This document shows positions 1-64,000 of a stretch of DNA of 64,000 nt, piece after piece (position 1 is the first letter of the stretch; every line of letters begins with the position of its first letter). The stretch covers positions 78,594,842 through 78,658,841 of the forward strand of contig NC_067285.1 in assembly GCF_020740795.1 (NCBI RefSeq), in the 5' to 3' direction. The stretch is from Apus apus. Taxonomy: Eukaryota; Chordata; Aves; Apodiformes; Apodidae. A program made the translations under genes and the position numbers. The notes under the pieces were generated by a model. It did not search any database. It had not been told where the DNA came from and was given only the letters and a program-made list of their open reading frames with translations.

Positions 1-1110
1 CCTGGCAGTGTTCAAGGTCAGGTTGGATGGATCTCTGAGCAACCTGATCTAGTGGGCGGTGTCCCTGCTAATGAAGAGGGGTTGGATTTACATGATCTTT
101 AAGCTGTAGTAAATAGTTCCTCCTCAAACTGGCAACCAATCACAAGTGGGGTCCCCCAGGGATCGATATTGGGCCCAATGCTGTTTAACATCTTCATAAG
201 TGACCTGGATGTTGGGATCAAGAGCAGCCTGATGAAGTTTGCTGACGGCACTATGATGAGTGGAGAGGCTGGCACTCCGGAAGGGAGAGCCGCCCTCCAG
301 GATGACCTGCACAGGCTGCAGGAGTGGGCTAGCAGGAACCTGATGAAGTTCAACAGGGAGAAGTGTAAGGTCTTGCACCTGGGAATACATAACCCAGGAG
401 TGCAGTTCAGACTGGGATCCACCTGGCGGGAGAGCAGCCCTGTGGAAAGTGACCTGGGGGTCTTGGTGGATAACAGGCTCAACATGAGGGAACAGTGTGC
501 TGCTGCAGTGGCAAAGAAAGCCAAGAGGATGCTGGGCTGCATCAACAAGGGCATCACCAGCGGGGATAAAGATGTCATCATCCTGCTCTACTCGGTGCTT
601 GTCAGACCATGCCTGGAGTATTGTGTTCAGTTTTGGTCCCTGGTCTACAAAAAGGATGTGGACAGGCTGGAGAGGGTCCAGAGAAGGGCCACAAAGATGA
701 TCAGAGGACTGGAGGACCTGGCATATGAGGAGAGACTGAGAAAACCGGGCTTGTTCAGCCTTGAGGAAAGAAATCTTGGGGGAGATTTCATTACCATAAT
801 CTAGTACTTAAGAGGTGGCTACCAAGAAGATGGAGACTCCCTATTTACAAGGAGTCACATGGAGAAGACAAGGGGTCATGGGCACAAGTTGCTCCTGGGG
901 AGATTCCCATTGGACACATGAGGTAAATTTTTCACCGTGAGGATCATCAGACATTGGAATTGTCTCCCAAGGGGAGTGGTAGATTCCCCACATTGGACAG
1001 TCTCATCTTGACAGGGTGCTGAGCCATCTCATATAAAGTGTAGTATTCTCTAAAAAGGTTGGACCAGATGATCTTTGAGGTCCCTTCCAACCTGGCATTC
1101 TATGATTCCA
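1..1110 (+). mobile_element. CR1 LINE, 5'-truncated, with 3' part of reverse transcriptase ORF and 3' UTR
   Basis: The reading frame at 169-804 encodes about 211 residues of the C-terminal half of a CR1-type non-LTR reverse transcriptase. It opens with the palm-like phrase GPMLFNIFISDLD, continues through KFADGT and LHRLQEWASRNLMKFN, and ends near RVQRRATKMIRGLEDL. The canonical YADD-type catalytic motif is changed: the sequence reads FADG. The frame stops at 802-804, while CR1-like nucleotide sequence continues through the usual 3' region to a tail ending around 'tctatgattccatgatgg'. The window edge cuts the 5' side, so the full length is unknown. It is almost certainly a dead copy. Confidence 0.93.
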
Positions 1111-2648
1111 TGATGGCGGGAAGTTCCTCTGTATGTTTACATTTGTTTGGAGGACTTTATAACCAAAAAAATCTGCTAATCTGGGAATGCTCCTTCTTAT
1201 AAATATAGTGAGGGTCTTGATTTAAATTGTTATTTTTTTGTCCGTGTGGTTTGGGTTGTTTGTTTTTTCCTTGGGCGTCATATTTTCTGAGTAAGTGGTT
1301 GGAAAGCAAAACTATTGCTGCTTTTCTTTATTTCCCTGCTGTGTATCTGAGAACAGAGCTTTCTTATACAAGAGTCGTAATGGAAATTATGTGTGCTAAA
1401 GTAGGACTGATAATGACACTGAACTGCTCTTTGGAAATGGTCAGTAATGTTAATTTCTAAGTCCATGTTAGTTTCTGGTACTTCCAGCTGTTCTTTTCCT
1501 ACTTTCCTTTGTCTATTTTTTGATTGAACATCTGACATCACAGTCTAGCTTTTGCAGTTATATTGCAAATTTTGGGAAACAGCTTGCTAATTCAGTGTAG
1601 AAAGGCAGAGTTGTCTGGCTTCTAGATTTCATAAGAAGCTGGGGCTATTTAGGTTCCCATAATCTCTGTTGAGGATTTGATAGTTGCTGTAGCCATGCAG
1701 CCAGAAGATTTTTATGATAATGTCTTCTAAACAGCACAGTTGATGTACTGCTGCTGCAGTACTGAATTGTGGTATGAACAATACAGCTTTCATTCCTCTT
1801 TTTACCTCTTGTTTTCATTCGTATAATGCACAATTAAATATGATGTGAAACTTGAGAGCATACCGAAAAAGGATAATTAGCTGCAGAAGGAATAAATGCA
1901 GTCAGATATGTGAAACTCTCCCGAGAGAGAGAAAAGCAGCAGATGCATTCTGATAAATTAGTGACAATTAGGCTTCTAAATTCCCCAGCCAGTGCTGGTT
2001 GCTGTAGTTGAGCCCTTCAGGTTCTGCTGGCTGTTGAACAATGGAGAACTTTGATTTCTTTTTTTACCCTTTCTAAAAAAGAATGTTAAATATAAGATGT
2101 TTGGCACTTGCAATAATCATGGCCCCTCCTACTGTGCCATTTGAAACCACTCCCTGCATAATCAAAGCATATCACTCCCCTTGATTCTGAAGATATTTTG
2201 CATTTCAGTACAAGCTTTTGTGCACTTAACCACATTTCCTACAGAGAGTACATTTGAAAAAAAGGAAAATCATTTTTTAGGTGATAAATAAGAATGATTT
2301 GAACAGCATCTGATTTTCAGAGCTCAGAAGTACTGTAAAATCAAGCTTGAAGCACTAACTTGCTTTAATTTAAAATACTGGAAAATACAATCTAGTGACT
2401 GTTTTAGTGTTGATTTCTGTTTTCCGGTTCAGAATCCAATACATACGGCATTTAAATTGCTGCTAAAAATATTTCAGAAGATAGATAGATAGATATATGA
2501 ATGTAAAGTTTATTAATGTCAAATCATAACACAGAGTTCAGCTCTGATCTTTGGGTAGCATGTGATTTTGAGTACATTTTCTCACAGGACTCATCATACT
2601 CACATGTGTTCAGGCTCTGTGTTTTTTGTTTCAACTGTGCTTTCTGTC
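1111..2648. other. AT-rich stretch upstream of WDR17; no gene seen
   Basis: No coding exon is recognisable. A short GATA microsatellite lies at about 2478-2496. No CpG island or clear TATA-box promoter was seen, so the WDR17 transcription start cannot be placed here with confidence. The upstream exon starting at 2649 may be preceded by 5' UTR within this stretch. Confidence 0.5.
2478..2496. repeat. (GATA)n microsatellite
   Basis: About four tandem GATA units followed by an imperfect one, about 150 bases upstream of the WDR17 upstream exon. Confidence 0.9.
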
Positions 2649-2714
2649 ATGGCTTGGATGACTTATATTTCCCACTGGTTTGATGAAGATGATTGGTATG
2701 AAGGACAACAATGA
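2649..2714 (+). CDS. WDR17: WDR17 upstream exon: former N-terminal extension, now a 21-codon upstream ORF ending in TGA
   Basis: The exon opens with ATG in good context (G at -3, G at +4) and reads MAWMTYISHWFDEDDWYEG, then two Gln codons, then TGA (2712-2714), followed at once by a GTAAGA splice donor. From memory, the human long isoform of WDR17 starts with a nearly identical peptide running into MSQVRQVGLL. Splicing to the acceptor at 10960 keeps the frame, so the TGA sits where the human protein has a sense codon, probably Arg (CGA). Translation from this ATG would end six bases before the ATG at 10967. The exon call rests on peptide similarity, the donor and the frame; transcription is not shown. 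Confidence 0.75.
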   Translation: MAWMTYISHWFDEDDWYEGQQ

Positions 2715-5085
2715 GTAAGAATTATTTAAATTAATATTTTCTCTTTTACTTCCTTTATAATTTCCTTCTTTAAGCTGCTGTGTATTATAATTACTAGTAC
2801 TGAAAGCAATATTCCCATAGTGATACTAAGAAGGGATTTTTAGTAGTTTTAATGAGACCTTGAATCATAGATAAGCACATCTAAAATCAGTTTTTTCAAA
2901 ATTAATGGTACTAGCTGAATAAAATATATTGGAGGTTTTGTGGCCACCTACTTGCATTTTTTTGGTTGCATAATTTAATGAGTAGTATTTTTTTAATATG
3001 CAATGAGATAGCAATCAAACCCTTAACTTTATTGTATTAAGATGAATTAATATACTGTGCACGGAGTAAACTAACATAACTATAAGCAGTAATCGAGTAA
3101 AACAAAAATATTTGGGAGATATTAGTTCAGCTAGCATAATTTCATAGTTGTGCCTTGGATATTTGTATATTTTTATTAACATTTTTGTAAGGAGGAGGAC
3201 TTGTTACTATAGCAACATTTGCAGAATATCTTGCATCTTTTTTTAACTGCATGCCTTGGGCAAGCTTGATCTCCTGCTGCTTTCATAGATTTATGGTGGG
3301 AAGTTAATATCTGTATCAAGCTCCTTTATGTAATCATATATTTTTGTAATTTCTGTTTCTCATTTTGGTAGTATATTCTCAGCCATTGAATCAGAATGTA
3401 GGGAGTGCCACTGAAACTTAAGGGCCAGCAGCTGCTTTAGTTACGTTATTATGTATTGGTAATGCCAGTTATAGGCTCTTAAGTATTCAAAGCTAGCAGA
3501 TTTTAATGTCTTCCCACTGTTCTCATTTTACATGTCACTCATTAATGTTTCAGATGTGGAGTTATCTTTTAATAACTGCTCATCAGGGATTCAGGTGTGA
3601 GATGTGTCAAGAAGTAACATCATCTGAAATCAGAATTGTCATCTTTGCAATTTGCCAGCAGAAAAGCAATCTTCTGGTGATTGTGGTATCTCTGGGTTGG
3701 AAGATGAGATCAGACATGATATATACTGAGATCAGACATGGTTGTATGTATTTCTTTGTCATACATACAGTATGTATGACTACCGTATTACTACCGTATT
3801 ACTAACCACTATTCGATAGATCATGGTTTTGTTACCACTGCCATGTATGATATCTCCAGTTGATTAGGTATGTAGTTCAACGTTCCTAGTGATGTAATAT
3901 TAGAAATATCAGCATTTCTCCATGCTCTGTTTCAAACCTTAGTATTACTCTTTAGATTATCTTGCTGAAGTTGCACAATAGATATTCTAATTAAACTGTA
4001 TAAGTAGTGTAGTCAAGACAGTCAAAAACAGTCCTTTGTAAGACTTAACCCAAGTTATGATTTTTTGAATGTTAAATTATTGTCCTTAGGTTTTCTAAGC
4101 AGGGTATATCTTGGATTAATATATATATTTTTTTAACTTCAAAAAAGTGTTCGTTGCTGTAAAATGCCATCTTGGGCTGTGATTTTTAAATCCAGGCTTT
4201 TTCCATACTGCAGCCAGAAGTCTACAACGTTTTTAGGACTTCTTCCCTTGTAAAGCCAGAGATACTGTAGTTAAATCAATTCTAGTAGAAAATTGGCTCT
4301 GGGATTTTTGTGGAGGTTTAAAATGTTTGAACACTGGTAGAACACTTGTTTATTTAAAATTATCGTTTAAATAATGATGTTATTTTCTTAAGCAGCATCT
4401 GGATAACTAAGTGCACTCATTTTAAACACTTGTTAGGTTATCATTAGTTAGGAAATGTCATCTGCAAATGCTGGTTTTAAGAGTCAAGCCGAGGCTTCTG
4501 GTGTTTTGAAAAATATTGTTGAAATTCCAATCCTTGCCCAAGGCAGTCTCTTCTTGCCTCTGGTTAATATTTTGATTCATCAGGAGCCACAGATGGTCTG
4601 TGTGCCATGCATCGTATACAAAAGCAGGAAAACTTTTCTAGTTTTTGCAGAGAAGCTTGCAAACTCTCTGTCTGTACTGCTTAATGGTAAACTAGCAACC
4701 AGGTAGGCACTTGAACAAGCAGTAAATCCTGCTTGGAAGCATGGAGGCTTTATCTTTTCTTTAGAGCAATACATGCATAAACACACATAATTATTCTATA
4801 TTATTCTACACTGTGAGTGTCATGAATAATGTAGACAGCCTTTGCTTATCTTTTCCCCTGAAGCAGTTGCTTGAAGTAGCATGTGTACATTTTCAGCTAT
4901 TTAGAGACCTACGTTAATAACTGCAGTTTGATTGTCCACATCAAGAACTGAAAGTTCTTTAGTATTTTGTGGTACTCTATGCAAAGTAGGAAGAATTTTT
5001 TGTTGAAAGGGAGTAGTTCATCTGATATTGAGGTATCTGGTTCTTAAGAAATTATAACTGAAATGTGACACTGCCATCTATTTCG

Positions 5086-5550
5086 TAGACTCACAGAATG
5101 GCTAGGGTTAGAGGGGACCTTAAAGGTCATCCAGTTCCAGCCCTCCCTGCCATGGGCAGGGACACCTTCCACTAGACCAAGTTGCTCAAAGCCCCATCAA
5201 GCCTGGCATTTGAACACTTCCAGGGAGGGGGCATCCACAGCTTCTTTGAGCAATGCATGCCAGTGTCTCACCACACTAACAGGAGAGAATTTCTTCCTAA
5301 CATCTAATCTAAATTTACCCTCTTTCAGTTTGCAACTGTTCCCTCTTGTCCTGTCACTATATGCCCTTTTTAAAAGTTCCTCCCCAGCTTTCCTGCAGAC
5401 CCCCTTCAGGTACTAGAAGGCCATTATAAGGTCTCCCTGGAGCCTTCTCATCTCCAGACTCAACAACCCCGACTCTCACAACAACCCCTGTCTCCTTTGG
5501 CTTCAAAGGAGAGGTTCTACAATCATCTAATCATCTTCATGGCCCTTTGT
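5086..5550 (-). mobile_element. CR1 LINE 3' fragment, antisense
   Basis: It begins with the reverse complement of the CR1 tail ('tcacagaatggctagggtta') and continues through typical CR1 3'-region phrases such as 'gacaccttccactagaccaa', 'gaatttcttcctaacatcta' and 'ggtctccctggagccttctc'. It is a 5'-truncated copy inside the WDR17 5' intron, with no coding capacity left. Confidence 0.9.
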
Positions 5551-8500
5551 TTCTAACATGGTTTTCCATGACAGCTGGTCTTTGACAAGGTACATATTGT
5601 GTATGTATACATCATCTTCTGATGTAGTTACTCTTACTTTTGAGTTTCCCCAGATTCATAAATCGATATAAATACATGTAATGGATAGGTAGCATAGAAC
5701 AGAATTTAGAAAATATACTACTTACATACTCCTTCCAGAAGCAGTTTTTGGAAATTTCATTGCTCTGCTTACTCTTAGTAAATTTAATTTGTCTATTGGC
5801 TTCTAAATTGCATATGTACCAGAATATTCCAGTTATCCTTTATTTCATGGGTCTGTACCTAATAATAAGAATTTAATTTCTTAACATGGCTATAAAGTGC
5901 ATTTTCCAGCCCCACTGGCAGAGGGCTTGTACTAATTATGCTTATGTTCTTGCATGAGACTTCATGCTGTTGTGGCAGGCACAGTCAGGAAGAACTTGGT
6001 ATCTGCCATGTCTCACAGACACGATGAGAGTTCTTCCTAGGTTTGAAGACCTTTGTGTTTTTTAACAAGCTTAATTCATTGTACATTATAGGCCTTCAAG
6101 CTGGTGGCTTTGGATGTGGTCATGAATTTGAAACTGATTCACAGTTCGCATTTTCATCTCCAGAGGATTTTCCCATGAAGATGGCTAAATATAGCCAGTG
6201 TCTTGAAGGAGACATCACTTTTATATCGCTAAAGAAAATGTTTCATTATTACATTATCGTAGGCATATTCACAAAAATACTTGTACCTGGGCACAATAGA
6301 CTTGATGAGATATAACAATTTTACATGTCAAACATAGAGAGACAGCAATCTTTCTGCATTAGAAAACATTGGAAGATAGTGATAATAGAATGAACAAAAG
6401 CAGACACCACTAACCCTTTACTGCATATAGCTGTTCAAAAACTAGGGGTTTATATATACAGAAGCATATTGATTAACACACGTGTATGTACTCATTTGGA
6501 CAAGTCATACACCATAGGGACCACAATCGCTAACAATATAAGCATGTGTTATCAGTTGTGCTTGGTGGTCATAAATTCATGAATACATGCAAGCACATCT
6601 CTTGATAAATAAAGGGTGACAAGTGATGGATTTTAAGAGCCATTATTATTCTGTAAATATTGTAGTACAATCCAGAAATACAGTGAGCAATGGATACACT
6701 GAGTAGCTGAAGCAGGGAAAAAGGAGTTAGGTTAAAATTAAAATGGTGCCTGTTAAAGAACTGCAGTTGCCAGGCTACTGACACTGTTGTTCTCTGTGTG
6801 GTGTGACAAAATGCTCAGTCTTTTCTGCTGCATCCTTTAGTAACTGCATTATTCTGTGAACATCAAGGGTTAGTTCCTTCATTGCCCAGCCAGAGCTAGA
6901 TTTTCCATTTATGGGAACAGCAACATATTGGAATGAACATGGAAATCCCTAAGTGTTTTACAAAAAACTATTCCTATGCTAAGGTAGAGATTAATAGACA
7001 TATATATTTAAGTTATTGATATATAGCCATGTCTATGTATCTAGTCCATGCAGTTGTTATTTTCAGATAATATAGCTCTATGGCATACAGACTTTCAATT
7101 TCTGGGGTTTTTTCTATATTTAGCAACAAGGAAGGACTAGGCTGCTCTTGGCAATTGAAAAGGGTTTTTTTGTCCTCCCTCTTTCCTTCATCTCCTTGGA
7201 AACCGTGGGCATCCTTAGGTAGCTTTCCCAAAGTGGTACATGTTTTTTACATGCACAATATTTTTTCAGTGTATACTTGAGAATTCACTATAATTACATG
7301 TGCATCCCTTTTGAAATAAAATACTTTTTAAACAAAGTATGAAAAATACACATTGTATAAAAATGCAGTGTGTATGAAATCGTATATATATGTTGATTTG
7401 GTTATACTGCATTTCTAGTTTTCTGGCCTTTTATTCAGGCTGTTCTGGTAAGTGCTGCTTTCTTCCTTGTACTGTATGTTCAACAGAAGTCTATAATCTC
7501 TAAAAAGAGCTGCAGGAAAGTGCTTTTATGCATGATATGTAAAGATTAACAGTCAGTAAGCCACACAACTGTAATTTCTTCTTCAAGGTACTATTGGACT
7601 GAATTTCGAAGCAAATGCTTCTTTTCAGCTGCAGTGTGTTTTGTAAAACAGTTTATAACTCATTAAAAGGAGCAGGAAAGATTAACAAGTTTAAAAGAGC
7701 AAGTATTAGTAAATAAAATGCAAATTTCTTTCTATAATAGAGCTCAGAATATTTTACATATGTAGTTTTTTTTATGGATACTTAAATAGGAAAAACCCAT
7801 ATTGAAGAATCAAAGTTTAATAACGCTTCTTAAACATGAATTAACTCAATGGAATAATGATATATCACAAAGCAGAATTTTTTCATCTAAGCATTTTCAT
7901 TTGAATATCAGACTTGAAGAAAAATAGTACATTATCAATAATTGTAGTTTTAATTTAAAACTTGTGAATGAAGCAAATTGGTGAATTTCTTCAGAAAAAC
8001 CTATTAGAGTTTCCTTTTGTCTTTAATGTAAATGTGGAACAAAGAGAAGACAAATGTGATCTTCTCTTTCAAACACAGTACTTAATATGAAATATCCAGT
8101 ACTGCTTACAGACATACATTTAGAACTAGGCTGAAATAATTTTATAGCCATTTGATTACTGTGATTTTTGGTCACGAGTAATCTAATCTGAATTCTAAAC
8201 AGTGATGTATGCATTTGGAAATATTTAAAATACCCTAAACTACCCAGGTGTCCTAATGACATTAAAAAAACAACCAAACAACATTATATATATGTCTCTT
8301 AACTGTAAATCAGCTGCATGCAAAATATGGAAATACTAGTGCTAGAAGTGGAACTACCTGCAAACCCAAAGTGCTAGGCTGTTTTGTGCAATCATAGTAA
8401 CTGTAAAACCAGTGTAGAGGACTTTTTTTCCTTTTGTTCTAGATTTCAGCACTTAGGCTTGGAATCTTTATTCTCAGCTGCTTAGAATAGTATTTTCCTA

Positions 8501-10002
8501 TTGACTAGGTTTCATATAGTCAGGCATAACTTCTCTCTCCTGTCAAGGCAAGAAGGAAGATCTGTTGAATATATTAACAGGAATTGTTTTTATACAGATT
8601 ACTGCAGAATACTACATGATAAATCTGTTGTTACTCTGAAGGAAACATCTGTGGACTTCTGTTTTAGCATCTGTAAGAGATCTTAACATAACAGTCAATC
8701 TTACCTGCAGTGAAACCACAAATTAAACAGAGAGTTACTCTCATGAAGGTTGCTTCTTATATTTATTCATTGCTATTTATCTGCTAAGTAGATACCACAA
8801 GTGGATAAGAAAAATAGAAAATAAAATTGGTCATTCAACTTATTTTCATCTCTTGTATATATCTATTAAAATGGAAATTTTAAAATATTTATTTATATAA
8901 TAAGCTTTTTGTCAGTATTGCCTGATAGGTTCCTTTGAGTACTACAGGTCACCATTACCATAGTTGTACAAAGGTTTTTTTTCTAAATGTGCTTTCATAC
9001 TAATGTAATTCAGAAAAATAATTCCTGCTCCATACAGTAGATATGGAGTAGGTGGAAAGTGATCTGCAGACAACATATTTCTCCTAAAGTTGTTACACAG
9101 CATTGTGTTGCCTAACCACTCCTTGTACTTCATCAAGAGTTTCTCCCTCAAAATACTTGATTGCACTTGAAGTCTCCTTTTTTCTTTTTAATTCCCTTTC
9201 TGTTGTGGGGCTTTAAAATCTACCTAACACTTGGTAAATTGAGTATAACTCTCCTTGTCTTTTAAAGATTATAGTCTCGGCTCCTTTACCTAGAGATCCC
9301 ATCCTCCATGTAATGTTTATTCACATAATGTCCCTCAGTCCATTAATCTGTCTGCAGTATAAATGTGTCCTTGAATGAGATAGTCTATAACATAATTGGA
9401 AGAGTAAATTTTTATGTTTGGACCTTACCTGAGCTCATGCTGAAGCACTCAGTGGTATGGTGAAACTCAGCAGACTTTTCCTTCACCAGTCTGCACGAGA
9501 AGATTCTTTTCTGCAGGAGCTCTCACTGACACAAGTACAATTGTTTTTCTGTGTTAGGATTCTACTGCTAGCCCAGTTGAAGTCATATGTATGAAGAGGT
9601 TTCAGCTATGAGTTATCTCAATATCCTGTTTATGGGTAGTACTTTCAGTCATGGAGCCTTGTTTGCACTGATTTGACTTCTGTGAAGAAGTGGTGAATCC
9701 TTTTTACAGTTTAGACCTTGTTCTGCCGTTTGGTTGACCACAGGATTGCAGACTGTTATCCACCTTTTCATCCTTGTCAACCTCCCTTGCAGTTGTTTGA
9801 CCTCTACAGCTTTCTATGGTGGTGGGAAAGCCACAATTATTACTTCTGCAGGCTGATGGAGCAGGCATTGCATCAGCAGACAGTTGGCTTGAACCTGGGA
9901 TGTTTATATCACATGATGACTCATTTCTAATTGAAAGGGATGGCCTTTCCTACTTGTCTGCTGTAAATAAATGCAACAAGGCTTATTTTGAAGGTTTTCT
10001 TA

Positions 10003-10072
10003 AATCACAGAATCACAGAATGATTAGGGTTGGAAGGGACCTGTGGAGGTCATCCTGTACAAGCCACCCACC
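10003..10072 (-). mobile_element. Short CR1 3'-end remnant, antisense
   Basis: About 70 bases match the reverse complement of a CR1 3' end: a doubled 'aatcacag' unit, then 'gattagggttggaagggacc' and 'ggaggtcatcc'. It is an extreme 5' truncation, typical of CR1 insertions. Confidence 0.85.
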
Positions 10073-10966
10073 AGTTTAGTTTTAACAATACCTTTGCAAA
10101 TGTGTGGATTCTTGGCTGTAGTAGAATATGTAAACGTATCACAGAAAAATGGTCTTACGTGCTTCAAATAACATTTTGACATCAGCATGAATCAAATGAG
10201 GGCTAGGTGGATAACTGGTCTTGCTCAGTAAAGAATTACTTGTGTTTGTATTTAAAGTCAGTTCTTGCCTCATTCTGAGCAGAGCTGGTAGTTTTAAGAC
10301 ATGTTTTGGACAGTGAAGGCATAATTTTATATACAGTAGTGTTACACTAAGCTTTCCTTCTTATTTTCCAGTTTTCTTCAACTTTTTTTGTTAAACAGTA
10401 GTTATTAAGAAAATTTAGAAGGCTTCTCCAAAGAGGATTGTGATTATAAGTAATGCATAGTTGTTTTATGCAAGTAGTTTGAAGACCTTTTTAGAAATGT
10501 TGCTTAACTTACTTAAAATTGTTAGCATGTGGTCTATTTTGTTGAGTCGTCTTTGTAGGGATGATGAGGAGAGCAGAGAGGGCATTATATTGTAATATAG
10601 TTGAACCAGATTGCAGAAGAAAATGAGAGTGATGAAGAATAGCTTCAGCTAGTAAAAATCAAGAACTATTCAAGTTTTTATGTGCTGCCCCCCTCCCTTT
10701 TTTTCTCCCAAATGGATTCCTGTGAATGGTATTAAAATCCCTTTCTCGCGTCGCACTGAAGATCTGTGAACATCTGCTTGGCTTTATTTCAGCTACATTC
10801 AGTTGTACCTCATAAACACAAGATCTTGCTTTTAAATCACAAAGTCTATCTGTAATTTTAAGGTACATATATATATATATGTTATTTTTGGGAAGAAAAA
10901 TTATTATTCTGTTCTTTAACATTCTGTCATCTTGTTGTCAAATAAATTTCTGTTTTAAAGGCAAAA

Positions 10967-11089
10967 ATGTCACAGGTTAAACAAGTGGGACTTCTAGCTG
11001 CGGGATGTCAGCCATGGAACAAGGATGTATGTGCTGCTAGTGGGGACAGATTCGTCTACTGTGCTACCCTTGCTATTTATATTTATCAG
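10967..11089 (+). CDS. WDR17: WDR17 coding exon 1 (residues 1-41)
   Basis: It contains the main start codon (context gcaaaaATGt) and encodes MSQVKQVGLLAAGCQPWNKD through AIYIYQ. The exon itself begins at 10961 with six untranslated bases, and the donor is cag|gtaaga. This is the first strand of the first propeller. Confidence 0.93.
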
Positions 11090-14000
11090 GTAAGATTACT
11101 TTTATTTAAGAAACTTTGGTCTGGAACAAATTACTACTTTCTTCATTTTCTGAACTGCTCATCTCAGCAGTCTTCTGAAGCTTGCAGTTACTATTCACAA
11201 ACAGAAAACAAAAAAATAGAAATCCAGTGGGATATGAAATTTTCAGACTGAGAAATACATCAGGAAATAAAGGATATACTTATTTTAACTTCATGAGTTA
11301 TACCACTAGTAGGATTAAAATAAATAAAAATTACTGTAAGGTTTGGGCATTTGATTTTTTTTTTTTTAATTGTACCAAGTGATTTAAGAAATGAGAAGGA
11401 TTTCAAGCACATTTTCGTATTCTATCCTGTTTAACCCCTTACAGGTTCCTAAATTATTGCTACCATACCTATAAGTAAACCATTTTAGGATTGTTTGAGT
11501 GCAGCTATTAATGGTATGTAATAGTTTATAAGTGAAAAGAGGATTGACTGTATTAATAGTGATTGGGCTAACTGAATATTTAACAAGTTTTCTGTCCAAG
11601 TCAGATATATGACGGTTTGATCTGTTAAGATATCAGGTACTGACAATTGTCAGATCCACTATAATTTCATTTTTAATACTTTAGTATTAACTGCTCTCCA
11701 ACCCAACAGTACTTGAAGTGAATTTACAAAATATGTATTTCTAAAATGAATTTTACGTTTTGTTTAGCTGGATCATCGATACAATGAATTCAAGCTCCGG
11801 GCAATTATGTCTGAGCATAAGAAGACAATCACAGCCATATCTTGGTGTCCCTACAATCCTGACATGTTTGCAAGTGCCAGTGCAGATAGTTTAGTGATTA
11901 TTTGGAATGTGACTGAACAGAAAGTTGTGGCCAAGCTGGACAATACAAAAGGTATTTCAGACATTGAGATCTATTTGATCCCTACAGCTTTGTCCTCCAC
12001 TGGTTCCAGAAATAATTGATATAGAGTAAATTTTAAGCAGTTGGTAGACCAGAGGTTTAAGAATTGCGTAACACAATATTCTTGTCAAAGTTGTTGTAGT
12101 TCATTTTAGAAAATAATGATAGTGTGTTTGAGTGAATTGTTCTAAACCATCTAGTAGTTGGTAAAGAAAGAGGTTGTTCTTTTTTCTAAAGTACTTGACC
12201 AATTCAAGAATTTAGTTTGGCATTGATTATTTATTGAGCAGGTGAAAAAAAAAAAAAGTTTTCCATCATGGTATTGAAGGTTAAACAATTTCATGTTAAA
12301 CTTTGTGTGTTTTAATGATAATTTAACAGAAGTGAAAGCAAATAAAATCTGGTCTTGAACAAATTCAAGTGTAATTTATCAGTGAATATGGAAAACAAAT
12401 ATTCTAATGCTTGTTTACCTGCATCTTCTCTCGGAACTTGAAACTGCCAATTAAAAGATTGTAGCAGAAGTTTAGGGGGTTTAAAGTCTGTGTTCGCCAC
12501 CTTTCGCTGCCCCACTCTTGCTCATTCCCTTCAGACAAAACCAGTACCTGTATTTCCCTTCTTACAGTCAACCTCTGTCAGGTGTTCCTGACTCCTACAT
12601 TTGCATGTAGGTGCAACCCAAGACCAGTCAGTATTTCAGGATCTTCAGGCAACTGAGTTAAAACTGATATATCCTGAAGGAAGGTATCAAGAGTTCCCTT
12701 TCATTACAGAGCTAGCTTTCCAGTTTCATCAAAAATATCTGCCTCTGTCATACTTATCTCTAAATTAAATTGTGTGTTGCAAAAAAATAGACATCTTAAA
12801 GTTTTTATTATTTTATCAGCCTACTAGCAGATGGTTTACAATAAAACAATGGTGAATGGAATTGTGAATGAATGTAAATATTGCTTAGAGGATCAGGCTT
12901 ATCCACTTCCATATGTGTGATTGTCTTTGCCACTAATGAAATCAAGTGTATCATAAAACACAGCCCATCAAAGTAGTATTAAAACAATTTGGGAAATAAT
13001 TCTACTTGCTGCTTATGGGTGTGTGTTGTTTACTTTTACACCATAAGATGTTCACACAGTTGTCTAAATATCAGTCTAATAATTTTTATGTAAAGTAATT
13101 ATTTTTACAGCTTTTCAAGACAATTGCTGATACTGGGACAAGCATTAATACACTGAATTTCATATCCACATTCTTACAAGGTTTACCTATATGTTTCAGG
13201 AATTCCTGCATCACTTAGCTGGTGCTGGAATGGAGGGGATGCTGTTGCATTTGTGTCCCACAGAGGTCCATTGTACATTTGGACTATCTCAGGACCAGAC
13301 AGTGGGGTAACTGTCCACAGAGAAGCACATAGTTTCTTGTCAGATATCAGTCTGTTTAGATGGCATCCAAAGAAAAAAGGAAAAATAGTATTTGGACATA
13401 CTGATGGAAGCCTATCTATTTTTCAGCCAGGTAAAAACTGATACAGTAAAATATTTATTTATATATGTATTATTTTTGTCTCTGTATATAATTCTGCATT
13501 TTTTTCATTTAGGTTTTTTAATGTATGCACATATGTAAAACCTGTTCTTAGTTCGTAGTGTTCCTACTCCTTCAATATCACAAAAATATGTTTTCTTAGA
13601 TAAAGAACACAGAGCATTTTCTTTGTATCTTCTCCCTTTTGTGACCAAGATAACACTGCAATTTTCAGTAAGTACAATAAATCGGGGGCTTTTTAGGGAA
13701 TGATAACAGCTATGATCTTCTGCAGAACTGTATTTCCCAGCAAGCTTGTTCTTCTGAATTGACTCACTTGAGTCTTTTGCTTAGTATCTTACTTTGCTTG
13801 CAGTTGATCTAGAGTCCTCCACTTCGTATTCTAAAGACCTCTGCATTTTTGTAGGTAGATTTGTAGAATCTCATGTTATACCTTATATTATTCATGATTC
13901 TGTTAAAGACTACATGGGAAAATATTTCTCTCCTTATGTCTGAAATCCACCAAGCTTGCCAAAGATCTACTTACAAAACAATTGTCAGAACTGAGTAGCA

Positions 14001-17000
14001 ATCTTTTTTTCTTGTAGAGCTGCCATTCAAGGCCCAGACTTGCATGGAATAAGAAATCTGAATATTTTAAGTCAAAGGATTATATTCCTGTAATTAAGGC
14101 AGTGATATTTGTGTGATCATAATGACTTTGAAAGGACACAGACCAATCTTAGTTTTATTTTAACTTGATTTCTTTATGCTATTTGAAAAAGATGAAGAAT
14201 TTATTTAGATAAAAATGTAGATGTATTAAGAATAGATCACAAAATTTTTGGTGAAGAGACAGATTAATTAAAATATGTTTCAAAATTAAGTAATATTAAA
14301 AAATCGATTGTATCACTATAATAAAATATAGTACCATTACTGTGGTTACCCTTTCAAAACTACCTTTATATGTGTCATAACATTCATTTTTAACTGAAAA
14401 TGTAGGCTTATCTGAGTTAAATTTTTAACCAACAGTGGGTTTCTAGATTGCAATTTATGGGTGTTGAATTAGATATTTAATAACCTGTTCCTGGATTCTT
14501 GACCTGTAACATGTATTTGAAACTGTGCTGCAGGCTTTTACTCTTGGAAGTTGTTAGGACAATGTGTCTGATTTAACATACTTTTATTTAGTATAAAATT
14601 ATGTTAATACACTTGATAGCTTATTCTAATCTCACTGGTTAGTAGAGCAGGCTACTAAAAATTTCAAGGAGAGACAAAATGATGTTTGCAAAACTTTTAA
14701 CTATTGAAAAGATATACTTGTTTTCATATTGAAATAATCTGTTTTCTTATGCTCTTAAAGGTTCTAAAAATCAGAAACATGTCTTAAGACCAGAGTCTCT
14801 TGAAGGAACAGATGAAGAGGATCCAGTTACAGCACTGGAGTGGGACCCCTTGTCAACTGACTATCTTCTTGTAGCTAATTTACATAATGGTATTCGACTA
14901 GTTGACTCTGAGTCTTTGTCCTGTATCACAACTTTTAGTTTTCCCAGTTCAGCAGCATCTGTTCAGTGTTTAGCTTGGGTTCCTAGTGCACCTGGAATGT
15001 TTGTAACTGGAGGTAAGCCTTTTATTTGGTTTATACAAAGGTAATAAATATAGGGCTAAGTCTTCTACACTGATACTTTGTATGATCCTTCTGTTTCTTA
15101 ACATTTCTACAAATAAAACCATACATGCATTGTGCAAAAAAACCCCAACCATATAAGTGTGGAAAAGAACAGAAACTACATTGGGCAAGTTTTGTATTTG
15201 GTTTTTTTTATTATTTGTTGCATACATAAACAAGTGACTTTGCTTTTTATACTAAATAATGTTTTCTTCATGCATGCTTGAACAGCGAATATGAGTTGCT
15301 TTGGGAGTAGGAATAAAAATTTATTGTTCTATGTCACGTCTCGCTCCAGCTTATATTTCTCTATTTTTAAAAGGATTAAAAAAAATAAAAATCAGGCTAT
15401 TTCTTGCCCCTTTTCTGCATCATAGACATTAGTGCTCAGGTTGAAGGACTAATGAGTAAGAAAACTGAGGCTTTGAAAATATTTTATAATGAGAGAGGTT
15501 CCATGGAGCTTCTCTGCTGAAGTTTAAATAACTAAGGCTACTAACTATTTTATTAATAGTGACACTACCATGGAAATTAGATCATACTTACAAAATTCTT
15601 CTTAGGATTCTAAGTTTAATTCATGTTGTATTTTTTATTAAACTGGTCCTTAGACTGCATATCTCTGTGTACGGTAAAAAGATAATAATAATTTTTTTTT
15701 AATAAATTATTTCAAGTGTGGTTTTTTTTAACCCTTAGATTCTCAGGTTGGTGTGTTACGTATTTGGAATGTTTCACGTACAACACCTGTAGGTAATTTT
15801 AAATTGAAGAAAACTGGTTTCCATGGTTTGCATGTTCTAAGTTCTCCTCCAAAGAAAAAGCGTAAGTGTAATTGTTATTGTTATTCATTGCAATGGCTAC
15901 AAGCTAAGAAAATCTTTTTTGTGTATTTTGTTATATCCAAATTGATCTCTGTAAATTTGTGTCAGATCTGTAGTTCTTTATTAAATGAAGTACCCTCTGG
16001 TGCCAGTGGACTAGAAAAATGTGCAAAGGATCAAGCACTTCATCAGGTCCTTCTTTAGTAGTCCAGGCTTCTGTTTTGATTCTTATTGGAATGCAAAGCA
16101 TTACTCTTTCTAATTGTTACTTATTAAATGAAAAAATAAAAAATCATCTTGTCTATATATATTTTTTCCTTTTTTTTATTAAGCATATTCATCACAGTAT
16201 CCTACTAAAAATCACCATACATCCTCAACAAGTGAGGCTGTTCCTCCTCCAACTTTAACCCAAAACCAAGCATTTTCACTTCCTCCTGGACACGCAGTCT
16301 GTTGCTTCATGGATGGTGGAGTGGGGCTTTATGACATGGGAGCCAGGAAGTGGGATTTCCTTAGAGATTTGGTATGTTTCCTCTCTGTTTTTCATTCAGG
16401 TTCTTTTTTACCTAAAGGGCAAAATTATTTGTTTTTAAAATAAATATTTTTTCTTGGTTGTTTTTTTTAGCTTAAGTTTTTTTAATTCTGTTTTTTAGTA
16501 ACTCGGTTCCAATGGAAAATGCTGACAAGTTCCTGGCATTGCATCACTCTGTTGTTTCAGGAAATTTTTCTATCTTTAATAATGATCTATAAGGAGTGTT
16601 ATAGTCCAAGCTATTTTGTGCCTTTTCATTTGGACTGATGAGCCAGTTTTTTTGGAACTCATAATGGATCTGACAGGTTATAATACAATGTATTTTAGAG
16701 TTTGATCTAGAGTTGGACTTCTCAAAAAAGTAAAATTAATAAAAATGGATTAAATATTTGTTTCATTTAAGGGACATGTTGAGACCATCTTTGATTGCAA
16801 ATTCAAACCTGATAACCCTGATCTTCTTGCTACAGCTTCATTTGATGGCACAATAAAAGTTTGGGACATAAATACTTTAACAGCAGTTTACACATCTCCT
16901 GGTAATGAGGGTGTTATTTATTCCCTTTCTTGGGCTCCAGGTAAGAATATTTTGCACTAGGTCTAAACATTCTTAGGATTAGCATTGACTAGTAGCAATT

Positions 17001-20000
17001 CGTGTTATAAAAGTATAAGTTTTATCTAGAAGGGTATCTTACAATGTTTAAGCATAACTTTTATCTGTGAAGCCTGTAGAATTCAGTGCTTCAGACCTTG
17101 TTGAGACATACCCTAATGAGGAATTAGATCAATATTTCATACTGAAATGACACAGAGTAGAGGGAGGAAAATCTCCAGAGCCTTTTGAGCATTACATTAT
17201 GCAAATGTTAAAAAGGCTTTCTTTGCATGGGAAGCAGCTGGTTAAAATATTTCAGATTCTATTTTGTGTGGAATAGTGGAATATAAGTGTTTCTTTCTCT
17301 TTCTTCTTTGTGTAGGTTTCTAATCACTTAAGAGCTCTGCTTTTACTTCTTAGAATAGAGAGTATCTTTTCAGCAAAGTATCTGCTTTTTCTTATAGATG
17401 TCACTGAAGTCTGCAAAATTTTCATCGTAAAACTATTCTGTAACCCACTTAGGTGAAACTGGGAGTACAATTCAGATAGTTAATGTCATTAGGTGGTGAT
17501 AGGTAGGCTTTTGTATTGTGTTTTAATACTTTGGATAGCAGATGCATTTTCTAAAAAGTCTAAATAATTCAGCTCACTGCCTTTCTCTCCTATGCTTTTA
17601 AACTAAGAAATAATAGCTGGCAGGAAAAAATACTGTAATGGGAATCTTAATATAGTTTGCATATGTGAAATTAATTGGCACTTTTTTCATTTCAGAGAGT
17701 CTCTTGCACCTTGTTTCTCTTCACAGATAATTTGTCTTGTTATATGGAAATTATGGCAATATAAAATATGGTGGTTTATTTTGTGGCATTTTATTTTGAA
17801 ATTTAAATTCAGTTTGTAGGAGTTTCTCACATTGAGAGAACAGTTTGTTTACTAGGCAGGTGCTTTTCAAATCTTGAATTCTCAGGGTTTTTTTAAAGTA
17901 ACTTTAGGCTACTTGGAAGCATGTGCTTCAATTTCAGCTCCTTACCATCCTGTCCAAAAGTTTCTGTCCATCCCAGACAGAACTTTTCCTGCTTCTTTAA
18001 CATCCCTTACTCCTAGAGTTCCTCTCCACCTTGTACTATCATTTATCTTTATTCCTAATATATAATCCAATGCCTGCCGCCATTTGTATTTGGTCTCAAA
18101 AGACCTTTGAACATATTAATAACATTTTTTCCTCTTTTTTGTCCTGCCATTCTCCTACCTGACAATCTCTTCCCATCTTATACATGTGCTTCTCCAGATT
18201 CCTGCATAGATTGCCTTTTCTGCTTTTGGAGTGTGGTAGAAAATAACAGTCAAAACATATATATAAATGTCCATGTAGCTCTTTAGTAAAAGTATAGCTA
18301 TACTGGGATAGAAGGTCACTGTGGTGAGGAGAATTTGGAGGCTTTTGTATTAGGCTTTAATTCAGTTTTCAGGGTCTCACTCTCGAGTTACACATTCAGA
18401 TATTCTGCCCTGTAGAGCATGGTTACAGATTCAAGTACATTCTTAATGGCCATGGTGCAAGATTAAGAAGACAAAGTACTGTTTTATGTTCTGTTGCATT
18501 CTTCCATTTTTTGTAGAACATAGGGAACTTTAAAAAGAAATGCTGTGGTTACTACAACTTGAAACTTTGAGATTGTATCTGTCTTTAAGTCATGCATCAT
18601 GAACATTATTTCCTTGTCACCTTAATGCCACCTTTCAGCAGGCATTGAGAATACTTTTTGCAACAATACTTCTATTCTGCCCTTTCACCAAAATAATGTA
18701 GAAAAAGCAGGTCAGGCTTTTGTTGAAACTGATCTTTGTGACTTAATATCAAATGCTGGCCTTGAACTATGAAAACCTCTTGTTTATGTGCCACTGATGT
18801 ATTGTTGTTTTTTTTTATATTACATACCTTGAATTTAAAGTAGAAATATATTAGTGAAACAATATTGTTATCTTATGTTTTTGTGAGATCTTACAAATAT
18901 CTTTCTCTGAAGGAGACCTGAACTGCATAGCTGGTGCAACATCCAGAAATGGTGGCTTCATCTGGGATGTCCGAAAAGGCAAAATGATAACCAGATTCAA
19001 TGAGGTAAGACGAGATTACATCTTTTTTTGTCTACATGTAATGTAAGTTAGGTGTCAATAAATAAAGATGGGTCTAAGTTGATAGGTTTTTCAAAAGTGC
19101 TGCAATATGAAATCCTACAGAAAGAGTTATGTAGGTGACAGTTTATCTCTGAGGCAGTAGTGTTTTTTACTTCCTCTGACTGGGTTTGTGACATGAGACT
19201 GATGAAGCATCACACATCTCCATTATCTTTCAATTGGTCCTGTAGAGATACACAGAAAAAGTATAGCTGGTTCTTTCTTAGACACGTAAATGTGTATGGT
19301 CATATAGACTTTAAACTGGATATCAAAATGTAAAATTATGTTCAGTGTTTTCAGTGGCAAGGCCTAGAAGTCTAGAGCAATAAAGCTCCATTTTGCAGCA
19401 CACTAAACAGGATGCCTTAGTTCGACTCTTGCTGTGTATTTACCTGACATCTCCTCAAGCATCTGCAAGTCCTGAAACAGTAGCATAATTATTCTGGGCG
19501 GAAAGAGCTATTTAATATAATGTTGTAGTATTCTATACTCTTTTGTATTCTTACTACATAGCTGTAATCATCAGATTATCTTCCAATTACACAGACATAA
19601 TTAACTGTGGCACCTGTGTCAGAGGACAAAGGATGCTCTTTAAGAAGACAGATATGGGAGAGGGGAATGGGCAGAAAACAGATACACATTAATGAGCTTT
19701 TGAGTTCTAACACACAGAAGATTTGCACTTGTGCTACTAAACATCTTTTCTCAAACGCTCGTCCTGATACACATCCCACTTAAATTTTCACATACCACAA
19801 TAATTCACGCCTACTATCTTCAGTATTCCAACAAGTAGCTAACCTTTATTCAAGCTTCAAGCTCATATTGTTATGGCTTGCTCATTCTTCAACTTAACCC
19901 AGTTTTGTTTCTTTAATCTTGGAAAGCATGGCTGTTTTACTGTCTCTCTTCTCAGTCCCAGTTTTTTGGACTTGAATTCTCAAATATTCCAGCTATACTG

Positions 20001-23000
20001 GGGACTCATTCTAATGTGGTTTTGTGCAGTATACTTCACTAGGAGAACAGGGCTGAAGCCCATAGGAGAATAAAATGAAAAAGATGAGTCAATAGATGAG
20101 AGAAAAAAGGGGTGAATTATTTCTTATTGATAGGTATTTTGCATTTTTTGAAGCATGGAAAGAATGGAATCTTCTGCATTGCCTGGAGTCATAAAGATTC
20201 CAAAAGAATAGCAACCTGCAGCAGTGATGGATTTTGGTGAGTGTTACTGGAAGAAAAAAAATAATTACTAAATGCACTTCTCCAATCAGTAAACTTTGAC
20301 AGTAGTATCAGTGATTAATTTAAAAAATGTTCTTACTGGCCCAAACTTGGATTATATTGATCTTCTGTACTTGTTAGGGTAAATTTTTGATGATTTTGAG
20401 AAAAAAAATGAAGTGTTTGCAAAAGGTATAGTGCCTAAGACACTGTGATAGCAAAACTGAGTATTGATTTTTATTTAGCTAATACTATTCTTCTAGGTTT
20501 CTTATCTGTAGATATGGAGGATGCTTTTCCAAAGCAATCCCACTACTTGTCTTCATTTTTTAATATATTTATTTTTTTAAGTTTGTTATTTCAAGGACTA
20601 GGAATCCCTAGGTACACCTTAGATTTTGGGCCATAAGGATCCTTTCAGGGAGGGAGGTGCTACAGTGGACATTTTTACAGCCCTTCTGAAGGAACATGAA
20701 CTCTGAAGTCCAATTAAATGTTTAATTGGGAAATACGTAGTTAGCCTTGTAGTTGTGAGGGTGCAGGAATAAAGATTTCTTATATTCCTTCTGTATACTG
20801 TTTTGCTATCTGGCTTATTTGCACAGAATCAAACTTTTGGATAGCCTACTCAGAATGCTTTTTTCCTTAAAATACTGCATTGTAATTGGTTTCAGTATTA
20901 TTCGAACCATCGATGGCAAGGTTCTTCACAAGTACAAGCATCCAGCTGCAGTGTTTGGCTGTGATTGGAGTCAAAACAACAAGTAAGTAAAAATCAACTC
21001 AAATTGATCACCAATTTAAATGTATTACCAATAAAATAGCACAAAATTATTTAGAATGTATTATTTACTGTGATGTTAGAGCACTGAAATTGTTGCTGTT
21101 CCACAACAGGATATGTCTGTAGCAGTTCTATATTGCCAGTAGTGTATTTCATTGCCCAGCATGTCGAGTAGTACAAGGACTACCTAACTTTCAGAAGAGG
21201 ATCTTTTTTTCTCTTCCATCAATAAGAAATTCTCTGGCTGAGTATATAGCATGGGGGGAAGCAGACATTCAATACCAGTAAATGGGGGTTTAAATTGGTT
21301 TCCTGTTAATGAACTGATAAGCTGAAGACATAGCAGGCAACTAAAAATCCCTGTGGTACATGTTGAGTTTGCAGATAATTCCTAATAACAATGTGGTAAC
21401 ATTTTGTCAAAAACTAATTACACAGTAAATCAATGTATTAATGGTTGTGTTGCGTGGTTGGTCAGACTGCAGTGCAAATACTGTTCCCCATTGCAACTAA
21501 TGGATCATTATCAGTTTTTTTCTGATTTTTGTATATTTAATTGAGGTCTCAATAATTACATCATAAAGAGACAAAGGACAAGCAAAAATAAGCTAATTTT
21601 GAAGTAAATTGCAAAATATGCATCATACTTATTTTCAAACTAAAAAAAGATAGCTGCTTTTGATTATTCCAGTGACCAAGGATTTTACTGTTTCTGTTTT
21701 GCAGAGATATGATAGCTACTGGCTGTGAGGATAAAAATGTTCGTGTTTACTACTTGGCAACCAGCTCAGATCAGCCACTGAAAGTTTTTACAGGGCATAC
21801 TGCAAAGGTGTTTCATGTACGGTGGTCTCCCCTGAGAGAAGGAATCCTCTGCAGTGGCTCTGATGATGGGTGAGTGTTTCTGAATCATTAGAAAACTGAA
21901 AACCTCAAGCAAGGCTAATAGAGAAAATTTAGATCTTGAGTTTTACTGGTGCTGGTGCCTTCAAAAATTCTGTGAATAATATAATAATCTAGATCTCTCC
22001 CTTGTTCAGATTCAAGCTGTAGCTTTCCTGTTAGCTTACTATAGTATATAGGCAGTGGGGTAGTTTTCTAAAATTGTCACCACTGCTGTAGCAATGCTAG
22101 TTTCTGAATGCTTTCCCAAGAGTAGAGTCAGTAACTGGTAACCCGTTACTTCCAGGAATGGTACAAGGAGGATACTACATGTTTGCAATATGTGTAAAGA
22201 TATAAGTGCAAGATCTGCTCTTATTTAATGTCTTTCAAAAGTAAAATTAAGTAGAAACTGTAGAAATTTTAATGGGGTGCTGGGTACTTCTGTTTTGTTG
22301 CTTTTTATGACTTTCTTTGAGGGAGAGCACATCAGTCTATGGTAAACCATTCTAAGCCATTTCCCTGCAGAATATACAAAAGTTTTCTGAAGAGGATCAC
22401 AAGTTTGGAGTGTTGTCTATTAGTTCATAGTGTCATGATTTATGAAAGAAGACAACTTGACACCACACCTTTTATGTGTAAATCCTCTCTATTTCACATG
22501 AGCAAGTAGTGAATCCAAAATTCTGTCATGGTGTCATTGTGAGATATTCTGATTTTATTAGTAAATATAGGGCTATGTAATAAGTTATAATTACAGAGGG
22601 ATTTCCAGAAAACAGTCACACTTTCACCTTGAGGGAAGGGGATCGTTATTGCAGGCAACACAGGAAGGAAGTCTTTTGAGTTTATTGTACTTGGTAACAC
22701 TCCTGTTCATAGTTAGCCTCTATCAGCTGTATCAGTTGTCCTGTTTAGCACCTAGGCTTATGCAGTGCTAAGGAACAGTATGCAAGGGTCACACATGAAC
22801 ACATATTGCTGTAGGGAAATATATATGTAAATATATAAAATGCCTTTCTAACATGCATATTCTACTTTGATGCAAGGCCCATCAAATGGCCCCTTTGCAG
22901 CACTGAAGAAACTGTAGTAAGTGCCTTTGCTGCCATGAGTGAGCTTTGGTAATGTATCTGATAATTGTGATCCTGGCTTAATTTTATTACATTATCTTTT

Positions 23001-26000
23001 CAAGAAACTAAGCTTTTAATTTCCTGATTCTGTAGTCTTCTCAGCTGTATCCAGTGATATCAACTACAGAAAATATAAGGAATTATTAGAAATGTACTTG
23101 GTTGAAAGGGAACTAAAAATAGTAAGAAATCTGGTTTGAATTCTTCCTCATTACTTGTGCATTAGAGGTGGGAGTTTCAAAATTTAAGATCATGTGGTGT
23201 CCACTTCTGCCATGTGACCAACACCACATTCAAATAACTAGAGTAGAATAGAATATTTCCATTGAAAGGGACCTACAATGATCATCTACTTTAACTCCCT
23301 GAGCACTTCAGGGCTGAATAAAAGTTAAAGCCTATTTTTAAGGGTGTTGTCAAAATGCCTCTTAAACACTGACAAGCTTGGGGCATCAACCACCTTGCTA
23401 GAAAACCTGTTCTAGTGTTTCACCACCCTCTTGGTAAAAAAAAATACTTCCTAATGTCAAGTCTCAACCTCCCCTGAAGCAGCTTTGAACCATTCCCATG
23501 CTTCCTATCACCAGATCCCAGGGAAAAGAGATCAGCACTTGTCCCCCTCAGGAAGCTGTACAGAGCAGTGAGGTTGCCCTCAGCCTCGTTTCTCCAAACT
23601 AGACAAGCCTGAAGTCCTCAGCCACTATTCATAGGACATGCCTTCGAGTCCTTTCACCAGCTCTATTGCTCTCTACATTTAAGGACCTTCGCATCCTTTT
23701 TGAATTGTATGGCCTAGAAGTGCACACAGCACTTAAGGTGAGGCCACAGCAGCACTGAATACAGCAGGAGAATCTCCTCTTTTGACTGGCTGGTTATACT
23801 GTGTTTGATGCACCCGGGGTGCAGGTTGCCCTCCTGGTTGCCAGGGCACACATCTGGCTCGTATTGATCCTGCTGTCAGCCAGCACCCACAGGTCCCTTT
23901 CTGCGAGGCTGCTGTCCAGCCACTCCTCTCCTGGTTCATACATTTGTCTGGTGTTACTCTGTTCTAGGTGCAGAATCCACCATCACTGTGGTGAACTGTC
24001 TTTGAGGTATTTTGTATCCAATCCTAAACATGAAGGGCATTGCCTTCAAGCTCTCCTTTTACGACTTCTATAAACATATTGCAATTAAATATTCTGATAA
24101 ACTTGAAGTTTAGAATATTGCTGAAGTTAAGAGATTTAATATGAAGAGATACTCATTTTTCAGTAGGTGATTTGATGGACATAGGTCTTTTTTATCCTGT
24201 TTCAGTACTGTTCGAATATGGGATTATACACAGGACGCTTGTATAAATGTTCTTAGTGGACATACAGCTCCAGTACGAGGACTGTTGTGGAATCCTGAAA
24301 TTCCTTACCTTCTAATATCTGGCAGTTGGGACTATACAATTCGAGTCTGGGACACAAGAGATGGAACATGTTTGGACACAGCTTATGATCATGGTGCAGA
24401 TGTATATGGTAATATTTTTAAATTTTATTTCTGAATCGAAATGCATTTTTAAATGTCTTTAAATGTATAAAATAGTTTAATCAAACTGGTCATTAAACTT
24501 AATTCTTCATCTACAATTTTAAACGTCCTCTCTTCTAGGATTGACATGTCATCCTAGTCGTCCATTTACTATGGCATCTTGCTCTCGTGACTCCACTGTG
24601 AGACTTTGGTCATTAACACCTCTTATAAGCCCTCTACAAATAAATATCTTAGCAGATAGATGTTGGGATGAGATTATAGGTAATACAGGTAAGTACATTG
24701 TATATACCATTGTTTAATTTTCTGTATGTTACTGTACTTTTTTTACTGTTGTTTTTTTTACTTTTTTAAATTACATATAAATCTTCATGTGTTTTAGATC
24801 GTGCTGTGGAATCTGGTGCTCCTCCTTTGCTCTGTGGTAAAGTTTCCAGGGATATTAAACAAGAAGTGGAAAAATTGACCAGAAATTCTCAAGGAAAAAA
24901 GCTAAGGTGGTTTTCAGAATGTTTTTCAGTAAGTATTCTACAAACTTAAGGATGTTGTCAGTGTGCATGACTTTCTCTTCTGAAGTCAATCTCCAGAACT
25001 GAAATTTCTTTCTTCTCTACCATTTTTTTTTCTCTCTTTCTTAAAGGGAGCTCAAAAAATGCACAGAAATCTGTTGTGTCTCTTAAGAGCTCTGCTTGTA
25101 AATATGTCCATGACTGAACTGTCTGCCAGTTGTGAGCATCAATTTTTAACTAAGTTGAATAGGTGGATAATTTAATTTTCCATAATAAAAGTTGGATTTG
25201 ACAAGAATTTTCTGTTGAAGAAAATGAAAAGATGTTGTCAAACTACATTGGACTTTTAAATTTTAGTCCATCAAAGGGACAGCCTCATTACAGATAAGGT
25301 TTGTAATGCCCAAGTGCCTGTTCCAGAACTCCTGTATTATCTTTTAGGAGCTGTAGAACTATGCCAAGCCCCAGGATCCATCTGTTGCCTTTGCTCCACT
25401 GCACAGTTATGTTTCTATAAGTCACTGCAGAATCTCTGTGCAATTGAGTCAAAAATGTAAACTCCTGGGTCCCTGGGAGTGCTTACATGCACAGGAGCTG
25501 AACTTGAGGTGGTAGAGCAAGGACAAAAATGACCTAGAACTACAGCTTGTGTCAAACACCATTGTAATTCAAGTCAATATACTGATCTCCAATGACCTAA
25601 TTAATCCAAGATATTTGTTTTGATTTCTAGCTAAATTGAAGTACATGATTTAGAAATGCTGAAACAATCTTAATCAATTACAAATACTGAAAATTCCTGT
25701 TTTATTTAAAATATCTTTTTATAGAATTCCTTGTTTTACAAAAGTTATACAATTTGATGTCTTGTGTTGATTTGACAGTAAAACTGTTATAAGACTGTTA
25801 GAATTTTCTAGGAGCAAAAACTGGTTTGGGGTTGGGTTTTTTGGATTTGTTTTTTTTTCTTTCCTACTAGGATCATCTGCTTTTCACCAGCTCAGAAATT
25901 ATTGGACTTCTAAACTGTAATCCTGTTAGTCTTAGAAAAGCTCCTTGAGGTCAAAAGTTTATTTTTTTTTTAATTATTTTTTTTAATTACTCTCTTTTAG

Positions 26001-29000
26001 ATCTCACTGAATGTTAAACTATTGTCCTGGATCTACAGAAAGACCAGTTCAAATGTTAAACGAATAATAATGCTTAAAAATTATTTTAAAAATTAATTTA
26101 TGGCCTACAACAATTTGTGCATAAACAGTTACACTATATTTGTCTTTTTTAAGATTTAATATTAAGATAGTAAACCAGATCGAGGCAGTCAAGCCTTGAC
26201 TTTGTTTTTTACCTGGCCCACACCTTTTGTTTGCAGAAAATGTTAATCAAGTACTGGTGCAGGTCTTGAATCCAAGCAGCTGAATGTTGTTTTATGCCAG
26301 CAGTAGCCACCAGACAGCTTGGAAACAAAAGAGAAAACTATAGTGGTAAGCTGTCAGTTATGTCCACACATAACAAAAAAATGATGTTTATACATCTTTC
26401 TGAATCTTTGCAACCTTGAAGAAGACTGAAGGAATTGTAGTATTTTGAACTAGTTCATGTCTTGATAGTAAAGCTAATACTGAAATGATCTGAAATTCTA
26501 TTTCTTGGAACTGACAAATGCTTTCCAATGTCTTTATAAGTTCAAGTTTCTTTGGTGAACATTACTGTAATACAACTCTTTCTTTTCCCTAACAATTTTA
26601 GCCTCCAGGAGGCAGCAAAAATTTATGGGACTTAGTTGCTGTAATAAAAGGACAGGATGACAGTTTGCTTCCACAAAACTACTGCAAAGGAATTATGCAT
26701 ATGAAACACCTCGTTAGATTTAGAATGGTAAGTGATTCATAAATGGTATGTGAAAATGGCTGTTAATCTGTATAGTATTTAACTCTTTAATGTTTTACAA
26801 TGTTTTTAACTAGAAAAGCAGTTTTCAAAGTAATTAAAAGAAATTGCAAAGCCAGCATCACTGCTACTTGAGCTATGAAGCAAGATTGTATTCCTTATTA
26901 TATATAACATAATTTTATATTCAGTAAAGTCAAATTATTTGGTTGTTTAACCATTAAGTTTGTAGTTATGCTCAGATACAGGGACAGAGAAAATCATGCC
27001 TGAAAATGGAGGAGAGTCAGCAGAAATATGCTCTGTAGCTGTATGGAAGGAGTGGAAGAACAAGAAGCTGTCATTAATACAAAAAGGCAGCTGAAGAGTG
27101 ACTCAGATGTGAATGTGAAATTCAAGTACAAAGCCACAAATTCATTAGTAGCTGCATATATGAATATGCAACCAGACATACAATTTGTGCAGAATATGAA
27201 GATACCTTTTAGGGATACTAAAGAATCCCATACTTTAATGACTGGATTGGAAGTAGAGGAAAGAGACCTATTTGTATGGATCAGAAAATGCGTAACTTGC
27301 CACCTGCCACTCCCAGGGCCAAATACCTGCCAGCTATCACCTGGATTGCTATTGCAGGCTGTCTCTTTTGCAAAATCAGGCTCTTAAAGAGTGTCCTACA
27401 TACCTTATGACTCTTAAATGATGGAAATTTTCTATTGGTGATGTTAACTGCAATAATGGCAGCTACTGTGCTAATACTATGAAGCTTGGGGGGTGTGTGC
27501 ATGTTTCTGCATGTGCAAAAGACAGTTTTCTCAGCCAGTTAGCCTGAAAAGAAGTAATTCTTTGCTCATACAGTGCAAGCTGTCTCTTTATCCCTGCAAC
27601 ATGATTTCATGCATTTATAACTCAGGTGACCTAGAGTAACTACAGTAATTGCTGATCATTCTGTGGATCTGGATTAAGTGTTCCCATGAATTAAGAGCGT
27701 TTTGTCCCCTTTTTGCTGACTCAGAATCTTGCTTGTTTGCTTTAAGAAAAAGTAGAGGGTAGGGTGATGCTGGCTGGTTGTGTATGGCTGCTAATAACAT
27801 CTTTTCCCTGGGAAACTGAATAATGGAATTGCAGCACCAAAACATTCCAGGATGAAGTAGGGACCTAGAACCGGTTTCTAGCAGATAGAGAGGATACATT
27901 GGAGACTTCAGCATAAAAATTACAGACGTGCAACATAAAAAAGTAACATAGTTTATTTTAAAATATCAGATCCTTTGCCTTTCTCAGCAGCTGCCATTGG
28001 TCTACATTGAGTTTACTTTGGTGAAGAATGTTAAAAATTTATTCTCCATCCTCCATATATGGTATTATAAAGCCGTGAATAGCCAAACACCATCTCCTGT
28101 GCATTGATGTTAGAGAGTTAAACTGAGAACTCTTGAAATGTGAAGCTCCTTTGTTGTTTTTTTTTAGTTCAGTGTGATTCTGTTGCAGTTTGTTTCTCAG
28201 ACTGATGAGGAAATTTAGGTCTTATTTCTTCAACTAATATAAAAATGCAGTGGTCCTGTGGTTAATGGGGTATGATAGATCAGGACACAAGTTGAGCCTA
28301 CTGTCTGTCTTCTTTCTTTATTAGGACATCCTTATAATGGTTAAGAGTACAATTTCTGACTGTATCATTTATTATGTTCACAAATATTTTTTTAAATTTC
28401 AAAAATGTCAATATTTTTTTATGGACTTCTGGGTTAATTACTATTATATATGAGAAAATGGTTGGGAATAAAAAAAAATATATAAAAGATTAAAGGAATA
28501 TAATGGAGGAAAAATATCTGTGCAACAAAACACTAACAGAGTTACTTTGACAATATAAATAGTTCTCTGTAATCTCATTGTAAACTCTTCCAATCACCCT
28601 TTTCTCAAAAGGCTTTTTTTCTTAAATGATAGCCTTTGTAGTCCACTGTAATGTTTGACTGTGCTTCATTCTTAATAAAGCCTGTTTTCATCACAGAAAA
28701 TTGTACTTTCTTTTAATTACTATTATTTTTAACTTTTTTTTTTTTCCCCCTCAGTCCAAGGCACAAGAACTGACAACAGTAAAAATGTCCAAGTTTGGAG
28801 GTGGTATTGGTGCACCAAGCAAAGAGGAGAGGCTTAAAGAAGCTGCAGAAATACATTTAAGATTAGGACAAATTCAGCGATATTGTGAACTAATGGTAGA
28901 ACTTGGAGAGGTAAAATATCAGAACGTTATTGAAGAACAATAAAATATGAAGGTTTCTGAAAACCAACTACCCTGCCAAAGATAGAGTAGCAACAAAATG

Positions 29001-32000
29001 GGGCATAAATCCTGAAATGAATAATATTTCTTCAATTACATTATTTTTAACATAGGCAGTCTAATGCATAGCTCATTCCTTATTTAACCTCTTGACAATT
29101 TTATTTTTAATGGAAGAAATAGTAAAATAGCTAAAAATACACTTGTTTCTCAAAATAAAATGATCAGGTTAAATGCATTGTTGCTTTTTCCTAGTGGGAC
29201 AAAGCTCTCTCAGTTGCACCTGGTGTATCAATGAAATACTGGAGAAACTTAATGCAAAGGTAAGATGATAAATTATGATGCTCAACTGTAGGTTGTGTCC
29301 ACGAAAGGACACAGACAAATAGGAAGGGTGGATACTACTATTAGTTGCACTTGGCTTTTGTTACAGCATTCTAGTGGTGTTGCTTTTTATTCAGTAAGCT
29401 TTTGGGATGGAACTGTCAGGGTTTTTCATTTTGTGTACAGGAATAAACTTAAAAGTTGAGCATAAATTGAAAGTTTAACTGGAAACTCTTTAGTGCAGTA
29501 TCCACAGTTTGCAGGTCTTCTGAGGTGTGGAAAGGCAGATGGGTTTCAATTAACTATATAATTTAATCTAACATTTCTACCATAGAAATAAGTTTATTTA
29601 TCAATTGTATATGTAGATCTTTCTTGTTTATTTATTCATTTGTTTAATTAGAAGAGCTGATCAGTTAATTCAGGAAGAAAATGATGATGTCATCCCATAC
29701 TGTATAGCTATCGGAGATGTGAAGAAGTTAGTTTCTTTCTTTACTTCAAGAGGCCAGCTTAAAGAAGCACTGCTTGTTGCACAGGTAATATTATGTGTAA
29801 CCATGTGGGAGATGTATTTAGCTGTTTGTTTCTAACTCTGAAGATGACAAGTATATTTAATAGAGAAGCTCTGTTCACTTCTGCAAAATGGCTAAAAAAT
29901 GGTACCCTACTCTTTATTCTTATCCTGTTGGCCAGTTTTTACACAGAAACCATTAAAAGGTATCTTATGCTTACAGATTTTAAGCCTGATTCATCTAAAT
30001 TGCAATCAGATGCCCTTAATGAAAACCTATGTATTCATTTTTTATTGAACTAGAAAATTAACCTGATTTTCAGCAGTCAGTATTGCCCTTGACATCTCAG
30101 ACATGCAGGATTTCTCTTGTATTTCTACTGAGGTCTTGGTTATACTGCTTCCTGTAGAAGGTGAAACTGCTCATTTGCAGTAGTGATCAATACAGGGAAA
30201 TCAAACTTTTCAATTAATGCAAAAAGCAGTACAAGAAATTGCTGAAATTACGTATGTCCCTTCCGCTTTCTAATCTAAACACATGGTAAAGAGTGCAAAA
30301 AATGTGAAAGGCTGCTACTTTGTTTCATTCTTTCTCATCATTCTTTTTGAGTAATTTCTGCATACTTAATATATTTTCTGAAACAAACTGTCAAGATTTG
30401 TACATTCTCTCATCCCTACCTGCACTTGAATGTTCATCTAACTCAGAGATAAGAACTGGAATAATGCATGTGAATTGATACTTTAGAAACTATCTATCCG
30501 TATGTCATTCTTCTAATAGTAGCTAAATAGTCCATTAAATGGATCGTTGAGGTATGCTTAAATTTAACAAGCTGTGATGTTTGAACCATAAAGCACCTTA
30601 AAGCTTTAGAAAGATTTCATTTTTCTTGTGAGAGAGACATTGCAGGCGTTCCTTTCATTACAAATCACAGAACAGTCTTTGTCACAAAGGTTTAATCAGA
30701 CAATATTAAACAATAACGTAACAGAACTTTTTCACTTTTTAATGAGCCCTGAGTTTAAGCTACACCTTAAAGCACATGAAAGAATTCCCTTTTATTCCAC
30801 ACTGATCTCTTCTGAATGTTAGAAATAATGTATTGCCAGACTTTAAATAGGTTCATGTTATGCCACTACAAACCTTTCCAGATTGGCTGGAAATATCTAT
30901 GAAATTATGAATATACTAAGAAATATCTATGTCGTTCATCCTTTGCTCACAGCCACTTCTCCTGTGGCTGTACAAATCAAGGATGTAGCCCTCACTGTCC
31001 ATTTGAAACATACTCAAATGCTGGAAAAATCCTGTACAAATTCGTAGGATGGAAGGGGTCTCTTGCTTCTGTAGAATTTCTTGTATGGCTGGTTAACAGT
31101 AGGCTAAGATTTAGCTATGAGTAAGTTCATTGATTTAAACATTTCCTTTGTTATAACTAGGCTTTAGAAGGATTTTTATAGATCTTAGATTATTTTGTTG
31201 TTGTTGAAAAATCACATGCTCGTTTTGGTTAGTGCAATAATTTTTTTATTCAATTCTAGGCAGCTTGTGAGGGAAATATACAAATGTCACCACTCTGCAT
31301 AACAAGTGGATCTTCAAATTCTGATGGAAACTATACAGATGATTATAATGAGTAAGTTGTTCTAGTTTATGTCTAAAGTCTCATTTCCATGCAGACTGTC
31401 AAGTCATCAAGAGAGGTAAACTTTAATGGTTACTATTTGGCATCAGCAACGTAGACTTTGGCAAAAAATTATACATCTTCAAGTACTTAGTTGATAGAGT
31501 TACTAATTAACTGATGTTATAACTGAATAACTCCCCTGTTGTGCCTCCTCCTAGCACCAAATCAATTTTTCGTATGTATATATTATAATTATGCTTTTCA
31601 TTAGCTTGGTCTTTCAGGTGCATTCCTATGTACTTAAAAATGTTCACATATTAACTTCGAACTTTTGATAAGCAGAGTAAGATTTAGCATTATGTGGAGA
31701 ATGGCCAATCTTCTCCCCCCATATAAGACTAAACTTGGTCCGTGACACATTAACAAGTATCTGTGAGATTCTGTTTTATGCATTTTCAGCTTCTGAAGCT
31801 TCACTGTTTATTATCACTGATGTTCCTGATTATGTACACTAATGGCCATATTTTCATTGTGTGTGCCCATAAAAGAAACAATGCATCTCGCCTTGTTTTA
31901 GAAGAGGGCTCAAAAACCTAAATCACATTATCCGGTTATATTTGTAGTATCAAAGTCAGCTTGGAGGCTGTACAGTTGCTTCATTTACATGTGCAGTTAT

Positions 32001-35000
32001 TGAGCAGTTAGAGAGTTATTTATGCAGAGTTCACAGGTACAGAATGAATATTCAAATCTTGAGTTTCTCTTCTGTCAGTCTCAAGAGACATTTCCATACT
32101 GATGTAGATTTTGAGAAACTGATCCACTTTAATGTGCACCACCATAAGTTGTGGGTGAAGTACAAACCACATTTTTTCATTATCTCAAGTCAGATATAGA
32201 AAATCTAGGGTACAGAAACAAATGTGATGACATTTGTATAAATTAAGAGCCACAGATTTCCAGTCTTTCAGTGACCTTACAGAAACTATATTTTATTCTT
32301 GCAGGCTCCTGCACAAGGTCAGTAAAGAACTGGCAGAATGGTATTTCCAGGATGGCCATGCAGTGCTTGCAGCATGTTGCCATCTGGCTGTTGAAAATAT
32401 AGAGGTAAATATTTTTTTTCTATTTAACTATGGAAAGGCCAACACTGAGTTCCTTTTGGTGTCTCCATGTTAAGTGTTTTTTAAAATGCATGTGCCACAT
32501 TCTAAAATGCATTGCTTATACTTGGCATTTACTTTGTGCAAATATTTATAGAGAGAGTTTCAGCCTTGCATTATTGAAGGTAGTAGAAAAACTCCCCGAT
32601 TCTATTAAATTGAAGATGTCTCTCATACACAAAAAGTAGTATGATAGTATTTAATTGTATTTTCATATACATTATACATTGTCATATCAGAAAATATAAG
32701 GTACCTAAGTGCCTTATATGTATATATATATACACACACACACACACGCAAATAAGTATTACTGTTTACAGTGACTCAAAAAAGACCCATCCAGAACTGG
32801 AACTTCATTGTGCTATAAAAGATGCAGTCTCTGCCTTGAAGAATTTGCAGTCTAAATTATGAAATAATTAGGAGAAAAAACTCCTACTTTTCAGCACAAA
32901 AACAAGGCTGACATGTAACGTTTTATTAGATTTTGATTTTTTTTTTGTAATTTTACAAATGGTTTCATTTCCTCATTCTCGGTGTTTTCTGTTGTTGCTG
33001 ACCCAACATATTCTTTTACCTCTATCCCCCAAAATAAGTAAAATTCTGTCTTAATTAGCTGTTCAGTGAGAAAACAGTAATCAATGCCTGTGTTTCAAAA
33101 TACACCTTTCAAGTTGTTCTGTAGTTTCTTAATGTTTAATACTTTTCTATGCCTATCAGCATCTCCAGTTGCCCAGAGAGAGGGTAAGAACAGGAGAGTC
33201 TTCCAGCTCTGGTTTTTGTTTTTCTTTCTTCTGAGTCTCCTTTCATCAAAAGAGGGGTAAAATCTAGACTCTGCAAGCTAGTGTCCTTACTTAAGATTAG
33301 AAAGAACTGCTATCAAGCTTATTATATATGTGTAATCTCTTTTTTAAATAAAGGAAGATTATGCTAAAGGTAGTCTATTTGGTTATTTAAAAACAGATTA
33401 AGGTGGTGCAAAATTATTGACTCATTCAAGATATCCAAATTATATATAAAGTTGCTTTAATTAATGCATATTTTATCCTGTAAAAGCAGTCTTAGAAATG
33501 AATGTTTTATGCTCAACACGGTGAATCCCCAAAAATGCTTGTGTCCCTTAATGATACAATCTTTTCATTGAGCAAGCTTGCGATGGCAAACCTGATTCGT
33601 GGGAATGAACTGGAGTTGGCAATCAGTGTGGGTACTGTCTTAGGAGAAAGTGCAGCACAAGCAACACATTACGCCCTAGAATTACTAGCAAGAAAATGTA
33701 TGGCAGTAACAACATGGTAAGAATTTCTTAATCCGAAGATTTTTACTCCCTGCCCCTCATGCCCTGTCCCCACCAAAACAATAAAGATGTTTCATTCTGA
33801 AACTTTTATAGACACCTGACCACCATTTAAGGTAGAAAAAGAATTGCTGCTTGAGTAAGAATTGCTGTATTAGATGCTTTGAAGCACAGAGTTTGCAAGT
33901 GCTTTACTCCCAAAACGCATTGCATATGTATTGCAAATGAGAGGAGTCGTTTTCAGAGTATGAAACCTGCTGGAAAAAAACTAGATTCTTGGGCAGTAGG
34001 TAGCATGGTTAAGTCCTAGTGTGCACTGAGTAAAAATAAATGCTTCCAACAAAGTTAAGTCTAGATTTGAATTAAAAAGTCAAAAGGAACAGAAGCTTCA
34101 GTAGGATCTATGAAGTGATTTGAAAGTAGTTGCTTGAAAAATACAAAAAACGTTAAGAGGCTGAGGAATTATTTTATATTGGTATTGGGAATACAAGACA
34201 GCTGACAAGATTTAGGGATGAAATGAGATTACTATTTAAATCTGCAGGAGCGGGTAATTTCTCTGTTACATACAGGGAAAAAGATCTCTGCTAAATTTGT
34301 TATCATACTTGTAGTGGTTTTACTTTGAAGAGAACTGTTTTGGTCTGGTCTTTGTCTACCAACATAAAGCAGAAAATTGTCCTAAGGGAGTTTTTAGCAG
34401 TTTCATAGAAAATGTGTGCTGAAACAGATATAGCAATTAAGCATCCATTTTTCTGCTACAGTTGATATTTGCTTAAGCATCTAGAGGTAGCCTGAAAGAA
34501 ACAGAGTGCAACTCCTCTTTACAGAGCATTTAGCCTGCCTTAGACAATGAAGCTTTGTGGGAAAAGATAAAGTAAGAATTGGATTACTTGCTGCTTTGGC
34601 TTTGCAATGATTTAGCATGTCTGCATTGCACCAGTTCTAACAGGGTTGTTTGCAGCTTTGTCTGCAGCTTTTAAAATCTCTGAAGCTCTTTCTCTGATCT
34701 CCCTGCCTTCATTGTGGAGTGATTTTTATTCAGCCTCTGATAGGAAGCAAGGGACATGGAGTGAAGAAACACAGCGAATATTTTTTGAGTTCCATAACAA
34801 ATTCGTTTTGATCTCAGTGCTGTAACAAATACTTAGAGTAATATGGCATTTACATGTATGTACATAAAACTTCTGCAGAGTTATGGCATGTGGACACTTT
34901 AAGTCCACATATTGCCCAAGTATACTCCTGGATTTTTCAGTGGGTTTCATATGCTGTACCTATTACATTTACACACTGCAATCCTGGATTCTGATTTGCA

Positions 35001-38000
35001 GCTATTATAAAATATTTTTCTATTCTGTAGGAAAAGATCAGAGATTCCTGAATCTCTTAATATTTTACAGTAAAGAGATACCAGCACAGCATAATAGCCC
35101 TTGGTCCACTGCGTGTAAAAGATCAAATATGAGGAAGCTGGACTTCAAGAACTTCTGATATTTGAAGGGCTCCCTTCTTGTTTTTACTGCGTGTTATGCT
35201 TAGGGATATTAATCAATTGGAAACATTTCACTATAGAGACACACTTAATTGTAGACACCTCAAGGAATACCAAAGGACTTTGATGGATAAGTAATGAAAT
35301 AAAAGTTAATTGTGCAATGCTTTTTGGAATTTTTTTTCTGAGTTTTTAGATTTTGGGGTTCTTTTAGAAGTGCTCTAAAATATAAAATCCAAACAAAAAA
35401 GTCAAAACTAAACATTCATGCCCTTTCCCAGCTTTCCAAATCTACAGCCCTGGGAAAATGTGTGAGTTTTTAAGAACACAACTTTAATTTTTTGTATTTA
35501 CCACCTAAATACTGTTAAAAGCAACCTTCTGCTATTCAGAAGGCTAGTGGTGTTTGACATCAAATACTGAAAAACGCATATGCAAACTCAGGCACCTGAT
35601 TTTGTTCTTTATACTGACAGTGTATTTAGTTTAATCTTAAAAAAAAAAATCCAAATAACACAATTTGTACATCACTATATGAGGGCTTCTCTGATCATTT
35701 TTTAGTTTATATTGGTTTTTTGGCTGAGCAATTTCTAATCACTTTAAAAAATGTTTAGATTGCCTATGAAGATGAGTATATGTGAGTAACTGAACTTGAA
35801 AATAGTTTAAGAAGTTGTGAAATATACTATATTCTGAATGAGCCTTTCTGTATCTTGGAGAAGTGGCTTTTGCATGTTAATTACATAACAGACTTTCCAA
35901 AGACCTTTTGCATTAGCTTATGTAGGCTGTTAAAAGGCATTGGAAGATTGGATTTTGGCCGTTAAGCAAACTCAGTTAACCCTTAGACTTGCTGTTGTGT
36001 TTTAATTATTTTCTATTATCTTTTTCCTCTAAAAAGAAGGAATGCAAACCAAAGGTATGTTCATTACTGTTTCAATGTCTTCCTTTTAGCTTTCCGTCAC
36101 TTGGATACAGGTATTTTGCTTGTCTATAGAGATTTGAAAAGTTTCTGCCTTTGCTTATGCTAGAAATAAGATTAAACTAAGTATTCCAATCTTTAAATTG
36201 TGATCTTGAAAGTGACAGAGAAAGTAGTTGCAATTATTGTAGCTTTCTTGAACTTTAAGCTGAAGACTGCATTCTGAAAATCCAGGGGAGCTTAGTAGGA
36301 GTTTTTGCCTTACATAGGGGCAAGCCAGTCTTGTGGGTCACAGGAGATAATATGTCTGCATGAATACAAGATTCACAAAATAAGAAGAATAATCACTTAA
36401 AAGCTCAATAGAATAATTGTTTCAAAATAATTTAATAACATTTATATGCGTTCTCTCCAGCTGCTTGTTGCAGTAGGGAGGGGGTAACAAATGGTAACAA
36501 TTTAAAATATCTCAGAAAAATTAGTTTGCTAAAAGACAATTTTCCTTTCCAAAGGATAAAAATACTTATTACATTCTTTTCTTCCACAGTCTCTCTTTTG
36601 TAATGGCACGAAAGTACCTGCCATTCTGGATGACTGAGATCTTTTATGCTGATGTCACTGAGCTCAAGAAGGCTGGAAGTTTGAGAATGGCTTCATGACA
36701 CAGAGCCACATTAACATATTGCCTACTTTCAAATTGGATAGGTCCTACTCTCCCTTCCTATCCCTGCTCACATATTCTTCCATCTCACTTTGAGGTGGTT
36801 CAGATGCTTGTGGATTGCACAGCTATTTAATTCAACCAACAAAAGCAACAGAAAATTAACACATGACTTCCCTCAAAAAATTGATGGATTAAGCTTCATT
36901 TATTGCACTAGACTAGTCTTAGAGACTGAGGTTGCTTCTGCTCTTCTCTGGAACTATTATTTTTTAGTAAACTTCATTATAAAAGGAATGTAAAAGAGAA
37001 AATGGAGTTTCCTCCTATTAGAAACCAGCAAGAATAACTACATGTCATCTTTTGTTTGTGCAGGGATTTAGCAGCTGATCTTCTTATGATGATACCTGAT
37101 AATAAACTGCAGTTAGTAAAACTATGTGCTTTTTATCCTGGATGTGTAGCAGAAATAAATGACCTGCATGAAAAGGTACGATGAAAAGGAAATCACCTGA
37201 ATGCTAACAAGAGGTTATCAATTGACTTGTTTACTAATTTCAGAAAATTTCAGGAGAAATAGATATGTTGGCTAGATTTGTTATTAACAGCCTTAAAGGT
37301 TACATATCCTTTTTTTCCTCTTTTAGTCTTCACTGACTTTATTTTTCAGCATTGCACAAGATGAACTTTAGTTCTTTGATTCTACTCTGACTGTAGTTTT
37401 CCATTACATGGGTTGCTTCCTGAAGTAGCTTATGATCTTCAGAATTACCTGTTAGTATGACTTGTAACCTCCTTACTGAAGTGTATCCTAATCATGGCTT
37501 GTCAGTTCAGCTTTCTGCACTATCTTGAATTGGTTTACATCTTCTGTCTCTTATCTGGAATACTGCCTTTCCTCTTCAGCAGTAGAAGGGTCTGTTCTGC
37601 TAACTCCTTTAATGTTCCACCCAGACTGCACGTCTATTAGACCATAGTAAAAAAAATTCACAAAAACATTAGCAATGGAAGCTGATACTGCTTAAATTAA
37701 ACTTAAAGAATATTCTCCTCCTGTGTTATTCTTTAGTCTAGACAGTTTTCTTAATGCGCATTGTATTCGGGTATGTTCTTCAATGACTCTTCTTTCAGAG
37801 AGTCTGATCTTATTGTTATCTGCAAACTTCAGTATTTCTTGGCATCTTAGAGAACTGTTTGAACATTTAGAATAATTAGAACAATTGGAATAATTCTTTG
37901 GCAAAATCACTGTTTTTCAGTGTAATCTTCCTGGTGTAGAAGAATGTATGCGTTTGGCAGAGACAATTCAGGCAGATGGGGATATATTAGAAACTATAAA

Positions 38001-41000
38001 GTACTACCTGTTAAGCACAGAACCTGAAAAGGCTCTCCCTATTGGCATTCAGTATGTGAAAGGTAGGTACTTGGATGAAAAAACCTTCTAAAGAAAAGTC
38101 ATTTGTATGGGTTGTCTCTTGAGATATTTTTGTTTCTGTTTTTCAACAGAACAACTCTGTGGCTCAGATTGGACTTTAGATTCAGTCTGTCCGTATCTTG
38201 ATCTTCTAAGTTACATACGCACTGAAAGATTAGTGCTGCATAAATGTAGTGAGTGAGTATTTTCTCCTTACTTACAAAAGTGGAAGTTTCATTAAAGTAA
38301 ACTTTTGGAATTAAAAAAAATATATAGCTGTGCATTGTTACTATAAATTTTTGCTTATGAGATGAGGGGTACAGAAAAATTGCAACAAGCAGGCTAGTTC
38401 TCAATCTGGAGAACAGAATGTGTAATATTCCTGAACTCTCAAGGTTTAGGAAGAAGAAAAAAAGACACTTCTTCTTTCTCTGTGGGGTGTTTACAATGGA
38501 TGAATCAATGCTGGTCTTATTTGAAGAATTTCACTTTGATGAGCTCTGGTTTCAGTTTCCTGAAGAAAAAGAGCAGTGGTACCACACGTAATGCAGGTTT
38601 TTATGTCAAAGTATTAAGGAAATTTGAGCTGTCACTCAGAATTAACTCTAAAATAGTTGGATAGCTGTGGTTCACCCTTATGACAGGTAGTTGCAGGTAG
38701 GTCCAAGTGCCTGCAGAGGTGTGTATGTGAAGAACTGAAAGGAACAAAAAGCTTAACTCATAACTAAAGTCCACACTAATATGTGGGGCAAAATTATGCA
38801 CAGAGTTGTATCACATTGAAAGATCTTAGTGACATTGTTTTTGTGACTTCACAAGATTATGCTTAGTGACTATATTTTGTACATGCAATTTACAATTTAG
38901 AAATTGCGATCAATATAAAGCAGGTGAAATCTGTTTTAACAATTAAATCACACAGAAAGTAAGCATAATCAGCAAGCGTATATTCTCCACAAAACATGGA
39001 TGGATAAATTAGGTTTTAAAAGTATAATTTGAATATGAATTTGGTTAATGTTTTTGCAAATGCTTGTTATTGTTCATAATTAATACCTGTCTATTTATAG
39101 ATTTCGGAATGAGTTGCTGATTTTGTGTGGTTACATTGGTGCTTTACTTGCTATCAGAAGACAGTACAATAGCATTGTACCTGCACTTTATGAGTATACA
39201 AGGTAACACTGGGAAATCTCAGTCCTTGTTATGATGTTTGTGATAGGTTGTCCTCAATTCCCACCCCTTCCCACCCCCAAAAAAAAAATCTTGAGTTTCC
39301 AGTTCTGTTAGAAAGTTATTAGGATGTAACATGCCTGCATATAGAAACTTCTTTACTTTCTTTATGCATTGTACAAGTAGAAGTTTCTGAGGTAATACAA
39401 CAAGTTGTGAATCCAGGATTTCAGTCGCACACTTAGTTTGGTAAGAAAAACAACTTTTAGAGGTAGAGAACTATTCCGCATTACCTGCATGCACCTGCAT
39501 GCATGATTACATATAAGAGTTCTAATTTTATGTCTCTGTGAAGACCATTTGCTAAGACTTGCTCAGTAGCAACACCAAGCTTTGAATTTCAAGTTCATTA
39601 CTGAGCAGTAGCTTGATTCCCACCAAGAAAATGCGCTTGACCCTCTGTTACACAGTGAACTAGTATTCTCAGGCATTAAAACACTTGACTTAGCCCACCT
39701 GATCCGACCTGGCCTAGTCCTGCCCACTTGGCCCAGCTGAACCCCAGTCAGTCACCTGACTTGACCTGACCAGACTAGGCCACCTGACTGAGCCCACTTG
39801 ACTAGACTTGATTTGAACCAGCTCAGCCTGACCCAATTGACTTGACATAACCTCATCTCCACTAGCTGCTCGAATCACTGTAGCTTTACTAACAAATTCA
39901 CTCATTTGTGTCTTCATCAAGAATAAATGTTGCATGTATGTTGTCCACTCCTTTCAAACCTTACTAGATTTGTGAGCTTTCCTGTACCTCCTGATATTTT
40001 ATCAAAAGTACCTACCAAGGATAATTAACATCTATTTAACATGTCTTAGAGCTGTGTGTTTGCCCCTTTTCTTGGACCCCTCTCCATCAAATGTCTCAAC
40101 AGCATTCCTTTCCACTGAGCCATCCTCATCTCTGAAACTCTGAAAGTAATCAGGTGGAACAGGGCTGTCCCAGAGGTATCTTTATTAATAAAGAAGAATA
40201 CATAAAGCCTTAAAATGCGAAGAAAAAGTAGAACTAGTAGAACTGGACAAGCTTAAATAAAAATGCCTAAATCAAACTTAAAAGGTATACCTTTATATCT
40301 AGTAGTTTAATATTTCTAAGTTTTACTGTAGTGGTTATCATGAAAGATCAGTTTATTTCCATAAAGTTATTTCCATATCCAATAAAAAATAGTTTTATGT
40401 TACTACTGTTTTCTTTTAAGAAAGTATTCATTGTTAGAACTAATTTGGACATTATGTGCATTCCTTTTTAGTCAGCTTTTAAAAAGACGGGAAGTGTCTC
40501 TACCTTTGAAAATTGAACAGCTTTCTGAGGAACTAGATGCATGGAGAGCTTGCACTCAATTCAACAAGTAGGTAGAAACATGTAAAATTATCATGAATGA
40601 GACTATTAGTCTTAAAATTTTTAGTTGTAAACACAGTATTTATTTACTTTGTAAAATCTGAATATAAATGTAAAAAAAATAGTACTTTGTGGCTCTTAAC
40701 TTCTGCTACAAATTAAGATGCATAGCTGAAAAACAAATGTCTTTTTTCATAGGCCTACTGATGAATTGCCATGCACCTCACCATCTGAATCACAGACAGC
40801 AGTGTATTCAATACTTGTATCACGAATACAAGAGGAGCCTCTGAAAGGAATGGTTGGGCCAGACTGTGTCACTGGATCAAATCTTCCTAGTCATTCAGAT
40901 GTTCACATCTCTTGTTTGACAGGACTAAGAATACAGGTACGGTTTCAGAGAGCTGAAGTGTTCTTCTGTGAGGTTGCCATAAATCTAAGGTCACCCTCAT

Positions 41001-42218
41001 CATTTGGGAGTGTTGTCACAGTAGCAAAAGTTAAAAGAGGCCAAGTGCCCCTCTCTCCAGACAGTGCCTCAGTGTGAATTTACTCGCTTAAAGTAGCCCA
41101 AGTCTGTCCTCTGTGTAGTGCAAGATGCCAGCCCAAAAAGTAACAGGGACTATAATGGCTAGTTTTGCATCAGAAATTGGAGACTGCTAGTGGGATTTTT
41201 GAGGTAAAGAGAATTAATAACTGCACACCATCAAGTCTAAAAAAGCTTGCTGCCAGTACTTCCACATTACACCAGTGGTCTCTGACTATGGTTGTACTCT
41301 CAACATTTGCTGACAGCCAGGTAAAGCTCCCGCTGTTACAGTCCATTCAACATGAATAGTAAACAGGGTGTCACCACCTCGTAATCTGCAATATCCTTAT
41401 ATCTGGATTAGTGAACATAAGGACTCATTGCTTTAGGCCTGCAGAGCAGCTCACATACCACATAGTTCATACTAAAGTATCATAGCTAACTGCTTTGGTT
41501 GACAAGTTCTAAGTTAAGAGTTTTGAGATCATATTTTGTCAAATGAAGAAATGAGCAAATAGCTTTTCCATCAGATAAATTGGTATTTTGTCCTTCATGG
41601 TTTTCGTAGTGAACATCTGAAGTTATTCTGTAGCCTGCATGTAGACTCTGTGTTTTCAAACAAATCATGGAGGCATTATAGTCTATTTTTGTGTAGACAG
41701 GAAAACACACAGATCAGCACAGGTAAGACAGACACAATTAAATATATACAGTATTCTGAAGAAAAAAGCCCTTGTAACCTCAGACTCTAATTTAGGCAAA
41801 GTTTAACTGACAAACATATGTAAAATACCATAATTATTTAAAAATAAACTAAAAATTTCAGGATTATTAAAAATTGGGTCTCCAGATTTTGGAACATAAT
41901 GACTTTACTCAATTTATAATGTGTAACTATCATCAAACCTTTAAGTTGGTGGGTTAATTTTTGCATGAACATAGATGATAGCTGTCAGTCAGGTTTTATG
42001 TCCTTCTTAGAGCAAACTGTGCTCTCTGTTGTGGTAGCATTTAGACAATACATACATGTGTACATTTCTTTCCCTCCCCAAATATTTTTGCTGTACAGGG
42101 TCCAGTGTTCTTCCTTGAAGATGGAAAATCTGCTATTTCACTCAATGATGCTTTGATGTGGGCCAAAGTAAATCCTTTTTCACCACTTGGAACAGGAATA
42201 CGACTTAACCCATTTTGA
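10967..42218 (+). CDS. WDR17: WDR17, WD repeat-containing protein 17 (28 coding exons, complete main ORF)
   Basis: The spliced ORF is 3852 nt, 1283 residues plus TGA; the human canonical protein is about 1320. Exons: 10967-11089, 11768-11951, 13200-13430, 14761-15012, 15739-15861, 16184-16371, 16772-16940, 18913-19004, 20154-20236, 20896-20982, 21705-21869, 24206-24408, 24539-24688, 24798-24928, 26602-26727, 28755-28910, 29195-29259, 29652-29784, 31260-31351, 32305-32404, 33577-33716, 37064-37175, 37921-38062, 38150-38252, 39101-39202, 40472-40567, 40753-40936, 42099-42218. Every intron is GT-AG and every phase agrees. Residues about 50-680 carry serial WD repeats (IIWNV, LRIWNV, IKVWDI, VRIWDY, IRVWDT, VRLWSL), forming probably two beta-propellers. 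Residues about 690-1240 look helical, an alpha-solenoid of the kind joined to propellers in coat and intraflagellar-transport proteins. Molecular function is poorly known; expression in retina and testis is reported in mammals. The start codon has A at -3. Confidence 0.96.
11768..11951 (+). CDS. WDR17: WDR17 coding exon 2 (residues 42-103)
   Basis: It encodes the first clear WD repeat: EHKKTITAISWCP, then SADSLVIIWNV. The acceptor is tttag at 11767; the exon ends in phase 1 before gtattt. Confidence 0.93.
13200..13430 (+). CDS. WDR17: WDR17 coding exon 3 (residues 103-180)
   Basis: WD repeat with SWCWNGGDAVAFVSHRG and LYIWTISGPDSG. Phase 1 on entry and exit; donor g|gtaaaa. Confidence 0.93.
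14761..15012 (+). CDS. WDR17: WDR17 coding exon 4 (residues 180-264)
   Basis: It encodes the acidic loop EGTDEEDPVTALEWDP and the strand-rich stretch ending VPSAPGMFVTGG. At 252 nt it is the longest coding exon. Confidence 0.93.
15739..15861 (+). CDS. WDR17: WDR17 coding exon 5 (residues 264-305)
   Basis: WD strand SQVGVLRIWNVSRTTP, then the basic stretch SPPKKK that starts the inter-propeller linker. Donor gtaagt. Confidence 0.93.
16184..16371 (+). CDS. WDR17: WDR17 coding exon 6 (residues 305-367)
   Basis: It opens with a Ser/Thr/Pro-rich linker (TSEAVPPPTLTQNQ) and returns to propeller sequence at GHAVCCFMDGGVGLYDM. Acceptor ttaag at 16183. Confidence 0.92.
16772..16940 (+). CDS. WDR17: WDR17 coding exon 7 (residues 368-424)
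   Basis: Well-formed WD repeat with GHVETIFDCKFKP, LLATASFDGTIKVWDI and YSLSWAP. Confidence 0.95.
18913..19004 (+). CDS. WDR17: WDR17 coding exon 8 (residues 424-454)
   Basis: WD strand SRNGGFIWDVRKGK; ends RFNE in phase 0 before gtaaga. Confidence 0.93.
20154..20236 (+). CDS. WDR17: WDR17 coding exon 9 (residues 455-482)
   Basis: It encodes HGKNGIFCIAWSHKDSK and IATCSSDGF. Exits in phase 2 inside a Cys codon; donor gtgagt. Confidence 0.93.
20896..20982 (+). CDS. WDR17: WDR17 coding exon 10 (residues 482-511)
   Basis: It encodes IIRTIDGKVLHKYKHP and FGCDWSQNN. The donor is aa|gtaagt. Confidence 0.93.
21705..21869 (+). CDS. WDR17: WDR17 coding exon 11 (residues 511-566)
   Basis: Strands IATGCEDKNVRVYYL and GHTAKVFHVRWSP; ends in the SGSDDG turn before gtgagt. 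Confidence 0.94.
21870..24205 (+). other. WDR17: WDR17 intron 11
   Basis: An intron of about 2.3 kb with a donor at gtgagt and an acceptor at ttcag. It carries an old CR1 copy in its second half (listed separately); the rest shows no recognisable element. Confidence 0.7.
23243..23985 (-). mobile_element. CR1 LINE fragment, antisense, diverged
   Basis: Reverse-complement CR1 sequence starts near 'ttgaaagggacctacaatga' and continues through 'gcatcaaccaccttgctaga', 'ctccaaactagacaagcctg' and 'cagcactgaatacagcagga', reaching the 3' end of the CR1 coding region. It is more diverged than the copy at 5086-5550 and seems to belong to a different CR1 subfamily. The right edge is approximate. Confidence 0.85.
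24206..24408 (+). CDS. WDR17: WDR17 coding exon 12 (residues 566-634)
   Basis: Two WD signatures, TVRIWDY and WDYTIRVWDTRDGT, separated by GHTAPVRGLLWNPEIP. Confidence 0.95.
24539..24688 (+). CDS. WDR17: WDR17 coding exon 13 (residues 634-684)
   Basis: Last clear WD repeat: LTCHPSRPFTMASCSRDSTV then RLWSL. After this the sequence leaves the propeller. Confidence 0.94.
24798..24928 (+). CDS. WDR17: WDR17 coding exon 14 (residues 684-727)
   Basis: Linker after the propellers: PPLLCGKVSRDIKQEVEKL and KLRWFSECFS. Ends in phase 0 before gtaagt. Confidence 0.92.
24929..28754 (+). other. WDR17: WDR17 introns 14 and 15 (interrupted by exon 15)
   Basis: Both introns are AT-rich without recognisable repeats. 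A 119-residue open frame at 27028-27387 has no recognised family resemblance and no splice-compatible context, so it is not called as a gene. Confidence 0.5.
26602..26727 (+). CDS. WDR17: WDR17 coding exon 15 (residues 728-769)
   Basis: Starts PPGGSKNLWDLVAVIKGQDD and ends VRFRM. Phase 0 at both ends; donor gtaagt. Confidence 0.92.
28755..28910 (+). CDS. WDR17: WDR17 coding exon 16 (residues 770-821)
   Basis: Start of the helical C-terminal part: a Gly-rich turn (FGGGIG), then KEERLKEAAEIHLRLGQIQR and YCELMVELGE. Acceptor after a strong T-tract. Confidence 0.95.
29195..29259 (+). CDS. WDR17: WDR17 coding exon 17 (residues 822-843)
   Basis: Short 65-nt exon encoding WDKALSVAPGVSMKYWRNLM, with Arg split across the junction (ag|a). 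Confidence 0.93.
29652..29784 (+). CDS. WDR17: WDR17 coding exon 18 (residues 843-887)
   Basis: It encodes DDVIPYCIAIGDVKKLVSFF and GQLKEALLVAQ, helical repeat sequence. Confidence 0.94.
29785..31259 (+). other. WDR17: WDR17 intron 18, nothing recognised
   Basis: This is 1.5 kb of AT-rich sequence between gtaata and a ctag acceptor. No repeat family or conserved-looking exon was seen. Confidence 0.5.
31260..31351 (+). CDS. WDR17: WDR17 coding exon 19 (residues 888-918)
   Basis: After AACEGN the exon is Ser/Asn/Asp-rich (SGSSNSDGNYTDDYN) and differs strongly from the human counterpart as remembered. It looks like a fast-evolving loop between helical segments. Confidence 0.9.
32305..32404 (+). 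CDS. WDR17: WDR17 coding exon 20 (residues 918-951)
   Basis: It encodes LLHKVSKELAEWYFQDGHAV and LAACCHLAVENIE, clear helical hairpin sequence. Phase 0 exit. Confidence 0.94.
32716..32748. repeat. (TA)n(CA)n microsatellite in WDR17 intron 20
   Basis: A compound dinucleotide tract, TATATATATATA followed by CACACACACACACAC and one imperfect unit. Length is likely to vary between individuals. Confidence 0.95.
33577..33716 (+). CDS. WDR17: WDR17 coding exon 21 (residues 952-998)
   Basis: It encodes LIRGNELELAISVGTVLGES and YALELLARKCMAVTT, ending with the first two bases of a codon (tg). The downstream choice (exon 22 or the possible microexon at 36090) decides whether this codon is Trp or Cys. 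Confidence 0.93.
33717..37063 (+). other. WDR17: WDR17 intron 21, the longest intron between coding exons of the main ORF
   Basis: It is 3.3 kb and AT-rich. The only exon-like sequence found is the possible microexon at 36090-36110. No repeat family was recognised. Confidence 0.6.
36090..36110 (+). CDS. WDR17: Possible 21-nt WDR17 cassette microexon (alternative)
   Basis: A pyrimidine-rich acceptor (tgtcttccttttag) precedes 21 bases that end at ag|gtattt. Inserted between exons 21 and 22 it keeps the frame, changing W to CFPSLGYR, so eight residues replace one. The human protein as remembered has an insert at exactly this place beginning CFPCVGY. The donor lacks the usual G at +5, and reading past it meets a stop after FACL, so only the short form is open. 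It may be a live cassette or a relic. Confidence 0.45.
37064..37175 (+). CDS. WDR17: WDR17 coding exon 22 (residues 998-1035)
   Basis: It encodes DLAADLLMMIPDNKLQLVKL then CAFYPGCVAEINDLHEK. Acceptor tgcag at 37063. Confidence 0.94.
37921..38062 (+). CDS. WDR17: WDR17 coding exon 23 (residues 1036-1083)
   Basis: It encodes VEECMRLAETIQADGDILET then KYYLLSTEPEKALPIGIQYV, a TPR-like helical stretch. Confidence 0.94.
38150..38252 (+). CDS. WDR17: WDR17 coding exon 24 (residues 1083-1117)
   Basis: It encodes EQLCGSDWTLDSVCPYLDLL and SYIRTERLVLH. Only an 87-base intron separates it from exon 23. Confidence 0.93.
39101..39202 (+). CDS. WDR17: WDR17 coding exon 25 (residues 1117-1151)
   Basis: It encodes FRNELLILCGYIGALLAIRR then QYNSIVPALYEYT. 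Acceptor tatag. Confidence 0.94.
39683..39850. repeat. Degenerate short-unit tandem repeat (CCTGACTTGA-like)
   Basis: About 170 bases are built from diverged copies of a unit of about 10 bases resembling 'cacctgacttga' or 'gacctggcct'. The stretch is C-rich on the + strand and stands out from its AT-rich intron (WDR17 intron 25). The open frame on the - strand across it is a by-product of the repeat. Confidence 0.8.
40472..40567 (+). CDS. WDR17: WDR17 coding exon 26 (residues 1151-1183)
   Basis: It encodes QLLKRREVSLPLKIEQLSEE then LDAWRACTQFN; the terminal Lys codon is split aa|g. Confidence 0.93.
40753..40936 (+). CDS. WDR17: WDR17 coding exon 27 (residues 1183-1244)
   Basis: A variable N-terminal part (PTDELPCTSPSESQTAVYS) precedes the conserved KGMVGPDCVTGSNLPSHSDV and SCLTGLRIQ. 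Confidence 0.93.
42099..42218 (+). CDS. WDR17: WDR17 coding exon 28 (residues 1245-1283 and stop)
   Basis: It encodes GPVFFLEDGKSAISLNDALM and ends SPLGTGIRLNPF followed by TGA at 42216-42218, matching the conserved WDR17 C terminus. Confidence 0.96.
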   Translation, partial: GPVFFLEDGKSAISLNDALMWAKVNPFSPLGTGIRLNPF

Positions 42219-44600
42219 TGAGGTGTTTTCCTCTGTACTTTGTAGTGCTCAAGCTAACACTGTGGGGATTAATACAGATTTAACCTTGATTGTCAAAGGA
42301 CAGAAAGATGGCAGTTGATTCCTCCTGAAGGGCAATTACATGGACTTTGAAAATTGTAGAGAAGAAGAAAAGGATTTCTATATAAATGTTTGTTGATCAT
42401 CCAAAGAAAAAGTTATTTGAGAATCCAAAGAGAAAAAAAAGGTCCTAATTTAATAGACAGCCATGTGTGTTTTTTTTTAAAATAAGAACAGTGTTGCCAG
42501 ACAATACAGACATATTTCAGTCAACTCTGTGTAAGCTGATGCCTTGTAAAGGAAGTAAGCAACCATCTGCATGTTACCAAAATATGGACAACAAACTGTG
42601 AAATCCATAAACACACTTTCAAATATATAATAATCTAATTACTTTATTGATAGCCACTGCAACTTGTTTTTAGAATTACTAGAATCCTGCAGCTGTTTAA
42701 CACAGTCCGTCTCCCTTTTTAACTAATTTTTACACACAGAATTCTGTAGCAAAAGTGAAATTTAGAAAGTGCTTAGATTATTTTTTTCATCCATTAGTTA
42801 CTGTAATTTAAGAATAGTACAAAAATGTTTACTAATGTTTTATTTAGGTTTAAATACCTGGATTACAAAATTCTATTTTCTAATAAGTTAATCTTTGGCA
42901 ACTTCCCCCACTATACTTTCACCAAAAGCTAAAATATATTTATAAAACTTGGGGTTTTTAAATAAAGGGTTTGTAAGGCACACACAGCAAATGTATTTAA
43001 ATTATTTACATTTAAAATACTTGTTTTCTTTTTACATTTTGTATTAGTTATAAATATACATATTAGTATGACCAGAGAAATATTTGTGCATATATTTTTA
43101 TTTACTAAAGCTGTGTTCAAATGGAAAGAAAATTATGGCAATAGAATATTAAGATTATTTAAATGTTAAAGCTGTGTCTAGTATAGAATGTAATCCTAAC
43201 GCAAATCTTACACCTATTCTTAACAATAATTATACTTATTAATAATTCTAAGAATCAGAATTACCTGTAGAAAAGATGCCTTCGTTACAGGGTTGTTTAT
43301 TAGCTTAATTGATGGCACATAAACAGAAATCTACTTTATCTGTTGTAATATTTTTTGCGTCTGCTTTAGAATACATTTTAATATCCTGATAGTTACATAA
43401 AATGTAAGGAAGCTGCAATTTAAAATTAACAGAACTATTTAAAGAGAATCTGTAATAAAACTGGGAATAAGACAAGGTCTCTTTTAACAGACCCTATCCC
43501 AACAAAGTCCACAATATATAGCTAAGGAATGCCCTTATTTAACTAGAAGTAGTGCCAACATTCAGGAAAGGTGGGATGGAGATTGGAAGTAAAAATTCCC
43601 TTTTTATTTTTCCTATTTAAAGAGTTAAAATTTTATTCTGTCTGTGTTCTACAATATTATTGCAGGGTTTCTGGGTGAAAAATGTATAAGCTGTTACTAA
43701 ACAGCTTAACTGTTTTGTAACCTATACAGAAACTTTTTTGTACATATTTGGATGCTGGAAGAGAATGTCTCAATTTTGCAGGTATTGTTTGTAAAATATT
43801 TTCCTTTGTTTAACCCTGCAGAGTCTGAGGAATGAGAGCTGGCTTTCAGAATAAAAAATCACAGTTTTTGAAAGAATTTTCTAGCAGTCCATATGTGATG
43901 GATTGCTTCTGTCAAATGAAAGGCTAGTTATGATTTAGCACATAAATTGTACAACCTTATACATAAAAAACTCTTTAATACAGAGCTGGAGAGCAAAGGT
44001 AGAAACTTGAACATGTGGCCCAATGACTGATGATTATCTTAACTGTCACTCTACTACATTTTAGATATTTTGCTGTGTCCTAAGGATTTTTACTGATAGT
44101 TCACAGTTTAAATATCTAACAATATGTAATATAACTGCATCAATTTGTTGTGCATAGATTGTGCCTTAACATGGAATCTTAGACAAATCTATTGCATCTT
44201 TAAATGACAGAGAGTTAAGATCTCTTCCATTGCTGAAATACAAAAAATTAAGTCAAAGGGCACTTTTTATATCGGGAATTTATCAGGTAACAGTCATAGT
44301 GAATAAAATGAGGTTGCATTTTCTTTAAGGTGGTTGTATGCCGTGTGGTAAGCGTGTGGAACATGCAGAAAAGCTTGTAATTGTGTCTGCTGCTATAACT
44401 GTGGTTGCAACTGTCAAACTACAGATTCATCATTTTAAAAAATAATTTCAGATTGTTTGCTAATGTGTGACCTCATTGTCTGGCACACCTAGTCAAATAC
44501 AGATTATTTCCCCTTAATATTAAAAAATCCTTTGTCTTCAAATGATTGACTCTTCTGTAAAAGTTGTATCTCTATTTGAATAAAGAAATTTATCAAGCTG
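42219..44600 (+). other. WDR17: Probable WDR17 3' UTR with several poly(A) signals
   Basis: AT-rich sequence after the stop codon has AATAAA hexamers at 42961-42966, 43850-43855, 44302-44307 and 44579-44584. No reading frame of interest is present. Which signal is used cannot be told from sequence; the last one sets the right edge given here. Confidence 0.55.
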
Positions 44601-46955
44601 TACAACTCAAGCTTTCCAGTTACTGTTCAATCCCAGCTAAGTTCAACATCACTTTATCCCTACAAAATCAAATTCATTATTCTACTGAAAGAATTTGACC
44701 AACTGATGTGTTTCTAGCTTCTTTAAGATTTTCCTAGGTGGGTTCCAAAACAATATTAAAAAAAAAACATCTTAAGCTATAAACTCTTCAATTGCAAAGA
44801 CCGCCTTTAAAATGAGGTATGTTTCCATGTTCTTGAATTTCTTCATTGGGTAAAGTGATTTAAATCCAGAATTACAGCAATTTAAGATGACACCAATGCA
44901 AGAAACTCCATTCTTTTCACAGAAAACAAAACTAAAGTACTGAGTCTAGATACCTTTCAGAATGGGCATTAGGGTTTTTTTAAAACTTGAAACTTACACA
45001 TTTATGTGGAAAGGCAATTAAGTCCATGGTTACCTTTGCTCTAGATAAAATTCCTAAAAACACAGTGCAGAGCATAGATTTAGAAAGGCAGTTGTGAAGA
45101 CCAATATGCATTTGCACAACATGTGAAGACATGAAGTACAGTTTCAGATTTAGTGAACATTTCACAAACAACAGTTACATCTTGTGGTTTATAATGCCGT
45201 ATCAGTAACATCTGTGTCAGAAAAAAAACACTGATAAAATAGTAAACCAGCTCTAGGAAGAAATGAAGCTGAAAAGGAAGCTATGGGATGTTATAATAAC
45301 AAGTAAATTAATGTATTGGAGAAATTAAGAAATAATGAAAGCTGTATTTTAGAACATGATTATTTCAAAGAGGCTTTGTTCCCTATCAGACAGTAAATTT
45401 TATTTTTGTTGATTATACAGGCAACAGTACTGTAATCAGAATGGGGTTTGTGTTTCAAAGTTCCACTCTGGGTAATCCTTTCAGTGGTTTACTGGGAAGT
45501 CTCTAGCATCCATTGTAAAAGGATCTGTCAACAATGCTGGTTTAATCACCTTTCTGTTTAAATCTAGTGTCCAATTTTGTAGTTAAACAATGAGCGAAGG
45601 CCTCATCTTCCCCTATGAAGACAGCATTTTAGCCCTAGATATACATAAAACCAAAGCACTGTCATCTTCTGAGGGTATGATTATTTGAACCAGTGTAGAC
45701 TGTTGGTGGTGAGAAAAGGGGAAAATATATACAAAGAACCTGAAAATTTATCTGACTCATCAGTTTGGAGCTATTGCTAGTCAAAACCAGCCAAACGTGG
45801 GCGTTGATGTGGGTAGGGCCATTGTGTGGTTCAGCAGCTGCTTACAAACAGGACTCCCTTTTCTGCACCATGTCCTACAGTTCCCTACCCAATCATGATG
45901 TTTGTCAGCGCTGTGGGAATTACTGCTTAAATAAGGACAGGAGCACTGGCCCAATCACACATCAACTAAATTAAGATCTCCATTACATAATTGGAGGAAA
46001 ACTGATTTCAGTGTGGTGAAAGTATCCAGGATAAATCAAAGCTCTGAGGAAGGTTTTGAATATTAAGATAATTTCTACAGATGCCGTGCCAGGGAAAAGC
46101 TCAAAGCAATTTTATGTTAAAAATAAAAAATAGTGGTAACCCCCTCCAAACTTCCTCTTTTCTCAGAAATTGTATTTGATGTCTTCAAATTTTAAATACA
46201 ACACCTCTTTGTTGCCTTTATAGCAAAAGTAAATGAAAACCACACATTACCATCTGAAAATATTAAAGTGAAGACTTGTGTGATGTGAAAAACAAACTTA
46301 TGTGATGTGGCAACAGTTGTTCCTTTAGGATGTGAGCTATGTGCTCAGAGCTTGTGGATCAACAAAGATGGTGACCTGTATGTTCTCCCTAAATGGCACT
46401 TTAAGGCAAAAATCACAAGCCGTTCATTTTAGCCGTATGTTAAGCATCTGATTAATCAATTGTTAAGTTTTCTAGCTTATCTACAGTTACTAATCTCCCC
46501 CACATACTTAGATACATTAAAACAAATTTTTCATTTATAGCTGTGCTACTTCTTGCCAAATCAGGGTAAGATATGAAAAACACTGAGTTAACAGGTCAGT
46601 GCTAGTGTTAAACTGTGACGAAATGGCCAAAAGGCCAAGTCACCCTTAGTATCACTTCAATGTCCCATACCAGAGCTGCTGCTGCTTCTCCTGGCCTACA
46701 GTGACTTGTTCCCTGGGCAAAGGTCTGCTTCTTTATGAAACAGGGACAAAAATGTTTCAGGCATGAGCAGGTGCGAAGATGATGCCTGTACAGTTTCGTT
46801 AAGTAAAGTGAGATTTCTGGTTGCCCAAAAAATCCTTTAATTCACCCAAAGAGGCTTTCAGCGCTAAGACCTAATTTGTACAGATAAAAAAACTAAGCCA
46901 AGTATTGCCAACAGCAACTGCTTAGCCTGAATATTTACATTTTGTACGCCCCTTC
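44601..46955. other. Intergenic sequence, WDR17-ASB5 interval, left part
   Basis: Mostly AT-rich, with short chance open frames on both strands. The expected mammalian neighbour SPATA4 was looked for on the - strand (calponin-homology-like N-terminal domain, DUF1042 type) and was not recognised. Confidence 0.4.
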
Positions 46956-47115
46956 TGGAGGGAGGCCATGGACTGGCAGCCTTCAGGCCGCCCTCACGCA
47001 GGGGCAGGCAGCGGCTGCGGGGCGGGCCCGGGCGCTGCAGCCCCCGGGGTTACCGGCCCTGGCAGTAAACACCGGGACATCGCGTGATCCGTATGTTTCC
47101 TGAAACGCCAGTCAG
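46956..47115. promoter_or_regulatory. Small CpG-rich block, possible promoter or relic promoter
   Basis: About 160 bases are strikingly GC-rich and CpG-rich ('gcaggcagcggctgcggggc', 'gggcccgggcgctgcag') in an otherwise AT-rich window; this is the only such block. It lies about 2.9 kb from the ASB5 stop, where the start of a - strand gene between WDR17 and ASB5 would be expected. On the - strand an ATG at about 46974 opens 15 codons containing KGRTKC and then stops. That is too little to assign. Confidence 0.45.
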
Positions 47116-49932
47116 GTAGCGTTTGTATGTCCCTTTGAGTGCTTTTTCAGCAAGCCTGCGGGATTTCACAGTTGGACTTCTTTGGAGAATTAAGATAATA
47201 CACTGCAATACTTCCACCCCGCCCCCCCCCCGAAAATTACTTAAGATGCTTTTTTGCCAATACAATAATTATCTAGTAAGAGATACTTCAGCCAGTAAAG
47301 AAGGCTCACTCTATAGTTGGGTGTGCTGCAGTAGTGTTAACAGTGCTCTGACATGGTTCAGTGTTTGCTTCAGATCACATTACTTAATATTTTAATACAT
47401 TACTTAACATTTGTTTCATACTAAGAATTCAGTCCAGCAGAGCCCCAGTCAAGACTAAAAACAAGCCTCCTTCATTTCTTGCTCAACAAGGGATCATTTT
47501 TTGGAAAGAATTTTGCCAAACACTAATGTCAGGTATGGCATTACTATGTGGTTTTGGTATGTGGCATTAGTGTGGTCTGATCTGCCAGAGACCTGTTCCA
47601 GTACATAGTCCTGCCAGGGTAACAATGTCCATTCCTTATTTTGTTTGTCCTGTCACGTAGTAACAGAAGTGATGACCCATCCAACCTGGCTCAGCTTGCC
47701 AAAGTGACTCTATTTTAATCTAATTATCCAGTAGCAAAAGATCAAAGACCGAGAGCTGCATATCGCCTAAGATTAAAGTCGTAATATTACTAGTTCTGGA
47801 CTATAAACTAGTTCTATAAACTAATTCTGGATTACTCTTCTGGCTAATTTACACCATTCTATAGAATTAGAAACAAAGTAGTACTGAATACCTGTACCAT
47901 CTTAAGATGGTCTTGTTTGCTCTTTTGATGACAGAAAGGATTAGTGGGTTTAGACTATTGCAAATGCCACGGGAGCATGAAACACCTGTTTGTGATGAGG
48001 TGGCTTGGGCTCTGATGTGACCTCTCAGCAAAACTTCTAGTATCATCTGGTTTTGTTTCAAACAGGTGTTTTGCAGAATCCATGCTTGCTGAAAAGTATC
48101 TTACTGTATAGAATATCCGAGCTTTTTTAAATGACACTTTCCTGAGTCAAAAGCATTGCGCACACCTGCAGGTGAGAGTCTAAATGATCTCATTCTACAT
48201 AGAAAATTTCAACAGTGCCATGGATGGTTTGGCACTTCTTTGTTGTTTAAAGTAATACACAGTAATGGTATTTTCATAAACCCACAAATTACATGGTTCT
48301 GGATGAAAACCAAAACCACACAACTTGCTTCACTACAGAGTATGTACATTATGTACTCCTAAGCAGTTTGGTTTACTTCCATCTGACTTTCCTTTACAGG
48401 GAATGCAGAGAGGCCCTTATTAGACTTTCTGCAGGGAACAGAAGCAAATTAGGATTAGTTCTAACCAGGGCAAATGTCAGAGAGCTGCATTATTATTACA
48501 TGGCTATAATTTAGCAACCAAGTATTCATTCTTTGTGAAAACTTCCTCTATAATTAGTTCCTCACTTGGCTTTTTTCCAGTAGCAACATAAATACCAAAA
48601 GGAGTCACTGAAAAGGAATGGAAGAGAGTGAATCACAAGGGACAAGTGGCAAATTTTTAGATGTCTCATGCTTTGGTTTGCAGGAATTAAGTTATCTGTC
48701 ACTAAGAAAATAATCTGTTCTCAAAGGAACACCAAACAAAAAGGCTGAGAAGGAGCGCCGCATTTCAGCGAAGCAGTCGGTCATGACTGGAAATGGTCGC
48801 CATGCAAGGGCATGAGCGAGGCAGAAATCCTTTGGGTTTTGTAATGTCTCTTGGGGGTGTCAGCATTCCTTCTCTGGCTGAAGAGTTGAAGAATAAGATC
48901 TGTCTGATCTCAGAAATGCTTGCTAGAGCATTCTGGGACTCTGCAACATGGTTTTTGGAGCTAGGTAATTGTTTATAAATTAACAAGAGAAAAAATATCC
49001 GTTTCAGAGTATACCTGTCCTGATACAAAAAAATGATGTATTTCTGGAATCTTCGATCCACCTTGGTTGAGGTTGAGGATTCCGAACCCACATCTCCATG
49101 ATACACCTTCAGAAATCTCACGGATACTATACAATGACATAAGCCTTTCTCTGAAGCAAATAATTATTCAATATGCCCATGATGCAGCACTGTTATGAAA
49201 ATGTAAGGGAAGAGCCCAGATAATTCTGTTTTACAAGAGGAGATCAAAAGTATGTCAGAATTAAAGCTTTTGAAGACTACTGTTCTGGAATTTTAAGTTA
49301 ATAATTGTACCAACAAACAAGAGAATCTAGGAACTGTGTATGACTGAAAAAAAAAATCACATTATGTTCACAGCAGCATAATTCCAATTCATAGCACAGG
49401 CAGCGAGACAGAATAAAGGAAGTTTCTCACTGTCATTAATCAATTGTCTATATAAAGGAAAATTAGAAAAATTGACATATACTTGTTTTATTTTTATCAA
49501 TGTATATAGTGTACCTATTGCCAAGTACTTTTAGGTACACAAGCAATAGAAATTTAAAGACATAAAATAATGACTCCAAATGGACAAACTTAACAAATAA
49601 TGAAGAACCTCTTTGTGTGTCAAACAGAATTTAAGAGTATAAATACAATTGCAATTAACAGCACTAAAGCTATTCAGTAAGTGTTATGCTAAAGCTACAC
49701 AATCATTTCCCAGAGTATCAGCACACTTATTCAATTCAGCCATATTAGCACCTTGGTACCAGTTGCTGAATGGCTCCCAATTATTACTCTATACCAACAC
49801 CAGGTGTCAAAGATTTATTTTTTTAATATGCAAAAGGCTTTTTTTTTTCCGCCCAGCAGTTCTTTAGATAAAACATACAATAAACAGAGGAAAAGTACTT
49901 GTTAGTCAATTTTCTAAAGGTTAATTACTAAA
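47116..49932. other. Intergenic sequence and probable ASB5 3' UTR
   Basis: A C-rich run lies at about 47216-47231. The part nearest 49932 should be ASB5 3' UTR; reverse-strand AATAAA signals occur at 49814-49819 and 49487-49492. Open frames at about 48765-49121 on both strands overlap each other and resemble no known family. Confidence 0.4.
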
Positions 49933-50060
49933 TTATCTATACTGTAAGAAATTCTTCAGTATTGTTGGCAGCTGGAGTTGTGGGACAAGATGCAGTCTAG
50001 CTCTTCCTATGTAATTTCGGATACATAGTCGGCAGAGCTGACAAAGAGAAGGTGGTGTGG
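49933..50060 (-). CDS. ASB5: ASB5 coding exon 7: SOCS box and stop
   Basis: It encodes (A)TPPSLCQLCRLCIRNYIGRA then RLHLVPQLQLPTILKNFLQY and R, followed by TAA at 49935-49933. The LCQLCRLCIR segment is the BC-box and the LPTILKNFL segment is the Cul5-box-like end of a SOCS box. Confidence 0.96.
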
Positions 50061-53000
50061 CTGCAAACAAAAGAGAATGGAGTTTTAATTGTACAACTTA
50101 AGCCAGTACTTTGTTTTACAACAGTCTTGCAAAATAACAGGATTCCTAAAAAAGTTCACATTTTGCAGATTTGTCCTTTTCTTTCCTTCCTTTTCCTTCA
50201 TTGCCTTTTTACCCTCAAAGATAAAGACTGCAGCTGCTGAAACCTTATTAATAATCAGAGAAATACTCAAAAAACCAAGGTCAGGTCAACAAGTAATTTC
50301 TGTTTTTAAATGTAAAACCTGCTCCCAGTTGTTGACCTGATGTCAACAACTTCAAAAACTGTAGTTGTGGTGGTTTTTGTATTCATAGGACAGATTAAAT
50401 ATGTGCTAAGGCACTACAAGTTGCACTTCCAATGCCTCACTGCAACAAGAATGAACAGGCAAAATACCCGCAGATTCTGGACCATATGTAGTGGTCTTAG
50501 TTGTCCCCCTAAGCCCCGCCCCCCCCCAGACCCTCAAAATTAACACATTGCTTATCTGTGTTTCTCTGGGAAATAAAACCATGTATGTTTCATTCAAACT
50601 AATTTATTTATTTACTTTACATCTTTGCTGTGGCTTTCAGCAATGCTGCTAGCCTTGGCAATTTTGTGATAACCAACGGTTTTTTAGAGGGTTTTTTAAC
50701 AGCATTCAGACTACAGAGATGTTTTCTGGAGGAAAACATTCATCAATGCTACTTGTCAGTTCACCTTTAAAGAGATGGACTTGGGCTATTGCAATACTTT
50801 TTCTTATTTCCTACCTTGTCTTGTGATTTCTTTTTACACTGTACATAGGTCAGTCTGAACAAATCCTGTGCCTTTTGGGATATTCTCTCTCTTTCTAAGG
50901 CAACAGACCTTTAAGAATTTTAAGGAACTCCTAAGCGTTGACTCCTATTTCTCAGGAGCTTACAGTTCAATAAAGAAAATTTAAAACATGAAACTTAATA
51001 TACTTTTTTGCCTACAATCAAAATAAAGTGCTTTATATGTGTTTAATATATATTTATTTTTTTTAAATATTGGGACATCTGGTCAAAACTAAATATATTT
51101 ATAATCTGACATTGAAATATTCTGTTTCTTTTTAACAAGGTCTGTAAGAGCCAATAAAAATGTAGCTTTAACGTCTAATTCTGTAAACACCCAATAAACA
51201 TGAGATAATACTTTTTCAACTTGTATAAATTCTGATGCTGCTTGGTCAACAGGTTCTGGCCTGAGACTAAATATTACTGGGTGTTTTTATACATAGAAAG
51301 GAGTTTACTTGAATGTTAACATATTCATTTCATAAAGCACAATTTTAACTTCTATAACATGGATTGTTTGGGCTGATGAGAGTTTCTTTTTGAGGGGTCT
51401 GTTGTTTTTTTTAAGAATACAAGTTATGGTTGCAAAAACACATAAAACTTACCTTCATGAAGGAGCAGCATTCTCTCCACTAAACCACTTGGAGCAGCTA
51501 GATCAACAGGCCTCTCAAAATCTGTATTTTTGGCATTTATGTCTGCCCCAAATTCAAGGAGTAAGTTTACAATCTCTGTACTAGAATGCTGGGCAGCAGC
51601 ATGGAGTGGAGTTTCCAAATGCTTTCCTTTCTGCACATTGGCACCTGGCAGGTAGATGCACGGAGATATAAGAAGAAATTAATTAAAACTGTAATTGAGT
51701 AAAGATGATATTACTACACAAACAAACCAACTCCACTGTCCTAGAATGCAACAGTGAATTTAGCCACTTCACTAATTTTATTGTGTAGCACTATACCTAT
51801 TCATATCAGTGTTTTGGGGTTTTTTTAATCCATACCCTTATCCTAGGTTTTATTACATAAGCACAACTAAACTCTAAAGGAAAATACTTTATAAAAACAA
51901 AGAAAGTCAAATTAGGTCATGTGAGCATCACTGTACCAAAGAATGCAGAATATACCCTTCTGTTACTGTTTTTAATGTATGGTTGTATTTGAATCTTAAA
52001 ATAAGCTAACTGTTCTGCAATTCTTAAACATAAAACTCATGACATAGGATATTTAATCATACAGACTGACTTAATGAGAAACTATTTACCTGCTTCCCTT
52101 CAGTTCTAAATAACCTGCAATTTACTAGAAAAACAATTCCAGTGCAATAATGGCAAGTCTGTAATTACTCATTTCCATTAATTCTGCTGCAGGACACACA
52201 AGCCCTGTATGTCACTACCCGAAATACAGCAAAGGATCCTTTAGCTATGTTGATTGTGTCCCTGGATTTGTGCTGAGACAGAGTGAGCCTCCAGTATCTC
52301 TTTCCCATGGATTAAATCAAGTGAAATTTAGGACCAAATGCCTTTTACCTTACTTCTCCCTGCAACTCAGCCTCTATGCTTTCTAAAATGATTGATCACA
52401 GCATGCTGAAGAATGAAAAAGGGTGGCATGGCATTGCTAAAAAAGTTCTGTTGAAAGCTGAATGATTACTATAGAAAACTACTTTCTCAAACCTGATTTT
52501 TAACCTTTTTCCCCTACAGAAAATGAGTATCTACCAAGCTGTAGTAGGTGCTAAAAATTTCCATTATTGGTCTTGCTTCCCTTTTTCCTCATATGCTTGC
52601 TATGCCACAAAAAAAAAGAAAGATTAAGTAAGTTATTACAAGAAAACATGAATGAACATAGAAGTAGAGCCCTGCAAGCAAGAGTTCTAGTTGCACTGAT
52701 TGAGCACAGCTCACTTCAAAGGTGAGTACAGGATGCTCATTTTACATATGAGTAATATTTTTATTTAAATCATGACGTACCTGCATAAAGAAGCTTTCGA
52801 ATACAATGGATCTGCTGTGAAACACATGCTACATAGAGAGGTGTTCCCAAATGAGGAAGATCTTGATCAACATCTATACCCCAGGATATCAGTACCTCCA
52901 GACATTCACTGTGACCTGTCAGTACAAAGAGTGACAGAGTTTGCTTGACTTCAGTAAGCTGTCTAATAGGCAAAACTAGACATATTTCTTAAAAGTCTTA

Positions 53001-56000
53001 TTGTCATCTTATTCTTAACAGTCTCACACAGTCATCAACTGCTCCACGTTTTCTCAGCAGGTAATTTCTTACCTCTGCTGGCTGCTTCATGAGTTGGTGA
53101 TGGAAGACAGGACTCCCACTGAGCTTTGGCACCATACTCTAACAGGAGCTCTGCACATGCTGCACTGCCTCTTGAACATGCATTAAATAAAGGTGTCACT
53201 CCATCAATTGTTGTAGCATTTACCTAGAATATATAAGATCTATTTAAGAACAGAACCAAAAGAAATACAATTTTTTTAACACGATATGGTAAGAAATTGC
53301 ATTGCAAAACCAAAAACTTTACTGGTTTCAATAATATAGCTTAACTGATCAGTCCCTGTGCTACTCTCTTCCTCTCACCACACTCCTCAGTTGAAATTAG
53401 TTTACTATTATTCTTGTTGAACTATGTTGAATAAACCAAAATACACCAGTAATACTAAAAAGCACACATAAACATCTGGGCAGTAAATAATTTTCAGAAG
53501 TCTTTGCATTTAGATTGTATAATTGATACAGAAAATCTGTGTAGTAGTGGGATACTGGGGACCTTCTCTCTGCAGCGCTGTCATGATTGCAAACTCCATA
53601 TTAAATGTGAGGATTATGTGCCATTTTCTTTTGTGATTTTAATCTCCAGGTTGGAGTGGTATTTCTCATGATGGAGGCAAAGCTAATATTCCCAGTGTGA
53701 TAGAATGAAGTAAGAAAATAGGAAATTTGTGAGGGCTAGTAATACTAAACCAAGCAGCACAGGTATCACGAAAGGGCCTCCTTCCAGGACTCTGGCCTAC
53801 CCTCTTCCATGCATGCCCTCAAGCCCATCAAAACAAGTACTAAAAAAATTCAGACAGGAAAATGAAATTTGTTTTTATAGTTTTGTCTATATTATCTACA
53901 GTTTTGTATCTTTAGAATCCTTGTGCTAACTGATGTGGAACGAAATTGTTTTTGGAAACATCTATGTATTTTTTCTTTGTCTGTAATAACACAGACATAT
54001 TCTACATGGTTCTCAAAACTGAATTGTGAGGACAATAAATATTTCCATCACAAAGATTAGAGACTTGAGAAACCATACATTTGAACCTTATGTCAGCAGA
54101 GACTGTAGTGAGAGTGGTCTGTAAAGTCCCATTTTTGTTTTGGGATAACAGATAACTCCAGTCTGTGTCAGGAGAAAAAAAGAGAACCAGTGCTTAGTTG
54201 TACTCAGACCGAAGAATCTGAAGAGCACACAGGTACAGTGTGACAAGAAGACATTCTAGAGGTATAAAGAACAGTCTCCTGCAAGTTACTCAAAGCAAGA
54301 GGAAACCAGTAAAGGAGAAGGACACCTTCCATATTTTAGAAGAGAAATAATGTAATGAAATTCAGAGAGGAAATAAGGCTGGTGACACACTGCTAGCATA
54401 TTCTCTCCAATTCATTAATCTGTCTCAGTGTCTGCCCAGTTCCCATATATCTTACTTCCCTGTTAGTGTTCTTCTGTTTGATATCTATTCATACACATAT
54501 AATTATGTGGTTTGTTTGGTTGTTGTTGTGGGTTTTTTTTCTTGTAACCTAACATGTCTCTAATGATGTTTCTTTGACCCATCTCTTTCCTTTGCTAGCT
54601 TTCAGATGGTAGCTTATGGTAATTAAAATGAGGTCAAGACAATTGATAACGTGAGTAGAGAGAAATATTGAAAAAAGGAAACACTCTTACATTTGCTCCT
54701 GCTTCAAGAAGGATTCTGGCACATCCTACATGATCTCCTAGGCAGGCTTCATGAAGTGGAGTTACTTGGTCAATTGTTAGTGTGTCTACATTGTACCCCT
54801 AAAAAAGACACGAATGCCATATAAAGATAATACAAAAGCTGTCAGGAGTAATTTTCTCACACTACTGTTCAAATGAATATCTTACCTATAAATAGGCTTA
54901 AAACTCTACTTACAATAAAAAAATCTGAGCTTAAAAATAATCTTTCTGCAATCAATGTATATCAATGCAGACTAAAAGTTGTCATTTCTATATTTTTAAA
55001 ATCAAAAATAGGAATAGGAAAAAGGAAGTATAAAGAAGATGGAAACAGACTGCTGAGATGCACAGTGATAGATAGGACAAAAGGCAACAAACACAAGTCA
55101 GAACACTGTAAATTCCAATTAGTTATATGCAAAAAAAATGCACTGTAGGGTCAGTGAAACCCTGGAACAGGTGCAGAGAGGTTGGTGCATTTCCATTCTT
55201 GGTGATCTTTAAAACTCAACAACCCTGAGTCTAGACTATCCTGTGATTCTATGATTCTCTGACATAAGGTCGGAAATATCTAAGCCATTAATTTTAGCAA
55301 GGAAAAACACTTCCTGTATTGATAAAATCATCAAGCCATTGAATTTTTCTGCAGTAGATGTCTCTTATTTCTCAGGAATTAATAGTTGCATTTATTGGCA
55401 TTCACCAAATAGTGAGTGTATATAGTATTTTTCAGTATTGTAGTAGCTAATATGAGAATACTGTAATATTAAAATCTATCAGTTTACCATCTCCCTTTGC
55501 TATTAACAAAATACATTTTTTTTAAATCACAGCTACAGAAAAAGCTCAGTCTTTCAGTGATTCTTCCCCTCTCAAAGTATCTGACTGATTAGTTCTATTT
55601 ACCTGAGGACTTAAAGCAGAGGAATTACAGACAGAAAGACTGACATATATTTAGATACAACTTTAGTAAAAAATTGGGGGTGAGGGGAGTAAGTTTTAAA
55701 ACCTACAGACAAAGTATTTTAAATATTAACATATCTTATCATATAAAAACAACCCATAAACGTGTATTGCTCTGAAAAAGTAAAGTGAAAAAAGCAAAGC
55801 AATGCATACTAAAACTGGATTAATAATCTATGCCAATAAATTAGGTAACATTCACAATGAAAGCAATTTTAAGAACACAGCCTTCACCTGTGACAATAAA
55901 GTCTTTAGAGAAAGAAGACGTCCTTGACTGGCTGCCTCATGCAGAGGTGAGCGATCTGCCCAAGAACCTATGTAATAACAACATTTATTGAGTAAACCAT

Positions 56001-59000
56001 ATGAATTAGAAGGATTTTGGAATGCATAGAGCAAAACAGAAAGTATAATGCACAGAATGAAGCCAACTGTCCTAAGAAATTAATTTATGCTTTTCAGAAA
56101 CTGTATTTTAAATGATCAGTTCCTAGTCAATAAATACTGCTCTATTATTAACTGTAAACTTCTCTAATAAATTATTATGTGGTAGAGAGAACAGAATATT
56201 AATATATTTACTCTAGTAATCTGATTTAATAAATTAATGAATTGCTATGTCTCCCACTTTTACTTTTGCACTATTTATTTACTTTTTAAAAATAATGTAG
56301 TATTTTTGCAGCTGGCATATAGAAGTGTACAAACCTCAGCAAATTGATATTTGAACTTAAAACAGACATAAACCTTCCTGAAAAAATCCTTAAAAAGCTG
56401 ATGTACATGAAAATCAATACAGAAATCCTTGTTAGGAGATTGATCTGCAACTACTACACAAGAGCAAGGAGAGAAATACAGTGAAAATCACATACACAAA
56501 AAATTGCTATAGTAGAAATACAGTATTAAGTTCTTATTCTAACAGGCTGATAGGGATAAAACCAGTTAAATATGCTTAATATATAATGGTTTGGCATTTA
56601 TTTTCATTTATTTATCACACACAAATAAGAAAGGGAAAAAAAGAAACCAAACAAAAACCTGGCCTTCACACACATTACCCTCCTTAACTACCAACAGAGA
56701 CCCCAGAGTCATCCTGTGGCCCCTGGAACCTGCTCTTTCCTCTTGGAAGGCTGGCCATGGACCGGTTGCTCCTGGCCAGACAGGATTGCAGACATAGTGG
56801 ATACCAATTTATTGTATGAATTTTTGCAAATAAAGTTTTGAGAGATTGTGCAAGGAAGGACCATCTTCAAAATATATTATCAATCTTTATTCCTGTAAGA
56901 AGAAAATCACTGGAACTGTAAAATGCTACAATAATCACTCATGGGAGTTATATCAAGCCCCCCAAAATTCCTGAAGAAACATAGAGAGAATTAGCTAAGT
57001 ATGATGAACTGGTAGCAATGGCAGATGAATCTCCAATGCGTAAACATAATAAATAGTGCACATTATGGAAATTGAGATAAAACCTCCATTTTCCTAGAGG
57101 TGTTAGTGAATGAAACTAAAACTTACTTAGAGGTAAGACTGTATCTTCTCACAGAATATAGAACTACATTGTGGATCTCAGCACTACTGGATGCTATTGA
57201 GGTCAAAAGCTTAGCAAAACAAAAGCACAGCTCAGTATTTTAATTATCAGAAGTCTATATAAAGATGATCACAGACATTGAAAAAAATAGGAGATTAAAG
57301 CTTTGTAAACCTAATCTTAAAAATGCATGGAGATTTCTATTACGACAGAGTATCCCATATCTGTGAAGCTCCTTGCACTCTCTCATCTGTGGGAGTGGAT
57401 GCACCATAGGCAAGATCCAGCTTCCAATACACTTTCAGAATTATTTGCACTAAGCATCTGCATGTACATGTACACACATATACTTTTTACTTAAGGTTTA
57501 TTAAATGTAATATTTTGCAATTCTTATTGCTAGTCAGAGTAACAGCTAAAAAAAACCCATACACAAAGTGATTGGGATTTTAAGGGGCATTATATGACAA
57601 AAACTGAGCCCAGAAATATGAAAGTGACCTGATTTTGAAAAAACACCAACATTTGCTCTGTCATCCAAATAAACTCAGATACATTTATCCTACTGTAGGT
57701 CAGATGTATGCAATCACCATGAGAATTTTGACCAATGCTTTCTGTAATAGTATCTGAACCAGCACTTGAGTTGTTCTAATTCAAATGAATTATATCCATT
57801 AAGTTCTTCTGCTGGCAGCTGCAAAGATTTTGAAGCTGTGTTTAGAGGTACTGAAATTTTGTCTCCCTTTCTCTACAAATAAAAACTTCTCTGTCTTGAC
57901 AGTTTATCCTACTCCTAAACTAACAGGAGGAAAAAAAAAAAAAAAAAAAAAAAAAGACTTACTTATTATATATAAAAACACCTAATACAATTTTATGTGT
58001 CATGAAGTTTTAATGTGCATTAAATGAACTCACACTTTGGACATTTTTGTAGCTGTAGATAATAATTCTGAACCAGAACAAAGACACTGGTAGGAAAGCA
58101 ACATTTTTTCCACTTTTCTTTCCTTCATCTTCCCTCTTGAATTGCACAAGTCTGTTAATGTCATTACTTCAGTGACATTTGAGAAGCAAATTATGCCAGA
58201 TCTTACTGTAAGCTCTGTTTTACACCTAGGCCCACCTTATACCCCCATCTTCATGTAAAGACATATAGCAGCTAGCTGTTTCTGCTAAATCCATTAAATA
58301 CAAGACGCTTGATCATCTGTACTAGAAATAAAATCTATAAGCAAAATGCTGCAGAAATATTTTGTGAAAACCAAGTCTAGAAAAAAACTTCCACATTCCA
58401 ATTGATTTCTTGATAATCATAATAAATCATCATTAAAAGAATATGCTCAAAATAAATATGTTTCATAAACATAAAATGTGTAAAAATAATTTTTTTGATT
58501 GTTGCCTTTTGCTAATCTACAAACTTGCTATGACTCTCACTTAGAAAGCATTAACAAGAAAGTAAATCAGGGCAGCTTTTCATTCATTGTTGTCTGTAAC
58601 TGCAGTATTAGCAAACATAGTCTATTCCAAAACTGTTAATGCATTAATTCCCTACTGATGTCTTCTCTGACAGATGCTGAATACAAAGTATCTCTGACTA
58701 TATTTAGAAGCCACATTAGTTCCAGGTTCTCTGGTGTATAGTTTACCAGGAAGCACAGCCTACATTGCTTTGTAAACACTAACAAGAAGGAATAAATATA
58801 TTCACCGTATTAACAGGAGAAGTTTAAAAAAAAATTACAAAGTATCATACAATACCTAAATCTCCATCTCCCCATGGCACTTCCAGACAATTGTAATTAT
58901 AAATCTTACTCATTTCTTTCAATCTGGAAAATAAAAAATAGAAATAATAAAAAAACCCCAAACCATTTTTGCTAGTTGGGCCTGTTCTAAATACACTGCA

Positions 59001-62000
59001 GCTATGTTTGGAAAAAGATCAGCAGCTCAATGTAATATGAACTTTCACCCTTCAGTAAATGCAGCTTTGAAGATATGAGTGTTTACAAGTTGCCAGTTTA
59101 TTTTCATATACTGAAGGACACGGGCCGTTTTTCTTAATTTTTCATATTATTTTTTCAACATAACTTTTCAAAGTGCCAGGACCTGTGCATTTGCTTTCCA
59201 AGACAGATTAACTGGAATGTGAACGCAAGAGAAACTCACAGTGAAATCACGAGAACCTTGAGCTGATTAAGAACTGCAGTACAAACTCCTTTTTTAACCT
59301 CATGCAGTGAGGCACATAGTTTTGCATCCCCAAATATTAGGGGATTACATGGGATTTGTAAGGGAAGCACTGCCAAATGGTCATATATTATTTTACTATT
59401 TACTGATAACATACTCAGAAAAGAAATAAGCAAAGATGTTCTGAAAATCTTTCAAATGCTATTTAGGCCATACAGTGAACTATGTTTTTCTTGTAGCTGC
59501 TCACGATTGCCTCAATTATCTTCTAAACAATTCTTCGGTTGATACATTAGGGTTTTGATAACTATTCTCAGCAGTGAAAAAAACCTTAAATAGGTATTTG
59601 CTGTTCTGAATTTGGTCAGTTTCTAAGTTAGTATTATCTTCTTCAAGTTTTCCTACAGACTTCACTCCTCTACATCTACCTGCAATTACCTGTGAGTCAT
59701 TCCTGCAGTTATGATCATCATAGTATTAACATACCAAGTAAAAACATTTTCGTATAAGTCATTAACTTCAGTCATCCCATCTTTTTGTTTCTATTTCCAA
59801 AAATGTGTGTACTCTTAAAAGCAAAACAAAACAGTGCAAGAGGTACATTGAAAAGTAAATCAAGGAGGACTGGAATTGAATGGACATCTCACCAATGGCA
59901 CTGGGAGAAGATTTATGCCAGGGCTCAGCACTTCAGAAAAATACTGCTCTAAGGGTAAACAGATGGTATCCCAGTCCTCAGAAGAAGCAGGATCAACAGA
60001 GAAGAACTGAAAATACAGGCCTGACACAGTTCACTACTGGGAGATGAGAAACATGGACTATTTGGAAAGTACTGTGGTTAAAAAGTATTTCTGCAAAACT
60101 AACAAATGCTATCTATTAAGCTCATTGCTGTCACTTTTATTCCTTAAGATGTATTCTGAGTACTTCAGTTTGTGGCAACTAAAGCAAAAGATGGGCTCAA
60201 AAACTGTAACAGAAAAACTGTAACATTGTAGTCCCAAGGATCAACAGGCTCACTTCACTTTAGTTGTTAAAACTGTCTGACATTTTATATATGTAATTAA
60301 GGTCTAACAGATTTTTACTGCAGCACTGTAAAACTACCCACTTGTCTAAAGCCCTTGCAGGATAAAGAAGTGTATAAACTACTTAACTGATATTTAATGT
60401 TAAAAAATTATTGAAAATACTAAGCCAAGGACTTAAAAGTTAAGAAATGAATTTTTGGTGCTTAACTGTGATTAGATATGACCAGCAAACCAGAAGCCAC
60501 TTCTTTTTACAAAATGAAATTCCATCAATCAATCAATCAATCAACACTGAAGAACTCCAAAATAATCAGAATATAGCTTAGAGATTATTAAAACACATCT
60601 GAGAGAGAAGATGTAGCTCAAGTGGCATTTAAGTTTTCTATTTCAATATTTAAAATAATCTTTGTTTCATATAAAAGTATATAAATATATACACACATAA
60701 ATATATAAACATATGCATACAAAAAAATGAAACCTTGATTAGTTCAAACCAATATTCTTTCCAGTGTTTATTATCATACAGACTGAAAATTTTGGTATTT
60801 CATTCCAAATGCAAATGCCAACCATTTCCTACTCTTGAAAACCATAAAAAACTTATTTTTTCCCCACACAGTTCTGTTTATGATGCATCCACATTACATT
60901 ACACCACATTAGTTTTGTCATTCCAGTATTGCATTCAATTAATGGGTTAGTATTCACATTTTTTTGTTTCTCCACCTCTATTAAGATCTCTCACTCTTTA
61001 AGACATGGTATCCACACTATAAACTGAGTATAACATTGTTCATTTTATATTTCCTTTTTCACGGTATTCTTCCAATAAAAAAAAGAATACTTCAACACTC
61101 TTGCTGAGTCTATCTTCATTGTGTCATTCATTCATACTATTTTATCACTAAGGAGCTAAAAGACAAAGAGTTTTCATGCTTAAATTGTAAAACCAATCTA
61201 ATTGCTTTGTTTCTCCAGAGTACTTGAGCACTAGAGTGTACACTGAAAGCATAGTTTAATTATGGTTATGAGAGCTTAGAGCTTCTGAAATTTCAGCCTT
61301 AGATAATAATAACCATGATCAGCCAAGAAACTTTTAGGTTAGAGGGTTGGTCTTAAAACATGTAAATGCCACACAAAAGACAAGAACAGAATTTATTTTT
61401 AGGGACATTATCCTTCCATTCACTACTAGTCTTTGCAACATCAGGAAAACATAGGGTGTATTTTTTCTGAGTATAAACCTAATGCATTCTTAGAACATCA
61501 TCCATCTTGCACATCAAGGGAAGCAAGGACTTTGTGGAAAAGTACAGCATGAGACTACATTGTCAAATATAGGGTTACAATGCATTAGAGGGTCAAACCA
61601 GTGTGGCACAGACAACCTTACTTTTAACAATTCCTAAGTCTTGAGTGCTTCAGCATTGCAATTTAATATACTTTTCACATAGAAACATGAGCCACTAAAC
61701 TGTATTGAAAAACCTAAAAGAACACAACTGCAATATCCAACCACATCTCACTGGGCTCCCAACAGGGGAGACATCATGTTACATGAAGGCAATGGTAACG
61801 GTGGTGGCAGCAGCAGTTGCTGCTGTTGGCCTCGTGTTGGGCCTTGCACACACAAGAAGATGTGTGTCAGGCCCCTTCTCCTGTCCCATTAAAGCTCAGC
61901 ACAACTCTCCTCTCCATTGCTCAGGGACAGCTTGTTCTTTCTTCTTCAAGGACCAACAGTTAGTTGGGTATTTTTCTACCTGAATGTAGCTTGCAAACTC

Positions 62001-63458
62001 TGTGTGCCATACCTACAGCACCAAGGTATAAACTCACATCAACCTTTAATACAGTCATCTGTTAAGACCCACTGAACCATATCAAGGAGTGGCTAGTGCT
62101 AGCACTGATAAACTTTTGTAAAATTTCTTTCCAGTTTAAAGGATAATGTCCTAGTTTTTTGGCAACTGCTAACCTAACTAGCTGACATGTTCATAAATGA
62201 AATTACTTTAGATCAGGAAAACTTAGCCCAAAGAGTGAACAATATGAAGCTAAAAGATACATTGCATATTAAAACTGATTAATAAACATAACCTTACAGT
62301 GCTGTTGCATTGAAACAGTTACTTAGAAAGCTATAATTAGCTGTTGCTTACATTCTTGAATATTGCTTAGTTCTAAGTACTGGAAATTAGCAAAGATATT
62401 TTAAGAATAACTCTGATTTCTGTAACATACAGCTACATTTTACATGGTAATTTAATAATTTAATAATTATTTTTATGCACAATATATCAAATCTCTTCCC
62501 TGTCTCCTCCTTTTCTTGACTACTTTCTTATCTCTAGTTTATAATTTGTTATCATATTAGCAAGAATTGCAAGTTGGATTTCCTTATTTTCTTTTCGTTT
62601 CACTCTAAGCCTTATGATAGTCAATATTGATTTGAATTATGATCAATCTTTCACAAAATTCCTGTTAGACTCTTGCAGTTACTCAAAGCTCCCTTTTACA
62701 CACTTGTACTATATAAAAATTAGGAAAACAGAGCACAGAAAATAGCAGTCCAAAACACTTATTTTATAATAGTTTTTTCCTCACTGCTGAAAACGTCAGT
62801 GTCCAACAACTTAAATACCTCTTAAGTACTTCTCTATGCAAACCCTTACAATTATATCTTTGTCTTTAGTGTCTTAGTACAGCACAATAATTCTGTCAAC
62901 TGTAGTTCCTCCATTGCCTCCTATTTTATCTACCTAGAAACTTCTCCTTACATATACAGTTATATGTAAAATTCACTCCTCCCCCTCCTTTCATTACCCA
63001 GTTCCATGTTGTAAACAATTAGCCTTCAGTATCCAGTTACCTTGTGACAGGACAGCAAAAGTCAGGGTAAGTCAAGCCTTAAACACTTGCAGAAAACAAA
63101 TAGGGCAGATAAACATGAAAAGGTATTTCAGATCAGCTGATAAGTGCACAGAAACAACAAAAATAGCTTCAAAACCCTTGTGTTAACCCATGCAAGACAA
63201 TGAAATGCCACAAACAGAAGCATGCATTTATCTTACAGCTAGAAAAAAAAAAAATCAAAAAGCATTTTTGAGCTAGAACATCGTAAATTGGGTCAGCTTA
63301 GCACATTTCAGTACATGGTTTCTGAAATGGCTGCTATACTAACCTTGGCTGGTCAGAATACCCCAGCTAGCTTTTCTTTTCGCAGGACACTCCCCTATAC
63401 TTTCTAGGCGTCTTTTGGGGAGATTCTGGCTCCTCTGAACAGCAGTGTTGTTTGTCAT
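49933..63458 (-). CDS. ASB5: ASB5, ankyrin repeat and SOCS box protein 5
   Basis: Seven coding exons on the - strand, in transcript order: 63458-63344, 55967-55888, 54798-54691, 53223-53073, 52915-52781, 51644-51453, 50060-49933. Total 909 nt, 302 residues plus TAA (human 329). All introns are GT-AG and phases agree. Residues about 40-255 are ankyrin repeats (SPLHEAASQGRLL, TPLHEACLGDH, TPLFNACSRGS, TPLYVACVSQQ, TPLHAAAQHSSTEIVNLLLE). Residues about 262-302 are the C-terminal SOCS box (SLCQLCRLCIR, LPTILKNFL), which in this family recruits Elongin B/C and Cullin-5 to form a ubiquitin ligase, with the ankyrin repeats binding substrate. In mammals ASB5 is associated with muscle and vessel remodelling. 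The six downstream exons are secure; the first exon given here is inferred from phase and ORF, and an alternative exists at 58856. Confidence 0.9.
51453..51644 (-). CDS. ASB5: ASB5 coding exon 6
   Basis: It encodes (G)ANVQKGKHLETPLHAAAQHS, STEIVNLLLEFGADINAKNT and ERMLLLHE, the last ankyrin repeats. Donor gtaagt. Confidence 0.95.
52781..52915 (-). CDS. ASB5: ASB5 coding exon 5
   Basis: It encodes (G)HSECLEVLISWGIDVDQDLP then LGTPLYVACVSQQIHCIRKL and LYA. Donor gtacgt. Confidence 0.95.
53073..53223 (-). CDS. ASB5: ASB5 coding exon 4
   Basis: It encodes VNATTIDGVTPLFNACSRGS, ELLLEYGAKAQWESCLPSP and THEAASR. Ends in phase 1 before gtaaga. Confidence 0.95.
54691..54798 (-). CDS. ASB5: ASB5 coding exon 3
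   Basis: It encodes exactly 36 codons: GYNVDTLTIDQVTPLHEACL through ILLEAGAN. Phase 0 at both ends; donor gtaaga. Confidence 0.95.
55150..55262 (+). mobile_element. CR1 LINE 3'-end fragment, sense
   Basis: About 110 bases run from 'gaaaccctggaacaggtgca' to the CR1 tail 'gtgattctatgattctctga', inside ASB5 intron 2. It is severely 5'-truncated. Confidence 0.88.
55888..55967 (-). CDS. ASB5: ASB5 coding exon 2
   Basis: It encodes (G)SWADRSPLHEAASQGRLLSL then KTLLSQ, the start of the ankyrin array. Acceptor acatag, donor gtgaag, phase 1 to 0. Confidence 0.95.
57931..57955. repeat. Homopolymer A tract of 25 bases
   Basis: Uninterrupted A25 on the + strand. No adjacent gene-like sequence or clear flanking duplication was seen, so a processed retroposed copy cannot be claimed. 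Length may be affected by sequencing error. Confidence 0.9.
58856..58913 (-). CDS. ASB5: ASB5 candidate alternative first coding exon, form B
   Basis: ATG at 58913 opens 19 codons (MSKIYNYNCLEVPWGDGDL) and ends in phase 1 before gtattg, so it joins exon 55967 in frame. A good acceptor (ttttccag) lies at 58924-58925 with the exon starting at 58923, suggesting an internal exon with the start codon inside. Form A cannot be spliced in frame into it because a stop follows at once. Using it gives a 283-residue protein. Confidence 0.5.
60522..60544. repeat. (CAAT)n microsatellite
   Basis: Five to six perfect CAAT/ATCA units in tandem. Confidence 0.9.
63344..63458 (-). CDS. ASB5: ASB5 candidate first coding exon, form A (residues 1-38)
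   Basis: An open frame starts at ATG 63458 (A at -3), reads MTNNTAVQRSQNLPKRRLES and continues to ASWGILTSQ. It ends in phase 1 at cca ag|gttagt, exactly the phase that the exon at 55967 needs; joined, it reads TSQ-GSWADRSPL, like the human junction GQ-GSWADRSPL. The peptide is basic and unlike the hydrophobic N terminus of the human long form as I remember it. It would be soluble, with no membrane segment. Confidence 0.55.
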
Positions 63459-63599
63459 TATTTGTTTGTCGAGGAAAGTCTGTTTGTCATTGGTGCAGGT
63501 AGTCTCGTCTGACGAACATCCAGAAATAGTTTTCTACTACTTTTTTTTTTTTTCCTCCTCTCGCTTTTTCATAAAGGATCTTGCCGTACTTACTGTAGA

Positions 63600-63648
63600 A
63601 TGGCTACAACGCTGAAATCCATTCAGCAACATTTACTAGCTTGGACCA
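63600..63648 (+). other. Possible first coding exon of an unidentified + strand transcript
   Basis: ATG in strong context (A at -3, G at +4) opens MATTLKSIQQHLLAWT and reaches a near-consensus donor cca|gtgagt in phase 1. It starts 142 bases from the ASB5 form A ATG on the opposite strand, a layout compatible with a bidirectional promoter. The peptide was not recognised and any partner exon would lie beyond the window. It could be chance. Confidence 0.25.
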
Positions 63649-64000
63649 GTGAGTACATAGTGGGGGAAGGGAAGGACTGCTCGAGCATTTTCTATTTTTA
63701 AAACAGAGAAAGAATCAGCTTAGCTACAGCATGAGTCTTAACTATTTACATGATTTAAATGGGAAAAAGGTGTTAATTTTTTAATCACTTAACCAAAACA
63801 GAAGAAGATTTTTAAAGCTTAAATATTCAACACTTTGTTGCTTGAATAACAAGCAACCTAAACCAGAAAAACTAAAACTGTTTTATCAGATTGGCAGTTC
63901 TTTTAATAATAGAAACAATGTTACTGAATCCAGCTTCACTCACATGTAACTTGCAGTTAAGAGATGTTTTGGAATTCAGAAGAATCCATAAAACTACGAA

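What the first reader, a model, noticed from the sequence alone, without database searches (positions are those of the whole stretch)
2649..2714. N-terminal extension of WDR17 converted to an upstream ORF by an in-frame TGA
The exon encodes a peptide almost identical to the remembered start of the human long isoform (MAWMTYIS, then W, F, DDWYEG), with a good Kozak context and an intact donor. Its last codon is TGA where human probably has CGA, a CpG-type C-to-T change. In the spliced message TGA is followed by six bases and then the main ATG, in the same frame. This predicts a 21-codon uORF that would force reinitiation or leaky scanning, or possibly a regulated readthrough form. Retention of the peptide after loss of continuity suggests either a very recent change or selection on the uORF.
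Basis: partly seen in the sequence, partly recalled or inferred. Interest (0 to 1): 0.72.

Follow-up and report, generated by a model that had tools for sequence, protein, structure and literature searches.

The report
WDR17 N-terminal extension closed by stop
In this bird genome the exon that in mammals adds a short alternative start to the WDR17 protein ends in a stop codon, so it can only act as a small upstream reading frame that should dampen the message, an ordinary kind of change whose effect still needs RNA data.

Summary
Window 2649-2714 reads ATG, 20 more sense codons and TGA, in strong start context, with a usable donor at 2715. Joined to the acceptor at 10961 it gives TGA + 6 nt + ATG of an intact 1,283-codon WDR17 frame. 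The stretch was found once in the assembly. The peptide matches my recalled human N-terminus at 17 of 21 residues.

Best reading: an alternative 5' exon whose protein extension is closed. WDR17 then starts only at the downstream Met (human Met25, recalled), probably mostly from transcripts that skip this exon; a CpG island with a strong donor, a likely first exon, lies about 13 kb upstream. Transcripts that keep the exon carry 6-7 upstream AUGs, four of them out of frame and overlapping the main start; one overlaps the TGA itself (ATGA). They should be poorly translated. Readthrough looks unlikely; efficient reinitiation too, though less surely.

Direction of change is untested, since no other vertebrate sequence was reachable. 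The kind of event is known (Par17 in gibbon). Low-to-moderate interest.

The parts
2614..2714 (+). Alternative 5' exon of WDR17 (most likely extent; 2588-2714 if the upstream acceptor is used)
   Evidence: Acceptor scores 8.06 (2614) and 5.46 (2588), donor 7.02, matrices from the gene's own junctions; transcription not tested
2649..2714 (+). uORF: 21 sense codons and TGA, former or alternative N-terminal extension of WDR17
   Evidence: Read directly; 17 of 21 residues equal to recalled human N-terminus
2712..2714 (+). In-frame TGA, last codon of the exon
2715..2720 (+). Splice donor GTAAGA
   Evidence: Score above 11 of the other 27 donors of the model
2711..2713 (+). ATG overlapping the TGA (ATGA), A at -3; in the spliced message starts a 7-codon out-of-frame ORF that runs past the main ATG
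2683..2700 (+). Three further out-of-frame ATGs (2683, 2689, 2698) that share one stop beyond the main ATG
10961..11089 (+). First exon of the main WDR17 frame; acceptor at 10961
10967..10969 (+). Main ATG (MSQVKQV), counterpart of human Met25 (recalled); A at -3, T at +4
10967..42218 (+). Intact WDR17 coding region, 28 exons, 1,283 codons
   Evidence: chicken primer product 219 bp predicted and reported

Best explanation
The exon ending at 2714 is the bird counterpart of the alternative WDR17 exon that in mammals encodes a 24-residue N-terminal extension (human form recalled). In this genome its frame is closed by a TGA at the last codon, so the long isoform cannot be made. WDR17 is translated from the downstream Met. 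Most of it should come from transcripts that join an upstream, probably non-coding first exon (CpG island about 13 kb upstream) directly to 10961. Transcripts that include the exon carry a strong-context uORF ending 6 nt before the main ATG plus four overlapping out-of-frame AUGs, so they should yield little protein and may be NMD-sensitive. The exon is thus a weak negative 5' leader element or a decaying alternative exon. Shown: sequence, frames, splice-site quality, intact main ORF. Inferred: transcript structure, translation outcome, direction of the change.
For: TGA in frame at the last codon, 6 nt before the main ATG. Main ORF of 1,283 codons intact; 1,094 of 1,282 aligned residues equal to recalled human. 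Exon model checked by chicken RT-PCR primers: 219 bp predicted, 219 bp reported in PMC7840013. CpG island with donor CAG|GTGAGG at L004:9709; no ATG in the last 106 nt before that donor. Alternative 5' ends are known in mammals: mouse Wdr17 has a common and a rod TSS whose transcripts differ in first exons (PMC5480877, passages); human retina yields shorter WDR17 transcripts lacking the annotated start codon, which the authors say may use an internal one (PMC1802077, sections 8 and 26 read). Seven AUGs precede the main AUG with the 2588 start, six with the 2614 start.
Against: No transcript data: it is not shown that 2714 is joined to 10961, or that the island exon is joined to either exon. 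The human N-terminus is recalled, not retrieved. The peptide shows no visible decay (17 of 21 versus 1,094 of 1,282 for the rest; Fisher p = 0.54), which also fits a functional peptide. If the island transcript starts more than 107 nt before its donor it would carry its own overlapping out-of-frame AUG (47-codon ORF across the main start), so the skipped form is not surely free of uORFs. A review (PMC9661723, passages) counts short uORFs and short intercistronic distances among key factors for reinitiation, reads shorter as helpful, and says early stops often escape NMD, against my expectation of strong repression; PMC6547434 (passages) says longer spacing helps.
Confidence: 0.6

Rival explanations
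1. A translated uORF under selection: the exon is regularly included and the uORF tunes WDR17 translation, with the peptide or its length kept by selection.
For: Strong start context, intact donor, peptide as conserved as the rest of the protein; chicken PPARG variant 1 shows a repressive uORF in one of several alternative leaders in a bird (PMC7058706, abstract).
Against: Retention over 21 codons is equally expected without selection for tens of millions of years under the lower assumed rates; no sign of transcription or translation available.
Confidence: 0.12
2. The exon is a fossil: no longer spliced into WDR17 mRNA at all, so the TGA has no effect.
For: Donor has a non-consensus last exon base (A at -1) and T at -3, lower than with any other base at -3; no transcript data.
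Against: Donor above 11 of 27 and acceptor 2614 above 14 of 28 of the gene's own sites; peptide not decayed.
Confidence: 0.12
3. The stop is ancestral: the common ancestor had a uORF here and the mammalian extension arose by loss of the stop.
For: Direction of change is not polarised by any sequence available here; an extension gained upstream of an older start is known (Par17 in hominids, PMC2031878, passages).
Against: Seventeen of 21 residues shared with recalled human suggests the peptide was coding protein before the split; uORF peptides are seldom conserved (recalled).
Confidence: 0.08
4. The TGA is a rare allele or assembly error; the species normally has a sense codon.
For: One assembly only; a CpG site, if it was one, mutates often.
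Against: Chromosome-scale assembly (contig C5 of 115.5 Mb; 110 contigs); main gene intact; single match.
Confidence: 0.05
5. The long isoform is still made through stop-codon readthrough, selenocysteine insertion or RNA editing of the TGA.
For: Retention of the peptide in frame with the main start.
Against: UGA-GCA context; exon and intron start fold no better than shuffles, z = 0.35; no SECIS match.
Confidence: 0.03

Closest known systems
Par17/Par14 N-terminal extension, gibbon state (PMC2031878, passages read)
   Same: An upstream ATG in frame with the main ATG, with an interposed stop (TAA in gibbon) that prevents the extended protein
   Different: Par17 is a young gain in hominids and its upstream and main ATG lie in parvulin exon 1; here the extension appears shared by mammals and birds (human form recalled) and the stop sits at an exon end
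WDR17 isoform without residues 1-24 (human isoform 2, recalled) and the shorter human retinal transcripts (PMC1802077, sections 8 and 26)
   Same: Protein may start at a downstream AUG when the annotated start is absent
   Different: In mammals the long form stays possible; in this genome it is not. Which AUG the retinal transcripts use was not stated in what I read
Chicken PPARG transcript variant 1 uORF (PMC7058706, abstract read)
   Same: Alternative leaders, from promoter and splicing choice, differ in carrying a repressive uORF
   Different: Tested experimentally there; the abstract does not describe that uORF as a former coding extension
Early nonsense variants rescued from a downstream Met (ATRX R37X, beta-globin; review PMC9661723, passages)
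   Same: Early stop followed by an in-frame AUG that gives an N-terminally shortened protein
   Different: Disease alleles or reporters, with a more distant Met in beta-globin (Met55); here the downstream Met would already be a normal alternative start

Membership tests
WDR17 orthologue | Gene-wide protein identity and ordered exon structure | tested here: met
   Recalled human protein: 1,094 of 1,282 aligned residues; chicken primers give the published 219-bp product in the exon model, with 7 of 44 primer bases different; WD40 repeat in the exon at 24206 (Pfam PF00400, E 1.8e-10)
uORF-bearing mRNA | AUG upstream of the main start with an in-frame stop before it | tested here: met
   2649-2714 by sequence and modelled splice
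uORF-bearing mRNA | The exon is present in mature WDR17 mRNA | not testable with these tools
   Only splice-site quality was examined
uORF-bearing mRNA | uORF is translated and changes main-ORF output | not testable with these tools
   Needs ribosome profiling or reporters
Reinitiation control of the GCN4/ATF4 type | Spacing after a permissive uORF long enough for regulated reacquisition of factors | tested here: not met
   6 nt between TGA and main ATG; longer spacing helps according to PMC6547434 passages, though PMC9661723 passages read shorter distance as helpful
Programmed stop-codon readthrough | Leaky context such as UGA-CUA (recalled) | tested here: not met
   UGA-GCA-AAA in the modelled splice
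Selenoprotein recoding | SECIS element in the 3' UTR | tested here: inconclusive
   0 Rfam matches at gathering score in the window; no SECIS among 4 weak matches in 42000-48000; 3' UTR extent not known
Rod-specific first exon of Wdr17 | CRX and NRL sites near the TSS (PMC5480877, passages) | tested here: inconclusive
   No [CT]TAATC[CT] and no TGCTGA in 2001-2700; TAATC twice, reached by 68 of 177 tiles (motifs recalled)

The most novel reading that the evidence does not exclude
A former protein N-terminus has been kept under selection as a translated regulatory uORF across many birds. One base change both closed the extension and created an overlapping AUG, turning an isoform choice into a translational switch for a photoreceptor gene.
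Probability: 0.08. Interest if true: 0.6.

Novelty: new member of a known kind. Interest (0 to 1): 0.27.

Why it matters
[quoted passage not shown] A lineage that cannot make the long isoform would say that the 24-residue extension is dispensable there. The locus is also a clean natural case of a coding extension turned into a leader ORF by one codon. It becomes of wider interest only if the stop proves old and shared among birds.

Tried and rejected
Looking for relatives: a degenerate DNA pattern for the first eight codons found 0 stretches in viral contigs and 0 in genome contigs, both collections of microbes or viruses where little was to be hoped for. The window's genome has no relatives held. 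So no bird or vertebrate alignment, no dN/dS and no dating by phylogeny was possible. A literature search for the string MAWMTYIS found 0 papers.

Alternative splicing that would save the extension: six in-frame junctions were possible with donors in 2652-2716 and acceptors in 10700-11085. The highest summed score uses a GC donor (-3.5) that leaves one codon of the extension; the next pairs the GTATGA donor at 2696 (6.2) with a very poor acceptor at 11041 (-2.0) that deletes the start of the main protein. Rejected.

RNA structure or editing: 2588-2860 folds no better than shuffles (z = 0.35; 122 of 200 shuffles as good). Selenocysteine: no support. PDB search with the main-start exon gave two hits, E 0.16 and 1.7, of no meaning. 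Pfam with the 21-residue peptide gave 0 families.

Dating by decay: a Poisson model with assumed rates of 1 to 2.5e-9 per site per year (recalled range) gives P(4 or fewer differences) of 0.12 at 100, 0.07 at 80, 0.07 at 60 and 0.12 at 40 million years for rates 1, 1.5, 2 and 2.5e-9; at 2e-9 and 100 million years it is 0.007. Pedigree rates in two large birds are about six times lower than the lowest of these (PMC9995274, passages), which weakens dating further. No date is claimed.

Errors on the way: the first exon model misplaced the junctions around the exons at 37921 and 38124 and showed false stops; a first try at mending read one exon in the wrong frame; the model is the corrected one. 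The splice matrices were recalled consensus values and gave the exon's donor a low score (-0.8, lower than most of the gene's own); the scores quoted elsewhere come from matrices built from the gene itself. The 2006-assembly human TSS coordinates could not be tied to a particular exon, so only the authors' own statement is used.

Full report
What is there. Window 2649-2714 reads ATG, 20 further sense codons and TGA: MAWMTYISHWFDEDDWYEGQQ-stop. The ATG has G at -3 and G at +4. The intron starts at 2715 (TGA|GTAAGA). The next exon begins at 10961 with GCAAAA and then the ATG of MSQVKQVGLLAAGCQPWNKD. Spliced together, the TGA, six bases and the main ATG lie in one frame. The 151-bp stretch and the peptide were each found once in the 1.1-Gb assembly.

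The gene. After correction of misplaced junctions, the coding model from the downstream Met has 28 exons and 1,283 codons with no internal stop; 1,094 of 1,282 aligned residues equal the recalled human protein. An independent check of the model: primers published for chicken WDR17 (PMC7840013, passages) sit in two of the modelled exons with 7 of 44 bases different, and the predicted spliced product across two introns is 219 bp, the reported size. So the host is not chicken, but most likely a bird.

The exon as an exon. Scored with matrices built from the gene's other junctions, the donor at 2715 gets 7.02. Eleven of the other 27 donors score lower, and 88 of 3,560 GT sites in the window score as high. 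With a recalled general consensus it scored poorly, -0.8, because the last exon base is A. Two other donors of the model also have TGA before the GT (31352 and 38253). On the 5' side, acceptors at 2614 (8.06) and 2588 (5.46) are both within the range of the gene's own. The exon therefore looks like an internal exon rather than a first exon; I found no excess of CRX- or NRL-type motifs near it. About 10 kb upstream of the window lies a CpG island (72 CpG in one 500-bp tile) with the donor CAG|GTGAGG at L004:9709, a good candidate for the common first exon. From there either this exon or the one at 10961 could be chosen. The last 106 nt before that donor hold no ATG. One ATG lies 107 nt before it, in a CCAAT-like string that may be promoter; if transcribed it would open a 47-codon out-of-frame ORF across the main start.

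What the TGA does. It is the last codon of the exon, and no cryptic junction gives a credible path from MAWM into the main frame. With the 2614 start, six AUGs precede the main AUG; with the 2588 start, seven. Those at 2604 (only with 2588), 2649 and 2658 end at the TGA. Those at 2683, 2689, 2698 and 2711 are out of frame and run past the main AUG before they stop. The AUG at 2711 overlaps the stop as ATGA and has A at -3. If the earlier codon was CGA or AGA, that AUG did not exist before, so one change closed the extension, made a competing AUG and slightly lowered the donor score (7.02 with T, 8.34 with C, 7.58 with A at -3). The arginine is recalled from human, not retrieved.

Mechanism. 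I expect little WDR17 from transcripts that include the exon: the uORF start is strong, the stop is 6 nt from the next AUG, and leaked ribosomes meet overlapping AUGs. PMC6547434 (passages) ties reinitiation to longer spacing. Against this, PMC9661723 (passages) counts short uORFs and short intercistronic distance among the key factors for reinitiation and reads shorter as helpful, so some reinitiation cannot be excluded. The simplest productive route is skipping. Mammals give some support, since first-exon choice is known there: mouse Wdr17 has a common and a rod TSS with different first exons (PMC5480877, passages), and human retina gives shorter transcripts lacking the annotated start, which the authors suggest may use an internal AUG (PMC1802077, sections 8 and 26). 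All steps after the sequence itself are inference.

Age and selection. The peptide differs from recalled human at 4 of 21 places, no different from the rest of the protein (Fisher p = 0.54). A Poisson estimate shows that 21 codons cannot separate a stop of a few million years from one of several tens of millions, although an age of 100 million years is disfavoured at the higher assumed rates (P = 0.007 at 2e-9). The position of the stop is unremarkable if the earlier codon was CGA (51% of weighted one-step stops under assumed rates) and less expected if it was AGA (2.5%). The direction of change is open.

Comparison. The closest described case that I read is Par17, where an upstream ATG in frame with the Par14 ATG gives an N-terminal extension in hominids while gibbon has an interposed TAA (PMC2031878, passages). 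In chicken, PPARG variant 1 shows that a uORF in one of several alternative leaders can repress translation (PMC7058706, abstract). In the paper library I searched WDR17 (95 papers hold the name, 40 listed), WDR17 with isoform, retina and 4q34 (4 papers) and the string MAWMTYIS (0 papers). Of the 95, eight were opened, for passages or sections only. I saw no mention of a bird WDR17 stop or uORF in those, which is no proof of absence.

Verdict. A real and neat sequence feature of a known kind: an alternative N-terminal extension closed by a stop, leaving a uORF. Interest 0.27; it would rise if the stop were shown to be old and the uORF translated.

Noticed in passing
L004:9401-9830 (about 10.1-10.6 kb upstream of window position 1): Strong CpG island (72 CpG in one 500-bp tile) with donor CAG|GTGAGG at 9709 on the + strand; likely common first exon of WDR17
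   Followed up: partly
window 51427-51678 and 52773-52988, minus strand: Open frames with ankyrin repeats (Pfam PF00023), probably exons of ASB5 from recalled human gene order; a sub-threshold Ank match at 55855-56079
   Followed up: partly
window 33717-37063: The model joins KCMAVTTW directly to DLAADLL; the recalled human protein has about 15 more residues here, so this bird lacks that segment or I did not find it
   Followed up: no
window 1-1115: CR1-like retroposon (GC 0.51 in 1-1000) ending in the tail GGTTGGACCAGATGATCTTTGAGGTCCCTTCCAACC (label recalled)
   Followed up: no
G000 contig C5, 115.5 Mb: The WDR17 contig is larger than the roughly 70-90 Mb that I recall for avian chromosome 4, hinting at a fusion (contig lengths)
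   Followed up: no
window 2711-2714: ATGA: the uORF stop overlaps an out-of-frame AUG that begins a 7-codon ORF across the main start
   Followed up: partly
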